This document shows positions 1 through 64,000 of a DNA stretch of 64,000 nucleotides, piece after piece; positions within the stretch are counted from its first letter, which is position 1, and each line of letters opens with the position of its first letter. This stretch comes from Gammaproteobacteria bacterium. Lineage in GTDB: Bacteria > Pseudomonadota > Gammaproteobacteria > Xanthomonadales > Wenzhouxiangellaceae. The notes beneath the pieces were generated by a model. The model did not search any database, had not been told where the DNA came from, and saw only the letters and a list, made by a program, of their open reading frames with translations. Location of the stretch: positions 1-64,000 of the forward strand of contig JAHJQV010000063.1 of the NCBI GenBank assembly GCA_018819105.1, given 5' to 3'. A program made the translations under genes and the position numbers.

Positions 1-275
1 ATGCTGCCAGTGCCTGTAGCTGTGGTGTTTCACGACCGAACGAACCGCAGGCGTACTTGACAGTACGTTGAGGATTCGTGACCGAGCGAAACGCCGCAGA
101 TGCGGGTATTGGCGGCATCGCAGTAGTCGGTTTCATGAATAGTGCGGGCTAGGACAAGCAGTGATGACCGCAATGATTTGCCAAACAGCCGCAACTGGCC
201 TATATTCATTCACAAAATGTTCATCTCATCGCATACACCTTTGCAACAACAATCACCACAGAGTCAGTCAGCGCA
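1..275. other. Non-coding lead-in, no gene recognised
   Basis: I see no convincing gene here. A short perfect inverted repeat (CGTACT/AGTACG with a 4-base loop) lies near position 52-67. Nothing else could be assigned. Confidence 0.4.
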
Positions 276-1853
276 TTGAGCATTGTTCGCAGGTCAGGCC
301 AGGCAAGGCCGGGCTTCAAACGCCAGGCAGGCATAACAACGACGGTTTTTTCACTGGTGCTGAACTGGTGTGGTGTCACTGTGGCCATGGAATTTGCCGA
401 TGTCACCAGTGCGACCGGTATGCTTGCCGAGCACTTTACCAACAAGCCCAGCTGCGGTCAGGCGATGGCCGACTTCGATCGTGACGGTCGCGAGGACATC
501 CTGCTCACCGGGTATTTCTTCCCCAATCTGCTGTTTCTGCAATCGGCACCCGGGACATTCAGTGAATCACCATTGTCTGCACAGCTGAACCCGCCGGTGA
601 GCCGCTGCGGAGCGGCTGCGGCGGCTGATTACAACAACGATGGCTGGCCGGATCTGTACCTGGCCTGCAATGAAGACAATCACCTGTTCCGCAATGATCA
701 GGGCACAGGCTTTAGCGAAGTCACCGCTGAGCTGCAGGTCAATCATGGCGGCAATTCCGAAGCCGTGGCCTGGGCCGACCTCAATCAGGACGGCCAGCTT
801 GATCTTTTTGTCGGTGCCTATCCGTCCAGCAGTACGCCTGACTTGAACGATCCCGACAACCTCGATCAGTTGTGGCTGAGCCAACCCGACGGCAGCTATC
901 TGAACATCGGCCACCTGCTGGATGCCGCCACCCGTGCACGCACCGCGCTGGCTGCCCAGTTTTTCGACATCGACAACGACGGCGACCAGGATCTGTACGT
1001 GGTCAACGACAAACTGGATGGCAACAGCCTGTGGCGCAATGACGGCCCCGGCTGTGGCGGCTGGTGCCTGACCGATGTGGCGGGCAGCAACGGTGCCGAT
1101 CGACCGGTGTTTGGCATGGGCATCGCCGCTGGCGACATCGATCACGACGGCGATCTGGACCTGTACTTCTCCAGCATCGGCGAGCAGGTGCTGCTGCGCA
1201 ACGATCTGGATCAGGGTAGTCTGGCATTCACCGAGATCAGCACGGCCGCCGGTCTCAACTTTTATGCCGTCGGCTGGGCCACACATTTTGCCGACTTCAA
1301 CAACGACGCGAGACTGGACGCCTACCTGGCCACCGGCAACATTGATTATCCGTACAACACCGACCGTGTCTACCGCAATGACAGCACCGCAGACAGTCTG
1401 TGGTTTGCAGACGTCGCCGAGGCCAGCAATGCCAGCAATGCCGAGCGCACCCACGGCGCGGCCCAGTGGGACTATGATGGCGACGGTCGCCAGGATCTGG
1501 TGGTCTGCAACAACAATGTTGATTATCGCCTGTACCGCAATGTCAGCGTCGAGCCTGGCAACTGGATCGAACTGCGGCTTGATGGTGCCGCCAGCAACAT
1601 CAATCGCGATGCCATCGGCAGCCGCATTACCGTCAGCGACGGCCAGGGCCACCTGCAACAGCGTGAAGTGGCCAGTGGCCAGGCGCGTGGCGGCAACAGC
1701 AGCCTCATCCAGCATTTCGGTGTGGGCGATGCCAGCCAGGTCAGCGTTCGCATCCGCTGGCCTGACGGGCGCGAGGACAGCCATCAATTGAGCGCCAACT
1801 CACGCCACCGTCTGTTTTACGCTGAACTGCTGCAACGGGATGGGTTTGAATGA
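276..1853 (+). CDS. Exported FG-GAP/VCBS repeat protein with ASPIC/UnbV domain (copy 1)
   Basis: Extracellular or periplasmic beta-propeller protein of the CRTAC1/ASPIC-UnbV group; no enzymatic role is known and binding or adhesion is the usual guess. Seven calcium-binding loops of the DxNxDGxxDL type can be read (for example DYNNDGWPDLYL, DIDNDGDQDLYV, DYDGDGRQDLVV). They are followed from about residue 428 by an ASPIC/UnbV domain ending around IRWPDGRE. A hydrophobic stretch near residues 20-37 looks like an export signal. The start is uncertain: the frame opens with a TTG at 276 without a clear ribosome site, and the only nearby ATG (388) lies after the signal. The protein ends in LLQRDGFE, a tail shared with two other exported proteins here. 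Its stop overlaps the start of the next, paralogous gene by 4 bases, so the two are translationally coupled. Confidence 0.85.
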   Translation: MSIVRRSGQARPGFKRQAGITTTVFSLVLNWCGVTVAMEFADVTSATGMLAEHFTNKPSCGQAMADFDRDGREDILLTGYFFPNLLFLQSAPGTFSESPLSAQLNPPVSRCGAAAAADYNNDGWPDLYLACNEDNHLFRNDQGTGFSEVTAELQVNHGGNSEAVAWADLNQDGQLDLFVGAYPSSSTPDLNDPDNLDQLWLSQPDGSYLNIGHLLDAATRARTALAAQFFDIDNDGDQDLYVVNDKLDGNSLWRNDGPGCGGWCLTDVAGSNGADRPVFGMGIAAGDIDHDGDLDLYFSSIGEQVLLRNDLDQGSLAFTEISTAAGLNFYAVGWATHFADFNNDARLDAYLATGNIDYPYNTDRVYRNDSTADSLWFADVAEASNASNAERTHGAAQWDYDGDGRQDLVVCNNNVDYRLYRNVSVEPGNWIELRLDGAASNINRDAIGSRITVSDGQGHLQQREVASGQARGGNSSLIQHFGVGDASQVSVRIRWPDGREDSHQLSANSRHRLFYAELLQRDGFE

Positions 1854-3400
1854 ACTGTCCACAACGACTTGCCGGCATGGTGTGTCTGCTGTTGCTGACC
1901 ACCCGATTCGGCTGGGGCCAGCAGATCCAGTTTGTGGAACAGACCATAGACCCGCCGCTGCTGCACAGCGGCAATTACATGATCACCGGCCAGGGCTTTG
2001 CCGATCTCAACAACGATGACTGGCCGGACCTGGTGGTGACTTCATCCAATGGGCCGGATCACGTCTATTTGAATGTCGCCGGCAGCCTGCTTCCGGCACC
2101 AGGCTTTCAGCAGGCCATGGCAAGCACTGATCGCAGCGGCGGCATCGCCTTTGCCGATTATGACAACGATGGCGATACCGATCTGTTTGTCGCCTGCTAC
2201 GGCGAGGATCGACTGTATCGCAACGACGACGGTACGGGCTTTACCGAGATCGGTGCTGCTGCCGGTGTCAACTGGGCGGGACGTGGTGAATCTGCCGCCT
2301 GGGGCGATCTGAATGCAGACGGCTGGCCGGATCTTGCTGTGGCCGGTTTTCCGCTGCCGGACAGTGAGCAGCCGGATCCAGAGCACCCCATCCATCACAA
2401 CCGCCTGTACTTCAACAATGGCTTTGACAGCAACCGCAATGGCGGCTTCAGCGATGTCACCCACCTGCTGGGCGATCTCGCGCCGCTGCGACGACTCACT
2501 TTTGCCGTGACCATCATTGATTTCAACAACGATGGCCGTGCTGATCTGCTGTTCGCCAACGACAAGGAACAGGGCAATCTGCTCTATCGCAATGATGGCC
2601 CCGGCTGTGACGGCTGGTGCTTCACCGATGTGTCAACCGCCAGCGGCGCAGAGCGCCCGGTCGACGGCATGGGCATCAGCTGGGCCGATTATGACCACGA
2701 TGGCGATCTCGACCTGTTCATCTCCGGACATGGCGAGCAGGTCCTGCTGCAGAGCCAGGTGGCCCAGGGCATGGCGAATTTCATTGAAGTCTCCACCGCC
2801 GCAGGCATCAACTACAACGCGGTCGGCTGGGGGTCGGTGTTTCAGGATTTCGACAACGACGGCTGGGAAGATCTGTTCCTCGCCACCTTTGCCACCTTCG
2901 GTGCCAGTGATCGGGTGTTCGGCAATCTGGGTGATGGCAGTTTTGCCGATGTCAGCAGCGGCAGTGGCGCCAGCGATCCATTCCAGAGCATCGGCGCTGC
3001 CTGGGCCGATGTGAATCTGGACGGCGGCATCGATCTGCTGGTCGGCGATTACAACGACCGCTACCACCTGTACACGAATGCCACCGCCAGCCAGAACAAC
3101 TGGTTGCAGCTGCGTCTGCTTGGCAATCCGACACTGGGCATGGATGCGCTGGGCAGCCGCATCCTGCTGCAGCGCAGCGACGGCGAGCAGTTGCTACGGG
3201 TCATCCACTCCGGCGACAGCATCGGCTCCGGCAGCAGTCTGATTGCACATTTCGGCCTCGGTGCTTATCAGGCTGAGTCCATCGAAATCATCTGGCCGAA
3301 TGGCCATCGTCAGGTCATCGACTCCCCGGCAGCGAATCGCCTGCATGCGCTCAGCTACCAGCTTCCCGAGGTCTTTCAGCGCGACAGTTTCGAGAATTAA
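1850..3400 (+). CDS. Exported FG-GAP/VCBS repeat protein with ASPIC/UnbV domain (copy 2)
   Basis: Paralogue of the preceding gene with the same architecture: signal peptide (residues 1-23, cleavage likely before QQIQF), about seven VCBS loops (such as [48 protein letters not shown]), then an ASPIC/UnbV domain from about residue 415 with [10 protein letters not shown]. Both copies share a paired-cysteine loop of the form NDGPGCxGWCxTDV before the fifth blade. It starts inside the stop of copy 1 (ATGA overlap), so the pair probably arose by tandem duplication and is co-expressed. The C-terminus reads VFQRDSFEN, a slightly degenerate form of the DGFE tail of copy 1. Exact ligand and function are unknown. 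Confidence 0.87.
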
Positions 3401-3434
3401 AACAATCGCTCGCAGTGCAGATTACAATGTCTGC

Positions 3435-4814
<1,380 letters not shown>

Positions 4815-4979
4815 ACGCTAGCAGCCTGGATGCACAGGCCAGCCATTAACCCGGCATACTAATTTTAAATATTCCGGATTAACGCCCGGCCAGCACGGCT
4901 GGAACCACGAAGTGAAAGCATTCGCGAACATGAGCCACAAATGCCGTGCAACGAGTACCGTAGGTATCTCGTTGCCGTA

Positions 4980-5858
4980 TTAATCGGGTGTCTGCTGGTT
5001 CAGACTCCAGTCGTAATCCAGAAAGCGCAAACTGTAGTCTTCCTGCAGCAGATATTCGCGGCGTGGATCCGATGGCAACAGCTGGCTGGCAATAAAGCAC
5101 ACCAGTGAATCCCGCTTGGCCGAAAGCCTGGCAGCGATCTGCAGCGGCTCACCCACACAGTCAAAGTCCTCATCGAACCAGTCGAAGATCGCCGACACGC
5201 TGACCCGGTCGCGACCACGCTCGATGCTCAGTCCCTTGTTCGGGTTGTTCAGAAATCGCAGCGTCTGTTCCTGCAGTTGTCGCGCCAGGCGCGCGCCAGT
5301 GTAGGCTTCCCCGCGCAGATCCGGGCAGCTCAGCGAGGCGCAGACGATGGCAAAATGGATGCGTGGCTCGGCAAACTGCTGCCGCAGAATTTTGTGCTCG
5401 ATGTCATCCAGTGTGCGAAGCTTACCTGCTACCGTCCAGCGCAGCTCATCCCAGGCCCCATCGATGTTGGTGATGCTCTGCTCGCCACCGAACAGGCCAC
5501 CGAAGGCACCGCCCGCAGGAATCGGGTAATGATCGATGATCAGTTGCAAGGTCAGCGCGTTGTAGGCGTTGATCCAGAAGGCGATCTGCACCGCCTCGTC
5601 CTGCGCCGCCAACACGTCAGCATCCACTGCAGCCAGTTGCTGCAGATAATCACCCAGCATATCCGGCGCCGCCTGCAACGCAGCATAATCCACCAGTCCG
5701 GCAGGCGATACGTGTTGCACCAGCACAGCATTCAAGGCGCTGTGCTGGTGGTCAAAGTCTGCATCGACAGCCGCAATCTGGGCAGTGCTGTGGCTGCTTG
5801 CCAGGCCCAGCAACAGCGCTGTCCCCAGCAGCAGTAAGCCACGGAAATACTCATTCAT
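4980..5858 (-). CDS. Exported DUF547 domain protein
   Basis: A 292-residue protein with an N-terminal signal peptide (hydrophobic residues 7-20, likely cut near STAQ-IA) followed by a DUF547 domain. Family hallmarks visible are FWINAYNALTLQ (about residues 93-104), IHFAIVCASLSCP with its two cysteines, and the conserved SxIFDWFxEDF segment. The biochemical role of DUF547 is not established. It is the last gene of a five-gene minus-strand operon and overlaps the end of the upstream transferase gene by 8 bases. DUF547 proteins are often found beside the rSAM/selenodomain-associated transferases, so a role in the same pathway is a reasonable inference. Confidence 0.88.
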   Translation of the reverse strand: MNEYFRGLLLLGTALLLGLASSHSTAQIAAVDADFDHQHSALNAVLVQHVSPAGLVDYAALQAAPDMLGDYLQQLAAVDADVLAAQDEAVQIAFWINAYNALTLQLIIDHYPIPAGGAFGGLFGGEQSITNIDGAWDELRWTVAGKLRTLDDIEHKILRQQFAEPRIHFAIVCASLSCPDLRGEAYTGARLARQLQEQTLRFLNNPNKGLSIERGRDRVSVSAIFDWFDEDFDCVGEPLQIAARLSAKRDSLVCFIASQLLPSDPRREYLLQEDYSLRFLDYDWSLNQQTPD

Positions 5859-6567
5859 TCGCTTGTTCCTTGCATGCTCGGCCAGAAGTGTACCAGCGAT
5901 GCAGTGTGGCTGCCGAAATCCCCAGCAGGTGGGCTGTGGCCAGCATGCGGTTGCTCAACGTTCTTCTGAGCCAGCCGTCGCTGTCCCAGCGGCGGGTGGC
6001 CACCAGCACGCCATCACCGGCACAGCGCAAACCACCGCTGGCGCGCAACGCCTGCACCAGCGCAACCTCTTCAAACAGCGGCTGCTCGGCAAAGCCGCCA
6101 GCCTGGTGAAATGCCGTCCGCTGCACAAACAGCGCCTGATCGCCGTACACCATCATGCTGAGGCAAACGCGCAAGGCAATGGCGGCTTCCAGCCAGCGGT
6201 GCCAGTAGCGATGTGGCGGCTGGAAGCGAAAGCGAAAATAACCGGCGCGGGCAGACCCGCTTGCCACCTGCTGCAGATTTGGCAGCGCCTGCGGCAGCAG
6301 CACGCTGTCGGCATGCACAAACCACAACCAGTTGCCGCTGGCCTGCCTGGCTGCCGTGTTCAGTTGCCGGCCGCGACCGCGTTCACTGACCAGATAACGC
6401 GCGCGATAATGCCGACAAAGCTGTTCGTTGTGCAAGTTGTGTTCGCCATCGACAACGATCACCTCAGCCAGCGACCACGGCAAGACGCTGAGCTGCTGCA
6501 GCAGCGCCGCCAGCGCCACGCTGTCGCGCCAGACCGGGATGATCAGGCTGACGGCAATGTCCTGCAA
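5851..6567 (-). CDS. rSAM/selenodomain-associated transferase 2 (family 2 glycosyltransferase)
   Basis: GT-A fold family 2 glycosyltransferase matching the TIGR04283 pattern. The N-terminus SLIIPVWRD is the nucleotide-sugar binding strand, EVIVVDGE and the WFVHADSVL segment hold the acidic residues expected for metal/nucleotide binding, and GRGRQLN lies between them, as is usual in this subfamily. The length of 238 residues is normal. TIGR04283 members were defined by co-occurrence with TIGR04282 and a radical SAM protein (TIGR04167/ArsS) in arsenosugar-type clusters; the TIGR04282 partner is in this operon, but no radical SAM gene is in the window. It starts 3 bases after the flavoprotein gene and overlaps the DUF547 gene. 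Confidence 0.88.
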   Translation of the reverse strand: MQDIAVSLIIPVWRDSVALAALLQQLSVLPWSLAEVIVVDGEHNLHNEQLCRHYRARYLVSERGRGRQLNTAARQASGNWLWFVHADSVLLPQALPNLQQVASGSARAGYFRFRFQPPHRYWHRWLEAAIALRVCLSMMVYGDQALFVQRTAFHQAGGFAEQPLFEEVALVQALRASGGLRCAGDGVLVATRRWDSDGWLRRTLSNRMLATAHLLGISAATLHRWYTSGRACKEQANE

Positions 6568-6570
6568 TGC

Positions 6571-8037
6571 TCAGCGCCGCCAGGCCAGCCAGCGTCGCAT
6601 CCATTTGGCCACGCCGGGGGTCAGCTTCTGACGCCGGACCTGATCGGACAGCCGGCGCAGATACTCGCCACGGGTGGGGTATGGCAGCATGGCCTTGTCG
6701 GCGGCAGCAAGCCCCAGACCGTTGGCCTGCATGATCAGCAACGGTGCCAGCAGATCACCGGCATGCGCACCGACGATGGTGGCACCCAGTATCTTGTCGT
6801 CGCCGGGTTTCGTCAGTACCTCGACATAACCGCGGGTATCGCCCTCGGCTCGGGCGCGATCCATGTCCTGCCAGTCCACCCGCCAGCTTTTCACCGCCAG
6901 CCCCTGCTGCTCGGCCTCGGCACTGGTCAGCCCCACGTGAGCCACTTCCGGATCGGTGTAGGTGCAGCGCGGCACCATGGCCGCGGAACGTTTGGCGGTG
7001 GGCAGAAACAGCGCATTGGCAATGACGATGCGTGCCTGGGCATCGGCAAAATGGGTCAGCTTGAGTGCCGAACACACATCGCCGGCGGCAAAGATGTTGC
7101 GCTGGCTGGTGCGCAGCTTGTCGTCCACGTCAATGCCGCGCCGATCGTGTTTGACGCCGACTGCATCAAGCTGCAGCCCGTCCAGATTGGGTTGCCGGCC
7201 GGCAGCCACCAGCAACTGGTCGGCCTGATACTGCTCACCGCTCTTGCAATACACCGTGAACACACCATCGGCATGGCTGACCCGCTCGATCTGCACCTCG
7301 CATGATACCGCCACGCCCAGTTCATCCATGGCCTGCTGCAGCACCGCGCTGGCCTCTGGCTCCTCCCCGGCCAGAATGCGCGGCGCAATCTCCAGCAGCC
7401 GCACCTTGCTGCCGAGCCGGGCAAACGCCTGCGACAGCTCACATCCGATCGCGCCGGCTCCGATGATGAGCAGTTCGCGCGGCTGTTCGACCAGATCAAA
7501 CACCTGCTCGTTGGTCAGTGCCGGCACCTCGTCCAGCCCGGGAATCGGTGGCATGGCGGCGCGTGAACCGGTGGTGATCACGGTCTTGCTGGCGCGCAGT
7601 GTCACGTCGCCGACCTGCACCGTGCCGTCGGCATTGAACGCGGCCTGACCGAGAAACACATCCACGCCCTGCTCGCTGTAGCGCTGCACCGAATCGTGCT
7701 CGGCAATGCCAGCGCGCACTTCACGCAGCCAGGCCATGCTGCGCTGGAAAGCATCCGGCTGTCCCTGAAACCGGCGCGCAGCCGCCAGCACCGCCTTGGA
7801 GGGCACACAGCCGACATTCAGGCAGTCGCCGCCCATGGCGTGACGTTCGATCAGCGCCACTTTGGCACCCAGCCCGGCAGCCGCGATTGAGGTGATCAAG
7901 CCGGCCGGCCCGGCCCCGATCACGATCAGATTGTAATTGTCCTGCGGTGTCGGGTTCTGATGGTCATCCGGCGCCACCAGCGCACGCCAGTGGGCATCAA
8001 ATCCGGCTCCGGCGTAGTCTTTTGGCATGTCATTCAT
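6571..8037 (-). CDS. MerA-like FAD-dependent pyridine nucleotide-disulfide oxidoreductase
   Basis: A 488-residue flavoprotein disulfide reductase. It shows an N-terminal FAD motif (VIGAGPAGLITSIAAAGLG), the redox-active disulfide in GGDCLNVGCVPSKA, an NAD(P)H-binding motif (IIGAGAIGCELSQAF), a second FAD segment (IFAAGDVC) and a C-terminal dimerisation domain (YTDPEVAHVGLT). It resembles mercuric reductase but lacks the N-terminal metal-binding domain and the C-terminal vicinal cysteine pair that bind Hg(II), so true mercuric reductase activity is unlikely. The segment usually carrying the catalytic His-Glu pair reads LPYPTRGE. The start at 8037 is preferred because it gives an 8-base overlap with the upstream TVP38 gene; an ATG at 8073 would add 12 poorly conserved residues. 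TVP38 plus this flavoprotein is a frequent gene pair. Confidence 0.9.
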   Translation of the reverse strand: MNDMPKDYAGAGFDAHWRALVAPDDHQNPTPQDNYNLIVIGAGPAGLITSIAAAGLGAKVALIERHAMGGDCLNVGCVPSKAVLAAARRFQGQPDAFQRSMAWLREVRAGIAEHDSVQRYSEQGVDVFLGQAAFNADGTVQVGDVTLRASKTVITTGSRAAMPPIPGLDEVPALTNEQVFDLVEQPRELLIIGAGAIGCELSQAFARLGSKVRLLEIAPRILAGEEPEASAVLQQAMDELGVAVSCEVQIERVSHADGVFTVYCKSGEQYQADQLLVAAGRQPNLDGLQLDAVGVKHDRRGIDVDDKLRTSQRNIFAAGDVCSALKLTHFADAQARIVIANALFLPTAKRSAAMVPRCTYTDPEVAHVGLTSAEAEQQGLAVKSWRVDWQDMDRARAEGDTRGYVEVLTKPGDDKILGATIVGAHAGDLLAPLLIMQANGLGLAAADKAMLPYPTRGEYLRRLSDQVRRQKLTPGVAKWMRRWLAWRR

Positions 8038-8758
8038 GGTTTTGCTGTGGGGCTGTTTGCTGCTCTGGTTCATGCAGAATGTCCTGTTTGAGAATCCTGG
8101 TGGCCATGCGGGTGACCACCACCGTTACCACCACGGTGGCAATCAGGCCGACCACAAAAAAGATCCGCCCGGCGCTGCCGGCCTCCACCTCGCCACTGAA
8201 AATGGCCGCGAGGCTGCGTGCCACCGAGCCAAAATACACGTACATGATGGTACCGGGAATCATGCCCAGCCACGACGCCAGCGTATAGTCTCGCAAGCTC
8301 ACCGCCGTCACGCTGTAGGCATAATTCTGCAGGCCAAACGGAAACACCGGCGACAGGCGAGTCAACAGCACCACCAGAAACCCGCGTTCGCCAATGGCCT
8401 TGTCCAGCGCCTGGAACCTGGGCATCTGCGCAACCAGTCGCTGCGCATGACGGCGGGCAAAGCCACGACCGATGACAAACGCCACCACCGCCGCCAGCAC
8501 GCTGGCCAGCGACACCATGATCACCCCTTGCAGCAGACCAAACAACGCACCGGCTGCCAGTGTCAGCAGACTGGCCGGTACCAGCAGCACACCGACAACG
8601 ATGTACAGCGCAATGAAGGCAAACCAGGACCAGCCGGGATGCGTCTCGATCCAGCTTATGGCAAGCTGCAGCCAGTTCGCCACCGGCAACTGCCAGATCG
8701 CCAGCAGCAACAGACAGACCGCTGCCAGCAGCAGCCAGAGTTTTCGGGATTTGAACAT
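8030..8758 (-). CDS. TVP38/TMEM64 family inner-membrane protein
   Basis: A 242-residue DedA-like (SNARE-associated, PF09335) membrane protein with about five or six hydrophobic segments: near residues 7-24, 41-57, 62-84, and a long C-terminal pair. The family block FPFGLQNYAYSVTAVSLRDY followed by GMIPGTIMYVYFG is intact. Such proteins are thought to act in lipid or small-molecule movement across the membrane, but substrates are not settled. The start at 8758 (MFKSRKLWLLL) is chosen because it directly precedes the first membrane helix; further upstream the frame runs antisense-like through the neighbouring gene. It lies 13 bases after the upstream transferase gene and overlaps the flavoprotein gene by 8 bases. 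Confidence 0.88.
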   Translation of the reverse strand: MFKSRKLWLLLAAVCLLLLAIWQLPVANWLQLAISWIETHPGWSWFAFIALYIVVGVLLVPASLLTLAAGALFGLLQGVIMVSLASVLAAVVAFVIGRGFARRHAQRLVAQMPRFQALDKAIGERGFLVVLLTRLSPVFPFGLQNYAYSVTAVSLRDYTLASWLGMIPGTIMYVYFGSVARSLAAIFSGEVEAGSAGRIFFVVGLIATVVVTVVVTRMATRILKQDILHEPEQQTAPQQNHE

Positions 8759-8771
8759 GCCAAGCTCCTGG

Positions 8772-9467
8772 TCAGGCGGTGGATTCCATCGACACGGCGG
8801 CATTCGCCAACACCGCAGCAATGACCTTGCGCAATTGTCGGCGCGCCGGTCTGGGGTCATGCTGCAGTTCAGCCTGCACCGGCTGCAGATCTTCCAGCAC
8901 GTCGATGTCCATGCCGGCGGGCAATAGCGAGACACTGTGACCGGCGACCAGACAGCTTGCTTGCAAGGCCACTCCCAGTCCGGACTGCGACCAGGGCAGA
9001 TCACTCAAGCCGGGCCAGGCCGGCCCGGTCGCCATCAGTGTGACACCGCCATCCAGCGCCGGTTGCAGTACCACATCGTTGTGCTGCAGCGCAGTCGCCG
9101 CCTCCCGCAGGGTCTGCGCCGACAGCAGTGGCGCATCGGTGCCGATGAAGATGCGTTGTGCACAGCCCTGCCGCAACAGGCACTCATCAATATGCTGCAA
9201 ACGCTGCCCCAGATTGCCAGCGGTCTGCACCATGATCTCAGCGGTCGCATGCAGCGACTGCGCCCAGTCACGATCGTCCGCACTGGCCGGTGCAATCACC
9301 ACCTGACCCGGCCAGTCACGTACATCCTCCAGCGCACAGTCCAGCAAAGCCTCGGCGATAGACTGTGCCGGCGCAACACCAATGCCCGCAGCCAGGCGCT
9401 GCTTGCCAGTGCCGGCATGCGGCCGCTTGCAGAACACGATCACGGTGGGGTGATTCAGGGCAGACAT
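8772..9467 (-). CDS. rSAM/selenodomain-associated transferase 1 (TIGR04282, DUF2064)
   Basis: A 231-residue nucleotidyl/glycosyltransferase-like protein. The signature VIVFCKRPHAGTGKQRLA near the N-terminus and the IFIGTDAPLLSAQTL / VVLQPALDGGVTLMAT segments fit TIGR04282/DUF2064, which has a nucleotide-sugar type fold. One departure: most members carry K-T-R-L in the first motif, whereas here it is K-Q-R-L. It is the first gene of the minus-strand operon that also holds TIGR04283. The ATG at 9467 is preferred over an in-frame GTG at 9494 because the family motif starts within ten residues of it and an AGG lies at a suitable distance. A TATAAT hexamer lies about 70 bases upstream. Confidence 0.88.
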   Translation of the reverse strand: MSALNHPTVIVFCKRPHAGTGKQRLAAGIGVAPAQSIAEALLDCALEDVRDWPGQVVIAPASADDRDWAQSLHATAEIMVQTAGNLGQRLQHIDECLLRQGCAQRIFIGTDAPLLSAQTLREAATALQHNDVVLQPALDGGVTLMATGPAWPGLSDLPWSQSGLGVALQASCLVAGHSVSLLPAGMDIDVLEDLQPVQAELQHDPRPARRQLRKVIAAVLANAAVSMESTA

Positions 9468-9533
9468 GATGCCTGGATTAGATGGCTCTTGCACGACATG
9501 GGTTGAGGCAACATTGCTGGCAGATCAGCCAGC

Positions 9534-9539
9534 ATTATA
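9534..9539 (-). promoter_or_regulatory. Candidate -10 box for the transferase operon
   Basis: On the minus strand the sequence reads TATAAT, a perfect -10 hexamer, 66 bases before the ATG at 9467. No good -35 hexamer lies 16-18 bases upstream, so the promoter may be activator-dependent, or the match may be chance. It sits in the 223-base gap between msrA and the operon. Confidence 0.4.
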
Positions 9540-9690
9540 GGCCAGCTTGAATAGCACCGTGCTGGTGCCACCGACCATTGTCCCATCCGGCTGTTCGCTC
9601 GGAAAACTCCGCCACGTTAGCGCTGCCCAGACATCGATCAGCCTGACTTTAACTTGACCGCCCCCGCTGCAGAAACAAATTACTGCCCGT

Positions 9691-10449
9691 TTATTCCTTG
9701 CCCCAAAGCTGGCGCAGACGGGCATCACGGCCACAGCCGGAGCGATACATCTTGTAGCGCAGCGGGTTTTTGCGGTAGTAGTCCTGATGGTAATCCTCGG
9801 CCGGGTAGAAGGCCTGCAGCGGTTCGATGGCGGTGACGATCGGCGCGGGCAGATCGGTGGTGGCGCTGAGACGGGCCAGCGAGGCCTCGGCCTGCTGCTT
9901 CTGCTGGTCATCCGCATAGAAAATGGCGGTGCGGTACTGGTCGCCGACATCGCAGAACTGGCGGTCTCGGGTGGTCGGGTCGATGTTTTTCCAGAACACA
10001 TCCAGCAATTCGGCATAGCTGATGCGGGCCGGGTCGTACACCACCTTGACCACTTCGGCGTGGCCGGTGCCGCCTGCCACCACGTCCTGGTAGCTGGGGT
10101 TTTCGGTGTGGCCACCGGCATAGCCGGAGATCGTTTCGAGCACACCGTCCAGCTTGTCGTAGGGCGGTTCCATGCACCAGAAACAGCCGCCGGCAAAGAC
10201 GGCATGGGCGACACCGCCCTGATCGTTGGCCCGCTCGGCGGTCTGACTGTTGTCGCCCTCGCTGCTGTTGGCAGAAGCATCGGTGGATTGTTCGCTGATT
10301 GGGTTCATGGGTTCCTCTTGCAGGCTGCTGGCATGGAGTTCTCCGCCATCATTGGCACCGAGCTGATCGCCTCCGAGCCACCATAACAGCAACAGCAGCA
10401 GCAATAAAACGGTGTAGACCAATGTGTAGCGCAATGGGGATGATTTCAT
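9691..10449 (-). CDS. msrA: Membrane-anchored peptide methionine (S)-S-oxide reductase
   Basis: Reduces methionine-S-sulfoxide in damaged proteins. The catalytic motif GGCFWCMEPPYD is present at about residues 89-100, followed by the conserved GYAGGHTENPSYQDVVAGGTGHAEVV region and the QYRTAIFY and HQDYYRKNP blocks; this is a complete catalytic domain. The N-terminus is unusual in carrying a hydrophobic anchor (roughly residues 8-26, leucine-rich) and a linker of some 50 polar residues before the domain. This places the enzyme at the outer face of the inner membrane, or in the periplasm if cleaved. It is divergent from an exported msrB 251 bases away, which suggests a shared envelope-repair role. 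The resolving cysteine could be the C-terminal one in YRSGCGRD. Confidence 0.95.
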   Translation of the reverse strand: MKSSPLRYTLVYTVLLLLLLLLWWLGGDQLGANDGGELHASSLQEEPMNPISEQSTDASANSSEGDNSQTAERANDQGGVAHAVFAGGCFWCMEPPYDKLDGVLETISGYAGGHTENPSYQDVVAGGTGHAEVVKVVYDPARISYAELLDVFWKNIDPTTRDRQFCDVGDQYRTAIFYADDQQKQQAEASLARLSATTDLPAPIVTAIEPLQAFYPAEDYHQDYYRKNPLRYKMYRSGCGRDARLRQLWGKE

Positions 10450-10700
10450 GATCTTGGCGCTCTCTAGACAGACGATAAAAAAACTGAATCACATGTCAGC
10501 TGGCAACGCCATGCAGCCTATCAATGTTGTTATCGTTTATGGCTGCGAGGCGTTGTCTATCTGCGATGCATACTTCCGCGTATCGACAACCTGGGTTTCC
10601 TGATGGTTCCTGCTGTTGGCTGACATCTGACAATGAACCACGTTCGTACAATGGCATCAGACAGATGAGACGCCAACCCAAGCACAGAGGGACACTGAAG

Positions 10701-11318
10701 ATGAACAAACTGCGCAGAAGACTGCTCCAGACCAGCGCCGGGCTGGGATTGCTGGCCGGCTCGGGTATACTGTTGCGGGCCCAGGATCGGGGTCAGGAGA
10801 ACATGAGCACCGAAGTCAACCAGCATGGTGGAGATCCAGGCATGTCACAACAACCCCGCAGCGACCAGGACAGCGACTGGCGCGAGTTTGCACCGGCTGA
10901 TGCCGAATTCCCCGCCGCCGACGACAAGCTGGATCTGGACGACGCACAATGGCGCGAACGCCTGCATGGCGATGCCTACAGGGTGTTGCGCAAGGAAGGC
11001 ACCGAACGCGCCACCACCAGTCCGCTGCTGCATGAACACCGGCGCGGTCTGTTTGTCTGCGCCGGCTGCGATCTGCCGCTGTTCACCTCGGCGATGAAGT
11101 TTGACAGCGGCACCGGCTGGCCCAGCTTCACCACCACGATTGCCGGCCACATTGACACCAAGCGCGACTTCAAACTGTTCCTGCCGCGCACGGAGTACCA
11201 TTGCATCCGCTGCGGCGGTCATCAGGGCCATGTGTTTGACGATGGCCCGCCGCCGACCGGCCAGCGCTGGTGCAACAATGGCGTTGCGCTGAAGTTTTTG
11301 CCGGCTGCAGGCGCATAA
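10701..11318 (+). CDS. msrB: Tat-exported peptide methionine (R)-S-oxide reductase
   Basis: Reduces methionine-R-sulfoxide. The 205-residue product has zinc-binding CxxC pairs (FVCAGCDLPLF and YHCIRCGGHQGHVF), the SGTGWPSF substrate loop, and the catalytic cysteine in QRWCNNGVAL, where most family members have RYCxN. The N-terminus MNKLRRRLLQTSAGLGLLAG looks like a twin-arginine signal (RRRLLQ followed by a hydrophobic stretch), so export by Tat is predicted. The ATG at 10701 is preceded by AGAGG at a suitable distance. A TACAAT hexamer at 10647-10652 is a possible -10 box. It is divergent from membrane-anchored msrA; together they would repair both sulfoxide stereoisomers in the envelope. 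A REP-like inverted pair follows the gene. Confidence 0.95.
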   Translation: MNKLRRRLLQTSAGLGLLAGSGILLRAQDRGQENMSTEVNQHGGDPGMSQQPRSDQDSDWREFAPADAEFPAADDKLDLDDAQWRERLHGDAYRVLRKEGTERATTSPLLHEHRRGLFVCAGCDLPLFTSAMKFDSGTGWPSFTTTIAGHIDTKRDFKLFLPRTEYHCIRCGGHQGHVFDDGPPPTGQRWCNNGVALKFLPAAGA

Positions 11319-11348
11319 GACTCTCGTCTTTCGTATTTCCCGGTTTCA

Positions 11349-11427
11349 TGCCGGATGCGCTGCGCTTATCCGGCCTACCGTGAGCTGCCTTTGCTTGTAG
11401 GCCGGATAAGCATCGCGCATCCGGCAA
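11349..11427. repeat. REP-like inverted pair (GCCGGATGCGC...TTATCCGGC family)
   Basis: Two copies of a ~30-base palindromic unit face each other (11349-11378 and 11398-11427), the second differing from the reverse complement of the first by a few central bases. Each unit is itself a GCCGGATgcgc/gcTTATCCGGC type hairpin flanked by CCTAC, very similar to enterobacterial REP/BIME sequences. Other copies in this window are at 22192-22217 and within 30391-30812. Its position just after msrB allows a role in mRNA 3' end protection or termination. Confidence 0.7.
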
Positions 11428-11498
11428 GCCATGGTTTGCAGTATATCTACTGAGGTCACGCTGCTAGACTAACCTCTGACCAACCGCTGGGCTTACCC

Positions 11499-13424
11499 AT
11501 GTCAGGCACATCCCAATTCGCCCTGCTGAAGACGCGGCGTTTCCTGCCGTTTTTCATCACCCAGTCCGGTGGTGCGCTCAACGACAACATCTTCAAGAAT
11601 GCGCTGGCGGTGCTGATTGCCTTTCAGGGCAGCCAACTGGCCGGGATGAACAGCGATCAGCTGATCAACCTCAGTGCCGGTTTGTTCATTCTGCCGTTCT
11701 TTCTGTTTTCGGCCATGGTGGGCCAGTTCGCCGACAAGTACGAGCGCTCGCGGCAGATCCGCTTTATCAAGCTGCTGGAAGTGCTGATCATGCTGCTGGC
11801 GGCACTGGGCTTCTGGCTGCAGAGCATGTCGATACTGCTGGCGGTGCTGTTTCTGCTCGGCCTGCAGAGCACACTGTTTTCGCCGATCAAATACAGCCTG
11901 CTGCCGCAGGTGCTGAAAGTTGAGGAGCTGGTGGCCGGCAACGGCCTGGTCGAAGCCGGCACCTTTGTCGCCATTCTGCTGGGCACCGCGCTGGGTGCCT
12001 ATTTCATTGCCATCCCGCAAACCGGCACGCAGATCATCACCGTGCTGTGTCTGGCGGTGGCACTCACCGGCTACCTCTCCAGCCGTTATATTCCCACCCT
12101 GCCGGCCTGCGACAGCGGGCTGACCATCAACTGGAATCCGCTCAGCGAGAGCTGGCGCATTCTGCGCAATCTGGCCAGCCAGCGCACCCTGCTCAACAGC
12201 GTGCTGGGGCTGTCCTGGTTCTGGTTTTTCGGTGCCATCGTGCTGGTGCAGATTCCCAGCTACACCATCAACGTGCTGGGTGGCGCGGCCGAGATCACCG
12301 CCGGACTGCTGCTCACCTTCATCATCGGCATCAGCAGCGGCTCGCTGTTGTGTCACAAGCTGTCCGGCGACGAGATCGAGATCGGCCTGGTGCCGCTGGG
12401 CTCCATCGGCATGACCCTGTTTGCTGTCGATCTGTACTTCGCCAGCCCGTCCATGCCGCTGGGCGATGGTGTGCTGCTGGGACAGTTTCTCAGCACACCG
12501 GCGGTGTGGCGCATTCTGTTCGACATGGTCATGCTGGGCATATTCGGCGGCTTTTTTACCGTGCCGCTGTTTGCCGTGATCCAGCATCGCAGCCCGCCCA
12601 ACCGGCGTGCGCGCATCATGGCCGCCAACAGCATCCTTAATGCCGCCTTCATGGTGCTGGCCTCGGTCATGGCCATCTGGCTGCTGGGTGTGGGCTACAG
12701 CATTCCCGATCTGTTTCTGCTCACCGGCGTCTTCAATGCGGTGATCGCCGTCTACATTTACCTGCTGGTGCCGGAGTTTTTTCTGCGTTTCCTCGCCTGG
12801 CTGGGCACGCACACGTTTTATCGCCTGCGCGTGGATGGCCACGAGCACATCCCGACCACCGGTCCGGCACTGCTGATCTGCAATCACATCAGCTACATGG
12901 ATGCACCGATTCTGGCCGGCGCCACGCGACGTCCGCTGCGCTTTGTCATGCACCATCGCATCTGGCGGCAGCCACTGCTGAACTGGCTGTTCCGCAGCGC
13001 TGGTGCCATTCCCATTGCCAGTGGTGAGCGCGATCCGGCCGTGCTGGAGCAGGCCCATGCCAGCATCGACCGCTATCTGGCCGCTGGCGAACTGGTGATG
13101 ATCTTCCCCGAAGGCCAACTCACCCGCGATGGCAGCATGCAGCCGTTCAAACGCGGGGTGGAACAGATTCTCAGCCGCAACCCGGTGCCGGTGATTCCGG
13201 CCGCACTGCATGGCTTGTGGGGCAGCCGTTTCAGCATGTCGCGCCAGCAGACCCGGCTCAACCGCCAGCGACAGGGGCTTCTGCGCGAGGTACGCTTGCG
13301 CTTCGGTGCACCGCTGCCAGCCGCAGGCCAGAGCGCAGAGTCGCTGCAGCAACGCGTCAGCGAGCTGTATGCACAGCTGGATATGCTGGCCAGTGCGGAA
13401 CAGGATGCGGCAAGCGATTCGTGA
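11499..13424 (+). CDS. MFS lysophospholipid transporter fused to 1-acylglycerol-3-phosphate acyltransferase
   Basis: Two-domain membrane protein of 641 residues. Residues about 1-430 form a 12-helix major facilitator domain of the LplT type (N-terminal FFITQSGGALNDNIFKNAL, then the loop GQFADKYERSRQIRF). Residues about 440-630 form a PlsC acyltransferase domain with the catalytic HxxxxD in CNHISYMDAP, the substrate motif FPEGQLTRDG, and VPVIPAALHG. The likely job is flipping lysophospholipids inward and re-acylating them. Known longer relatives carry a third acyl-ACP synthetase (Aas) domain, which is missing here. The frame opens just after a noncoding gap. Its stop overlaps the start of the ABC ATPase gene by one base (TGATG), so the three genes 11499-15732 form one operon. 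Confidence 0.92.
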   Translation: MSGTSQFALLKTRRFLPFFITQSGGALNDNIFKNALAVLIAFQGSQLAGMNSDQLINLSAGLFILPFFLFSAMVGQFADKYERSRQIRFIKLLEVLIMLLAALGFWLQSMSILLAVLFLLGLQSTLFSPIKYSLLPQVLKVEELVAGNGLVEAGTFVAILLGTALGAYFIAIPQTGTQIITVLCLAVALTGYLSSRYIPTLPACDSGLTINWNPLSESWRILRNLASQRTLLNSVLGLSWFWFFGAIVLVQIPSYTINVLGGAAEITAGLLLTFIIGISSGSLLCHKLSGDEIEIGLVPLGSIGMTLFAVDLYFASPSMPLGDGVLLGQFLSTPAVWRILFDMVMLGIFGGFFTVPLFAVIQHRSPPNRRARIMAANSILNAAFMVLASVMAIWLLGVGYSIPDLFLLTGVFNAVIAVYIYLLVPEFFLRFLAWLGTHTFYRLRVDGHEHIPTTGPALLICNHISYMDAPILAGATRRPLRFVMHHRIWRQPLLNWLFRSAGAIPIASGERDPAVLEQAHASIDRYLAAGELVMIFPEGQLTRDGSMQPFKRGVEQILSRNPVPVIPAALHGLWGSRFSMSRQQTRLNRQRQGLLREVRLRFGAPLPAAGQSAESLQQRVSELYAQLDMLASAEQDAASDS

Positions 13425-14176
13425 TGATTTCACTGCAGCAGGTCAGCAAAAGCTATCAGCGTCAATTCGACGCACTGGCCCCGCTGTCACTGGAGATCGC
13501 CGCCGGCGAGCTGCTGGTGCTGTTGGGCTCGTCGGGTTCCGGCAAGAGCACACTGCTGAAACTGATCAACCGTCTGCTGGAGCCGGACAGCGGTCAGATC
13601 CTGCTGCAGGGCAAGCCGCTGCAGGCGCACGATCCGGTGGCGCTGCGCCGCAGCATCGGCTATGTGTTTCAGGGCATCGGTCTGTTGCCGCATCTGAACA
13701 TCATCGACAACGTGACCACCGTGCCACGTCTGCGTGGTGATGATCCGGCACAGGCACTGCAACAGGCCAGAGCACTGCTGCACAGCGTCAACCTTGATCC
13801 CGATCAGTATGCCGACCGCCTGCCGCAGGCGTTGTCCGGCGGCCAGCAGCAACGCGTGGGCGTGGCCCGGGCACTGGCCACCGGTGCCAGCCTGCTGCTC
13901 ATGGATGAGCCGTTCGGCGCGCTCGATGCGATCACCCGCGACGAGTTGCAAAGCATGCTGCTGGATCTGCATCGGCGTCTGCACAAGACCATCGTGTTTG
14001 TCACCCACGACATTTTCGAGGCGGTGCGTCTGGCCGATCGCATCGTCGTCATGCATGCCGGGCGCATCGAACAGATCGGCACGGCCAGTGAGCTGATCAA
14101 TCAGCCGGCCAGCGAGTTTGTCGAGCTGCTGTTCAGCAAACCGCTGCAGGCGCTCAAACACCTGCAGCAGACATGA
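13424..14176 (+). CDS. Osmoprotectant/glycine betaine-type ABC transporter ATPase
   Basis: A 250-residue ABC ATPase of the OpuCA/ProV class. Walker A is GSSGSGKST, the signature is LSGGQQQRVGVARAL, Walker B is LLLMDEPFGALD, and FVTHDIFEA carries the switch histidine. The C-terminal CBS pair found in full-length OpuCA/ProV is absent, so ionic-strength sensing through CBS domains is not expected. The start at 13424 (MISLQQVSKSY) is chosen; a GTG one codon earlier would also work. It is translationally coupled to the acyltransferase fusion upstream (1-base overlap) and to the permease-binding protein gene downstream (4-base ATGA overlap). Substrate could be betaine, choline, carnitine or ergothioneine-like; it cannot be fixed from sequence alone. 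Confidence 0.93.
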   Translation: MISLQQVSKSYQRQFDALAPLSLEIAAGELLVLLGSSGSGKSTLLKLINRLLEPDSGQILLQGKPLQAHDPVALRRSIGYVFQGIGLLPHLNIIDNVTTVPRLRGDDPAQALQQARALLHSVNLDPDQYADRLPQALSGGQQQRVGVARALATGASLLLMDEPFGALDAITRDELQSMLLDLHRRLHKTIVFVTHDIFEAVRLADRIVVMHAGRIEQIGTASELINQPASEFVELLFSKPLQALKHLQQT

Positions 14177-15732
14177 ACGGCTTGCTGTCATTCATGGCCG
14201 GGCGCTGGCCCGAACTGGGGCAGAAACTGCTGCAGCATGCCCTGCTCACAGGCATTTCCACCACAGTGGCCATTGTCATCGGTCTGGGACTGGGCATTGT
14301 GCTGAGTCGCCGGCGCGCCTGGCAGGGGCCGGTCATGGCCATGGTCAATGCCGTGCAGACCATCCCCAGCCTGGCCATGCTGGCGTTTCTGCTGCCGCTG
14401 TTCGGCATCGGCATGCTGCCGGCGCTGATTGCGCTAACGCTGTATGCGCTGCTGCCGATCATGCGCAACACCCTGACCGGCATCGACGGTCTGCCAGCAG
14501 ACATCATCGAGGCCTGTGCGGCGCTGGGGTTCACCGATCGCCAGCGCCTGTGGCAGGTGGAGTTGCCGCTGGCGTTGCCGACCATCATGGCCGGCATTCG
14601 CACGGCGGCGGTGATCAGCGTCGGTGTGGCCACGCTGGCTGCCTTCATCGGTGCTGGCGGGCTGGGCGATTTCATCGTGCGCGGCCTGGCCGTCAACAAC
14701 AATGCACTGGTGCTGCTGGGTGCGGTGCCGGCGGCGCTGCTGGCATTGCTGCTGGATCGTATGTTGCACGCGCTGGAACATCATCTGCGCCAACGGCGAG
14801 CCGCTGCCGCCGCCATGCCGGTGCGGTTGCCATCGACAGGCAGGCTGCTCATTGCCAGCGTTGCTGTCGGATCGCTGCTGCTGGGCAGCCTGGTGTTGTG
14901 GCACAGCCAGCGCGATGACGGCGACAGCATTCGCGTGGCAAGCAAGAATTACACCGAGCAGTATGTGCTGGCAGAAATCATGGCGCAGCTGCTGGAGGCA
15001 CACACCGACCTGAAGGTCGAGCTCAAGCTGAACCTGGGCAGCGTCAATGTCATTCACAACGCACTGCGCAACGACGAGGTGGATCTGTACGCCGAATACA
15101 CCGGCACCGCCTGGCGGGTGATCCTGGAACAACAACAGACGCTGGATTCAGCCAGCACTTTCGCGCAGGTGCAACAGGCCTATGCGCAGCGGTTTCAACT
15201 GCACTGGCTGGCACCGTTCGGCTACGAGAACACCTATGCCATCCTGGTTACCGAGGAACTGGCGGCGCAGCACAAGCTGACCACCATCAGCGATCTGGCC
15301 GCCATCGCGCCGCAGCTGGTGATGGGTTTCGCCGCCGAGTTTCATGAGCGCAGTGACGGTTATCCGGCGCTGCAACAGGCCTACGGACTGCGCTTTGCCG
15401 ACACCGCCGAGATGGACCTGGGACTGCTTTACCAGGCCTTGCGTGAAGGTCGCATAGATGTCGCTGCCGGCAACTCCACCGATGGCCGCATCCCCACCTT
15501 CAGACTGCGCATGCTGCGCGATGATCTGGGCTTTTTCCCGCCCTATGACGCCGCCCCGGTGATCCGCGCCGAACTGCTGCGACAACATCCGCAGCTTGCC
15601 GAAGTGCTGCAGCGCCTGGCTGGCCGTATCGACACCACAACCATGCAGGCGATGAATCGGGCCGTGGATCAACAGCAGCAATCGGCCGCCGCCGTGGCGA
15701 GCGAATTTCTGCGCCGGCAGGGACTGCTGTAG
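14173..15732 (+). CDS. ABC transporter permease fused to substrate-binding domain (OpuC/Opu type)
   Basis: A 519-residue fusion. Residues about 1-205 are a ProW-like permease with five to six helices and the EAA-type loop IIEACAALGFTDRQRLWQVELPLALPTIMAG. A further helix (about 218-241) then leads to an extracytoplasmic OpuAC-like binding domain (about 250-519) beginning IRVASKNYTEQYVLAEIM and including EVDLYAEYTGTAW and AAGNSTDGRI. Such permease-binding fusions are known in osmoprotectant and ergothioneine importers. With the ATPase upstream this makes a complete importer from two genes. The motif GSVNVIHNALRNDEVDLYAEYTG fits the quaternary-amine binder family; ligand remains inferred. No terminator is visible after the stop. 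Confidence 0.92.
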   Translation: MNGLLSFMAGRWPELGQKLLQHALLTGISTTVAIVIGLGLGIVLSRRRAWQGPVMAMVNAVQTIPSLAMLAFLLPLFGIGMLPALIALTLYALLPIMRNTLTGIDGLPADIIEACAALGFTDRQRLWQVELPLALPTIMAGIRTAAVISVGVATLAAFIGAGGLGDFIVRGLAVNNNALVLLGAVPAALLALLLDRMLHALEHHLRQRRAAAAAMPVRLPSTGRLLIASVAVGSLLLGSLVLWHSQRDDGDSIRVASKNYTEQYVLAEIMAQLLEAHTDLKVELKLNLGSVNVIHNALRNDEVDLYAEYTGTAWRVILEQQQTLDSASTFAQVQQAYAQRFQLHWLAPFGYENTYAILVTEELAAQHKLTTISDLAAIAPQLVMGFAAEFHERSDGYPALQQAYGLRFADTAEMDLGLLYQALREGRIDVAAGNSTDGRIPTFRLRMLRDDLGFFPPYDAAPVIRAELLRQHPQLAEVLQRLAGRIDTTTMQAMNRAVDQQQQSAAAVASEFLRRQGLL

Positions 15733-15796
15733 CCTCGCATGGCCACAGCACTGCAATTTCCTACAAACCAGCGCAGCGATGTAGGACAGCAAGCTG

Positions 15797-15824
15797 TTGA
15801 TTGCAGGAACAATCAGGCTATACT
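15797..15824 (+). promoter_or_regulatory. Candidate sigma70 promoter for the ECF sigma-kinase pair
   Basis: TTGATT (15797-15802) and TATACT (15819-15824) are separated by 16 bases and lie 37 bases before the ATG at 15861. This is a good housekeeping-type match. A TCCTAC/GTAGGA inverted repeat lies just upstream, near 15770-15786. Confidence 0.5.
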
Positions 15825-15860
15825 TCCAGCAAGAGTCAGAATCATCGCAGGCAAACAACA

Positions 15861-16400
15861 ATGGCAACTGCAGTGCGATTGGCCGCATCCATCCCGGCCG
15901 ACAACAGGGACATGCTGGAGCAGTTTCCCGAACTGTATAGTACGCTGCGCCATATCGCCCGGCGGGAGCGTCGTCGCAACCCTTCTGACACCATGAACAC
16001 CACGGTGGTGGTCAACGAAGCCTGGCTGAAGCTGAAACACAGCTCGATGCAATGGCAGGATGAGCAGCACTATCTCGCCACTGCCGCGCTGGCCATGCGC
16101 CAGCTGCTGGTTGACTATGCCCGTCGCAGTGCTGCCACCAAGCGCACGCGGGTGGACGATTGCCCGCTGTTCAACAACGACTGCGAGCTGAACAAAACCA
16201 GCAGCTCGATTCTGGCGCTGGATCAGGCTCTGCAACAGCTGGAACAGTTGGAGCCGCGCCTGACCCGCCTGGTCGAACTGCGCTTTTTTGCCGGTCTGAC
16301 CCTGCCGGAATCTGCCCGCTGTCTGGGCATCTCGCCGCGCACCGCCAATCGCGAGTGGAGCAGAGCCCGCGCATTCATACAGACCGCCATGCAGTCCTGA
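15861..16400 (+). CDS. ECF-type RNA polymerase sigma factor (TIGR02999/PF07638 group)
   Basis: A 179-residue sigma factor of the subgroup habitually encoded beside Ser/Thr kinases. Region 2 is seen in PELYSTLRHIARRERRR... NTTVVVNEAWLKL, with the group-typical block YLATAALAMRQLLVDYARR; region 4 is a helix-turn-helix in LTLPESARCLGISPRTANREWSRARAFI. There is no signal or extension. The ATG at 15861 is the natural start because the conserved domain begins within 20 residues. The kinase gene follows after 14 bases, so the two are co-transcribed. By analogy the kinase may control this sigma factor by phosphorylation in place of a classical anti-sigma factor; this is inference. Confidence 0.9.
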   Translation: MATAVRLAASIPADNRDMLEQFPELYSTLRHIARRERRRNPSDTMNTTVVVNEAWLKLKHSSMQWQDEQHYLATAALAMRQLLVDYARRSAATKRTRVDDCPLFNNDCELNKTSSSILALDQALQQLEQLEPRLTRLVELRFFAGLTLPESARCLGISPRTANREWSRARAFIQTAMQS

Positions 16401-16414
16401 GCGGCTCACCCAGC

Positions 16415-19171
16415 ATGCTGATTGATGCCGCCAGCTGGAACAGAGTCAGCAAACTGTTTGATCAGTTTGCCACGCTGACCCCGGCGCAACGACAGCAACA
16501 GCTGGCAGACCTGGAGCTGGATGCGGCCACCAGCACCTGGCTGCAGAAACTGCTCGCCGCCCATGACAGCAGCGATACCCGGCTGCTTGATCAGACGCTG
16601 AATCAGATGGCCGCTGACCTGATCGGCGCACAGCATGCCGACGCCGGCGAAATCCCGGCGCAGATCAGCGGTCAATTGCTTGGTCACTGGCGGGTTGGCG
16701 ATGCCATCGCCCGCGGCGCCATGGCGGCAGTGTTCCATGGTGAGCGCGCCGATGGTGCCTACGAGCAGCACGTCGCCATCAAACTGTTGCAGCCGGGGCC
16801 CTATCGACACAGTGAAAGTGAACAGCTGCGCGAGGAACTGCGGCTGCTGGCAAGGCTGGAGCATCCCGGCATCGCGCGGCTGATCGATGGTGGCATCAGC
16901 ACGCAGGGCTGGCCTTATCTGGTCATGGAATACGTCGATGGCGTGCACATCGACCAATGGTGCGCCGAGCAAAAACTCGACCGGCGACAACGGTTGCAAC
17001 TGCTGCTCAAAGTCTGTGATGCGGTGCGCTATGCACACAGCAAGCTGGTGGTGCACGCCGACCTCAAGCCCTCCAATGTACTGGTGAATCGCGACGGTGA
17101 GCCCAAGCTGGTGGATTTCGGCATAGCCAGTCTGCTGCGGGAGCACCAGCGGGACCATCAGGACAGCCATGCCGACGTCCAGACCGGCCTGCTGCTGCGC
17201 TGTACCCCAGCATACGCTGCCCCGGAGCAGTTGCGCGGTGAACCAGTGAGCACCAGCAATGACGTGTTCGGGCTGGGTGCCTTGCTGTATGAACTGCTCA
17301 CCGGCGCTCGCATCCGCGACGGCAGAACGGTCACCGCACTGCTGCTGGGGCAGGATCCGGATGCCAGCATCATCATGCCTTCCCAGCGCCAGCACACGCT
17401 GCTCCCCGCAGGCGAGTTGCGCGGCGACCTCGATGCCATCTGCCGCTGCGCGTTGGCCGCCGACCCGCAGCAGCGCTATCGCGCCGTGGATCCATTGCGC
17501 CAGGATCTGCTCAATCATCTGCAGCACTATCCGGTCAGCGCCAGAACCCCGGCAAAAAGCTACCTGCTGTCACGCTGGCTGTACCGGCATCGGCTGGGCG
17601 CTGCTGCCGCCAGTGCCGTCATGATCAGCCTGCTGGCTGGTCTGACCGTCTCCATCCGCCAGACCGAGCTGGCCAATGCCAATGCCCGCCGCGCCCAGGC
17701 CGTGCAGACATTTCTGCTGGACATCTTCGATGCGGCCGATCCTGTCGCCAACCAGCAAAACCCGGTGCTGGTCAACGACCTGCTCCGCCAGCAGCAGGAA
17801 AAGTTGCGCATGAGCACCACCACCGAACCACTGTTGCAGCAGGAACTGAGGCGCACACTGGCATCGTTGCAGAACAATCTCGGCAACCACGCCGATGCGC
17901 TCAACATTTATCAGAACCTGCTCGCGGAACTTCCCGCTGATGCCAGCCCCGAACAGCGTGCCGATCTGCACAATCTTATCGCCGGTCAGTACGAACGTCT
18001 GGGCCAGCTGCAGACCGCACTAGAGCATGCAGAGACCGCGACCGAACTTGTGCCGCTGGCCGATAAGGTGTCGGACACATCGGTTCAGGCCTTGCGCACA
18101 CTGGCATCCATCCACAGCGAGCTGCGCGACAACGAAACCGCAACCGACAGCCTGGAACAGGCGCTGCAATATCGCGATGCCATACTGGCACTGGATAACG
18201 GCAAGGCATTGCTGGGCAGCCTGTTGGCAGATCTCAGTGAGAAGTACGGCATGCTCGGTGACACCGACAAGGCGCTGACAACACTGGCCGAGGCAAGACA
18301 GTGGTATGCACAGATCTACCCCGAAATGCATCCCGAGCAGGCACAAACCGACGCCCGCGAGGCCGGTATTCAGCGGGCAGCTGGAGATTTCAGCCAGGCT
18401 GCAGCGGCGAGTCTGCGTGCTGCGCGGAAATCACGCCAACTGTTTGGCGCGATGCACACGCAAAGCCTGCGTGATGAAACCGCTCTGGCGGTCGATCTCG
18501 CCTATCTCAAATGCTACGACAAGGCGGTGGCGATCTACCAGCAAACGGTCGCCAGATACCGGGAGCTGTTTGGCGAAAACAACCTGCTGTATGCCAACGC
18601 CCTGCTCAATCTGGCCTCCATGCGGCGCAAGCTCGACGATCACACCGCCGCACTGGAAGACATCAACAACACGCTGTCCATTTATGCCCGCCACGGTGAA
18701 CAGGCCACCGACATGCAGGCCTATGCTCTGAGCATCAAGGCACAACTGCTGTTCGCACTGGATGACAGCCAACAGGCGCTGCAGATCAATACCGAAGCAC
18801 TGGATTTGATGCGCGCCACCGTGGGTGAACATCACCCCCAATATCTGCGTGTCATGGTCTCACAAGGGCATCTCGCTGCCCGCCTGCAGCAGTGGGAGCT
18901 TGCCGAGCAACACTTGCGAACCGCATACGATGGTCTGCTGCAGGCATTGGGGCCTGAGTCGACGTTTACCCGTGATGCAGCCATCAAACTGGCTCAGGTT
19001 TACCAGTCGAGTTCGGATGAAACGGCGTTGCAGGCACTGTTGACCAAAACCGGATTGAACCATGACGACCTGGCCACCGCACAGGCATCGACGGAAAACC
19101 CGCAGCCCCGCAGCCAATGCAGCCTGCCGGAACCCTTCGACCTGTCTGAGTTTGCTCTGACCTCAAGCTGA
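16415..19171 (+). CDS. Membrane Ser/Thr protein kinase with extracytoplasmic TPR region
   Basis: A 918-residue kinase. A Hanks-type kinase domain spans about residues 90-370: the ATP lysine is K123 in VAIKLL, the catalytic loop HADLKPSN has its aspartate at 216, and VDFGIA has D234. Two departures from the consensus are visible. The glycine loop reads ARGAMAAVF, with two glycines replaced by alanine, and the HRD arginine is alanine, making it a non-RD kinase. One membrane helix (about 392-412) separates the kinase from a long C-terminal region with helical TPR-like repeats (about 420-880), which would lie outside the inner membrane and sense a signal. It is encoded with the ECF sigma factor upstream, a pairing typical of the TIGR02999 group. 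It converges on the next gene, with a terminator between them. Confidence 0.9.
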   Translation: MLIDAASWNRVSKLFDQFATLTPAQRQQQLADLELDAATSTWLQKLLAAHDSSDTRLLDQTLNQMAADLIGAQHADAGEIPAQISGQLLGHWRVGDAIARGAMAAVFHGERADGAYEQHVAIKLLQPGPYRHSESEQLREELRLLARLEHPGIARLIDGGISTQGWPYLVMEYVDGVHIDQWCAEQKLDRRQRLQLLLKVCDAVRYAHSKLVVHADLKPSNVLVNRDGEPKLVDFGIASLLREHQRDHQDSHADVQTGLLLRCTPAYAAPEQLRGEPVSTSNDVFGLGALLYELLTGARIRDGRTVTALLLGQDPDASIIMPSQRQHTLLPAGELRGDLDAICRCALAADPQQRYRAVDPLRQDLLNHLQHYPVSARTPAKSYLLSRWLYRHRLGAAAASAVMISLLAGLTVSIRQTELANANARRAQAVQTFLLDIFDAADPVANQQNPVLVNDLLRQQQEKLRMSTTTEPLLQQELRRTLASLQNNLGNHADALNIYQNLLAELPADASPEQRADLHNLIAGQYERLGQLQTALEHAETATELVPLADKVSDTSVQALRTLASIHSELRDNETATDSLEQALQYRDAILALDNGKALLGSLLADLSEKYGMLGDTDKALTTLAEARQWYAQIYPEMHPEQAQTDAREAGIQRAAGDFSQAAAASLRAARKSRQLFGAMHTQSLRDETALAVDLAYLKCYDKAVAIYQQTVARYRELFGENNLLYANALLNLASMRRKLDDHTAALEDINNTLSIYARHGEQATDMQAYALSIKAQLLFALDDSQQALQINTEALDLMRATVGEHHPQYLRVMVSQGHLAARLQQWELAEQHLRTAYDGLLQALGPESTFTRDAAIKLAQVYQSSSDETALQALLTKTGLNHDDLATAQASTENPQPRSQCSLPEPFDLSEFALTSS

Positions 19172-19200
19172 TCGCCGGGCCACAGCAGCAGCCAGAACAG

Positions 19201-19229
19201 AAAAAACCCGGCCTGGGTTACAGGCCGGG
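19201..19229 (-). terminator. Rho-independent terminator of the Calx-beta/beta-helix operon
   Basis: A perfect 9-base stem, CCCGGCCTG (19207-19215) and CAGGCCGGG (19221-19229) with a 5-base loop, is followed on the minus strand by six T (19206-19201). It lies about 100 bases beyond the stop at 19327. On the plus strand the T-run is missing, so it mainly serves the minus-strand genes. Confidence 0.85.
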
Positions 19230-19326
19230 TGCACGTGCAGTATTTTCGTGTTGTTTACATTTTATTGTTATAGGGAAATGATGAATCCGGCATACTTGCC
19301 TGTTTGCCAGATTAATGGCTCAGGCA

Positions 19327-20811
19327 TCATGGTTCACCTTCAAACCCGTCAGCAAAGATCACCGATTCATTGTCGTAGATGGTCACTGTGACCTGAGCCG
19401 GCGCGCCCAGCGTGGCCGAACCGGATTCTCTGGACAGGGTCACAACAAAATCCTCACTGAAGGCTTCCACCGTCGGATCATTGTTGATGGTGATGTTCAC
19501 CGTGCGGCTGCTGCTGTCACCAGCGCCCCAGTTCAGCAGCTGATTGACGGCATTGAAATCGCTGCCGGAGGTGGCGCTGCCGGAGGCTGTCTGCACCCGG
19601 AAAGAGGTCGCACCATCGCTACCACCAACACGATTGATCGTCAGTGATACCGGTCCGGCATCCTCCATCACTTCGGCCACCGCAGTGGCAAACTGCACCT
19701 GTCCACCGGTGACGCAACTCACCTGCACATTGGTCACATTGCTGCCGCTGACCGTGCCGGAGCCGTTGCTGACAGTGCAGTTCTGTGCCGGGCCACTGGG
19801 CTGTGTGGCCACGGTGACGTTATAGCTGCCGCCATCGGGCACCGGGGTGGCGAAGGTGAAGCTGCCGTTGCCGCTGATGGGCAGGTCATCACCACCGTTG
19901 TTACGCAGTACCAGACCGCTGCCGGCCAGCCCGCTGACGCTGCCGCCGATGGTGAAGCCGGTTGGGCCCTCGACGACATACAAGGCATCCAGATCAGCCG
20001 GAAACCAGTCAGATGCAAACAGCGTAGTGATGGTGTTCAGAAAGAAGGCATCGCTAGAGGGGTTGTACAGCAGCAATTCATCATCCAGAAAACGCACGGT
20101 GTCGATGCTGCCAGCCGTATCGAAACTCATCAGGATGGTGTTGTCATCCAGCACATGCGCAGCATCAAGGTTCAATGCTCTGGGTACGCGGAAGCCATTG
20201 AAGAACAGGCTTAAATTGCTGCCATCCCAGCGATACAGATCGGACGGCAATATCTGTGGCGAGGCGATGGTTTCCGCTACGGAGAAGACAAGATCACCGG
20301 TTGCAGGATCCACGGACAGGGCATCCACATTGGTATTGGCCGGCAAACCGGCTGCAACCGGATCAAACAGCAGGGTTCCGCTACGGGTATAAATCTCACC
20401 GGGACGCATAAAAAACGTTGAACCGGAACCTGCCGGTTCCACCTCACTGGCAATGTCAACGGAAAATGCATCCAGCTGACCATCGTAGGCATCCACATCA
20501 ACCGCTATGAATGGCGGACCTGCCAATGGCACCGTGCCACCTGTGGCAAGGCCGGTCGATGGATCAACATCGAACAGCACCGTATCAAAGGCGATGATGG
20601 CACCACCCACATCCCGCGGCATGGCCGCAGTGATGTCCGGCGATATCACCAGCGATGTGACCTGGGCCTGGGTCACTGGCAGCATGAGCAGACACAGCAT
20701 CAACCCAATCAGCCAGCATGGTCTGAATGCGTTACCGCCAGTTCTTGCAGTGGACACTGGCGGGCAGCATCCATTGAGCCAGTGTTTGTCATTTTGCAAT
20801 AAATAACGCAT
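19327..20811 (-). CDS. Exported Calx-beta domain protein with DGFE tail
   Basis: A 494-residue secreted protein of unknown function. The N-terminus has a long positively charged lead, then a hydrophobic core (about residues 33-47, ending LPVTQAQ) typical of a signal peptide. The middle part (about 50-370) is beta-rich with no domain I can name. A Calx-beta domain follows (about 375-480), seen in VSLTINRVGGSDGATSFRVQTASGSATSGSDF and the ending VTVTIYDNES. The C-terminus reads VIFADGFEGEP, the same tail type as the FG-GAP protein at 276-1853. The start is supported by GAGG 8-11 bases upstream. The stop of the beta-helix gene lies only 9 bases upstream, so the two are co-transcribed, and a strong terminator follows. 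Confidence 0.82.
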   Translation of the reverse strand: MRYLLQNDKHWLNGCCPPVSTARTGGNAFRPCWLIGLMLCLLMLPVTQAQVTSLVISPDITAAMPRDVGGAIIAFDTVLFDVDPSTGLATGGTVPLAGPPFIAVDVDAYDGQLDAFSVDIASEVEPAGSGSTFFMRPGEIYTRSGTLLFDPVAAGLPANTNVDALSVDPATGDLVFSVAETIASPQILPSDLYRWDGSNLSLFFNGFRVPRALNLDAAHVLDDNTILMSFDTAGSIDTVRFLDDELLLYNPSSDAFFLNTITTLFASDWFPADLDALYVVEGPTGFTIGGSVSGLAGSGLVLRNNGGDDLPISGNGSFTFATPVPDGGSYNVTVATQPSGPAQNCTVSNGSGTVSGSNVTNVQVSCVTGGQVQFATAVAEVMEDAGPVSLTINRVGGSDGATSFRVQTASGSATSGSDFNAVNQLLNWGAGDSSSRTVNITINNDPTVEAFSEDFVVTLSRESGSATLGAPAQVTVTIYDNESVIFADGFEGEP

Positions 20812-20820
20812 GGCACTGCC

Positions 20821-21525
20821 TCAATCACAATCAGCGGCAGTGGGGCATTGATTCGGCGCTATCGCGACACAGCTGTTGCCATTGTCATTCCCGACCATCA
20901 GCACGTTGCCACAAAAGATGGCAAACACTCCAAAATCGCCGTTATTGATCACCACACTGTCCATCAGATAGTGGCTGCCGAATGCTGCGCCAACACCCTG
21001 GCCACCATTTGTGCTCACCGACAAGCGTCTGAACACACCACCAGATGTGAATGAACCGCCAGAGAGTCCCGGCCCACCGTTGCTGTTAATGACAACATCT
21101 TCAACGATGGCATTATTGCTTATACGAATTCCAGCATCTCCCATGCCGCGAATGGTACCGTTGCGGATGATGATGTTATCGTCGTTGCTGGCATCAATAC
21201 CCTCACCGCTGCCGGTGTTGGTACAGCTTACCGTACTGCCGGAACATACAGCCGGGCCTGTCAGGCTGAATCCGTTGAGGTCGATGCTTACATCATCGGC
21301 ATTGACCTGTAGCAGCGTTGTGTTGGCGCTGGTGGTGTTCAGATTCGAGGTCAGCCGGTAGCTGCCCGACTCGGTAATGGTGACGGGAAAACCGCCGCTA
21401 TCACCTGGCACACAGCCAAATGAAACACAGGCCTGGCTGATTTCAAACACGCCATCCACGGCTTGGCTGTTACCGGCAAAGCCGGCGACAGCCAGCATGG
21501 ACATTGCAAAGATCTGTTTTTTCAT
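20821..21525 (-). CDS. Exported right-handed parallel beta-helix protein
   Basis: A 234-residue exported protein. The signal peptide is MKKQIFAMSMLAVAGFAGNSQA. The mature part shows regular beta-helix strands of the polysaccharide-binding/pectate-lyase-like type: VSIDLNGFSL, IIIRNGTIRGMGDAGIRI, AIVEDVVINSNGGPGL, FRRLSVSTNGGQGV, MDSVVINNGDFGV. Several cysteine pairs (CVSFGC, VCSGSTVSCT, CPTAADC) suggest disulfides. No catalytic residues can be assigned. The ATG at 21525 is chosen because a GGAG lies about 11 bases upstream and the signal peptide begins there; longer in-frame starts upstream have no such support. It is probably the first gene of a two-gene operon with the Calx-beta protein. Confidence 0.85.
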   Translation of the reverse strand: MKKQIFAMSMLAVAGFAGNSQAVDGVFEISQACVSFGCVPGDSGGFPVTITESGSYRLTSNLNTTSANTTLLQVNADDVSIDLNGFSLTGPAVCSGSTVSCTNTGSGEGIDASNDDNIIIRNGTIRGMGDAGIRISNNAIVEDVVINSNGGPGLSGGSFTSGGVFRRLSVSTNGGQGVGAAFGSHYLMDSVVINNGDFGVFAIFCGNVLMVGNDNGNSCVAIAPNQCPTAADCD

Positions 21526-21726
21526 GGTATTTGGCTCCATAGGTTTTGAACGTGTACAGGCAATAACGCAGTTCGGTAAAAAATCGCGCCATGACTGTAT
21601 CGACATGGAGGCCAGTTTTGATTGGCATTGAAGGGATAAGGGTTTGCCTGCCTGAATTGGCAATACTTGTGCAGGTATTAGTATATGTGCCTGGTAAGTT
21701 GGCTTCCCACCTATCCAATTACCCTA

Positions 21727-22125
21727 TTCGCTTGCAAGCAATCTCCTACATTCCAAGCCGTTGGTTGCATACTGCCAGACTGCAGACACACACCAACAAA
21801 TTGCCGTTAGCCCGCAGGAGCCTGCTTGCAGGCGAAGCAAAAATCACACCGCAAGCAAAAATCATCCTGTTCGCTTGCAAGCAATCTCCTACATTCCAAG
21901 CCGTTGGTTGCACACTGCCAGACTGCAGACAAACACCATCAAATTGCCGTTAGGCCGTAGGAGCCTGCTTGCAGGCGAAGCAAAAATCATGCCGCAAGCA
22001 AAAATCACCCTGTTCGCTTGCCAGCAATCTCCTACATTCCGAGCCGTTGGTTGCATACTGCCAGACAGCAGACAAACACCATCAAATTGCCGTTAGCGCG
22101 TAGGAGCCTGCTTGCAGGCGAAAAA
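21727..22125. repeat. Tandem repeat, about 2.8 copies of a 143-bp unit with inverted arms
   Basis: The unit starts at 21727, 21870 and 22013, exactly 143 bases apart, with only scattered differences. Each unit holds a left arm beginning TTCGCTTGCAAGCA and ending TCTCCTAC, and a right arm beginning GTAGGAGCCTG and ending GCAGGCGAA. The arms are near-perfect reverse complements over 23 bases and resemble the GTAGGAGC...GCGAA REP family of Pseudomonas. The 747-base gap 21526-22272 holds nothing else I can name except a single REP unit at 22192. Confidence 0.85.
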
Positions 22126-22191
22126 ACCCAGCCAAAAAATGGTCATTGAGGTTTGTTTTGCAGCATGGAATCTTTTGCCGATTTTGATGTA

Positions 22192-22217
22192 ATGCCGGAT
22201 AAGCCCAGCGCATCCGG
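22192..22217. repeat. Single REP-like unit
   Basis: The sequence ATGCCGGATAAGC...GCGCATCCGGC is one more copy of the palindromic family seen at 11349-11427. It lies just downstream of the BNR propeller gene (minus strand, stop at 22273). Confidence 0.6.
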
Positions 22218-22272
22218 CGCACAGCACCCATATCCATCCTTGCTGGCGATCACGATGCAGGCCACAACCGGG

Positions 22273-25236
22273 TTATTTTCTACCGCGTAGCTCTGGCTCG
22301 GGATCGCCCCGCTTTGGCCAGGGGTCGGGTTCTGCCACGGTTAGCTTGCCGCTGGCCTGGGCATCACCGTGCTGCACCCGAACCGTGTACTCGCCAGGCT
22401 GCAGATAAAGCGGATGGCCATATTTGCGTGCCTGCTGGTATGGCTGGTCGGCCGGCTGGATGTCTTCCTGATCGGCATTGGCCGCCTGCTCGGCACTCAA
22501 TGCGAGTTGTTCATCGGCCTGCAAGACGATGTCCAGCCGGTTGATGCCAGGCCGGGCCTGCAGCTCGCCGCGCTTGAGCACGCGATCGTTCGCATCGACG
22601 ATCTCATAACTGCCATCGCCGTCGGATTCAGTCCAGAAATGCACCACCGCCTCGGGCGGTTCCTGCAGGTGACCGAACCAGCGCGAGGGCTCGCTCTGCC
22701 AGCGCCGCGAGAACTGGATCTCATCAATGTGGAACACGTGCAGACCCTGCTCGCGCACAGCAGCATTCAACTCCTGCAGCGGCAGCACATCGGCGATCCA
22801 GATGCTGCGGCCATGGGTGCCGGCGACCAGCTCGCGCTCGCGCGGATGCACCACCAGATCGTGCACCGGCACATTCGGCAAACCGCTGTTGAGCGCCTGC
22901 CAGCTGTCGCCAGCGTCGACCGACACATACACGCTGCGATCGGTGCCGACGTAAAGAATGTCGCCGTTGACAGGGTCCTCACGCACCACGTTGATCGCCT
23001 CGGCCGGCAGGTTGGCGCTGATGTCGCGCCAGCGCCGGCCCAGGTCATCGCTGCGATAGAGGTATGCCGTGCTGTCGTCGTTGCGGTAGCCGTTGAGGCT
23101 GACATAAGCGCGTTCGCGCTGATGCTTCGACGCCACCACACGGGTGATCCAGCGATCCCTGGGCAGACCATCGCTGACATCGCGCCACTGCTGACCACCG
23201 TCCTCGGTGAGCCACAATTGTCCATCGTCGGTGCCGGCCCAGAGCAGACCAAACTGCTGCGGCGACTCGTCAATCACGGTGATGGTGGCAAACGGCACAT
23301 CACCACGCTGACTGCTGCGGCTGAGGTCATCACTGATCGCGGTCCAGCTGTCGCCCTCGTCCAGCGAGCGGAACAGTTTGTTGCTGCCGAAATAGACGAT
23401 GTCGGCATTGTGCGGCGACAGCAGAATCGGCGTCATCCAGTTGTAGCGCAGCGGTGCTTCGCGCAGACCGGCGCGCGGCCGCATGGTGGCCGGCGGGCCA
23501 TCGCCGAGGCGGGCGTAGTTGCCGAACTGGTAGCCGACATAGGTCTGCTGGTCGTCATGGTCGATCTGCACCTGAAAGCCGTCGCCACCAAAAATGCGTG
23601 TCCACGACGGTCCATCTTCCCAATCGGTGCGGCTGGAGCCTTTCAGGGTGCCGTTGTCCTGCAGGCCGCCATAGACGTTGTAGGGCTTGGCCATGTCCAC
23701 ATTGATGGCATAGAACTGTCCAACCGGCTGCGCATCCAGCTTGAGCCAGGATTTGCCGCCATCGAAGGTGACGTCTATGCCGCCGTCGTTGCCGATCAGC
23801 ATGTGCTGGCTGTTGGCCGGGTTGATCCACCAGGCGTGGTAATCGACGTGCACGTCGGCATCGTTGATGTGTCCGGAAAAGGTCTTGCCGCCATCGCTGG
23901 ATACGGCGATCGGCACACCGGTGAGGTAGACGGTGTCGGCGTCGTCCGGCGCCACCCGCACCTGGCCGAAGTAATAGCCATAGGTGTAGACGATGCCGTC
24001 CAGCGGTTGCTCATGGGTCTTGCGCCAGCGCTTGCCGCCGTCGTCGCTGCGATACAGTTCCAGCCCCTTGATGTCGCTGTTGAACAGATTGGCGTTGGCC
24101 TCGTTGAGTCTGGCCAGCAGGTCATCCAGGCTCAGCTCGTCGTTTTTCAGCATGCTGATGAGACCATCAACGGTGACCTCATCGGGAAAGTCATTGCCGC
24201 GTACAAAGCGTTCCAGTTCATCGCGGCTTTGCGCCAGAAACTCTTCCTCGCTCATGTTGCGCAGGCGCTTGGCCGACAAGGCACGGTCGCCCAGATCCCA
24301 CTGGTCTTCGGGCAGCAGCGCCTGATGATCGATCACCGCGTACAGCGTGTCCGGCTGACTCGGGGCCAATGCCAGACCGATGCGACCGACCTGGTCACCG
24401 CTTGGCAGACCACTGCCGGCGCGGTCATCCAGCCTTGTCCAGCTCTCACCGCCATCGGCGGAGCGCCAGATGCCGGAACCGTCACCGCCCTCGGTGAACT
24501 CCCACGGCGTACGCCGGCGCTCCCAGGTGGCGGCATAGACGATGTCCGGGTTGGCCGGGTTCATGACCAGATCGATGGCCCCGGTATAGCCCTCGCCGGG
24601 CAGGGTGTTGCGCCAGCTTGCGCCGCCATCGTCGCTGACGAACACGCCACGCTGGCCACCCGGGGTGTACAGCTTGCCGAGTGCTGCGACCAGCAGCCGC
24701 TGGCTGTTGCGCGGATCGATCAGCACGCGGGCAATGCGATCGCTGGCGGCCAGCCCCATGTGCTGCCAGCTGGCACCCCCGTCGGCGGATTTGTACATGC
24801 CCATGCCGCCATAGGATGAGCGCGATGAATTGGCCTCGCCGGTGCCCACCCAGAGTACCTCACTATTGTTCGGATCAATGGCAATGTCGCCGATGATCAT
24901 GGTCGGCATGGCATCCGTCAGCGGCTGGAAACTGACGCCGTTGTTGCTGGTTTTCCACAGACCGCCGGAGGCATAGGCAGCGTAGAAGGTATACGGGTTG
25001 TTGGGGTCGACCTCGATGTCCACCACCCGGCCGCCCTGCACCACCGGACCAATGGCACGCCACTTGAGCCCGTGAAACTCCGACTCAGCGGTCAATTGCT
25101 GATGCTGCTGCCACGCCGCCTGCTGACTGGCGACCGTGTCCGGCCCGGCTGGTGCCGGGCGTTTCGCCGCCACCGGAACAGCGCTCGACAGGGTGATGAT
25201 CGAGAGTCCTGCCAGAATAAGTTTGTGCTTGAACAT
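22273..25236 (-). CDS. Exported BNR/Asp-box beta-propeller protein (VPS10/sortilin-like)
   Basis: A 987-residue exported protein with a signal peptide (hydrophobic residues 6-23, likely cleaved after VAA). At least ten Asp-box motifs of the SxDGGxxW type are scattered through it (KSADGGASW, VSDDGGASW, RSADGGESW, RSDDGGKRW, LTEDGGQQW, RSDDLGRRW, VSVDAGDSW). This is the pattern of a large double propeller annotated as VPS10/sortilin-like or glycosyl hydrolase BNR. Sialidase-type catalytic residues cannot be identified, so enzymatic activity is not claimed. The C-terminal ~150 residues form a separate beta-sandwich-like part (VVHFWTESDGDGSYEIVDANDRVL) usual for this family. The start at 25236 is chosen over an in-frame codon at 25392 because the signal peptide begins there and an AAGG precedes it. 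Confidence 0.88.
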   Translation of the reverse strand: MFKHKLILAGLSIITLSSAVPVAAKRPAPAGPDTVASQQAAWQQHQQLTAESEFHGLKWRAIGPVVQGGRVVDIEVDPNNPYTFYAAYASGGLWKTSNNGVSFQPLTDAMPTMIIGDIAIDPNNSEVLWVGTGEANSSRSSYGGMGMYKSADGGASWQHMGLAASDRIARVLIDPRNSQRLLVAALGKLYTPGGQRGVFVSDDGGASWRNTLPGEGYTGAIDLVMNPANPDIVYAATWERRRTPWEFTEGGDGSGIWRSADGGESWTRLDDRAGSGLPSGDQVGRIGLALAPSQPDTLYAVIDHQALLPEDQWDLGDRALSAKRLRNMSEEEFLAQSRDELERFVRGNDFPDEVTVDGLISMLKNDELSLDDLLARLNEANANLFNSDIKGLELYRSDDGGKRWRKTHEQPLDGIVYTYGYYFGQVRVAPDDADTVYLTGVPIAVSSDGGKTFSGHINDADVHVDYHAWWINPANSQHMLIGNDGGIDVTFDGGKSWLKLDAQPVGQFYAINVDMAKPYNVYGGLQDNGTLKGSSRTDWEDGPSWTRIFGGDGFQVQIDHDDQQTYVGYQFGNYARLGDGPPATMRPRAGLREAPLRYNWMTPILLSPHNADIVYFGSNKLFRSLDEGDSWTAISDDLSRSSQRGDVPFATITVIDESPQQFGLLWAGTDDGQLWLTEDGGQQWRDVSDGLPRDRWITRVVASKHQRERAYVSLNGYRNDDSTAYLYRSDDLGRRWRDISANLPAEAINVVREDPVNGDILYVGTDRSVYVSVDAGDSWQALNSGLPNVPVHDLVVHPRERELVAGTHGRSIWIADVLPLQELNAAVREQGLHVFHIDEIQFSRRWQSEPSRWFGHLQEPPEAVVHFWTESDGDGSYEIVDANDRVLKRGELQARPGINRLDIVLQADEQLALSAEQAANADQEDIQPADQPYQQARKYGHPLYLQPGEYTVRVQHGDAQASGKLTVAEPDPWPKRGDPEPELRGRK

Positions 25237-25457
25237 GCCTTGCCACCGATGCCAAAAAGCCAGCACCCAGTAAAGCACATCCAGCCCGGATTGCAATGAG
25301 ACTGCCCGCGCGGCAGTGAGTTTCTGTCGAAAACGATCACCCTGGCGAATCGCAAAGCTGTGCCCTGAATTGACGTCGCTGGACGACAACAAGGTAAGGT
25401 TCCCGAGAGACGAAAATATGCTATCTTATGATTCATGTTGACAATCAGAAGGGAACA

Positions 25458-27821
25458 ATGAAGTTTGACAGATACAATGCCATCATACTGAATCATAATT
25501 GTGCAGTGGCAATTTGCATTGCATTGCTGTCTATATGCGCACTGCAGGATGCGCACAGCAAACAATCACCCAGCAAGCAACTCACCCTGACAGGCACAGT
25601 GATCAGCAGTGCCGAAGAAGCCAACAACAAGATCTCTCTGGCACATCCAAGATTGAGTGACAAGCCGTTTGAAAGCAAGATTCTAGTCAAGCACAGGCTA
25701 AACTATGACATTGAGCTTGATGGCTTTTATGAGCATAAACCGAGCACCTTGAGCAGCGCGGTTCTGTTAACGCTTCACAATCCAGACAGCGGCGAATGGA
25801 TCATGCTGACAGGCAGAGAGCGAGCTACACTTCCAGACCCGTTCCAGTCAATTGCCACAATTGATTTGCCCATCGATGGCGATCCGGTACTCAGTATACA
25901 AACAGAACAGCGTGCCAGAGTCGCCGATATGAATGGCTGGATCCTACGTGGTCAGCTGGCAATCACTTCAGGCACATTGGATGTCAGTGGCTGGATGGGA
26001 CAAGGCGAAAGACACGACTATGCCCTTTACCATATGTATCCATCAGGCACGAACGTAAAGACACAATTCGAAATAATCATCAGTGGACTTCAAAATAGTG
26101 ACAGTTATGCAACGGCTGGCTCGATCCTGTCTTTGCTGATACCAAGAAGTCTGAATAATCTGGACTGGTCCCCATATGGATTTACATTGGAGCCGTTCTC
26201 TGAAGATGCTGAGTTAGTGAGTGATAAAACCGGTCATGAGATGGGCATTGTAGTTTATGAAGTCACTGAAGATAATGATTTCTGGGGCATTCAGGTTTTT
26301 TGTCATGGCGACCTCCAATACACGCCTGTAGCACTCGCGACATCGATGATCACAGCCATAGATAGAGAATATCCTGTTGGGGCTGACCAGGTTAACTATT
26401 TAAGCTGGAACAATGAACAATTGCTGCGCATAAAATTACAGACTTTTGCAGATCAAACAACATACTGGTTTGAGTCCGTAATCGTACCAGGTGAGATTTG
26501 TTCTCATCACGTTTTTGCAAACAGCAATGATGGACCTGAGCAAACCAATGTGTCGTTAATAACGATACTCAACAAGTTTAAACGAAGCGATGTTTCTGGA
26601 TCGAAGCCCTTCAATCTGACACACGCAAGAAAACATTTTTTCAATGACGCAGGTATTTATTACTATGATCAGGGTGACTACGAGACTGCAAGCGATTACT
26701 TTGCCCAATCTGTGATACTTAAACCTGACGATGAGCAAATTATCGAGAACTGGTTTACAGCACTGAGCTATGCGAACAGGTATGAAGATGGCATTTTGGC
26801 AACAGACATCGTTGCTTCTTCGAGACCACTGTCATTAACAGAAATGTCCTGGAAGCATTACTTCCAATACCGCATGGGGAACTATGTTGAAGCTGAGGCT
26901 GGCTATCAGTCTATTTTTGCGCAAGGGTATAACAATGTTGAGGATCTGCTTATTTACATCGATCTACTCAGCATTGAAGAAAGATATGAGGATATTCTTG
27001 CCTTCGTAGAAAGCAACGAAGCATTGTTCGATGACAGCGACAGTGACAACAAAGCCAAATTCAGAGCATATCATGCCTCCAGTTTGATGTATACAGATCA
27101 GTCGGATATTGCACTTGAAACAGTAAATAAAGCGATATCTCAAGTGGGTCAAAAACCTGAACTTGTTGAGACCAAGATTCTTATTCTCGAAGAGCTGAAC
27201 AAGCTGACAGAACTGCGTAATCTTGCCGAAGACCTGATAAATCGCGGTGTTGCCAAAGCATCAACGTACCATTCCCTCGGCTTGGCAGAGTATAAACAAT
27301 CACATTACCAGAAAGCTTATGATTACCTTACCAAAGCTGTAATTCTTGATCCTGATAATGCAACATACTCTGATGACCTCATGACCATGTCAGGCCTGAT
27401 CGGACAGGGTGATCGTCGTCTACTCAGCCGTGACCAGCCACAACTTCTGCTACCATCAATATGGAATTTTACAGCTGATGCTGTGAACCTGGATAATGAA
27501 AGTGATTATCATATAGATAAAATGTATAAACTGATCCAGTTTTCACCAGGTGAAAAACTTGTGAAAACATACTATATGGATTATGTGATACACAATGAAA
27601 CTGGCGCAGAGGCACTTAACACACTCAACATCAGCTTTGATCCACTAAATGAGAAAATTGGGGTGAATTCACTTGTCATATATGGTCAGCATGGAGAACT
27701 AATTGCCGAAGGTGATAGTGACACCTATTACATCAAAGATGAGTCCAACAGTGAGGCAAGCTACGAAAATCTTTATTTATACCTGTTCCAAAGACAGCTC
27801 CCGGTCATCGTATTCAGCTGA
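25458..27821 (+). CDS. TPR/DUF3857 protein, N-terminal part of a frameshifted gene
   Basis: N-terminal 787 residues of what appears to be a ~1275-residue exported protein. A signal peptide (hydrophobic residues 16-32) is followed by a beta-rich region without a recognised family (to about 380), TPR-like helical repeats (about 395-640; for example AGIYYYDQGDYETASDYFAQSVILKPDD and SHYQKAYDYLTKAVILDPDNATY), and the beginning of a DUF3857 domain (about 665 onward). The start at 25458 has AAGGGA 6-11 bases upstream. The frame ends in a stop at 27821, inside DUF3857, while the continuation is intact one frame over from about 27782. Base composition is unlike the neighbours: 25 of 60 bases are G or C at 26641-26700, against 39 of 60 at 24001-24060. 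Confidence 0.72.
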   Translation: MKFDRYNAIILNHNCAVAICIALLSICALQDAHSKQSPSKQLTLTGTVISSAEEANNKISLAHPRLSDKPFESKILVKHRLNYDIELDGFYEHKPSTLSSAVLLTLHNPDSGEWIMLTGRERATLPDPFQSIATIDLPIDGDPVLSIQTEQRARVADMNGWILRGQLAITSGTLDVSGWMGQGERHDYALYHMYPSGTNVKTQFEIIISGLQNSDSYATAGSILSLLIPRSLNNLDWSPYGFTLEPFSEDAELVSDKTGHEMGIVVYEVTEDNDFWGIQVFCHGDLQYTPVALATSMITAIDREYPVGADQVNYLSWNNEQLLRIKLQTFADQTTYWFESVIVPGEICSHHVFANSNDGPEQTNVSLITILNKFKRSDVSGSKPFNLTHARKHFFNDAGIYYYDQGDYETASDYFAQSVILKPDDEQIIENWFTALSYANRYEDGILATDIVASSRPLSLTEMSWKHYFQYRMGNYVEAEAGYQSIFAQGYNNVEDLLIYIDLLSIEERYEDILAFVESNEALFDDSDSDNKAKFRAYHASSLMYTDQSDIALETVNKAISQVGQKPELVETKILILEELNKLTELRNLAEDLINRGVAKASTYHSLGLAEYKQSHYQKAYDYLTKAVILDPDNATYSDDLMTMSGLIGQGDRRLLSRDQPQLLLPSIWNFTADAVNLDNESDYHIDKMYKLIQFSPGEKLVKTYYMDYVIHNETGAEALNTLNISFDPLNEKIGVNSLVIYGQHGELIAEGDSDTYYIKDESNSEASYENLYLYLFQRQLPVIVFS

Positions 27822-27973
27822 TTGTTACTATAACTTCCCAGCATGATAGTGACTCATTCGACTATGAGGAACTTAATATTGGCACGTCTCGAGCTGTAAA
27901 ACATGCTGGAATATGGTTTACTGGTGATCCAGATACGGTAAAATACGAGTCATACAAAGTTGGCGAACCAATA

Positions 27974-29284
27974 ATGTATGAAGATGGATTATTATGGCAG
28001 ATTGAAGAGGTGCCTGCCTATAGAAATGAAAATATGGCTGCTGATCCACTTTATGAGATACCCAGATTGATCCTGGTAGGACGCGATCAGACATGGCTCA
28101 GTATAGGCTCTGATTATTATTCAAGCATCCAATCATTGCTTGACTACGATGAAGACATATTGAGCCTTGTCAATCAAATCGCCCAGAAGATTCTCAGCGA
28201 TGAGCAAAGAATTAGAAATATTTCTGAATATGTGCAACAGAGCATCAGTTATACAGCCATAGAGTTTGGTGCCCGAGGCTATACGCCGAAATCACCCAGT
28301 TCCACTCTCCAAGATCTCTATGGCGACTGCAAGGATCATGCTGTGATTCTGAGTGCAATGCTGAAAGCTGCCGGGTTAAGTAGTCGCCTTGTGCTGGTAA
28401 ACCTTGATCAACCTGTATTACCGGACCTGCCAAGTTTAGACCAATTCGACCATATGATTGTAGAGGCCAAAACTACTGATAAACTGTACTATCTTGATGC
28501 CACTGACAAGGATTTGCCCCTGCTGAAGTATCCGCCCAGATATCTGGCTGGCAACATGGGCTTAGCCCTGGGCTCGAATCCAGAGCAGGTGTTCATTCCG
28601 CCTTATCCAGCTGACAGCAGAAGAATCTCCAGTGTGAGAGTCGTTGAACTGGATAAGAATGGGTACATGAGAGTAAATGAAATTCTGACTGCTGACGGTT
28701 ATGCCGCAGCTGCCTATCGTGGTGATCTTTCAAACCGTAGCAGCCTAAATCGCCGAGACAGAATTCAAGAGTATCTGAACAGCTATGGTGATCACCTTAA
28801 GCTTAAAGACCTGGTTATCATGAACATTGAAAATAATCAATTACCATTGATCATAGATCTCACTTATGAGACCACAGCAATACCGCTAAATCTCCCCGGA
28901 TTCATACCAGATGTGCCGAGTATATTTGAGTTGCAATGGATTCCACCCACATGGTACGAGAGCAGGCAGACTGATTTTAAAGTCGAGTATCCGTTACAAT
29001 TCACAGCTGATATCACTCTGATTGACAACAGCTCAGCGAATACATTTACCCATACCCTCGAGCCTGTCTCAATGCAAACAAGGTTTGGCAATTGGGAGTT
29101 GTCTGCGACACCAGATTCGGGTCAACTTGCTATCCGCTTTCACTACAATGAGCATGCCGCCACTTACAGCGCCGAGCACTACGAAGAATACGAGACATTC
29201 AGCAGCACTGCAGTCAGAGTACTGACCAACGCTGGCCGTTTATCACAACCATCCTCCAACGGACAGATCATCACTTCACGTTAA
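27974..29284 (+). CDS. DUF3857/transglutaminase-like protein, C-terminal part of a frameshifted gene
   Basis: The first ATG of this frame is at 27974, but coding sense extends back to about 27782 (reading APGHRIQLIVTITSQ), directly joining the DUF3857 domain of the preceding frame. The region contains a transglutaminase-like core with a plausible catalytic triad: cysteine in YGDCKDHAVILSAMLKAAG, histidine in QFDHMIVEA and aspartate in YYLDATDKDL. Such DUF3857-transglutaminase proteins are exported and of unknown substrate. As an isolated 436-residue gene it would lack a signal peptide and the first half of DUF3857, so I regard it as the C-terminal part of one gene. It converges on the glutaredoxin fusion 38 bases away. 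AT-rich like its N-terminal half. Confidence 0.7.
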   Translation: MYEDGLLWQIEEVPAYRNENMAADPLYEIPRLILVGRDQTWLSIGSDYYSSIQSLLDYDEDILSLVNQIAQKILSDEQRIRNISEYVQQSISYTAIEFGARGYTPKSPSSTLQDLYGDCKDHAVILSAMLKAAGLSSRLVLVNLDQPVLPDLPSLDQFDHMIVEAKTTDKLYYLDATDKDLPLLKYPPRYLAGNMGLALGSNPEQVFIPPYPADSRRISSVRVVELDKNGYMRVNEILTADGYAAAAYRGDLSNRSSLNRRDRIQEYLNSYGDHLKLKDLVIMNIENNQLPLIIDLTYETTAIPLNLPGFIPDVPSIFELQWIPPTWYESRQTDFKVEYPLQFTADITLIDNSSANTFTHTLEPVSMQTRFGNWELSATPDSGQLAIRFHYNEHAATYSAEHYEEYETFSSTAVRVLTNAGRLSQPSSNGQIITSR

Positions 29285-29322
29285 CCAAACACTACAACGA
29301 CATGGTCTGCTGCAAAATAGAC

Positions 29323-30231
29323 TCAACCCAGCTGCATCCAGGCCTGCATGCCGCCTTCCAGGTTGTAGACATCGCTGAAACCCAGTTTGCGGAAGTGCTC
29401 TGCGGCACCCATGCTGCTGTTGCCGACGTTGCAGACAAACACGATGGCAGTGTCTTTGGGGCGGTTCTGCAGTTCGGCCAGCATGTCCTTGTCCAGGCCG
29501 ATGGCACCGGGAATCGGTGCCAGTTGCTGACGATCGTCCGGGCTGCGCACGTCGACGATCATCGGTGCGGTGCCCGCATCGAGCATGGCCTTGAGTTCCG
29601 CCGGCTGCATGCGCTTGATCGGCACCGGCGCGGCCGGCAGGCTGACATCCAGTCCGCTGCCATCGACGGCGTCGATCCAGTCGATCATGGCACCCTGGGC
29701 ACGTTGTGCCGAGGGCAGGTCAAAATGCAGCTCGATGCCATTGGCGCTGCTAACGATGGCACCCGGTTGCGGTGATTGCAGGGTGAACGAGGGACGCCAT
29801 TCGGCATCCACGCTCATGTGCAGGGCCAGGCCGTCGTGGCCTTGCATGCCGGCGCGGATGTTTTCCGCCGCCTTGTCGGTGATGGTGACTTGCGGTGGCG
29901 TGCGGTCGGGCTTGTCCACACCGAGCAGCTCGTGCAGTTCGCCGGAGTTGTACATTTCGGTGATGATGTCACAGCCGCCCACCAGCTCGCTGTTGATGTA
30001 CAGCTGCGGTATGGTCGGCCAGTCGCCATAAACCTTGATGCCTTCGCGGATGTCCTGATCGGCCAGCACATCGAAGGTGACCACATCACTGGCCAGTTCC
30101 TGCACCATGGCCACCGTTTTGGCGGAAAAACCGCACATGGGCTGCTGCGGGGTGCCTTTCATATACAGCACGACCCGGTTGCCGGTGACTTGTTGTTCGA
30201 TTCTGCTGCGCGTGGCTTGGTCTAGACTCAT
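29323..30231 (-). CDS. Monothiol glutaredoxin - A-type-like - rhodanese fusion
   Basis: A 302-residue cytoplasmic three-part protein. Residues 1-105 are a Grx4/GrxD monothiol glutaredoxin with the active motif CGFS (C33) and the glutathione-binding WPTIPQLYI and GGCDI blocks; such proteins carry or deliver [2Fe-2S] clusters. Residues about 112-200 (ITDKAAENIRAGM... GIELHFDLPSAQRAQGAMIDWI) follow the layout of an IscA/HesB A-type domain but have none of its cluster cysteines. Residues about 208-302 are a rhodanese with catalytic C267 in FVCNVGNSS. The glutaredoxin-rhodanese combination is known in Xanthomonadales; the degenerate middle domain is my reading. Function is likely iron-sulfur trafficking or sulfur transfer. 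A possible IscR-like site lies upstream at 30321-30345. Confidence 0.9.
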   Translation of the reverse strand: MSLDQATRSRIEQQVTGNRVVLYMKGTPQQPMCGFSAKTVAMVQELASDVVTFDVLADQDIREGIKVYGDWPTIPQLYINSELVGGCDIITEMYNSGELHELLGVDKPDRTPPQVTITDKAAENIRAGMQGHDGLALHMSVDAEWRPSFTLQSPQPGAIVSSANGIELHFDLPSAQRAQGAMIDWIDAVDGSGLDVSLPAAPVPIKRMQPAELKAMLDAGTAPMIVDVRSPDDRQQLAPIPGAIGLDKDMLAELQNRPKDTAIVFVCNVGNSSMGAAEHFRKLGFSDVYNLEGGMQAWMQLG

Positions 30232-30320
30232 GATGGCTCCGCTCCCGATGATGTTGGATCACAGCTGACATCTCAGGTGCTGATGACCTGTCCGCTGTCA
30301 GTCGTTTAGTCTGTCTGCAT

Positions 30321-30345
30321 ATTTTGGACTAATTTGGTACAGAAT
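30321..30345. promoter_or_regulatory. Possible IscR type-1-like site
   Basis: On the plus strand, the 25 bases containing GGACTAATTTGGTAC match 18 of 25 positions of the E. coli IscR type 1 consensus as I remember it. It lies about 90 bases upstream of the glutaredoxin-rhodanese fusion, a sensible place for iron-sulfur control. No IscR gene is in the window. Confidence 0.25.
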
Positions 30346-30390
30346 CAAGTCTGATGTGGATGTTGTGCCCGATGCTGCCCTGGTGTGGCC

Positions 30391-30812
30391 TGTAGGTCGG
30401 ATAAGCGCAGCGCATCCGGTAGCAATCATGCACACCAGGCATCGCCGAATGCGCTGCGCTTATCCAGCCTACGTGTCTACCTGCATTGCTTGATTGCTGG
30501 CCGGTTGCATCCTGCCCAATCTGTGTCATCTGCGAAATCTATGGATTAACCTGAAAATTTTAACGATCCACAGATTACACCGATTACACAGAAGCGAACC
30601 ATCCCGGGTTTGCCGGATGCGCTGCGCTTATCAAGCCTACGTGTCTACCTGCATTGCTTGATTGCTGGCCGGTTGCATCCTGCCCAATCTGTGTCATCTG
30701 CGAAATCTGTGGATTAAACTGAAAAATTTTAATGATCCACAGATTACACCGATTACACAGAGGTGAACCACTCAGGTGTTGCCGGATACGCTGCGCTTGT
30801 CCGGCCTACGTC
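30391..30812. repeat. Tandem 168/169-bp repeat built of REP-like and other palindromes
   Basis: The block from GCGCTGCGCTTATC through GATTACACAGA recurs: equivalent bases lie at 30451 and 30619 (168 apart), and a third, partial copy begins 169 bases later, near 30786. Each unit contains a GCCGGATGCGC-type REP element and a second inverted pair made of TCTGTGTCATCTGCGAAAT (near 30520) and CCACAGATTACACCGATTAC (near 30568). An opposed REP unit precedes the block at 30391-30420. The whole 676-base gap 30232-30907 is made of such repeats, and I see no gene in it. Confidence 0.8.
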
Positions 30813-30907
30813 TATATCAAGTGGTCAGGTCAAGCCGATGCAGCGAGTACGCACTGCAGACACAGTCTTGCCAGCGAGCGCAGCAGCAGTGCGCTGCAGT
30901 GCAGACA

Positions 30908-32539
30908 TCAACGCCCGGCGCGCTGCTCCAGCCGTGCGGCCAGGTTCATCACGTGGTAGATCACATGCTGTTCGATGACGCCGTCGAGCAGCGACGCGCC
31001 CGGGCCGCTGGCGTAGACCGCCACGTCTTCACCGCCATGGGTTTCTCCACCCAGCGGCACCAGCGTGGGCGGATGAAAGCCTTCGGCGGTGGTGTCGACA
31101 TCACGCAGATCCACCCGGCCGCGCGGCAGGGCATCGGCATCGTGATCGGCCAGCCCGTAGATGGCGTCGGCAGTGCGCATGCCCGGCAGTTGTGCAAAGC
31201 CGATGCCGTTGATGTAGCCCAGCGTGGTGTATGGGTAGCCGTCGGCATCCAGTTTTGGCGCTTCCAGCGGCTGGCCCTGCATGTCATTGCCCACCACCTT
31301 GCCGAGGATCGGATTGCCGCGAGTCGGATAACCGGCCATGCTCATGACGTGGGAGTGATCGGCGGTGACAATGATCAGGGTCTCCTCGGCATCGGTCAGC
31401 TGCATCGCCTGCGCCACCGCCGCGTCCAGAGCCAGCACATCTTCCAGCGCGCGAATGGGGTTGGTGGCGTGATGGGCGTGATCAATGCGACCGGCCTCGA
31501 CGTGCAGGAAAAAACCGTCTGCATCGGTCTGCAGTCGACGGATCGCGGCAGCGGTCATGGCCGCCAGCGAAGGCTCGTCAATGTCGTCATGGCTGGCGCG
31601 ATCCAGCTCATAGGCCATGTGGCTGTCACTGAACAGACCAAGCAGGCGCCCCTGATCCGATGCTGCTTCGAGCTGCGCCAGCGCAGAGCCGCTGCTGACG
31701 TAGTGGCCATCGGGATTGCGCTGCTGCCAGCGTTTGATCAGGTCACGGCCGTCCTGGCGTCTGCCGCCTGCTGCGGCGGGCAGAAAATTGCGCCGGCCAC
31801 CACCGAGCACGACCTCAATGCCATCGATCTGCCGCGCATGCTGGGGATATTCACGCTGATCCAGTTCGATCAGCTGGGTGGCAATGTCCTTGCAGTCACC
31901 GGGCTTGCTCATGGTGTCGGCATCGGCGTCGCTTTCATAGTCACGCTCGGGCGATTTGGCGTAGGTTGCCGCCGGTGTGGCGTGGGTGATGCGGGCGGTG
32001 GAGACAACGCCGGTGGCCATGCCAGCCAGTTCCGCGTATTCCAGCGCAGTCATCAGCTGCGGTCCGCTGCCACAGACACCGCGGGTGGTTTCCGGCCCCA
32101 CGCTGATCATGCCGGCATTGGTCTTGACGCCGGTGATGATGGCGGTCATGGTGCCGGCCGAATCGGACACCTGCTGATCGACGTTGTAGGTTTTCACCAG
32201 CGCGCTGTGCGGCAGTTGCTCAAACGTCAGCGCGTGCTCCTCACCACTGCGTCCCTGCTTCTGACCGGCATAAATGCGCGCGGCAGTGACCGTCACCGGC
32301 CCCATGCCATCACCCACAAACAGGATGACGTTTTTTGCCGGCCGATGCGCATTCAGCAGGGCCTGCAGCAACTGTTCGCGATTGGCGGCAGCCCGCGCAG
32401 CACCGCTGCGATACCAGTCCGCACTGGTCTCGGCAGCCGGGGCTGGCAACGGTTGCGCCACGGTGCTGCTGGTGAACAGCATTAGACTGGCAGTCATTAA
32501 CAACAGACCGGGCTGTAGGCGACAAAGCAGATGGGGCAT
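30908..32539 (-). CDS. phoA: Exported alkaline phosphatase (PhoA superfamily)
   Basis: Periplasmic phosphomonoesterase of 543 residues. A signal peptide covers residues 1-29 (hydrophobic core, ending STVA-QP). Metal-binding D77 lies in ILFVGDGMG and the nucleophile S127 in VSDSAGTMTA. Further metal ligands are in FFLHVEAGRIDHAHHATN and IIVTADHSHVM, and the last histidine in PLGGETHGGEDVAVYASGPGA. All expected blocks are present, so it should be active. It lies 62 bases downstream of the AddA-like gene on the same strand, with a TATAAT in the gap, so it probably has its own promoter. No Pho-type repeat of the kind found near the sulfate operon was seen here. Confidence 0.93.
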   Translation of the reverse strand: MPHLLCRLQPGLLLMTASLMLFTSSTVAQPLPAPAAETSADWYRSGAARAAANREQLLQALLNAHRPAKNVILFVGDGMGPVTVTAARIYAGQKQGRSGEEHALTFEQLPHSALVKTYNVDQQVSDSAGTMTAIITGVKTNAGMISVGPETTRGVCGSGPQLMTALEYAELAGMATGVVSTARITHATPAATYAKSPERDYESDADADTMSKPGDCKDIATQLIELDQREYPQHARQIDGIEVVLGGGRRNFLPAAAGGRRQDGRDLIKRWQQRNPDGHYVSSGSALAQLEAASDQGRLLGLFSDSHMAYELDRASHDDIDEPSLAAMTAAAIRRLQTDADGFFLHVEAGRIDHAHHATNPIRALEDVLALDAAVAQAMQLTDAEETLIIVTADHSHVMSMAGYPTRGNPILGKVVGNDMQGQPLEAPKLDADGYPYTTLGYINGIGFAQLPGMRTADAIYGLADHDADALPRGRVDLRDVDTTAEGFHPPTLVPLGGETHGGEDVAVYASGPGASLLDGVIEQHVIYHVMNLAARLEQRAGR

Positions 32540-32570
32540 GGTTAATTCTCGGTGCGTTGAAAGTGAGCCG

Positions 32571-32576
32571 ATTATA
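32571..32576 (-). promoter_or_regulatory. Candidate -10 box for alkaline phosphatase
   Basis: On the minus strand TATAAT ends 31 bases before the phosphatase ATG at 32539. The -35 region (CTGTAC at 17 bases) is weak, as expected for an activated promoter. It lies in the 62-base gap after the helicase gene. Confidence 0.4.
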
Positions 32577-32601
32577 AATGCCCGCTATGACCGGTACAGG
32601 A

Positions 32602-35600
32602 TCAGTCCAGCACGTGCAAGCGGCCGTGCAGCGGAAAATACAGTGCGGTGGTGATGCGGGTCTCGTCCAGCTGCTCGAACAGCCGGCGATAATTGTGCAG
32701 CTGACCGGCATAGCGCTCGGCCTCCTGCTGCAGAAAACCTTCCAGATCACCGCCCTGGTGCTGACCGGATTTGTAGTCGATGATCCAGCGCACGCCATCG
32801 GCGTCGACAAACGTGCGGTCGATCACGGCGTTGATGAGTTCCCCATCGAGCATGCCGCTGAGCGCCAGTTCGCAGGCGGCATCACGATGCCGGCCACTGA
32901 GCAATCTGCGTCCGTCGGCGTCATTCAGCGTTTGCTCCAGCGCCGCGTGCACGCGCTCAGTCTGTGGCTTGAGCCGGGCCGCACCGGTGCCCTGCATCGC
33001 CAGCAGCAATGGCACGCGCTGCCGCAGGCTGTCCAGCGCAGCCGCATCCAGCTGCTCCAGCCCGATTCTGGCGATGTGTTCCAGCAGACTGTGGATGACA
33101 ATGCCGGTGCGACGCGCCTGCTGTCCGGCCCAGTTGAATTCGATGTCGTGCTCGCGCTCGCGTGGCGGTAAAGCCGGCGACCAGTCGTGGCGTGGCCGCA
33201 GCACCGGATGCCAACCCGAAGGCAGCCGGCGGATGGACTGGTCGGGCATTGCCAGCATCGCCTGGTTGACCTCGTCAGCGTCGGCAGCCGCTGCGGTTGC
33301 CGCTTGCAGATCGGCATGGAAGGCAGCGCCCAGGCGTGGCCACAGCATGGCCAGCAAAGACGGCTGCGCCGGCTTGTGCTCATCCTGCGACTTGTCCGCA
33401 GCCAGCACCGTGCCCAGCACCAGCTGCTGTCTGGCCCGAGTCACGGCGACGTACAGCAGGCGCTGCAACTCGAACAGGCTGCGGCGCTTCTGCTCCACGC
33501 TGATCATGTCGATCAGCCTGCTGTTGTGCGCCTGCAATGACGAACGCAACGGCGCCAGCAACATCTGCTCACCACCGCTGAGCGGTGTGAACGGCAGCCA
33601 GTGCAGCAGGGTTGCCGGCTGCCGGCCGGTGCTGCGATGCAAGCCTGGCAGCACCACCAGATCCCACTCCAGCCCCTTGGCACCGTGCATGGTGAGCAGC
33701 TCCAGCCGCACCTTGGGATCCGGTGGATCGCCTTCGGTGTACTGCTCTTGCAGCAGCTGCTCGAAATCGTTCAGATCATCCAGCAGCCCCTGCTGCTCGG
33801 CCTGCTCCAGCGCGTGCAGATACAATGCCATCTCGCGCTGTTGCGCCGCCGGTCGGGTCAATGTCTGCGGCCCACCCAGCCCATGCCAGAGACCTTCCAC
33901 CAGCATGCGCAGACTGCGCCGGCGCAGCAGCGCCTGGGCTGCCTGCAGCTTCTCCAGCACCGGCTGGGCACGTGCCTTGCCATCTGTGCTGAGCCCTTCC
34001 AGCAAGAGCTGCGTGCTGCTGTCTGTAGGCCAGGCCTGGGCCAGCGCCAGCAGATCGTCCAGCGTCAGGCCACACAAGGGCGAACGCAGCAGCGCCAGCA
34101 CGGCGGTGACATCGGCGGGCAGCCAGATGGCGCGGGTGATGGCATGCAGATCCTGCACCAGCGGTCGCTGCAGCAGCGGATCCAGCTTTACCGCGCGGTA
34201 GGCAATGTTGCGCTGCTGCAACAGCGGCAGAATGGCTTGCAGATGACTGCGCGCACGCACGATGATCGCCGCCTTGTAATCGGGATCGTCCCGATGTTCG
34301 GCCAGTGCCTGCGCGATCAACTCAACCAGCGCCTCGGCTTCCGCCTCGGCATCGCCCCTGGCGATAAGCTGAATGGCACCACCAGGGCCGCGGCCGGCCT
34401 GCGATGGCGCATAGGCCACGGCACCGGCGGCGATGTCTTCTCGCTGCGGGAAACATGGACCGATCTCGGCATTGACCCAGTCCACGATCTCCGCGCGCGA
34501 ACGGAAGTTGCGCGTCAGCTGCAGCGACTGCAGCCGCAATGCACCCAGACCGTGATCACGGGTGCGCATGAACAGACCCACCTCGGCCTCGCGAAAACGA
34601 TAGATCGACTGCATCGGATCGCCGACCACAAACAGCGTGCGGCCATCGTCGGGTTGCCAGCCGTGGGTGAGTTTTTCCAGCAGTTCAAACTGCGCCCAGT
34701 TGGTGTCCTGGTACTCATCCACCAGAATGTGGCAGATGCGCTGATCCAGATACAGGCTGAGATCGCTGTAGCCGGATTCCTCGTCGCCCAGTGCGGTCAG
34801 CGCCGCCATCGACAGCCCGGTGAAATCGGTCTGACCGGTCTCGGCAAACAGCAGCTGCAATTCCACTGCGGTGCGCTGCAGCACCCGGACCAGAGCGAGC
34901 AGCACTTGCCAATCCTCGTCCTGATACTGCGGCGCGGGCAGACCACGCGCCAGGTGCAGCATTGCTGCCAGCCGGTCGAGGTCAGCGCAGGCCTCCAGCA
35001 GTTCTTGCATCCGCGCCTTGTGTGCGCTTTGCGGCGCACACCCGGTGCTGATGTTGACGCTTTTGCGCCAGTGCCCATCGCGGGTCAACAAGGCTTCCAC
35101 CAGCGCCTGCCATGCCGGCAGGTCCGCTGCCTCCGGCAGCGGCAGATCAGCGCCGTCGTGCCATTGCAGAATCACCGATTGCCGCTGTTCCTGTAGCAGC
35201 GTCTGTTTGCTCTGGCCCAGCAGTTGGGCCAGCTCGGCAGCGCTGCTGCCGGCCTGTGCCAGTGCTGACTGCAGCGCGGCGTGCAGCTCGCGCAACTGGC
35301 TTTGCACCACCTCGGCCAGCACCTGTTCCAGTGCCGCCCGATCGGGGTCACCACTGCTGCCCAATGCGCGCAGCCATTGTTCGCGTCGGCCGAGCATGCC
35401 GCTGAGCAGATCCTCGATGTCCTGGGTACGGTGATCACGCCACAGCAGCAGGCGCTCCAGATCGGCCTGCAGTGCCTGACCGTCGCCCAGCTCCAGCACG
35501 CGTCGGGCCGCCCGGCGATACAGCGCCTGGGTGTTGTCGGCCGGCTGCGGCACCGGCCCAAGCCGGCTGGCCACCGGCATATTGCGGGCCAGATAATGAC

Positions 35601-35967
35601 TGAAACTGTCGATGGTGCGGATCAGCAAACGCTGTGGATTCTGCAGCAGCCCCCATTCGGCCACCTGGTCGGTGAGTGCCTGGGCACGCTGGAGTGCCGC
35701 CTGCTCGTGATCGGCATCGGTGGTGAAACCCGGCTGCAGGAAACGCAGGATGCGCTCGCGCATTTCCGCAGCGGCCTTGCGCGTGAAGGTGATGGCAAGA
35801 ATCTGCTCCGGTGCCTCCACCACCGCCAACAGGGCGAGAAAGCGCTCGACCAGCAGGGTGGTTTTGCCGGAACCGGCCGGCGCCTGCACGATCACCGAAC
35901 GCTGCGGATCCACCGCCTGGCGGCGCTGCTGGCTGTCATCGCCAATAATCAATTGTGACGACATCAT
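32602..35967 (-). CDS. AddA/RecB-like UvrD-family helicase-nuclease
   Basis: A 1121-residue superfamily 1 helicase for double-strand break repair. Helicase motifs in order: Walker A APAGSGKTTLL, ITFTRKAAAEMRERI, ILVDEYQDTNWAQF, VVGDPMQSIYRFREAEVGLF, LTRNFRSRAEIVDW, LLTMHGAKGLEWDLVV, LYVAVTRARQQLVL. The C-terminal ~200 residues carry a RecB-type PD-(D/E)XK nuclease with D and K in VRWIIDYKSGQ. The gene begins inside the stop of the TIGR03623-type nuclease gene (ATGA overlap), so the two proteins are made together and probably form an AddAB-like complex. A RecC- or RecD-like subunit is not encoded here. The preceding frame and the MMSSQ start are unambiguous. Confidence 0.93.
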   Translation of the reverse strand: MMSSQLIIGDDSQQRRQAVDPQRSVIVQAPAGSGKTTLLVERFLALLAVVEAPEQILAITFTRKAAAEMRERILRFLQPGFTTDADHEQAALQRAQALTDQVAEWGLLQNPQRLLIRTIDSFSHYLARNMPVASRLGPVPQPADNTQALYRRAARRVLELGDGQALQADLERLLLWRDHRTQDIEDLLSGMLGRREQWLRALGSSGDPDRAALEQVLAEVVQSQLRELHAALQSALAQAGSSAAELAQLLGQSKQTLLQEQRQSVILQWHDGADLPLPEAADLPAWQALVEALLTRDGHWRKSVNISTGCAPQSAHKARMQELLEACADLDRLAAMLHLARGLPAPQYQDEDWQVLLALVRVLQRTAVELQLLFAETGQTDFTGLSMAALTALGDEESGYSDLSLYLDQRICHILVDEYQDTNWAQFELLEKLTHGWQPDDGRTLFVVGDPMQSIYRFREAEVGLFMRTRDHGLGALRLQSLQLTRNFRSRAEIVDWVNAEIGPCFPQREDIAAGAVAYAPSQAGRGPGGAIQLIARGDAEAEAEALVELIAQALAEHRDDPDYKAAIIVRARSHLQAILPLLQQRNIAYRAVKLDPLLQRPLVQDLHAITRAIWLPADVTAVLALLRSPLCGLTLDDLLALAQAWPTDSSTQLLLEGLSTDGKARAQPVLEKLQAAQALLRRRSLRMLVEGLWHGLGGPQTLTRPAAQQREMALYLHALEQAEQQGLLDDLNDFEQLLQEQYTEGDPPDPKVRLELLTMHGAKGLEWDLVVLPGLHRSTGRQPATLLHWLPFTPLSGGEQMLLAPLRSSLQAHNSRLIDMISVEQKRRSLFELQRLLYVAVTRARQQLVLGTVLAADKSQDEHKPAQPSLLAMLWPRLGAAFHADLQAATAAAADADEVNQAMLAMPDQSIRRLPSGWHPVLRPRHDWSPALPPREREHDIEFNWAGQQARRTGIVIHSLLEHIARIGLEQLDAAALDSLRQRVPLLLAMQGTGAARLKPQTERVHAALEQTLNDADGRRLLSGRHRDAACELALSGMLDGELINAVIDRTFVDADGVRWIIDYKSGQHQGGDLEGFLQQEAERYAGQLHNYRRLFEQLDETRITTALYFPLHGRLHVLD

Positions 35968-38657
35968 GCATCCACTGCCGGCAGTTCATCCTGATCCATG
36001 AATGCGCTGCGCTCATGAATGCGGCACAGCGCATGCAGATGACAGTATTGACAGACTTCGGGTCGGCGCGGATCCACCGCCGCCCGGCCGGCCAGGAAAT
36101 CCGCCGCCAGCGCCTGCACATGGCTGGCCCAGTCCTGCAGCAATGCCGACCAATCTCTGTAGTCGCGGAATTTGCTGCTTTTGCCACCGATCCGGATCAC
36201 CCCGTCGATGCCCATGTCGGCGGCGGCCAGACCATCGAATCCCATTTGATCCGGCGCCAGGCTGGCGAAGGCAATGCCCTGCGGCGGCGGGTCCATGGCC
36301 AGTGCGTACATCGGCAGCTGCGGATCGGCCATGCGTGGCTCCGGGAACCAGTCGGACTTGTTCACCCTGCCGCTCTTGTAGTCGATCAGCAACTCACCGT
36401 GCGCGGTGACATCGATGCGATCAATCTTGCCCTTGCAGCGCAACCCCGCCTGCTGCATGGTCACTCGTTGTTCCCGTGCCTTGACCGCAAACGGCGGGCG
36501 TGCCTGCTCCAGTTCCAGCCAGCGGGACAGCGCACGCTGCAGGCAGGTCAGTTCCAGGCGCTGGCCGACATCGCTCAGCAGCAGGGGCTGCTCATGCAAC
36601 AAGGTCTGCAGAGCCTGGCCGGAAACGCGCCGTATGCGGGCTGCCAGCGCCTGCGCATCCTGTGCCAATAAGGCCGCCTGATCGGGCAGCTGCTGCCAGA
36701 ACAGCTCCAGCGACCTGTGCAGCAGGTCACCACGCTGCATGGCGTTGAGGCCCGGTCGCGGCGGTCGCAGTTCACGCGCCTGCAATCGATGCACGGCAAA
36801 AGCCCGGAACGGGCAGGCCGATTGATTGCGCACCATGGCGGTGCCGCCTGGGACATGATCATCGGCCGCCACAGCGGGGAGAGCCGCTGCCTGGATGTCA
36901 TCTGTCAGCACCTCCAGCGTCAGCAACGACGGTTCCGGTTCCGGCTGCACATCAACCAGTGTCGCCTGCTGCAGCAGCGCGGTCAGCTCGCGCTGTTCGC
37001 TGTCATTGCCGTTGGCCAGACTGCCCTGTACGCTATCGGCGCAGCGCAACAAGCCGCAAAGCTGCAGGGTGGCCAGGCGCAGACAGGCGGCGCTGCTGGC
37101 GGTCGGCAGCAAACCCTGCACCGCACCCGGCAGCAGCGCTTCGCGCCGCGCTGGCTGTGGCCAGGTGTCGGCATCCAGCGTGGTGATCCAGATGGCATCA
37201 AAGCGCGCTCCAAGCGCCTCGGCGATGCCCAGAATTTCCACCGGACAGCCGGGGTTGCGTTCACGAAACGTGCTGTTGGCGGCGCAGTCGTTGAGCAGCG
37301 ACAGCGCGCGGCTGCGGCTGACCTCCCCCGACGTGACCACGTCCAGGGCGCTGAAGGCCTCCAGCAGGCGATGCCAGCGCTGCAGCAGCTGGTACTCGAT
37401 GCTGTCCAGCTTGCGCCCGGCGGCAAAACCGAACGCCTCCAGCGTTTGCTGGAACTGCCCCGCCCACACCGACGGCAGGGCCCTGGCTGGCTGTTGCGAC
37501 CAATGCTGCCGCCAAGCCTGAAAACCGTCCGCCAGGCGCGGACTGCCGGCCTCCTGCAGGCGCTGCACGCAGCGCTCGCTGCTCAACTCGTAACAGTCCT
37601 TGCGCAGCATGTCCCTGATGCAGGCGGCACGCTGATTTGCCTCGCCCAACCAGCCAGCCACGAACGGCGAGCGCAGCACCCGGCCGATACGCGGCTGATC
37701 GATGCGGTTCGGGTCCAGCCCCAGCAGCAGCAGCGCATCGTTGACCAGCGGCCATTGCTGCAGGCTTTTGCCCAGCGAAACATGCCAGCATGGCTGGCCG
37801 CTTGGCTGCAGCGCATACGCCGGCGCATCAAACACCTGCCGGAACAGGTTGTCGACCGACTCCAGCCGCGCCGCCAGATCCGGCACCACAACAGCGAGTG
37901 ACTGCTGCGGATCTGCATCCAGTTGCTGCCGCGCCCAGCTTGCCGCCGCCTGCAGTTCGGCGTCGGCATCGGCAAAGCGCTGCAGCTGCAACCGCCGGGC
38001 GGTCTGCTCGAGTTCGGCGCGCGCCGAAGGCAAGGCATCCTGTTGCACCGACATGAATGCAGCCCACGTCGTGCTGCCGTGCATGAGCTGCACACCAGCC
38101 TGCTCAGCCGCGCTGAAGATGGCCTGTTGCAACGGCGTTGCTGGCAACTCGAAGCCAACGAGCTCGATGCGGGCGGGCAAAGCCAGACGCCCCGAGGCAA
38201 TCAGCGCGGGCAGCCGGGCATCCAGCGTCACGGCATCGATCCAGCCATTGTCTTTGCAGCGCTGGCGAAAACGCCAGGCCCACTGGCGGAAAGCACGGGC
38301 ATCGTCTGACAGCTCCAGCTGCGGCCACTGTTGCGGATCGGCCAGACAGTGTTCGTGCAACTGCTGCCAGGCGCGCTCGGCCAACTGGGCCACCTTCGGC
38401 TCACCGACAAAGACATCGTTGTCGATCACCTGTTGCCACAGCCAGCGTGCCTGCTCGGCGTCGATCAGCACCTGATCAACACCTCCGCACAACACCGCCT
38501 GCTGGCGCAGTTGCTGCAGCCAGGCCGCATAGTGCAGGACGGACGGACGCCTCCAGGCATTGACTCCCGCAGCCAACTGCTGCCTGGCGAATTGCTGCAC
38601 TTGGCTGCGTGCCAGCCTTGCCGTTGGCGTCAGACAGAGGTGATCTGCGTTAAGCAT
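35964..38657 (-). CDS. AddB-like PD-(D/E)XK nuclease (TIGR03623 probable DNA repair protein)
   Basis: An 897-residue partner of the helicase downstream. The N-terminus (LTPTARLARSQVQQFARQQ) replaces the Walker A of active helicases, as in AddB, so no ATPase is expected. The C-terminal nuclease domain carries DYKSG in LLIDYKSGRV. Four cysteines, C615 (NQSACPFRAF) and C869, C872, C878 (CxxCxxxxxC at the end), have the spacing of the AddB/Cas4 iron-sulfur staple. Length and gene order match TIGR03623, defined as ~900-residue proteins next to a RecB-like helicase. It is divergent from the sulfate-transport operon, with 131 bases between the starts. Confidence 0.92.
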   Translation of the reverse strand: MLNADHLCLTPTARLARSQVQQFARQQLAAGVNAWRRPSVLHYAAWLQQLRQQAVLCGGVDQVLIDAEQARWLWQQVIDNDVFVGEPKVAQLAERAWQQLHEHCLADPQQWPQLELSDDARAFRQWAWRFRQRCKDNGWIDAVTLDARLPALIASGRLALPARIELVGFELPATPLQQAIFSAAEQAGVQLMHGSTTWAAFMSVQQDALPSARAELEQTARRLQLQRFADADAELQAAASWARQQLDADPQQSLAVVVPDLAARLESVDNLFRQVFDAPAYALQPSGQPCWHVSLGKSLQQWPLVNDALLLLGLDPNRIDQPRIGRVLRSPFVAGWLGEANQRAACIRDMLRKDCYELSSERCVQRLQEAGSPRLADGFQAWRQHWSQQPARALPSVWAGQFQQTLEAFGFAAGRKLDSIEYQLLQRWHRLLEAFSALDVVTSGEVSRSRALSLLNDCAANSTFRERNPGCPVEILGIAEALGARFDAIWITTLDADTWPQPARREALLPGAVQGLLPTASSAACLRLATLQLCGLLRCADSVQGSLANGNDSEQRELTALLQQATLVDVQPEPEPSLLTLEVLTDDIQAAALPAVAADDHVPGGTAMVRNQSACPFRAFAVHRLQARELRPPRPGLNAMQRGDLLHRSLELFWQQLPDQAALLAQDAQALAARIRRVSGQALQTLLHEQPLLLSDVGQRLELTCLQRALSRWLELEQARPPFAVKAREQRVTMQQAGLRCKGKIDRIDVTAHGELLIDYKSGRVNKSDWFPEPRMADPQLPMYALAMDPPPQGIAFASLAPDQMGFDGLAAADMGIDGVIRIGGKSSKFRDYRDWSALLQDWASHVQALAADFLAGRAAVDPRRPEVCQYCHLHALCRIHERSAFMDQDELPAVDA

Positions 38658-38721
38658 TCAATACACAATTTATTAACGGATAAGTGTTATTCATCGATAA
38701 AGCAGTGACAAAACCGGAAAT

Positions 38722-38750
38722 ATAACCGCTTTCATACCTGTTTGTTACCA
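38722..38750 (+). promoter_or_regulatory. Three 11-bp-spaced direct repeats upstream of the sulfate operon
   Basis: TATAACC (38722-38728), TCATACC (38733-38739) and TGTTACC (38744-38750) start exactly 11 bases apart, the geometry of OmpR/PhoB-family binding sites. The array ends 38 bases before the cysA ATG. A related array lies before the porin gene at 47710-47737. The response regulator at 45510-46199 is the obvious candidate binder. Confidence 0.5.
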
Positions 38751-38788
38751 GGCAAGGGCTAAGCTTCGTTTTCACAACGGAGTATTGC

Positions 38789-40531
38789 ATGTCCATAGCC
38801 ATCCAAGATGTCTGTAAATACTACGGTACGACACGCGTCGTCAATCGCGTTAGTGTCAGCATTGATGATGGGGAGTTCTTTGTCCTGCTGGGCCCCAGCG
38901 GCAGTGGCAAAAGTACCCTGTTGCGCATCATTGCCGGGCTCACCAGCACCGATGCAGGTCGCATTGTGCTTAATGGTCGTGATGTCACGCTGCTCCCACC
39001 GCAACAGCGCGGAGTTGGTTTTGTGTTCCAGAATTACGCCCTGTTCAAGCACATGACGGTGGCTGAAAATATCGCATATGGGCTGAAAGTGCGCAAGCTC
39101 GCAGCCAATCAAAGGCATGACCGGGTGCAGCAGATGCTGGAACTGGTGGGCTTGTCAGGCTATGGACAACGCGTTCCGGGGCAGCTATCCGGCGGCCAGC
39201 AGCAGCGCGTCGCCCTTGCAAGAGCACTGGCGTTCAATCCGCAGATTCTGCTGCTGGATGAACCGTTCGGAGCACTGGATGCGCAAATCCGCACCGACCT
39301 GCGACGCAGTGTGCGACGCATTCAACAAGAAATCGGCATTACCACCATCCTGGTCACACACGATCAGGATGAAGCCTTCGCCATGGGCGACAGCATCGGC
39401 GTCATGCACGATGGCGAGTTGATTGAAACCGGCCCGGCAGAAAGGCTCTATCAGTCTCCCGCGCATGAGTTTTCTGCAGCATTTCTCGGCAATGCCAACC
39501 TGTTGGCCGGCGTGATGGAACGTAAAGGTATTCGGATTGGCGACGCCTTGCTGCATACCGAATTCGCCGACTGCACCGGTGAGGATGGCCAGATCGTCAA
39601 GCTCATGGTGCGCCCGGAGGACATTGAGTTAAGTCGGTATCTCAGCCGCAATGAACGTCGTGAGGTGGCAGAAGGGGTGATCACGGAACGACAATTCAGC
39701 GGTCCGGTGGAGCGCCTGCGCGTTGAGATCGAGCTGAATCAGACGCTGCATATCCTGCATCCTCCGGTGGCCAATGGTGCCAAGCTGGGCGTTATTGAAG
39801 TCATGCGCACACGACCGGAAGCATTGCGCAACCCAATGACCGTCGGACATCAGGTCAAAATCTCATTCAATCATGTGCATGCGCTGGAGATTCTCACCGA
39901 CACACCGGTGCTCGGCGGCCAGGACGGCATTGATTTCATTGCCAGCATGCAGCAGGACTCACCCGGAGCTGAATACGGATCATCACAAGCATTGACCAGC
40001 AAGCTGTTTGATCACACCCCGGCAAACACCGACAACAACATTCTGCTGGTCTGGTTTGGTGCCGCGCGTCGGATTGACCGGGTCGTCATCAACCTCAGTG
40101 GCCATGTTGCCAACGACCGCCAACTGCTCAAACTGGCGCAGCAACTGTTCCGGATCGGGCGCCCACCGATGATTGAGTTGTTGGAAATTGCGCCTGCGGA
40201 CACCCCGCATGAAGATGCCCGCAATGTTTTTCTGCGCGCAGCCCGCAATGATCTGCAACAGCTGGGCTCGGTGGTGCGCAGCAGACGCTGTCACGGTGAT
40301 GAGATCAGTGAATTGCGCAACATTCTGAGCCAAAGTGACACCGATCTGCTGCTCACCGCAATGCCTTCTGCTGCCGGTGAAGCACTGCAAAAGCAGCAAT
40401 TGGCTGACTGGGTGAAGCAGCAATATGGCCCCATATCCACCTGTTTCGTGCGCGCGAGCGCGGCAGAAAAATCCGCAGCACCAGCAGCACAATCTGCATT
40501 GACAACCGTACCACTGGAGCAAATCCTATGA
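38789..40531 (+). CDS. cysA: Sulfate/thiosulfate ABC transporter ATPase with C-terminal extension
   Basis: A 580-residue ATPase, well above the usual ~350 for CysA. The N-terminal ABC domain is complete: GPSGSGKST, LSGGQQQRVALARAL, ILLLDEPFGALDAQIR, LVTHDQDEAFAMGD. A regulatory beta-barrel region follows to about residue 360 (LMVRPEDIELSRY, HALEIL). About 200 more residues (from VLGGQDGIDF) then form an alpha/beta stretch, with NILLVWFGAARRIDRVVINLSG near its start, that I cannot assign with confidence; the layout recalls a universal-stress-protein-like domain. The ATG at 38789 has GGAG about 8 bases upstream. It is first in an operon with the binding protein and two permeases, an unusual order since cysA normally comes last. 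Confidence 0.9.
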   Translation: MSIAIQDVCKYYGTTRVVNRVSVSIDDGEFFVLLGPSGSGKSTLLRIIAGLTSTDAGRIVLNGRDVTLLPPQQRGVGFVFQNYALFKHMTVAENIAYGLKVRKLAANQRHDRVQQMLELVGLSGYGQRVPGQLSGGQQQRVALARALAFNPQILLLDEPFGALDAQIRTDLRRSVRRIQQEIGITTILVTHDQDEAFAMGDSIGVMHDGELIETGPAERLYQSPAHEFSAAFLGNANLLAGVMERKGIRIGDALLHTEFADCTGEDGQIVKLMVRPEDIELSRYLSRNERREVAEGVITERQFSGPVERLRVEIELNQTLHILHPPVANGAKLGVIEVMRTRPEALRNPMTVGHQVKISFNHVHALEILTDTPVLGGQDGIDFIASMQQDSPGAEYGSSQALTSKLFDHTPANTDNNILLVWFGAARRIDRVVINLSGHVANDRQLLKLAQQLFRIGRPPMIELLEIAPADTPHEDARNVFLRAARNDLQQLGSVVRSRRCHGDEISELRNILSQSDTDLLLTAMPSAAGEALQKQQLADWVKQQYGPISTCFVRASAAEKSAAPAAQSALTTVPLEQIL

Positions 40532-41571
40532 ATTCCTGCAAGATCAAGTCAGCCTTGAGCCTGCTGCTGGCTGCAGTCGTACTGAACGGCTGCAGCAATG
40601 ATGGCAGCGATGACAGCGTCAAGATTCTGAACGTTTCCTATGACCCGACCCGCGAGTTCTATCAGGAAGTCAACCCGCTGTTCGCCGGACATCTGCGCCA
40701 GCAGACCGGAACCGACGTCATCATTCAGCAATCGCATGGCGGATCCGGATCGCAGGCGCGCGCGGTCATTGATGGTCTTGAAGCCGATGTGGTGACGCTG
40801 GCGCTTTCCTACGACATCGACTCTATCCATGACAAGGCGCGTGTGATCAGTGCTGACTGGGAGCAGGATTTCCCCTACGACAGCGCACCGTACACTTCCA
40901 CCATTGTGTTCCTTGTGCGCAAGGGCAACCCGCTCGGCATCAGTGACTGGCCTGACATCATCAAACCGGGCGTCGAAGTGATCACACCAAACCCGAAAAC
41001 GTCCGGTGGTGCGCGCTGGAATTATCTGGCCGCATGGGGCTATGCCTGGCGCAACGCCCCTGCTGGCAGCAGCGACAGCGAGCGTGACGCTGCTGCGCGC
41101 GAATTCGTCCGTAAGCTTTATCGCAATGTGCCGATCCTGGATCGAGGTGCGCGTGCAGCCACCAACACCTTCGTCCAGCGTGGCATCGGCGATGTGTTCC
41201 TGGCCTGGGAGAACGAAGCTATCCTGTCAATCGAGTCGCTGGGGCCTGATGAGGTGGAAATCGTGGTGCCTTCGCTGAGCATTCTCGCTGAACCCAAGGT
41301 TGCCGTGGTCGATGCAGTGGTCGATAAAAAAGGCACGCGCAGTATTGCAGAAGCCTATCTGCAATTCCTCTACACGGAGCAGGCACAGCTGCTCGCTGCC
41401 AAACATCATTTCCGCCCCCGCAGTGATGAGGCGCTGGCTGCCTATAGCAACAAATTCCCAACCCTGGAGCTGTTCACGGTTGCTGAGCAGTTTGGCAGCT
41501 TTGCCATGGCGCAAAAGATACACTTTAACGATGGTGGCGAGTTCGATCAGATTTATCAGCCACAACCATGA
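40528..41571 (+). CDS. sbp: Sulfate-type ABC transporter substrate-binding lipoprotein
   Basis: A 347-residue solute-binding protein. The N-terminus has a lipobox ending LNGC with C22 as the modified cysteine, so it is lipid-anchored, unlike the soluble Sbp of enteric bacteria. Family hallmarks: LNVSYDPTREFYQEVNPLF, IIQQSHGGSGSQARAVIDGLEADVVTLAL, PNPKTSGGARWNYLAAWGYA, and VFLAWENEA. These residues form the oxyanion pocket in Sbp/CysP, so sulfate or thiosulfate is the likely ligand. It overlaps cysA and the permease gene by 4 bases on both sides (ATGA), giving tight translational coupling. Confidence 0.94.
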   Translation: MNSCKIKSALSLLLAAVVLNGCSNDGSDDSVKILNVSYDPTREFYQEVNPLFAGHLRQQTGTDVIIQQSHGGSGSQARAVIDGLEADVVTLALSYDIDSIHDKARVISADWEQDFPYDSAPYTSTIVFLVRKGNPLGISDWPDIIKPGVEVITPNPKTSGGARWNYLAAWGYAWRNAPAGSSDSERDAAAREFVRKLYRNVPILDRGARAATNTFVQRGIGDVFLAWENEAILSIESLGPDEVEIVVPSLSILAEPKVAVVDAVVDKKGTRSIAEAYLQFLYTEQAQLLAAKHHFRPRSDEALAAYSNKFPTLELFTVAEQFGSFAMAQKIHFNDGGEFDQIYQPQP

Positions 41572-42431
41572 ACACAATGGTCACCGCCATGCGCGAACCG
41601 GGTTGGCGGAAACCATCGGTATTGCCCGGCTTTGGCCTAGGTATGGGCATTACCATCTTCTGGATGGGGCTGATCATACTGCTGCCACTGGCGTTTCTGG
41701 TCTGGCACAGCAGCAATCAGAGCCTGGACGATTTCGTCCAAGCGGCCTTGCTGGACCGCAGAGTATTGCATGCCTACTGGATCAGCCTGTCCAGCTCTGT
41801 GGTCGCTGCCGTGATCAACACCGTGCTCGGCACGATTGTCGCCTGGACGCTGGTACGCTACCGCTTCCCCGGACACCGCCTGCTGGATGCCATGGTGGAT
41901 CTGCCGTTTGCGCTGCCCACGGCAGTGTCCGGCATTGCGCTCACCAGCCTGCTTGCAGGCAATGGTGCTCTCGGTCAATGGCTTGAGCAGGCTGGTATCC
42001 GCGTTGCCTTCACCCAGTTGGGTATCATCGCTGCATTGACCCTGATCACGATGCCATTTGTTGTGCGCAGTGTGCAACCGGCGGTGGAAAACCTGCAGCA
42101 TGAGCTCGAAGAGGTCGCTGCCAGCATGGGCGCATCACGCATCACCATCTTGCGTCAAATCGTGTTGCCGACTTTGTTGCCGAGTATACTCACCGGCATG
42201 ACGCTGGCCTTTGCACGTGCTTTGGGCGAATACGGATCGGTCATTTTTATCGCCGGCAATCTGCCGTTCCGCACCGAAATTGCCCCCTTGCTCATCGTCA
42301 TCAAGCTGGAGCAGTTCGACTATATGGGTGCCACTGCCATCGCCACCACCATCATGATCGTATCGCTGCTGTTACTGCTGCTGATCAACAGCATGCTGGC
42401 CTGGCAGCGCCGCCGCGGCCAGGGCAACTGA
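41568..42431 (+). CDS. cysT: Sulfate ABC transporter permease CysT
   Basis: A 287-residue inner-membrane permease with six predicted helices. The EAA loop contacting the ATPase is ELEEVAASMGASRITILRQIVLPTLLPSILTGMTLAFARALGEYGSV, of the CysT/CysU type. The first ~20 residues are a cytoplasmic lead before the first helix. It follows the binding-protein gene with an ATGA overlap and precedes cysW by 18 bases. It should pair with CysW to form the membrane channel of the importer. Confidence 0.94.
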   Translation: MNTMVTAMREPGWRKPSVLPGFGLGMGITIFWMGLIILLPLAFLVWHSSNQSLDDFVQAALLDRRVLHAYWISLSSSVVAAVINTVLGTIVAWTLVRYRFPGHRLLDAMVDLPFALPTAVSGIALTSLLAGNGALGQWLEQAGIRVAFTQLGIIAALTLITMPFVVRSVQPAVENLQHELEEVAASMGASRITILRQIVLPTLLPSILTGMTLAFARALGEYGSVIFIAGNLPFRTEIAPLLIVIKLEQFDYMGATAIATTIMIVSLLLLLLINSMLAWQRRRGQGN

Positions 42432-42449
42432 CTCCAGGAACCCAAACCA

Positions 42450-43316
42450 ATGATTACCCCAAGCCGCATACAACAGCCCGCGCAACATGAGCTGCCGCTG
42501 GCCTTGCAGGATTCAAATCTGCTGCGCTACAGCCTGATTGCGGTCAGTGTGGGTTTTTTGCTGATCATGCTGCTGGCACCGCTGCTGATTGTCTTCGGCT
42601 ATGCGTTCAAGGCCGGCCTGGGTGCCTACTTTGCGGCGATCACAGAACCTGCTGCGGTGTCGGCCATCAGGCTGACCTTGCTCACAGCTCTGATCTGTGT
42701 GCCACTGAACACCATTTTCGGCATTGCCGCCGCCTGGGCCATCTGCAAGTTCGAGTTTCGCGGAAAAAGTCTGTTGATCAGTCTGATCGACCTGCCGTTC
42801 TCGGTATCGCCGGTGATTGCCGGCCTGGTGTTTGTCATCCTGTTTGGTGCCCAGGGCACTTTCGGACCCTGGCTGCAGGCCAATGACATTCAGGTGATTT
42901 ACGCCGTCCCCGGTATCATACTGGCGACCCTGTTCGTCACCTTTCCGTTCGTGGCGCGTGAGCTCATCCCGCTGATGCAGGCACTCGGCAATGCCGATGA
43001 AGAGGCCTCCCTGAGTCTTGGCGCAAATGGCTGGACCACGTTCTACCGGGTAACCCTGCCGAACATCAAATGGGGGCTGCTGTATGGCGTCATCCTCTGT
43101 AATGCCAGAGCCATGGGCGAGTTTGGCGCGGTGTCTGTGGTATCTGGTCACATTCGCATGCAGACCAACACCATGCCCTTGCATGTCGAGGTCTTATACA
43201 ATGAGTACCAGTTTACTGCGGCATTCGCAGTGGCTTCACTGCTGGCCTTGCTGGCGGTGGTGACACTGGTCATGAAGGTACTGATCGAAGGCCGCCTTTC
43301 TACCTCTGCAAAGTGA
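42450..43316 (+). CDS. cysW: Sulfate ABC transporter permease CysW
   Basis: A 288-residue permease with six helices and the CysW blocks [37 protein letters not shown] and the EAA loop [41 protein letters not shown] near the end is characteristic of CysW. An AGGAACC lies just before its ATG. It is the last transport gene. A 148-base gap with a small hairpin (43395-43419) separates it from the histidine kinase gene on the same strand, so read-through into the regulatory genes is possible. Confidence 0.94.
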
Positions 43317-43394
43317 CTGCAACAATGCCAGCACTGTGCCGCAACAACCGCTGTAGCAACCGAGTAATGCCAGCATTGCCTTGCACCGAGCTTC

Positions 43395-43419
43395 AGACGC
43401 CTGCATGCAGGCTGAGTCT
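43395..43419. other. Stem-loop between cysW and the histidine kinase gene
   Basis: The perfect palindrome GCCTGCATGCAGGC (43399-43412) is flanked by AGAC and GTCT. There is no T-run, so it is not a classical terminator. It may be an attenuating or mRNA-stabilising element, or a REP relative. Confidence 0.35.
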
Positions 43420-43464
43420 TAACCGTGTCGGGATCCGGGTAGTCCGTGTCATGGTTCTACGATA

Positions 43465-45513
43465 ATGTCGCATCGCCGCCTGCTGATCATCGTCAACCTG
43501 CTTTTGGTGGGGCTTACCGCGCTCACCATCGGCCTGGTTTCCCTGCTACTGCTAATGCGCGAGTCACAGCAACATGCGCTACAGATCAGCGAGCTGAAGG
43601 CCAGCCTTGCGCACGCAGCTTTGGAGCAGATACCACGTGAGCTGCTCACCAGCGCAAGCATATTGAGCAATCGTCCAACTCTGGCCAGGTTGCTGCGGCA
43701 AGACGATATGGAACCATTGCAGCCTTATCTGCAAGCCTTCCGTAACGCCAGCGAGCTGGATTTTATCGCCATTCAGGAGCACAGCGACAGCATCAGCCTG
43801 AATGGTTCAGTGCCCGACCCGAAACTGTTGCAGCATATGCTGGAGCTTGCATCACCGACACTGTGGTGGCTGGACCAGCGTAACGATGGCGGACACATTC
43901 TTGCCGTCGCCAGTGCTCCGCTTAGCATTGCGGATCATCCGCATGCCCAGGTTCTGGTGGGCAAGCGACTGCAACAGCGCGACCTGGACGCGCTTTCTGC
44001 ACAGCTTGGCGTGACCCTGCAGGTACTGACCAGACAGCAACTGGCCACAGCACCGGAACAATCTGTCCAGCGCCAGCTGCTGTATGCCGAGCAACTGCTG
44101 AGCAGGGAATCCGACAATGGTGAACAGTACATCGCCGGCCTGCCGCTGTTCTCCCGCGATGACATCATGCTCGCTGCGGTGCTGGTACAATTGCCTGCCA
44201 ACGAATTTGTTCAGGCCAGACAAGCCCTGCTCGAACGCTGGGCTAGCAGTGTCCTGCTGCTGATGCTGCTGGCCTTGAGCATTGCCATCTACAGCAGTCA
44301 CCGCCTGGCACAGCCTGTCCGTCAACTCACCAAAGCCGCCGAGCGCTTGGCGAGGGCTGATTTCTCTACCCCGATCCCGGTCTTGCGCGATCGTGATCAC
44401 GGCCTGCTGGCGGAAACGCTGGAGAATTCCCGCCAGAAGATTCTCGCCATGACCACGCGCCTGCGGCAACTGGGTGCCGAGGCCGGACTGTTGCTGGACA
44501 CCATCAACGAGGGCGTGTTTGCGGTGGACACTGATCGCCGTATCCGCTTTCTCAATCCGGCCGCCGAACGCATGCTGGGCACCAGTAACGACGACGCCAG
44601 CGGTCGTTTTTGCGGTGATATCCTGCAACCGGTCAGCGTCGATGGCGTGCGTCCATGTGATCATGACTGTCCCATCCTGAAGGCTCGCAGTGGTTCCAGT
44701 GTGCGTGCCACCGAACATCTGCAGCTGCATGACAACTGTCACAGCGTGGTGATACACAGCTCGGTCCCTGCTGGTGGTCGCCAGGTGCAGATCCTGCGCC
44801 ATGAAACACGTGCTGAGTCAGGCCGTCGATTGCGCGATGCCGTGATCGCAAACGTCAGCCACGAATTCAAAACCCCGTTGGCTGCCATTGTGGCAGCGGT
44901 GGAGTTGCTGGAATCCAGCGTGGCATCGCCCAATGGTGAGGCAAGCACGCTGATTGACTCCATCCAGCGCGCCAGCATTCGGCTGCAGCAATTGATCGAC
45001 AACCTGCTGGAAAGTGTCAGCATTGACAGTCATGCGGATGCTCTCAATCTGGCACCGGTATCACTACAACTGCTGCTGGATGAGTGTGCAGCCCTGATCA
45101 GGCCGCTGCTGCTGCAAAAACAACAGCAATTGGCTATTGACATTCAAACCGGGCTGACCGAAATCATCGTCGACACACCACGCATGCTACAGGTGCTCAC
45201 CAATCTGTTGTCCAACGCCATCAAATACTCACCGGAACATACCACCATACAGTTGCGGGCTTATCAGGACAAGTCCATGATTTATCTTGAACTGCAGGAT
45301 CAGGGCCCCGGACTGAACGCCGATACCGAACAAAGCATATTTCAGCGGTTCTATCGCTCGCCAGGCCTCAGTGCGGGTGAATCCGGTATGGGGCTGGGCT
45401 TGTGGATTGTCGATTCCATCATCCGCCGACATGGCGGCAGCATCAGCGCCAGTAACCTGCCGCGCGGCGGCAGTTGCTTCTGCATCAGTCTGCCAGGTGG
45501 AGAACAGTCATGA
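43465..45513 (+). CDS. PAS-containing membrane sensor histidine kinase
   Basis: A 682-residue sensor. One membrane helix (about 7-30), an extracytoplasmic sensor region (about 32-250), a second helix (about 254-274) and a HAMP linker (HRLAQPVRQLTKAAERLARADF) lead to a PAS domain (about 335-440) with a cluster of cysteines in CGDILQ... PCDHDCPIL. The transmitter follows: H466 in NVSHEFKTPLAAI, the N box NLLSNAIKYSPEH, and the G boxes DQGPGLNAD and GMGLGLWIV. All residues for autophosphorylation are present. It overlaps the response regulator gene by 4 bases. The sensed signal is unknown; lying between a sulfate importer and a porin, it may be sulfur or oxyanion availability. Confidence 0.92.
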   Translation: MSHRRLLIIVNLLLVGLTALTIGLVSLLLLMRESQQHALQISELKASLAHAALEQIPRELLTSASILSNRPTLARLLRQDDMEPLQPYLQAFRNASELDFIAIQEHSDSISLNGSVPDPKLLQHMLELASPTLWWLDQRNDGGHILAVASAPLSIADHPHAQVLVGKRLQQRDLDALSAQLGVTLQVLTRQQLATAPEQSVQRQLLYAEQLLSRESDNGEQYIAGLPLFSRDDIMLAAVLVQLPANEFVQARQALLERWASSVLLLMLLALSIAIYSSHRLAQPVRQLTKAAERLARADFSTPIPVLRDRDHGLLAETLENSRQKILAMTTRLRQLGAEAGLLLDTINEGVFAVDTDRRIRFLNPAAERMLGTSNDDASGRFCGDILQPVSVDGVRPCDHDCPILKARSGSSVRATEHLQLHDNCHSVVIHSSVPAGGRQVQILRHETRAESGRRLRDAVIANVSHEFKTPLAAIVAAVELLESSVASPNGEASTLIDSIQRASIRLQQLIDNLLESVSIDSHADALNLAPVSLQLLLDECAALIRPLLLQKQQQLAIDIQTGLTEIIVDTPRMLQVLTNLLSNAIKYSPEHTTIQLRAYQDKSMIYLELQDQGPGLNADTEQSIFQRFYRSPGLSAGESGMGLGLWIVDSIIRRHGGSISASNLPRGGSCFCISLPGGEQS

Positions 45514-46199
45514 AGATATTGCTGGTGGATGACGACGCCGATCTGCGTGCATTGATTCACTTTGCGCTGAGTCGCGATGGACTGCTGGTGGTGGAAGCGA
45601 ACAACGTCGCTGCCGGTCTGCGCAAGTTCGACAAGGAACGACCTGATCTGGTGATACTGGACATCAACCTGCCAGATGGTGATGGCCTGCAACTGTGTCA
45701 GCAGCTGCGCAGCAAAACCAATGTTCCGATACTCATGCTGACCGTGCGCAACAGCGAAGATGATCTGGTTCAGGCACTGGAACTGGGTGCCGATGACTTT
45801 CTTTCCAAACCCTTCAGCCCACGCACGCTGCTGGCCAGAGTCAAGGCGCTGATGCGACGCTCCACGCTGGAGTCGAGCGCGCAGACGCACGGCCAATTCA
45901 GTCTGGATCATGCTCTGCGGCAATTAAGCATCGGCCAGGATGCAACGATGCGCCTGACCGCAATGGAAACCCGACTCATGCAGATATTGCTCGCCCATCA
46001 GGGCAAACCGGTCAGCAGTGACCGCATCATCCAGTACGTCTGGGGAACACGACTGACATCTGACCGGCAAAAGCTGAAGCAACTGATCCACCGCCTGCGG
46101 CAAAAAATTGAAGCCGACCCGACTGCACCGGAATGGTTGTTGACCGAGCCTGGTATCGGTTATCGGCTGAAGGTATCTGAAGACAAGAGTCAGACATGA
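45510..46199 (+). CDS. OmpR/PhoB-family response regulator
   Basis: A 229-residue regulator. The receiver domain (1-120) has the acidic pair in LLVDDDADLR, phospho-acceptor D51 in LVILDINLPDGDG, a threonine in MLTVRN and a lysine in LSKPFSPRTLL. The C-terminal winged helix (about 130-226) shows LTAMETRLMQILLAHQGKPVSSDRIIQYVWG and RLRQKIEADP. The start at 45510 (MKILLVDD) gives the ATGA overlap with the kinase; an upstream in-frame start would add 12 foreign residues. Proteins of this family bind 11-bp direct repeats, and such repeats lie before cysA and the porin gene. It also overlaps the next gene by 4 bases. Confidence 0.94.
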   Translation: MKILLVDDDADLRALIHFALSRDGLLVVEANNVAAGLRKFDKERPDLVILDINLPDGDGLQLCQQLRSKTNVPILMLTVRNSEDDLVQALELGADDFLSKPFSPRTLLARVKALMRRSTLESSAQTHGQFSLDHALRQLSIGQDATMRLTAMETRLMQILLAHQGKPVSSDRIIQYVWGTRLTSDRQKLKQLIHRLRQKIEADPTAPEWLLTEPGIGYRLKVSEDKSQT

Positions 46200-47575
46200 C
46201 CATCAGGCACGACATCATCATTGTCGGCGGCGGTGCCAGCGGCACCCTGCTGGCCACCCAGTTGCTGTTGCAGGCAACCACGGCACTGCGACTGTGCTGC
46301 GTGGAACCGACACCGAGGCTGGGTGCCGGGCTGGCCTATGGCCGCTGCTCCGGCAATCATGTATTGAACGTGCCGGCCAACCGCATCAGCGCCATCGCCG
46401 GTGACCCCGGACATTTTCTTGACTGGCTGCAAAGCATGCACATCGTGCCGGAGGAACCGGGCAACCATTACGCCCGCAGACAACTCTATGCCGATTATCT
46501 GCTGGCCTGCCTGCACCAGGCACAAGATGCCAGCCAGCATGATCATCAGCTTGTCCACGTCACGCAAAAAGCGGTTTCGATTGCTGCTGCCGGCAATGAC
46601 TGGCGACTGCAGCTTGACAGTGGCGAACAACTGGCGGCTCCACGGGTTGCCCTGGCACTGGGCAATCTGACTGCCCTCACCGCACCTGCGGGACTGGAGG
46701 AACTGGTCCAGTCAGCCCACTATCTGCATGACCCCTGGCGCTTGCCCTATACCCGACTCGACGCCGGCAGCCGGGTTGCCATCATCGGCTCGGGTCTGAC
46801 CGCTGTTGATGCACTCTACAGCCTGATCAAGAACGGTCATCAAGGCAGCATTGAGGTGTTTTCCCGCTCCGGTCATTGGCCCGAAGCACAACGCATGCAG
46901 CGGCCAGCATGGCGCTGGCAGCCAAGCGCAACCAGGCTGCGACCGCTGCTGCGGGAACTGCGCAAAGAGCTTGCCAAAGCCGCCGCTGAGAACATCCCCT
47001 GGCACAGCGTGATCGATGGGCTGAGACCGCATACACCTGCATTGTGGTCGGCACTGCCGGAAACCGACAAACGCAGCTTTTGGCGGCATCTGGCGAGTCG
47101 CTGGAACCGGCATCGTCACCGTCTGCCACCGTTTGCCCACGAGTTGCTGCAGCAATGGGAACAAAATGGCCAGTTCACCATGCTGCTGGCACGCAACATC
47201 GAAGCCCGCATTGATGCAGATGCCATCCAGCTGCGCAGAAACCATCATGCCGCCTGGCGCAGCTTCGCCCTGGTGATCAACGCCACCGGACCCAGCTGCC
47301 GACCAGCCCAGGCCGACAGCCAGCTGCTAAAGCAAATGCACGCCGATGCGCTGATTCGACCTGGCCCCTGTGGGGTAGGCATCGACAACACGGCAGATGG
47401 TCAGATCATAGGCGCTACCGGCACCACCACTGTGGGCCTGTATACCATCGGCCCACTGCGCCAGGGCAACCTGCTGGAGTCCACCGCCATTCCCGAGATC
47501 CGCGAGCAGGCCAGTGAATTGGCTGCAACAATGCTTGTGCGATCCGCGCTCTGTGATCGAGCCAAGCATGGATAA
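46196..47575 (+). CDS. FAD/NAD(P)-binding protein, YdhS-like (COG4529)
   Basis: A 459-residue flavoprotein. The N-terminal dinucleotide motif is IIIVGGGASGTLLATQLL; the family block GAGLAYGRCSGNHVLNVPANRISA and the motif RVAIIGSGLTAVDALYSL, a second dinucleotide fold, are characteristic of the NAD_binding_9/COG4529 group. The conserved VINATGPS and GVGID segments are present. Reaction and substrate are unknown for the family. The gene starts in the stop of the response regulator (ATGA overlap), so it belongs to the regulatory operon; it may act on the compound imported by the flanking transporter, which is speculation. No signal peptide: cytoplasmic. Confidence 0.86.
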   Translation: MTIRHDIIIVGGGASGTLLATQLLLQATTALRLCCVEPTPRLGAGLAYGRCSGNHVLNVPANRISAIAGDPGHFLDWLQSMHIVPEEPGNHYARRQLYADYLLACLHQAQDASQHDHQLVHVTQKAVSIAAAGNDWRLQLDSGEQLAAPRVALALGNLTALTAPAGLEELVQSAHYLHDPWRLPYTRLDAGSRVAIIGSGLTAVDALYSLIKNGHQGSIEVFSRSGHWPEAQRMQRPAWRWQPSATRLRPLLRELRKELAKAAAENIPWHSVIDGLRPHTPALWSALPETDKRSFWRHLASRWNRHRHRLPPFAHELLQQWEQNGQFTMLLARNIEARIDADAIQLRRNHHAAWRSFALVINATGPSCRPAQADSQLLKQMHADALIRPGPCGVGIDNTADGQIIGATGTTTVGLYTIGPLRQGNLLESTAIPEIREQASELAATMLVRSALCDRAKHG

Positions 47576-47709
47576 GCTTTGCTCACAATGGGTGCCGCGT
47601 GATTAGGCAATGCAGCATCTGCATGGCTTCATTCTGATCCAGACTCAAAGCTGTTTCAGTGCTTCAGAATGCCAGTCACAGAACTACTTAATACATTGTA
47701 GTCACCGCC

Positions 47710-47737
47710 AGTAACTCATTTGTAACCAATATGTAGC
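47710..47737 (+). promoter_or_regulatory. Three 11-bp-spaced direct repeats upstream of the porin gene
   Basis: AGTAAC (47710-47715), TGTAAC (47721-47726) and TGTAGC (47732-47737) start exactly 11 bases apart; the middle one continues to TGTAACC, close to TGTTACC in front of cysA. A further TGTAGT lies at about 47697. The array is 67 bases upstream of the porin ATG at 47804. This spacing is typical for OmpR/PhoB-type regulators. Confidence 0.5.
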
Positions 47738-47803
47738 TTCTATCCCCGCATGCTACACACTGGCAAATCATGGTCACAGTCGTTTGACTGTTTGTTTACC
47801 CAT

Positions 47804-49231
47804 ATGAACAAACTTTACCGCAAGCATCATCGAGTCAACGGCTGCATAAAGTTGCTCAGCGTACTGCTGTTGAGCCTGTTGTCGAGCCTAGTGCTGGCAC
47901 AATCAGATGACGGGCCGTGGCGTGCTGATCAGGCACTTGACACACCCGATTGGTTCAGCATCAGTGGCGAGCAGCGCACGCGCTACTCGCATCTCAGCAA
48001 TCAGTTCCGCAGAGTGCTGGACAACAATGATCAGGCCATCAGTCTGCGCACGCTGCTGCGCATGGATGTGCGCCTGGATCAGGGCGTCAAGCTGGTCACC
48101 GAGTTGCAGGATTCAAGAGCCTATCTGACCGACCAGAACAGCGCTGCATCGACCATCGTTGTCAACGCTGCGGAACTGCTGCAGGCGCACATGGCGCTGG
48201 GCATGCAGGATGTGTTTCGCGATGGCGACCGCCTGGACCTGAATATGGGCCGCTTCACCATGGATCTGGGCGGACGCCGTCTGGTCGCGCGCAACCGCTT
48301 CCGCAACACCATTCAGAACTACACTGGCCTGTATGCCGATTGGCGCAGCGGTGAACAATCCCGACTGCGAACATTTTTTACCCTGCCGGTGTCGCGCCTG
48401 CCGTTTGATCGCGACGGAATCCTCAACAACAAGGTCAAATTTGACGAAGAGGACAGTGACCTGCTGTTCTGGGGGGCTTTCTTCGAGCGTCAGCAGGCAC
48501 TGTTTGGTGCCACGCTCGAGGTGTATTTTTTCGGTCTCAATGAAAGCGATGACCCCGGAGATCAGGAAACGCGCAATCGGCAACTATCAACGCCGGGGTT
48601 TCGCCTGCTGCAGACACCGCGCACCGGACGCTGGGACTACGAATTTGAGAACGTGCTGCAATTAGGCGAGCGCCGCGCCAGCATCTTGCCCCGTGACACT
48701 GAGGATCTGGACGTGTTCGCTCATTTCCATCACGCCGCCATTGGCTATTCATTCAAGTCCGACTGGAACTGGCGCCTGACCGCTGAACTGGATTATGCCA
48801 GCGGTGAAGAGTCGACCAGCGATGATGATGCCAACCGCTTTGACAGCCTGTTTGGCCCCCGCCGTACAGAGTTCGGTCCCACCGGCATCTACGGCATCCT
48901 GGGCCGTGAAAACATCATCTCCTCAGGCCTGCGACTGCGTTTCAAGCCAGACTCTCGTCTTGATGGTTACATCTCCTGGCGCGCCAACTGGCTGGATGAA
49001 AAAACCGACTTCTTTGCCCGTTCCGGGGTGCGCGATCCGCTGGGGCAGTCCGGCAGCTTCGCCGGGCATCAGATCGAATTCCGCACACGTTACTGGGTCA
49101 TTCCCGACCAGATCCGTTATGAAGTCGGCGCAGCGGTATTTCTGGAACGACGCTTCCTGCGCACGGCACCCAACGTCAATGAAAACGGCAATCCGCTTTT
49201 TGTCTACACCGACATCAGCTTTTTCTTCTGA
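47804..49231 (+). CDS. AlgE-like (alginate export family) outer-membrane porin
   Basis: A 475-residue outer-membrane beta-barrel of the PF13372 group. A signal peptide (hydrophobic residues 15-32, cleaved after VLA) is followed by alternating amphipathic strands rich in aromatic and charged residues (ISGEQRTRYSHL, LRMDVRLDQGVKLVTELQD, LDLNMGRFTMDLGGRRLVARNRFRNT). The chain ends in TDISFFF, a terminal phenylalanine as required by the Bam assembly machinery. Family members conduct anionic polysaccharides or small anions; the substrate here is probably the ligand of the nearby sulfate-type importer. The start at 47804 is chosen from the signal peptide; a start at 47750 would lie close to or inside the presumed promoter. 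Confidence 0.88.
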   Translation: MNKLYRKHHRVNGCIKLLSVLLLSLLSSLVLAQSDDGPWRADQALDTPDWFSISGEQRTRYSHLSNQFRRVLDNNDQAISLRTLLRMDVRLDQGVKLVTELQDSRAYLTDQNSAASTIVVNAAELLQAHMALGMQDVFRDGDRLDLNMGRFTMDLGGRRLVARNRFRNTIQNYTGLYADWRSGEQSRLRTFFTLPVSRLPFDRDGILNNKVKFDEEDSDLLFWGAFFERQQALFGATLEVYFFGLNESDDPGDQETRNRQLSTPGFRLLQTPRTGRWDYEFENVLQLGERRASILPRDTEDLDVFAHFHHAAIGYSFKSDWNWRLTAELDYASGEESTSDDDANRFDSLFGPRRTEFGPTGIYGILGRENIISSGLRLRFKPDSRLDGYISWRANWLDEKTDFFARSGVRDPLGQSGSFAGHQIEFRTRYWVIPDQIRYEVGAAVFLERRFLRTAPNVNENGNPLFVYTDISFFF

Positions 49232-49392
49232 GGCTCTGCACACGCCCTCGCTCAATGTTTACATAAGCCGGAAGATGCCCATACCAAGCAGGCATGGAGG
49301 TACCAGCACCACCCGTGAAGTCCATGCCCTGGCAGCAAAACTGCAGGCTCACACCTTTTCCCTGCAGCAACAATTTCCGCTAAACTGTATGC

Positions 49393-49866
49393 ATGAACAC
49401 CCGCTGCAACAGCTTCAGATATGCCACCCTACTCTTTGCGCTGCTGCTGCTTGGTGCATGCGGCAGCAACGAGATCAAGGACATTCCACCGCTGTTGCAG
49501 ATCCGGCAGATGCAGGTGCTGGACGATCAGGTACGGCTGGTCATGCGCCTGCGCAATCCCAACGAAATTCTCATCCAGACCCAGCTGCTGAACTTTGATC
49601 TGCTGCTGGACGAGCATCTGTTTGCACAATACAGCGGCAATCCCGACATTGACGTGGTGCCCAACAGCGCCGAGGAATTCGAACTGCTGGTGACACCACT
49701 GCAGCCACGCCAGCTGCAGGAGTTGCGTGCTTTTGTACAGGCCGGCGAGGGCAGCGTGGCCTGGCGGCTGGATGGGCGGCTGGAACTGGAACAGCGCATC
49801 AAATCGAAACTTGAACAGCAGGGCCGCCTGTTTCCGGCCCCCGGCAGCGACGATCTGCTGCGCTGA
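49393..49866 (+). CDS. LEA14-type (water stress) lipoprotein
   Basis: A 157-residue lipoprotein: hydrophobic signal then lipobox LGAC with C23. The mature domain (IRQMQVLDDQVRLVMRLRNPNEILIQTQLLNFDLLLDEHLFAQ) is the immunoglobulin-like LEA type 2/WHy fold, recognised by the N-P-N motif and the following hydrophobic strand. Such proteins are linked to desiccation or stress tolerance, without a defined reaction. It sits 79 bases before hslU, in the position where hslV is normally found. A perfect palindrome CGGCTTGCAAGCCG (49881-49894) lies between the two genes. Confidence 0.82.
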   Translation: MNTRCNSFRYATLLFALLLLGACGSNEIKDIPPLLQIRQMQVLDDQVRLVMRLRNPNEILIQTQLLNFDLLLDEHLFAQYSGNPDIDVVPNSAEEFELLVTPLQPRQLQELRAFVQAGEGSVAWRLDGRLELEQRIKSKLEQQGRLFPAPGSDDLLR

Positions 49867-49944
49867 CGCCGTAATAGGCCCGGCTTGCAAGCCGCACGGA
49901 TGACCACCATGTGACGGTTTCCAGTCACTGTTTCAGCTGTCTCC

Positions 49945-51273
49945 ATGTCGCAAATGACCCCCCGGGAAATCGTCCAGGAACTGGACAAGTACATCATTGG
50001 CCAGAACAACGCCAAGCGCGCGGTGGCGATCGCCCTGCGCAATCGCTGGCGGCGCATGCAGACCGATCCGGATCTGCGCAACGAGATCACGCCCAAGAAC
50101 ATCCTCATGATCGGCCCCACCGGGGTGGGCAAGACCGAGATTGCCCGCCGCCTGGCGCAACTGGCCAACGCGCCGCTGATCAAGGTCGAGGCGACCAAAT
50201 TCACCGAGGTCGGGTATGTCGGCAAGGATGTGGAATCGATCATTCGTGATCTGGTCGACAGCGCGGTAAAAATGGCCCGCGAGCAGGCCATGGCGAAAGT
50301 GGAATCGCGCGCCCACGATGCCGCCATCGACCGCATCGTCGACATTCTGCTGCCGCTGCAGCGGCATACCGATCCCGACACCGGCAGCGAAACCGACAAT
50401 CAGGACTCACGTCGCAAGCTGCGCCGCAAGATCATTGCCGGCGAGCTGGACGAGCGTGAGATTGATCTGGAGGTCACCGCCAACATCGGCGTCGAGATCA
50501 TGACGCCACCGGGTATGGAGGAAATGACCAGCCAGCTACAGAACATGTTCCAGCAGTTCGCTGGTGAAAAGAAGCACAAACGCACGATGAAGGTACGCAA
50601 TGCGATCCCGGCGCTGACCGAGGAAGCGGCCGCTGGCATGATCAACGAGGAAGAGGTCAAGCAGCAGGCGCTGGACAATGCCGAGCAGAACGGCATCGTC
50701 TTCATCGACGAGATCGACAAGGTCACCCGGCGCTCGGACCATCAGGGTGCCGACGTCTCGCGCGAGGGTGTACAGCGCGATCTGCTGCCGCTGGTGGAGG
50801 GCTGCACGGTGTCCACCCGCCATGGCATGATCCGCACCGATCACATCCTGTTCATCGCCTCCGGTGCGTTTCACCTGGCCAAACCCTCGGATCTGATCCC
50901 CGAACTGCAGGGTCGTTTGCCGATCCGGGTCGAGCTGTCGGCACTGGACGCCGGTGATTTTGCCCGCATTCTGACCGAGCCGGAAGCCTCGCTGACCCGT
51001 CAGTACAAGGCACTGCTGGCCACCGAAGGCGTCACCCTGGAGTTCACCGACGATGCCATCACGCGCATTGCCGAACTGGCCGCACAGGTCAACGAGAGCA
51101 CCGAGAACATCGGCGCGCGGCGCCTGCACACGCTGCTGGAACAGTTGCTGGACGACATTTCCTACCACGCGCCGGAGCGCGATGGCAGCAAGGCCACCAT
51201 CGATGCCGATTACGTTGACCAGCAGCTCAAGGACATGGCCGGCAACGAGGATCTGAGCCGGTATATTCTTTAG
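49945..51273 (+). CDS. hslU: ATP-dependent protease ATPase subunit HslU
   Basis: AAA+ unfoldase of the HslUV protease, 442 residues as usual. N-terminal [32 protein letters not shown], Walker [10 protein letters not shown], pore loop GYVGKDVES, the I domain (about 110-240), Walker [11 protein letters not shown] and sensor motifs are all present. The C-terminus EDLSRYIL is the tail that docks into HslV, and it is intact. However, no hslV gene precedes it, unlike the usual hslVU operon; the upstream neighbour is the LEA lipoprotein. The partner must be encoded elsewhere if the protease is functional. Confidence 0.97.
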
Positions 51274-51483
51274 CCGATTAGCACGTCCTAACAGGATGAC
51301 CCCAGCACGGACGCCCAACGAACAGCGTGTCAACATACCCAATAATGGCTATTTAGTGAGAGAATTTCGAATTTCAGTTGTCCTCCTCTGTAATGAGGAG
51401 TTAGGTATTGATCATCACTTTAACATAATATTAATAAATCAACCTATCTTGATGACATCAAGGCTTCAAAGGAGAGGATATTA

Positions 51484-52446
51484 ATGTTTACTTATCGATT
51501 AGTTCTCACATTGACAATACTCAGCGTTTCATGTATCGACTTCGCTTCTTCAAGCACTTCTGCATCAGTCTGTGCAAGAGACCACGAAAAACCCAATACG
51601 GAATATCATTACGCAGCCTGCCTGTATGGCGACGGCAACTTTACCTCAGCAGCCCATGTGCTGGAAGCATTTCTGGAAAATCAATCAAATCCGGAGTCAA
51701 ATGCTTACAGATTGCTGGGTGATGTCTACTTGTCGCTGCAAAGATCTGAAGACGCGATACATACCCTGCAGCAGGCACGAAGGCTTGACCCGGAAGATGT
51801 CTGGACTAAAAACAGCCTGTCGAACGCATTCTTCGCCAGAGCGATGGAGCTTTCACCCATACAAATCAAGGGAAAAACCATCTTCATGCCCGATGAATGC
51901 AAACCGAATGCTGCCCTCATAGCCAAAGCCGATGAGCAACAAAGCGCTGCGTTAACCAGGCAGGCACTGACCCTGGCCAAAGAAGTCAAAGCTGATTTCG
52001 ACAGGATCAATAAACCATTACTTGCGGCACACAAACAGGCTTTTATTGGCATGATGATGATTGAGCAGGGCGAGTTTGATGAGGCTGTTCAGCAGCAGAT
52101 CAACGCTGCCGAAAGGATGATACAGCTTTCACGCGGGACCGACGATGAGCGTTTCTATTCAACGCATGCTGCCCATATCTATGCCAACGTCAGCAATCAG
52201 TATGCCACTGAAAACGATACTTCCATGGCCAGATTTTACGGTGATCTTGCGCTCGAAACAGCACCTGATGATTCCAGCAGAACGAGTATAGAAAAAATGC
52301 TACCGAATGAAAATTCTGTTAACAATTCTACATCCAGTTATGCCTCCGTGACAGGCAGTGCTCTGGGTGTACAAGCGAAAGGAAATTTTGCTTGCCAAAA
52401 TCAACCCATCCTGGTTGATAGAGTTGATCTGGAGGAAATGGAATGA
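51484..52446 (+). CDS. Exported TPR protein, AT-rich
   Basis: A 320-residue protein with a signal peptide (hydrophobic residues 6-22). A TPR region follows: YHYAACLYGDGNFTSAAHVLEAFLENQSNPESNAYRLLGDVYLSLQRSEDAIHTLQQARRLDPED covers two clear repeats, with more helices to about residue 265. No enzyme domain is seen. The ribosome site AAGGAGAGG lies 6-14 bases upstream and is the strongest in the window. Composition is AT-rich (23 of 60 bases G or C at 52261-52320). It shares a 4-base overlap with a small exported protein gene. The pair interrupts the usual hslU to ubiE neighbourhood, with a CTCCTC/GAGGAG hairpin near 51385-51402 upstream. Confidence 0.82.
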   Translation: MFTYRLVLTLTILSVSCIDFASSSTSASVCARDHEKPNTEYHYAACLYGDGNFTSAAHVLEAFLENQSNPESNAYRLLGDVYLSLQRSEDAIHTLQQARRLDPEDVWTKNSLSNAFFARAMELSPIQIKGKTIFMPDECKPNAALIAKADEQQSAALTRQALTLAKEVKADFDRINKPLLAAHKQAFIGMMMIEQGEFDEAVQQQINAAERMIQLSRGTDDERFYSTHAAHIYANVSNQYATENDTSMARFYGDLALETAPDDSSRTSIEKMLPNENSVNNSTSSYASVTGSALGVQAKGNFACQNQPILVDRVDLEEME

Positions 52447-52628
52447 AGATGCTCAAAAAATCTGCTATCTTGGCAATTTATCTACTTCTGGCAACGATCC
52501 CGATAAACTCCAGCGCTTCCGGCTTCCATGAATCTGTGGCTGGCCAGTGGTGCCGGGAAAACCCGCAAACCGGTTTTCTTGAATGCCAGCATCATGTCTT
52601 TTGGAGATTAACATTCTATATCCCTTGA
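52443..52628 (+). CDS. Small exported protein (61 residues)
   Basis: Begins at ATGA in the stop of the TPR gene. The product has a lysine-rich start and a hydrophobic signal (about residues 7-20), then a short mature part of about 35 residues with two cysteines (WCRENPQTGFLECQHH) that could form a disulfide. I do not recognise a family. The overlap and the downstream terminator at 52733 argue it is the second gene of a two-gene unit with the TPR protein. Confidence 0.6.
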   Translation: MKMLKKSAILAIYLLLATIPINSSASGFHESVAGQWCRENPQTGFLECQHHVFWRLTFYIP

Positions 52629-52732
52629 ATCTCCACAATAGCGAATGATGTCTGCATGTAGGAATCACTTTATGTGAAAATTGCTGAATTCGATAATCTG
52701 GTTTGACTTTCATTGCTGTCATCTTCTTCATT

Positions 52733-52763
52733 AATAAGGCCGTCAATGACGGCCTTATTTTAT
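52733..52763 (+). terminator. Rho-independent terminator after the TPR/small-protein unit
   Basis: AATAAGGCCGT and ACGGCCTTATT form an 11-base perfect stem (13 if the loop closes fully) with the loop CAATG, followed by TTTATTT. It lies about 105 bases after the small-protein stop and isolates this unit from ubiE. Confidence 0.88.
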
Positions 52764-52905
52764 TTCTCTACGCTGGCAACCGCAGCTGCTGCTTCTATGA
52801 CGATTCTAGTTGCCAGCATGGTTCTTTATGTGGGCAATAAGGGCTGTCAAGCTTACGAACAATTGACTTTACATCAGGACAGCGGTGTGCGCCATTGTGG
52901 CGCTG

Positions 52906-52934
52906 ATGACAACCCGAATCAAGCTGAATACATT
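52906..52934 (+). promoter_or_regulatory. Candidate sigma70 promoter for ubiE-ubiJ-ubiB
   Basis: ATGACA (52906-52911) and TACATT (52929-52934) are separated by 17 bases and end 27 bases before the ATG at 52962. The match is 5 of 6 and 4 of 6 to consensus. It follows the terminator at 52733, consistent with a fresh transcription start. The 333-base gap 52629-52961 otherwise shows nothing. Confidence 0.4.
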
Positions 52935-52961
52935 ACCTATCGCCACGCGAAGCATTACAAT

Positions 52962-53753
52962 ATGCTGATGCAGCAGAAAAACGACACACAAGCGGATCGC
53001 AGCACCGAGCCCGGTGACACCGCCGACTTCGGCTACCGTCAGGTCGCCCGCGCCGACAAGCGCAAGCTGGTGGATGGGGTGTTCAGTTCGGTGGCGGCCC
53101 GCTACGACATCATGAACGACATGATGTCTGCCGGCATTCACCGCCTGTGGAAGCGCCATTACATCGCCACCTGTGGCCTGCGTCCGGGTGACCGGCTGCT
53201 GGATCTGGCTGGTGGCACCGGCGACATCGCCCGGCTTGCCTGGCAGCGACTGCAGGGCAATGTCAGCATCGTGCTGGCCGACATCAACATGGAAATGATC
53301 CGTGTGGGTCGCCAGCGGCTGGATGATCAGGGACTGGTTCGCGGTATCGAGTACCTGCAGGCCAATGCCGAGCAGCTGCCGTTCGCGGATGCCTCGTTCA
53401 ACGTCATCACCATGGCCTTCGGGCTGCGCAATGTCACCGACAAAGCAGCGGCCCTGCGCGAGATGCGCCGGGTGCTCAAACCCGGTGGCCGCGCCGTGGT
53501 GCTGGAGTTCTCGCGTGTCACCCAACCCGCAGCTGCACGTGCCTACGACTGGTATTCGTTCAATGTGCTGCCGCGCCTGGGTCAGCTGATCGCCGGTGAT
53601 CGAGACAGCTATCAGTATCTGGCCGAATCGATCCGCAAACATCCCGATCAGAACACCTTGCAGCAGATGTTTTTAGATGCCGGTTTCGCCGCTGCCGACT
53701 ACCGCAACCTGAGCGCCGGCATGGTGGCCATTCATCGCGGCGTCAGTGCCTGA
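52962..53753 (+). CDS. ubiE: Ubiquinone/menaquinone biosynthesis C-methyltransferase
   Basis: SAM-dependent C-methylation of the quinone ring (263 residues). Family blocks: DKRKLVDGVFSSVAARYDIMNDMMSAGIHRLWKR, the SAM site LLDLAGGTGDIARLA, MAFGLRNVTDKAAALREMRRVLKPGGRAVVLEFS, and YDWYSFNVLPRLGQLIAGDRDSYQYLAESIRKHPDQ. The start is 52962 or the ATG two codons later; longer in-frame extensions run back over the terminator and are not real. It is followed after 3 bases by ubiJ and then ubiB, the classical gammaproteobacterial order. Confidence 0.96.
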   Translation: MLMQQKNDTQADRSTEPGDTADFGYRQVARADKRKLVDGVFSSVAARYDIMNDMMSAGIHRLWKRHYIATCGLRPGDRLLDLAGGTGDIARLAWQRLQGNVSIVLADINMEMIRVGRQRLDDQGLVRGIEYLQANAEQLPFADASFNVITMAFGLRNVTDKAAALREMRRVLKPGGRAVVLEFSRVTQPAAARAYDWYSFNVLPRLGQLIAGDRDSYQYLAESIRKHPDQNTLQQMFLDAGFAAADYRNLSAGMVAIHRGVSA

Positions 53754-53756
53754 GTC

Positions 53757-54368
53757 ATGACCACGAGCAGCGCACCAGGCGAGTTTATCACCCCACTGCC
53801 CGGCATCCTGGCCGCCGCACTGCAGCGTCTGCTGCGTCGCCTGCAACAACATGCCGAGACCAGCGAAGCACCACCGGCTGACGCGTTTGCAGTGCAATTG
53901 CAGGGCCTGGGCATGACGCTGATCTTTGCCAGCGACGATGCTCAGCAAATCGGTGTCAGCGCCACCCCGATCAGCCCCACGGTCACCACCATCAGCGCCA
54001 CCCCGGCCACCTTGTTCATGCAAACGCGCGGCAACCCGGCCCATGGCCGGGTGCAGATCAGTGGCGATGCCACGCTGGTACAGCAATGGCAGCTGTGGCT
54101 GCGCGATCTGCTTGGCGACAGCATGGCGGACCCCGAACGCCAGCTCAGCGAACGCTTCGGGCCGGTCATCGGCGTGCAGCTGCACAAGCTGCTGCAGGCG
54201 TTGCGCGACTGGACCAACATGGCCGCTACCCATACTGCCGCTAGCGTCAGCGAATACTTGCAGGAAGAATCCGGACTGCTGATCACACCAGACGAAATGG
54301 AGCAGTTTCTGGACCAGGTCGATGCGCTGTCCATGCGCGTGCAGCGCTTGCAGGCCAGATTGCAGTGA
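53757..54368 (+). CDS. ubiJ: Ubiquinone biosynthesis accessory factor (SCP2 domain)
   Basis: A 203-residue protein of the UbiJ family: an N-terminal SCP2-like lipid-binding domain (about 20-115, with VQISGDATLVQQWQLWLRDL) and a C-terminal helical tail (SEYLQEESGLLITPDEMEQFLDQVDALSMRVQRLQARL) that is probably coiled coil. It helps assemble the soluble ubiquinone-biosynthetic complex and holds the lipid intermediate. Position between ubiE and ubiB and the length both fit. Its stop overlaps the GTG start of ubiB by 4 bases. Confidence 0.92.
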   Translation: MTTSSAPGEFITPLPGILAAALQRLLRRLQQHAETSEAPPADAFAVQLQGLGMTLIFASDDAQQIGVSATPISPTVTTISATPATLFMQTRGNPAHGRVQISGDATLVQQWQLWLRDLLGDSMADPERQLSERFGPVIGVQLHKLLQALRDWTNMAATHTAASVSEYLQEESGLLITPDEMEQFLDQVDALSMRVQRLQARLQ

Positions 54369-56011
54369 GCCTTTATCCGGCCCGGGCCCTGCGCGTGATG
54401 CGCATCGTCATGACCTTGTCGCGCTATCGGCTGGACGAGCTGACGCGTGCGGCGCACTGGTTCCGGCCGCTGACCTGGATGGTGCCGGGCAAACGCGGCA
54501 TTACACAGCACCCACCCGGTGCCCGTTTGCGCATGGCCATGCAGGAACTGGGGCCGGTGTTCGTCAAGTTTGGTCAGGTGCTGTCGACCCGCCGCGATCT
54601 GCTGCCGCCGGAGATCGCCGATGAACTCGCGCTGTTGCAAGATCAGGTCCAGGCGTTCCCCGGCGAGCAGGCACAGGCGATCATCGAAGCCGAACTGAAA
54701 GCGCCGGTGACAGAAATATTTGCTGCCTTCGACATCGAGCCTCTGGCCTCGGCCTCCATTGCCCAGGTGCATGCAGCAGAACTCAAGGACGGCAGCAAAG
54801 TGGTGGTCAAGGTGGTGCGGCCCGGAATCCGCAAACGCATCGGGCACGATATCGCCCTGCTGGAAAGCCTGGCGGCCATGGCCCAGAAGTATCACCCGGA
54901 AGGCCAGCGCATCCGGCCGGTGGAGATTGTCAACGAGTTCAAGACCTTCATCTTTGATGAGTTGAACATGCAGCGCGAGGCCGCCAACGCCAGCCTGCTG
55001 CGGCGCTATCACGAAAACTCCACCGAACTGTACATTCCACGCATGCACTGGAGTTATTGCAGCGAGCGCATCCTGACCATGGAGCGCGTGTACGGCATCA
55101 CTATCCGCGACAAACAAGCACTGCTGGATCATGGTGTGGATCTGCAGGCGCTGGCCAGCCGCTGCATCCGGGTGTTCTATGTGCAGGTGTTCCGTGACAA
55201 CCTGTTCCACGCCGACATGCATCCAGGCAATCTGCTCGTGTCCACCGAGCACCCGCACGATCCACAGCTGATCGCGCTGGATTTTGGCATCGTCGCTTCA
55301 TTGCCGGCCAAAGACCTCTACTACATTGGCGAGAATTTCACCGCCATGTTTGAACAGAATTACCGCCGCGTGGCGGAATTGCATATCGAAGCCGGTTGGT
55401 TGCCAGCCGATACCCGGGTCGATGAAATGGAAGCCAGCGTGCGCACCTTGTGCGAAGCCAACTTTACCCGTCCGCTCAGTGAAGTCTCCTTCGGGCAACT
55501 GCTGTTGCAACTGTTTCAGGTGGCCAGACGCTACAAACTGACCATTCAGCCACAGTTGATCATGCTGCAAAAAACCCTGCTCAATATCGAGGGCCTGGCG
55601 CGTGATCTGTACCCGCAACTGGACATGTGGGCGATCGCCAAGCCGGAGCTGGCACGCATCATCGAAGTCCGACGCGGCCCCACCGCCACCTTGCGCCAGT
55701 TGCGCCGCCGCCTGCCGCGCCTGTTGGAAACCACCCCGGAAATGCCGGAACTGATTCACCAGACCATGCGCAACCTGGCCCACGGTGAACTTCGCATCAC
55801 GCAACGAGATCCTGCCACCGCACAACTGCCGGAGCTGCTGCGCCGCTGGCGCCGCAGCAGCATCAGCGCCATCCTCGGTGCCAGCCTGTTGATCGTTGGC
55901 ACGCTGTTGCTGGACCACCAGCCCCAAGCCGAGTTGCTCAACATCGGCTGGAGCACCTGGTTGTGCTGGCTGGCCGGTTTGAGCGCATTCATGCTGGCCT
56001 GGCGGCAGTAA
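54365..56011 (+). CDS. ubiB: Ubiquinone biosynthesis atypical kinase UbiB
   Basis: A 548-residue ABC1/ADCK-type atypical kinase required for ubiquinone synthesis. The K-x-x-Q motif is KFGQ in FVKFGQVLSTRRDLLP, followed by SIAQVHAAEL, the catalytic FHADMHPGNLL and the LDFGIV metal motif. Two membrane helices close the chain (about 500-517 and 526-545). The start is a GTG at 54365 giving a 4-base GTGA overlap with ubiJ; the family N-terminus (LYPARALRVMRIVMTLSRYRLDEL) begins right there. Confidence 0.95.
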   Translation: MSLYPARALRVMRIVMTLSRYRLDELTRAAHWFRPLTWMVPGKRGITQHPPGARLRMAMQELGPVFVKFGQVLSTRRDLLPPEIADELALLQDQVQAFPGEQAQAIIEAELKAPVTEIFAAFDIEPLASASIAQVHAAELKDGSKVVVKVVRPGIRKRIGHDIALLESLAAMAQKYHPEGQRIRPVEIVNEFKTFIFDELNMQREAANASLLRRYHENSTELYIPRMHWSYCSERILTMERVYGITIRDKQALLDHGVDLQALASRCIRVFYVQVFRDNLFHADMHPGNLLVSTEHPHDPQLIALDFGIVASLPAKDLYYIGENFTAMFEQNYRRVAELHIEAGWLPADTRVDEMEASVRTLCEANFTRPLSEVSFGQLLLQLFQVARRYKLTIQPQLIMLQKTLLNIEGLARDLYPQLDMWAIAKPELARIIEVRRGPTATLRQLRRRLPRLLETTPEMPELIHQTMRNLAHGELRITQRDPATAQLPELLRRWRRSSISAILGASLLIVGTLLLDHQPQAELLNIGWSTWLCWLAGLSAFMLAWRQ

Positions 56012-56346
56012 GCACAACCAATATTAGATCATCTGCAAATACTGAGTTGGGCACACGTCTACGCTCAAAAACAGAACCTGTCTGCAAACCATAGTCTGGC
56101 AATGTCATTTCGAATGACCAGCAACACTGTCCAGCGACATAACAATGGGCGCAAATACTGTATACCCGCCTTATTCGCCACCTCGCTACTGCGACGAGCA
56201 GAAAATTCATACGGTGGGAACAGCTAATTTCCATCGCAAGCTGTAGACCCTGCCTCAGGTCTGTTGCTGTGCCGGATGCCGTTTTCACTGAACCCAAGCC
56301 GCATACCGGCGTCGAAGCATTTGGCGACAATCTACCCTGGAGTACC
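56012..56346. other. Intergenic region before the peptidase gene
   Basis: The gap of 335 bases between ubiB and the exported peptidase contains small inverted repeats (TCATT/AATGA near 56105-56117; AGACC/GGTCT near 56247-56264), but neither a convincing terminator nor a clear promoter. No gene is seen. Confidence 0.4.
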
Positions 56347-57768
56347 ATGCCTTATCTGTTTTTTTGCCTGCTGCTGTTGATCTGCACAGATTGTGTCGCC
56401 GTCAGTACCTATGAAGTCAGCCTGGATGAATCCCTGCAACATGTCGATGTGCGTATCTGCTTTGCTCCGAACGATGCCCTGCGCCCGGCTGATCTGCATG
56501 TTGACGGCGATGCCAGGGCGGCCATCAGTCGCTTGCGCTGGAATGAACAACAACTTGACTCTGTGCGCCAGTTGCGGCGCTTGCGTGTGGTCGATACGGC
56601 CGGGAATTGCCTCGATTACCGGGCTCAACTGCAGACCACCGGTCGCCGTTGGTTCGCCGATAACACTGATTACCGCCTGACCAGCAGCAAGGACTGGCTG
56701 CTGGCGCCTGCGCACGGCCAATCGGCACTGATTCGTTTTCATTTGCCGCCCGGCATGGCAGTGTCGGCGCCGTGGCCACCAGCTGAGTCCGAGGCAGCAG
56801 AATTGGCTGAAGACTGGATGTTGCTGGGACAGACACCACCATCCTGGAGCAACAATGTGGTGTTCGGTCGCTTCCAGGTACAGCCGCTGACCCTGGGCAA
56901 CAACACGCTGCGAGTGGCGATACTGCCGTCAAGCCCAACATTGACACTGGCCCAGGTGCGACCCTGGCTGGAAGCCTCGGCACTGGCGGTGATGCGTGTA
57001 CATGGCACGCTGCCGCAGCCGGATCCGCAAGTGCTGATCATGCCAGCGGACGGCCAGAACGATGCCATGCCGTTTGCCCGCGTCATGCGTGGTGGCGGCA
57101 TCGGCCTGCAGTTTTTTGTTGATCCGAACAGTTCTGCGCAAGCGTTTGCACAGGACTGGAAACCCACCCACGAATTCAGCCATCTGCTGTTTCCTTATAT
57201 CAGTCGTAGTGATGCCTGGCTGTCGGAAGGTCTGGCCTCGTATTATCAAAACATCCTGCGCGCTCGCGACGGCCGCCTGAGTGAAACCGACGCCTGGGAA
57301 AAACTGCTGGCCGGTTTTGAGCGTGGTCGCCGTGATCGCAAACGCAATGTGACCCTGACCGAGGAGGCCAGCGGCATGCGTCACAGCCGTTCCTTCATGC
57401 GCGTGTACTGGAGTGGCGCGGCGATGATGTTTCTGGCCGACACCAGACTGCGCGAACTAAGCGGCGGACAGCAAAGCCTGGACACAGCGCTGGCTGGCCT
57501 GGCCTCGTGCTGCATGCGGTTGGGAGAGGTCTGGCGGGCCAACGCTATCATGCGCAAGCTGGATGAGTTCACCGACTACTCCGTGTTCACCGACATCTAC
57601 CGACAATACGCTCATTCTGATCAGTTTCCGCATGTGCAAGCGCAGCTACGCGATCTCGGTATCGTGGAACGGCATGGTCGGGTGCGCCTGGACGATTCCG
57701 CGCCCGCAGCAAAGCTGCGCCATGCACTGCTGCAATTTAACCAGAGCACCACGGCAGTTCTGCAATAA
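56347..57768 (+). CDS. Exported HExxH (gluzincin-like) metallopeptidase
   Basis: A 473-residue exported protein. A signal peptide (about 1-18) precedes a beta-rich N-terminal region, then a zinc peptidase core: H275-E276-F-S-H279 in THEFSHLLFPYI, with the third ligand probably E294 in AWLSEGLASYYQ, the gluzincin pattern used by M1 and M61 peptidases. A helical C-terminal part follows (RSFMRVYWSGAAMMFLADTRLRE), as in M61-type enzymes. Both zinc-ligand motifs are intact, so activity is plausible; the substrate is unknown. The start at 56347 is chosen for the signal peptide. It lies 54 bases before the AsmA gene on the same strand, so they may be co-transcribed. Confidence 0.8.
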   Translation: MPYLFFCLLLLICTDCVAVSTYEVSLDESLQHVDVRICFAPNDALRPADLHVDGDARAAISRLRWNEQQLDSVRQLRRLRVVDTAGNCLDYRAQLQTTGRRWFADNTDYRLTSSKDWLLAPAHGQSALIRFHLPPGMAVSAPWPPAESEAAELAEDWMLLGQTPPSWSNNVVFGRFQVQPLTLGNNTLRVAILPSSPTLTLAQVRPWLEASALAVMRVHGTLPQPDPQVLIMPADGQNDAMPFARVMRGGGIGLQFFVDPNSSAQAFAQDWKPTHEFSHLLFPYISRSDAWLSEGLASYYQNILRARDGRLSETDAWEKLLAGFERGRRDRKRNVTLTEEASGMRHSRSFMRVYWSGAAMMFLADTRLRELSGGQQSLDTALAGLASCCMRLGEVWRANAIMRKLDEFTDYSVFTDIYRQYAHSDQFPHVQAQLRDLGIVERHGRVRLDDSAPAAKLRHALLQFNQSTTAVLQ

Positions 57769-57822
57769 TGGTAGCAACCTGCAATACGCGGCAGGCCATT
57801 CAACTCAAATCCCGGTGCTGAC

Positions 57823-60150
57823 ATGAAAAAGACGATCAAATACTTCGCCATTGCCTTCGTCACACTGTTCGCCCTGCTGGCGGCGCTGCTAATCTATATC
57901 AAGCTGTTTTTTGACCCCAATGATTACCGCGAACAAATCGCCAGCCAGGCCAGCGCGGCCGTCGGCCGTGAACTGGTCATTGACGGTGATTTGTCACTGT
58001 CGGTGTTTCCGTGGATTGGTATCGAAATCGGTCACGTCACGATCGGCAATGCCGACGGGTTTGCCGGGGATTTTGCCAGCGTGGACAATGCCGGTGCAGC
58101 GGTCAAATTGCTGCCCTTGTTGAGCAAGAACATTGAAATCAACCGCGTGGTGCTGGATGGTCTCAATGCCAACCTGCAGGTCAACAGCAACGGCCGCAAC
58201 AACTGGAGCGATCTTGGCCAAACCGAGTCGCCCGCTGCAACCACAAGTGATGGTCCAGGGCTGCAGTCATTCAGCATTGCTGGTATTGCCATCAGCAACA
58301 GCCAGCTTAACTACAACGATCAGCAAACTGGTCAAATCGTTCAGGTCAGCGACATTAATCTGACTGCCCACAACATCAGTAGCGGCAAACCGTTCAGTGT
58401 CGATGGTGGCCTGCTGCTCAGCATGCCGGCTGATAACAGCAGTTATCAGCTGCAGTTGGACGGTGAGTTGCGCTATCAGGCGGATGCCGGGCAACTGGAT
58501 TTCACTGAGCTGCAGTTGAGCGTGGCCGAACAAGGCGATCAAGCGCTGCCGGAACTGCGCATTCAGGCCAGCGGCAGGCTGAATACCCAGACCGAAACCT
58601 TGAGCCTGGAACCGTTGCAGCTGAACGTCGGTGATCTGCGGCTGGACGCGCAATTGCAGGGTAGCAGTATCATCTCGGCACCGGCCATCAACGGCACCGT
58701 ACAGCTGGACGAATTCAATCCCGGCAAGCTGGCAAAAACCTTTGCCGTGGAGCTGCCACAACTGGCCAGCGACCAGGTCCTGAGCACAGCTGCGGCGGAA
58801 CTCAAGTTCAATGCCACCAGCGACCGGGTGCAAATCAGCCATCTGCAGGCCAGTCTGGATAAGTCGATCATCAGCGGCAATCTCACCGCCACCCTGGGCG
58901 ATCAAAGCAGCACCAGGGGTGATAGCTATGTGTTTGATCTGAATCTGGATCAGATCAATCTTGATGACTACATGCCGGCCACACCGGCAGCATCCTCCGA
59001 GCCACTACCGCCGGTGGATGTGGAGCTGTTTCGCTCGCTGAACGCACGCGGCAAGGTCAGCGTCGGTCAACTGACCATCAATCAGCTTGACATGACCGAC
59101 ATCAATGCCAGCATCAAAACCGATCGCAACGGCTGGCAATTCCAGCCAATCGTCGCGCATTTTTATGATGGCCAGCTCAACGGCGGTGTAGCGATCGATG
59201 CCAGCGGTAATTCACCGGTGCTCAGCGCCACCGGCGACTTCAGTGAAGTGCTCATGGGCACTCTGCTCGCCGATATTGCCGGACGAGATCTGCTCACCGG
59301 CATCGCCAGGTTCGACAGCAACCTGAAAATGGACATCAACCAACCGCAGCAAACCCTGTCCGGTGAGTTTTCGCTGGGCATCAACGATGGTGCCATCAAA
59401 GGCGTTGATCTGGTCGGCATGTTGCGCCAGGGATTGAGCATCGCCAACAACCTGAGCGGCGGCAAGGTCGGTGGTGTGGACCTGCTGCAAAGCAACGGCG
59501 ATACCGAGTTTGCCAATCTGTCCGGTCGCTTCATCGCCAACAACGGTGTCATTCGCAATAACGATTTCAAGCTTGTGTCGCCGCTGCTGAACGTGTTGGG
59601 CGAAGGAGTGATTGATCTGGCCGCCGACAAGATCGACTACACGGTCACCGCCTCATTGCTGCAATCACCCGAGGCCGGTAGTGATAGCAAGCTCACAAAG
59701 ATGTTGGGTAAACAGATACCCATCCACATCGGTGGCACACTCGCCAAGCCCAGCTACAGCATTGATCCGCAAGTGTTATTGAAGATCATCGCTGGCGACA
59801 AGCTGGACGCACAAAAGGACAAACTGCTGGACAAGCTGCGTGGCGATGAGTCCGGTTCCGGCTCAACCCGAGATACCGCCGCCGGGGTACTGGGTAGCCT
59901 GCTGGGCGGCAAGTCCTCGTCAGCCGATGCCGGTGCCGATGGCGATGGCGATGGCGATGGCGATGGCAATAGCGAAACAGACAGCACAGTGGCTCCAGCA
60001 GCGACAGCCGAAGACGACGATCAAGCAGCTGACGAAAGTTCAAAAAGCTCTACTGAAGCTGCTGCGGGCGCGCTACTCAAGGGCCTGTTCAAGAAGAAAA
60101 AACCAGCTCAAGAACCAGCGCCTGAAGACGATGATGGCGGTGGCGGATAA
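57823..60150 (+). CDS. AsmA family envelope protein
   Basis: A 775-residue AsmA-type protein: one N-terminal membrane anchor (about residues 5-28), then the AsmA N-terminal domain (YREQIASQASAAVGRELVIDGDLSLSVFPWIGIEIGHVTIGNADGF) and a long beta-groove region. The AsmA C-terminal block ANNGVIRNNDFKLVSPLLNVLGEGVIDLAADKIDYTV is at about 565-610. AsmA-like proteins are thought to bridge the periplasm and carry phospholipids to the outer membrane. The C-terminal ~110 residues are low-complexity: a GGCGAT hexanucleotide run (59935-59970) encodes an alternating D-G stretch, then acidic and lysine-rich tracts and a DDDGGGG end. That tail is absent from standard AsmA proteins. Confidence 0.9.
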   Translation: MKKTIKYFAIAFVTLFALLAALLIYIKLFFDPNDYREQIASQASAAVGRELVIDGDLSLSVFPWIGIEIGHVTIGNADGFAGDFASVDNAGAAVKLLPLLSKNIEINRVVLDGLNANLQVNSNGRNNWSDLGQTESPAATTSDGPGLQSFSIAGIAISNSQLNYNDQQTGQIVQVSDINLTAHNISSGKPFSVDGGLLLSMPADNSSYQLQLDGELRYQADAGQLDFTELQLSVAEQGDQALPELRIQASGRLNTQTETLSLEPLQLNVGDLRLDAQLQGSSIISAPAINGTVQLDEFNPGKLAKTFAVELPQLASDQVLSTAAAELKFNATSDRVQISHLQASLDKSIISGNLTATLGDQSSTRGDSYVFDLNLDQINLDDYMPATPAASSEPLPPVDVELFRSLNARGKVSVGQLTINQLDMTDINASIKTDRNGWQFQPIVAHFYDGQLNGGVAIDASGNSPVLSATGDFSEVLMGTLLADIAGRDLLTGIARFDSNLKMDINQPQQTLSGEFSLGINDGAIKGVDLVGMLRQGLSIANNLSGGKVGGVDLLQSNGDTEFANLSGRFIANNGVIRNNDFKLVSPLLNVLGEGVIDLAADKIDYTVTASLLQSPEAGSDSKLTKMLGKQIPIHIGGTLAKPSYSIDPQVLLKIIAGDKLDAQKDKLLDKLRGDESGSGSTRDTAAGVLGSLLGGKSSSADAGADGDGDGDGDGNSETDSTVAPAATAEDDDQAADESSKSSTEAAAGALLKGLFKKKKPAQEPAPEDDDGGGG

Positions 60151-60186
60151 TCGACTGCTGCGCACGCCCATGACCGGGGGTAAAGC

Positions 60187-60405
60187 AATCCACAGATTGC
60201 ACAGATTACGCCGATGTCATAGATGAAAATCTGATTTTGCCGGGAAGTCGTTGTTGGGTGACGCTGCGCAATGAATGTATGACGAGCGTTGTAGCGTGAC
60301 TCTACGCCATAATCAAAGTACTGGCCCCGGGCCTGCGCCGGAGTGACCAGCGTTGTTCAGGAACCCGAAATCTGCCGTCATACCGGTGCAGGCCGGTATC
60401 CAGAC
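60187..60405. repeat. Palindromic repeats downstream of the AsmA gene
   Basis: Two different elements. AATCCACAGATTGCACAGAT near 60188 is a relative of the CCACAGATTACACCGATTAC motif in 30451-30812. An inverted pair, CTGGCCCCGGGCCTGCGCC (from 60321) and GTCATACCGGTGCAGGCC (from 60377), matches the widespread GTCAT-TCC...GGAATCCAG type of intergenic palindrome. The 430-base gap 60151-60580 holds nothing else that I can name. Confidence 0.6.
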
Positions 60406-60580
60406 TGTTCACCTCGCTTAGCGAATCCTTATGACGATTCCAGACCTTGCGGCTGTGATTGGGAAAAAATGGCGTGGCTGTTGCACCTGCGACGCAATGC
60501 TTGCAAACCCTGACACCAGTCTGCGCAGGTATCACAGCAGTAACAAATCGGCCCAGCAATGCCAATCCGGCAGCGTCGCC

Positions 60581-61255
60581 TCAGCTTTGTTCCAGCAGCA
60601 CATTGGCAAGTTCGCAGAAATCCGCGACCTGCCGTTGTGGCTGCGGTGCCCCGGCAAACCGGTAAGGCTTCGCCCGGGCCACGTAGGCGGCCTGCAATCC
60701 AGCCCAGCGGGCGCCAGCGACATCCCAGTCATGCGCTGCGACCATCATACATGTCTGCACTTGAGCACCGGCCTGCGCCGCAGCCCAATGATAAACCTGC
60801 GGATGCGGTTTGTACTTGCCCACACCCTGCACCGACAATTGCCCGTCCAATAACTCCGTGAGCCCGGCAAACTGCAACTGCGCCTGCAATGATGCTGCCG
60901 ATGAATTACTCAACGCATACAGCCTGAAACCAGCAGCGCGCAAACGCCGCAGCGCCGGAATCACATCGTCGTGCGGCGGCAACCTGGCCATGCACGACAA
61001 GCTGTCTGCCGCCTGCGACGCGCTGATGCGGATACCTTCCTGCTCAGCCAACTCGACCAGCAGCGCGGCGGCAATATCAGTAAACGCCTGGTATTGACCG
61101 GCCACCGTCAGCACCAGCGAGCGATGCAGTAACTGCACGAACCATTGCTGCGCCAGGTGTGGCTTGTCGCCCAGTGCCGCACTGACCGCAAGCTGTGCCG
61201 GCGCCAGATCCAGCAAGGTCTCGTTGACATCCAGCAACAGGGTTGTGCCGCTCAT
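60581..61255 (-). CDS. HAD-superfamily haloacid dehalogenase (type II)
   Basis: A 224-residue cytoplasmic hydrolase. The nucleophile aspartate is D10 in LLLDVNETLLDL, the DxNxT form typical of 2-haloacid dehalogenases rather than phosphatases (DxDxT). Other motifs: ALSNSSAAS (motif II), VGKYKPHPQVYHWAA (motif III lysine) and MVAAHDWDVAGARWAG (motif IV). The physiological substrate is unknown. The start at 61255 overlaps the stop of the CDF gene by 4 bases, so it is the second gene of that operon. Alternative in-frame codon at 61279 has no support. Confidence 0.9.
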   Translation of the reverse strand: MSGTTLLLDVNETLLDLAPAQLAVSAALGDKPHLAQQWFVQLLHRSLVLTVAGQYQAFTDIAAALLVELAEQEGIRISASQAADSLSCMARLPPHDDVIPALRRLRAAGFRLYALSNSSAASLQAQLQFAGLTELLDGQLSVQGVGKYKPHPQVYHWAAAQAGAQVQTCMMVAAHDWDVAGARWAGLQAAYVARAKPYRFAGAPQPQRQVADFCELANVLLEQS

Positions 61256-62172
61256 GTCGATGACTCCTGCATTTCGCACACCACAGCATCGACCGCACAG
61301 TACCTGTCAGCATCCGTGTGCTCCGGCTGCAGCGTTGGATGATCGATACTGAATTGCTCAGCCAGAAGACTTTGTAATTGCAGCACCTGCTTCGGCCATT
61401 GCAATAAATCCGCGACCACCACGTGCGCCGACAATGCAATGCGTGCGCTGCTGATCTGCCAGATGTGCAGATCATGCACTGCCACCACGCCATCGACCTG
61501 GCACATGCAAGCTCGCACTTGTTCGGGATCAATCGCCGCCGGTACCGCTTCCATTACCACATCCACACTGGCGCGCAGCAAACGCAACGCAGAGTGCAGT
61601 AACAAAGCGCTGATCAACAGCGACAGAATTGGATCGATGGGCGTCCAGCCAGTAGTCATGATCACCACACCGGCGGTGATGGCGGCAAACGAACCCAGCA
61701 GATCACCAAGCACGTGCAAGCGTGCTGCGCGCGTGTTCAGCGATTGCCGGCCGCCAGAGATTACCCACAGCACCCCCAGGTTGATGATCAGCCCCAGCGC
61801 TGCGACCACCAGCACGGTGCCACCGGCAATCGGTAACGGTGTGTGCAAGCGCTGCCAGGCGTGGTAGACAATAAAGCCGATCAGTACCAGCATGATGCTG
61901 GTATTGATCAGCGCTGCCAATACTTCGGCACGACCGTTACCCCAGCTGCGCCGCTGCGTCGATTTGCGACCGGCATACCAGGCCGCCAGCGCCGCCAGGG
62001 TCAGTGAAGTGCTGTCCACCAGCATGTGCCCGGCATCGGCCATCAACGCCAGCGAGTTGCCCCACCAGCCCGCCACCAGCTCGACAGCGGCAAATACCAG
62101 CGTCAGCGCCACTGCGATACCAAGTTTTCTGGCATCGTGCTGATCGTGATGCTGGTGATCGTGATGGTTCAT
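61252..62172 (-). CDS. CDF family divalent metal cation exporter (CzcD/ZitB-like)
   Basis: A 306-residue inner-membrane antiporter for Zn(II) or related ions. A histidine-rich N-terminus (HHDHQHHDQHD) is followed by six helices. The first metal site is ADAGHMLVDS (H49 and D53), the second HVLGDLLGS. The C-terminal cytoplasmic domain (AVHDLHIWQISSARIALSAHVVV) carries typical CDF residues. The start at 62172 is chosen because a TATAAT box lies 6 bases upstream, so the transcript may be nearly leaderless; an in-frame codon at 62211 is disfavoured. It is the first gene of a two-gene unit with the dehalogenase. Confidence 0.93.
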   Translation of the reverse strand: MNHHDHQHHDQHDARKLGIAVALTLVFAAVELVAGWWGNSLALMADAGHMLVDSTSLTLAALAAWYAGRKSTQRRSWGNGRAEVLAALINTSIMLVLIGFIVYHAWQRLHTPLPIAGGTVLVVAALGLIINLGVLWVISGGRQSLNTRAARLHVLGDLLGSFAAITAGVVIMTTGWTPIDPILSLLISALLLHSALRLLRASVDVVMEAVPAAIDPEQVRACMCQVDGVVAVHDLHIWQISSARIALSAHVVVADLLQWPKQVLQLQSLLAEQFSIDHPTLQPEHTDADRYCAVDAVVCEMQESST

Positions 62173-62178
62173 GCGATC

Positions 62179-62209
62179 ATTATAGAAGCGCAGACAGGCC
62201 ATAGTCTGC
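62179..62209 (-). promoter_or_regulatory. Candidate promoter and operator of the CDF gene
   Basis: On the minus strand, a perfect 6-base inverted repeat GCAGAC...GTCTGC (8-base spacer, 62209-62190) is followed 5 bases later by TATAAT (62184-62179), 6 bases before the ATG. The palindrome overlaps the -35 zone, as expected for a metal-responsive regulator site. No regulator gene is adjacent. Confidence 0.4.
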
Positions 62210-62266
62210 ATATTCCATGAAGGGTTATAGTGCGGATGTCTGCGTGGCTGATAGCCTGAAATCAGC

Positions 62267-62314
62267 TTGGCCTGGTATCAAATTGGCCTGGTATCAAATT
62301 GGCCAGGCATCAGA
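62267..62314. repeat. Three tandem 16-bp repeats
   Basis: TTGGCCTGGTATCAAA occurs twice (62267-62282, 62283-62298), followed by a third, diverged copy TTGGCCAGGCATCAGA (62299-62314). They lie upstream of the CDF promoter and downstream of the hydrolase gene. Confidence 0.75.
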
Positions 62315-62321
62315 TTAGCAA

Positions 62322-62344
62322 CCGGCACCACAATGCAGTGCCGG
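62322..62344 (-). terminator. Weak hairpin after the hydrolase gene
   Basis: CCGGCAC and GTGCCGG form a 7-base stem with a 9-base loop just beyond the stop of the hydrolase gene. There is no T-run, so termination is uncertain. Confidence 0.3.
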
Positions 62345-62365
62345 AGATGACCAACGGTGACTGCG

Positions 62366-64000
62366 TCAGCGCGCCGCCTGACTGTTCATGGTCGAGTTTC
62401 GGCTGGCATCGGTGACCTGGGCCGGATCACGCATGCCGGTGGTATGGCACCAGCCGGTCTTGTGACCTCGGTTGATGGCACCAGACAATTGACCGTAAGT
62501 ACGTTCGGTGGTGCCGTCTTCCGGATCACTGAGCACCAGATCGCTGGCAATATTGCAATAATCCCAGCGCCACCATACATCGGTGAACGAGGTGGTGTAA
62601 TAGTTCACCTCGGCGCGTGCCCACGACGGAATACCGGCCAGCCAGTTGGCGGCACCGGAGTACGTCAGATCGGTGTTGGTACCACAGCCGACCCCGAACA
62701 CCGAACCCAACGCGGCCAGGTTACCAGCCAGCGCGGTACCTCGATAAGGCGTGCCGACTGACTGGATCAAGCGGCCGGCTGAGGCAAAATCAAGGCCACT
62801 CCAGTAATACGTGTACAGATGGGTTGCCGCCGCACCGCCCTGGCTGTGGGCGACGATGCCGTAGGAATCAAACTGTTGACCGAAATTGAGAATATTCAGG
62901 GCAAACTGGTTGTGGGAGCGGTTCTGATTGAAGTCCTGGAATTTGGCGCTGGATGCAAACTGGCCCTGTACCGGGCCCCAGGCGTCACCGGAACAATAAC
63001 CATGCACCAGCAGCAGACGCGCACTGGCGCGCGTGCTGGCGCGCTGTGGTCGCGGACCCATCAGCATGGCTTCATCTACGCTGGCTGGTGCGCGGGTAGC
63101 AGCTGCGGGCAGACGAGCAATGTTTAGCGGCATGCGGCTGGCCTCGCTCAGTACAATGAAATGATCCGCCTGTTCGATGCGCACATTGCGCAATTCAAAC
63201 GGCTCCCCGGCTCCGGACAGGCCAATCCAGCGGCTGTCCAGATGCAGTTGCGGGTTATCAGCCGGCAGCATACCGCCGATCCAGGCCACTGGCACCGACT
63301 GCTTGCCGATCTTGCCCCAGACTTCGGCATAGGCGTGCACGAACGGTTCAGATGCCGAGCGCACTCCGGCAACCCCCAGATCAATCAGCAGTCTGCGCGC
63401 ATCGATTTGATCGGCAAACGCCGGTAAATCGGCATCCAGCGTCATGCCACGCACCAGTGGGCGTTCGATCACAGCCAGCGCATGTTCCACCGTGCGCAGC
63501 ACCATAGTACCGTCCGCGCTGCGCCCGCGTAGCACCACCTGGACCACATGGTCACCGGCCAGCATCGGTGTGTAGGCTGCCTGCAACGTGCCAGTTGCGC
63601 TGCCAACCTCAGCACTGCGCTGAATTGTCGACACTGCCGACTCCGCATGCATCGGCACAATCTGTTGTGTGCCCGATGGATCGGTGACGCGCAGGAAAGC
63701 CTGCTCTACCTTAAAGCCGTGATCGGCCTGGCTGATCTGTGTCGGGCTGATCTGAGCCGAATCGAGTTCGGTATCCGCTAGTACCATGTCGGCCAGATAC
63801 ACCTGTGCCTCACCGATCAGTTGGCGACGATGCTGCTGCCAGGAGCGCAACTGCCACGGGCTGTCACTGGCGAGCATGACAAAGCCACGCGACTGCTGCG
63901 GCTGTGCCGCGCTGATCTGCAGTCTGATTACATCCTGCAGCGGATCGGCAAAGCGATACGCGGTGCCGGCAAACTGTTCGTTTTGCAAACCGTAATTGAC
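62366..64000 (-). CDS. Lipase-like alpha/beta hydrolase, 5' end beyond the window
   Basis: Partial: the frame is open to the last base of the window (reading VNYGLQNEQF...), so the start lies outside. At least 544 residues are visible. The N-terminal ~300 residues are beta-sandwich-like with no named family. A C-terminal alpha/beta hydrolase domain follows, with the oxyanion segment LLLVHGYCSGDAWG and a nucleophile elbow AHSQGGAAATHLY, where the first glycine of the usual GxSxG is alanine. SVGTPYRGTALAG is lipase-like. The TTG at 63988 is not a credible start. An exported carboxylesterase or lipase is the best guess. Confidence 0.75.
   Translation of the reverse strand, partial: VNYGLQNEQFAGTAYRFADPLQDVIRLQISAAQPQQSRGFVMLASDSPWQLRSWQQHRRQLIGEAQVYLADMVLADTELDSAQISPTQISQADHGFKVEQAFLRVTDPSGTQQIVPMHAESAVSTIQRSAEVGSATGTLQAAYTPMLAGDHVVQVVLRGRSADGTMVLRTVEHALAVIERPLVRGMTLDADLPAFADQIDARRLLIDLGVAGVRSASEPFVHAYAEVWGKIGKQSVPVAWIGGMLPADNPQLHLDSRWIGLSGAGEPFELRNVRIEQADHFIVLSEASRMPLNIARLPAAATRAPASVDEAMLMGPRPQRASTRASARLLLVHGYCSGDAWGPVQGQFASSAKFQDFNQNRSHNQFALNILNFGQQFDSYGIVAHSQGGAAATHLYTYYWSGLDFASAGRLIQSVGTPYRGTALAGNLAALGSVFGVGCGTNTDLTYSGAANWLAGIPSWARAEVNYYTTSFTDVWWRWDYCNIASDLVLSDPEDGTTERTYGQLSGAINRGHKTGWCHTTGMRDPAQVTDASRNSTMNSQAAR

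Follow-up and report, generated by a model that had tools for sequence, protein, structure and literature searches.

Which enzyme supplies a TIGR04282/TIGR04283 pair when the radical SAM protein ArsS is not encoded beside it? The two families carry the NCBI name 'arsenosugar biosynthesis glycosyltransferases', a name that has already been taken as evidence of arsenosugar sequestration in a passage of PMC13077682. A sequence-only reading of the window analysed here (the 64,000 nucleotides at positions 1 to 64,000 of contig JAHJQV010000063.1, from a member of the Wenzhouxiangellaceae) had tied the pair to ArsS, had noted that neither ArsS nor ArsM is encoded in the window, and had proposed either that these genes lie elsewhere or that the operon makes a different membrane glycoconjugate.

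The pair belongs to a single tight operon of five co-directional genes, in which all five frames are open and neighbors lie no more than 13 bp apart or overlap slightly (Table 1). The operon runs from 9494 to 4980, so the span of 4980 to 9467 first assigned to it ends 27 bp short. The domain assignments made at the same time are confirmed, with the qualification that the DUF2064 protein matches TIGR04282 over the whole profile at 121.9 bits, below the cut-off of 134; it is over gathering for PF09837 (70.2 bits), and its nearest solved chain is 3cgx, a putative nucleotide-diphospho-sugar transferase. The GT2 protein scores 200.6 bits against TIGR04283 (cut-off 182), TVP38 scores 93.4 bits against PF09335 (gathering score 33.9), and the DUF547 protein scores 95.1 bits against PF04784. 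The N-terminal hydrophobic stretch of the DUF547 protein, judged by eye, looks like a signal peptide. Its predicted structure is good (pLDDT 84.2), but a Foldseek search of the model returned no match with E < 0.001 (best 2.0) and VIA-align gave Z ≤4.8, and we therefore assign it no fold; a sequence search for solved relatives likewise found none (best E 0.55). In the window as a whole, a promoter scan found no more sites than chance would give (1 vs 1.1 expected), terminator-like sites numbered 7 against 3.9 expected, and neither a tRNA search nor an Rfam search gave a match.

Table 1. Genes of the operon, in order of transcription, with window coordinates
Feature	Position	Strand	Basis
DUF2064/TIGR04282-like protein, CofC-related nucleotidyltransferase fold, first gene	8772..9494	-	profile matches, GKQRLA motif
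TVP38/VTT-domain membrane protein	8030..8758	-	PF09335 match
MerA-like flavoprotein disulfide oxidoreductase	6571..8073	-	profile matches; redox Cys pair intact, Tyr replacing catalytic His
GT2 glycosyltransferase, TIGR04283	5851..6567	-	profile match; start codon uncertain, TTG as listed
DUF547 protein	4980..5858	-	PF04784 match; N-terminal hydrophobic stretch; CASxSCP motif

The flavoprotein scores 576.7 bits against NF004991 (cut-off 620) and 350.6 bits against the MerA model TIGR02053, under its cut-off of 454.45. It resembles MerA in having the redox Cys pair and a Tyr at the position occupied in lipoamide dehydrogenase by the His of HPT, a site that we read from alignments to 5x1y (PYLT) and 1ebd (HPTLGE). 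The same replacement is present in 37 of the 37 pathway flavoproteins readable there (the comparison has 38 rows, including two duplicates, L192 and L222, and L228 is unreadable at the site), with YPS instead of YPT in one row. A C-terminal vicinal Cys pair is a further feature of MerA, whereas the window protein lacks this pair and ends GVAKWMRRWLAWRR. TVP38 and the flavoprotein are fused in most relatives and are separate, adjacent genes in the window. In the COG0398 DedA subfamily, the domain fusion described as commonest is that to a pyridine nucleotide-disulfide oxidoreductase (PMC10127716), and these fusions join TVP38 to a flavoprotein of the same type as that in the window, but that paper draws no connection to arsenic (0 occurrences of 'arsen').

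The proposed tie to ArsS holds for most pair-bearing genomes of a phylum sample. The pair is present in 89 of 199 genomes sampled, of which 69 have ArsS, 14 have another radical SAM family that we call rSAM-B, none has both, and six, the present genome among them, have neither. ArsS and rSAM-B are mutually exclusive within the sample; when the four seed genomes are left out, the pair is present in all 11 rSAM-B genomes and ArsS in none of them. The five genes recur as a module: in one contig from the Pseudomonadaceae (L204), homologues of all five share a locus with ArsS and ArsM, and L207 has the same set minus DUF2064, its contig ending inside the GT2 gene. rSAM-B adjoins a YYG-type ArsM in five loci (L132, L142, L143, L153, and L248), adjoins TVP38-flavoprotein in two (L249 and L251), and occurs together with MTAP, GT2, and DUF2064 in three (L224, L226, and L227). 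Distant GT2 proteins were sought with a two-sequence alignment as the query. When 52 genomes were searched for the YYG-type ArsM, it was found in 9 of 19 with rSAM-B and 9 of 24 with ArsS, and thus, judged by that ArsM type, the tie to arsenic is not a strict one.

The nearest named family to rSAM-B is the Rv1681 radical SAM family (NF049973), which it matches at 84-122 bits, far under the cut-off of 380; a true member of that family (497 bits) lies ∼3 kb from DUF2064 in L167. When rSAM-B was compared with ArsS by hhalign, the match was confined to the radical SAM core (probability 98.6), and the predicted structure of rSAM-B was poor (pLDDT 48.4) and was set aside. In the open-access PMC literature we found nothing for Rv1681 with radical SAM, no second radical SAM enzyme named for the arsenosugar pathway, and no link of DUF547 or TVP38 to arsenosugars.

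Phylogeny places the window module with the rSAM-B genomes. Its DUF2064 groups with those of G020, G087, and G179 (support 0.998) and its GT2 with those of G020 and G179 (support 0.999); each of these three genomes has rSAM-B and a YYG-type ArsM, and the GT2 is far from those of ArsS-bearing members of its own family. The trees omit seven loci, as well as loci whose genes the simple gene caller missed (for example, the DUF2064 of L142). A KQRLA motif occurs in 4 of 79 DUF2064 sequences, all within the clade of the window. Because both proteins group with genomes having rSAM-B and ArsM, the expected radical partner of the module is probably not ArsS. The suggestion that the missing genes lie elsewhere is thus likely right in direction, but probably not in the partner that it expected.

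The draft assembly (3.14 Mb, 68 contigs, 98.7% complete) was searched for each of these enzymes. As had been noted for the window, neither ArsS nor ArsM is over cut-off, and this extends to the whole draft. TIGR04167 reaches 23 bits at best, where the cut-off is 300, and a location of ArsS elsewhere was rejected for the draft; of 14 named control genomes searched with this model at strict E-values, one gave a match, Synechococcus elongatus. The best NF008823 match is 76 bits against 263, a cut-off to be read beside the 181-194 bits of the relatives' own ArsM proteins. A profile for the YYG-type ArsM gave none at E 1e-20, with a contig break where the sister has the gene. No rSAM-B was found, the best match (43 bits) being to another radical SAM protein at C29:14291-14737, which may be HpnH-like. 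The sister genome, G020, has the same operon in the same setting, has rSAM-B and no ArsS, and carries rSAM-B and ArsM next to waaA. In the present genome the contig breaks off in a repeat 0.4 kb from waaA, and for this reason we leave the absence of rSAM-B and ArsM undecided. At this gap next to waaA, the end of contig C7 is a dispersed repeat that recurs in other examined stretches of the genome; the end of contig C10 shares 123 bp with it, and nothing in C10 was seen to match lpxL, ArsM, or rSAM-B of the sister.

Taken with the tree positions, these observations lead us to favor, at somewhat better than even confidence, the reading that the operon is the sugar-activation and transfer half of an arsenosugar-type pathway of the rSAM-B variety, with the C-As-forming half encoded elsewhere. 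We infer the arsenic substrate and every reaction that follows, as well as the presence in this genome of rSAM-B and ArsM, neither of which was seen in the draft. Arsenite would be methylated by ArsM, and rSAM-B would attach a SAM-derived sugar unit to the arsenic. An MTAP-type nucleoside phosphorylase could then release a 5-modified ribose-1-phosphate, which DUF2064 would activate with a nucleotide and GT2 would transfer to an acceptor, perhaps a lipid. At the membrane, the flavoprotein, whose Tyr site resembles that of MerA, and TVP38 may keep arsenic in, or return it to, the trivalent state. The DUF547 protein is predicted to be exported.

An arsenic-free glycoconjugate appears unlikely but is the best surviving alternative: a kinase or other enzyme would provide a sugar-1-phosphate, DUF2064 would activate it, and GT2 would pass it to a lipid handled by TVP38, with ArsS and rSAM-B as optional feeders in other species. 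The earlier suggestion of a different membrane glycoconjugate finds some footing in G096, G129, and G165, which have the pair without either radical enzyme (G096 and G129 as single-contig assemblies) and share a gene beside it that resembles an APH kinase; in two of these genomes the gene matches Pfam APH. Weak APH matches also stand beside the pair in two Firmicutes loci, and a fatty-acid-hydroxylase-like protein occurs in 13 of 66 linked GT2+DUF2064 loci, counted anywhere in the retrieved stretch, some stretches ending at contig ends, after 8 duplicates, second copies, and own-genome pieces were dropped. However, no APH homologue was found in the window or in the examined pieces, which cover part of this genome, and the grouping of the window DUF2064 points to rSAM-B.

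Decay offers a second account, rather improbable in our judgment, in which this lineage has lost the C-As-forming half and the operon is idle or degenerating. The draft, in which no ArsS, rSAM-B, or YYG-type ArsM was seen, agrees with such a loss, and G029 and G034 also keep the module while their close relatives have a radical enzyme; against it, none of the five closely spaced frames is interrupted, the redox Cys pair and other such motifs are preserved, and the site of rSAM-B and ArsM in the sister corresponds to a contig end here. A classical pathway split across this genome, with ArsS and an ArsM missed or unassembled, is very improbable: ArsS is common among relatives (8 of 11 family members, besides the majority of pair-positive genomes given above), but the negligible TIGR04167 score, the sister with rSAM-B in place of ArsS, and the distance of the window GT2 from those of ArsS-bearing family members all argue against it.

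The favored rSAM-B pathway can be set beside known organoarsenical systems. Arsenosugar biosynthesis by ArsM and ArsS has been described for SsArsM/SsArsS of Synechocystis (as cited in PMC8552651), with ArsS chemistry as cited in PMC12159101. In relatives of the present organism, TIGR04283, TIGR04282-like, TVP38-flavoprotein, and DUF547 proteins accompany ArsS and ArsM; this draft genome differs in that ArsS was not found and the nearest relatives of its GT2 and DUF2064 are found with a different radical SAM family. Other bacterial C-As bond-forming pathways are those for arsinothricin (arsQML, PMC8552651), in which a radical SAM enzyme acts with ArsM and ArsL transfers a 3-amino-3-carboxypropyl group, and for bisenarsan (bsn, PMC12159101), whose cluster is reported to lack a SAM-dependent enzyme. 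Both differ from the present system in that the consulted portions of these two papers describe no GT2/DUF2064 module.

More broadly, and tentatively, at less than even confidence, we propose that rSAM-B is a new C-As-forming radical SAM class that in several families of proteobacteria has taken the place of ArsS and supplies a conserved DUF2064-GT2-TVP38/flavoprotein-DUF547 module, which would mount an arsenic-bearing sugar on a membrane lipid and whose input may be exchangeable among ArsS, rSAM-B, an Rv1681-like radical protein in actinomycetes, and an APH kinase. Twenty of the 89 pair-bearing genomes are without ArsS, and 14 of those 20 have the other radical SAM family, never together with ArsS. 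These findings add TVP38-flavoprotein and DUF547 to the likely members of the pathway and point to rSAM-B as a specific and testable candidate for another way by which bacteria form organoarsenicals.

The five operon genes follow one another on the minus strand, with intergenic space too small for promoters. The sequence-only reading had listed the TIGR04282 and TIGR04283 transferase pair together with TVP38, a MerA-like flavoprotein, and DUF547. The list is correct, and GT2 lies above the TIGR04283 cut-off (200.6 vs 182 bits), but the DUF2064 protein falls slightly under that of TIGR04282 (121.9 vs 134 bits). The gene set running from MsrA to the OpuAC permease also adjoins the operon in L045, the locus of the sister genome G020.

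Features of the operon and of its surroundings in the window
Feature	Position	Strand	Remarks
Two tandem proteins	444-3397	plus	FG-GAP repeats, C-terminal ASPIC/UnbV domain
L-serine ammonia-lyase	3435-4814		follows the two tandem proteins
DUF547	5858-4980	minus	
GT2	6567-5851	minus	TIGR04283
Flavoprotein	8073-6571	minus	
TVP38	8758-8030	minus	
DUF2064	9494-8772	minus	first operon gene
msrA	9691-10449	as operon	upstream
MsrA, MsrB, MFS-acyltransferase fusion, ABC ATPase, permease fused to OpuAC glycine-betaine binding domain	9691-15732		
Two long frames, TPR/transglutaminase-like protein (by eye)	25428-29284	plus	G+C down to 0.41; possibly a recent acquisition

Among solved chains, the top match of the flavoprotein is the mercuric reductase 5x1y (E 3.7e-66), and its redox cysteine pair is intact. 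At the His position of lipoamide dehydrogenase 1ebd (HPT) it has a Tyr, as does MerA, and the same Tyr is found in 37/37 readable pathway flavoproteins. MerA has a C-terminal Cys pair, which the window flavoprotein lacks. Judged from these residues, a role in reducing some metalloid species would fit better than that of a plain disulfide reductase.

The search for ArsS and ArsM, noted at first as missing from the window, was extended to the draft genome (3.14 Mb, 98.7% complete; the window is part of contig 58), in which neither exceeds its cut-off: the best matches are 23 bits for ArsS (TIGR04167, cut-off 300) and 76 bits for ArsM (NF008823, cut-off 263). Because the ArsM proteins that accompany the modules of relatives likewise score under the NF008823 cut-off (181-194 bits), we built a further profile (alignment A4) for their type, named YYG-type ArsM after its N-terminal motif; at E 1e-20 it had no match in the window genome. 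Classing the operon as an ArsS pathway would be unwarranted, as ArsS, the defining feature, was searched for and not found.

ArsS itself occurs in 21/81 genomes of the order sample and in 8/11 of the window's own family. In several ArsS-bearing loci this TVP38 and this flavoprotein, in most cases as a fusion, are found near GT2, DUF2064, and ArsS, and some of these also carry DUF547 and ArsM. A Pseudomonadaceae contig (L204) holds homologues of all five window genes plus ArsS and ArsM within ∼9 kb; L207 has the same gene order, but its contig stops inside GT2, before DUF2064. In the 66 fetched loci where GT2 is linked to DUF2064, we counted the flavoprotein in 30, TVP38 in 26, ArsS in 18, a fatty-acid-hydroxylase-like protein in 13, an MTAP-like phosphorylase in 12 (matches in actinomycetes being weak, 58-70 bits), DUF547 in 10, YYG-type ArsM and a second radical SAM family, here called rSAM-B, in 5 each, and an APH-like kinase in 4. 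The flavoprotein, TVP38, and DUF547 are therefore regular companions and not peculiar to the window genome. The fatty-acid-hydroxylase-like protein (PF04116, weak OlsE match), often directly after DUF2064 and present in L052, L054, L055, L064, L225, L228, and L232 among others, hints at a lipid acceptor.

The rSAM-B family emerged from four loci (L132, L142, L143, L153) in which ArsS is missing, the pair or at least its DUF2064 is present, and an unnamed radical SAM protein lies close by, with YYG-type ArsM within ∼1.5 kb of it. Its members reach 84-122 bits against the Rv1681 family (cut-off 380) and 43-60 bits against ArsS (cut-off 300). With these four as seeds for profile A5, 199 phylum genomes were scanned alike for rSAM-B, ArsS, TIGR04283, and TIGR04282, the pair being called at E 1e-30 for TIGR04283 and E 1e-12 for TIGR04282. 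The pair is present in 89 genomes, 69 with ArsS, 14 with rSAM-B, none with both, and 6 with neither; one half of the pair is missing in 3/72 ArsS genomes and 1/15 rSAM-B genomes. When the seed genomes are excluded, the pair is found in 11/11 rSAM-B genomes and ArsS in 0/11 (hypergeometric 8e-5 for pair membership and 5e-10 for ArsS exclusion, figures that overstate the surprise because related genomes are not independent, the 15 rSAM-B genomes coming from 7 families). In a second, overlapping set of 52 genomes picked by pair and ArsS status, rSAM-B occurs in 19/28 genomes without ArsS and 0/24 with it.

In the non-seed genomes whose rSAM-B locus was inspected, the gene lies away from GT2-DUF2064, adjoining TVP38-flavoprotein in L249 and L251; at three further, named loci (L224, L226, and L227), MTAP, GT2, DUF2064, and rSAM-B are all together. 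Profile comparison of rSAM-B with ArsS aligns the radical SAM core only. Both families have a similar C-terminal cysteine run, and a pattern drawn up after inspecting both matches 18/19 ArsS, 16/20 rSAM-B, 0/6 other radical SAM proteins, and 1/2063 remaining gene calls, the sole match being an ArsS piece in L161. This shared run suggests that the two may perform related chemistry. The L153 cluster (genome G087, 6615-14240) comprises MTAP, rSAM-B, ArsM, DUF2064, and DUF547, with a different GT2 in place of TIGR04283 and a different Fe-S flavoprotein in place of the MerA-like protein. A third radical SAM type stands beside GT2 in L221 and in the actinomycete loci L202, L214, L217, L218, and L219, five of these six also having DUF2064 and a weak MTAP-like phosphorylase; the L218 protein carries this type as a fusion with a metallophosphatase domain and reaches 273 bits against the Rv1681 family.

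The six pair-positive genomes with neither radical enzyme are the window genome, G096, G129, G165, G170, and G244. G096, G129, and G165 have in common a gene that adjoins the pair or lies in its vicinity, with a Pfam APH match in 2/3. An ABC importer is also common to G129 and G165, and in G129 its binding protein matches NF008633. Among the enzymes with an APH fold are sugar kinases, for example methylthioribose kinase. The APH and MTAP companions suggest one logic across the varieties, in which some enzyme would supply a ribose-1-phosphate analogue for activation by DUF2064 and transfer by GT2. Given APH-associated pairs without a radical enzyme, the pair alone is no proof of arsenic chemistry.

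Trees of 91 GT2 and 79 DUF2064 sequences place the window with G020 and G179 (support 0.999) and with G020, G087, and G179 (0.998), respectively, and among the 79 DUF2064 sequences KQRLA is confined to these four genomes. The other three all carry rSAM-B and YYG-type ArsM. G020, a member of the window's family, shares the operon, apart from an additional small gene, methyltransferase-like, that separates GT2 from DUF547, and has the same upstream setting (MsrA, MsrB, MFS-acyltransferase protein, ABC transporter). Its rSAM-B and ArsM are adjacent to each other, next to genes that we take to be lpxL and waaA. On contig C7 of the window genome, 0.4 kb separates waaA from the contig end, and a dispersed repeat follows it. 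Here rSAM-B and ArsM could be in the gap or truly absent; the negative search says little, because a contig break at this point is about equally likely either way. Counting against the gap, lpxL directly adjoins waaA in G020 but not in the window genome, and synteny is therefore at least interrupted. The repeat (∼120-165 bp matched, 79-100% identity) ends C7 (end of L283) and recurs in L267, L281, L286, and L288 of the same genome.

PMC12159101 cites the ArsS reaction as adenosylation of arsenic, and the putative arsenic link of the module would rest on this reported chemistry and on the ArsM and ArsS companions. Against a strict link, YYG-type ArsM was found in 9/19 rSAM-B and 9/24 ArsS genomes of the 52, which were searched for this ArsM type only. 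Of broadest interest among these findings is a second radical SAM family that excludes ArsS. The window holds what looks like the entire activation/transfer half of an arsenosugar-type pathway, one that most probably belongs to the rSAM-B variety; although the rSAM-B gene itself was not found in the draft, the trees and the gene order of the sister genome would place it there.
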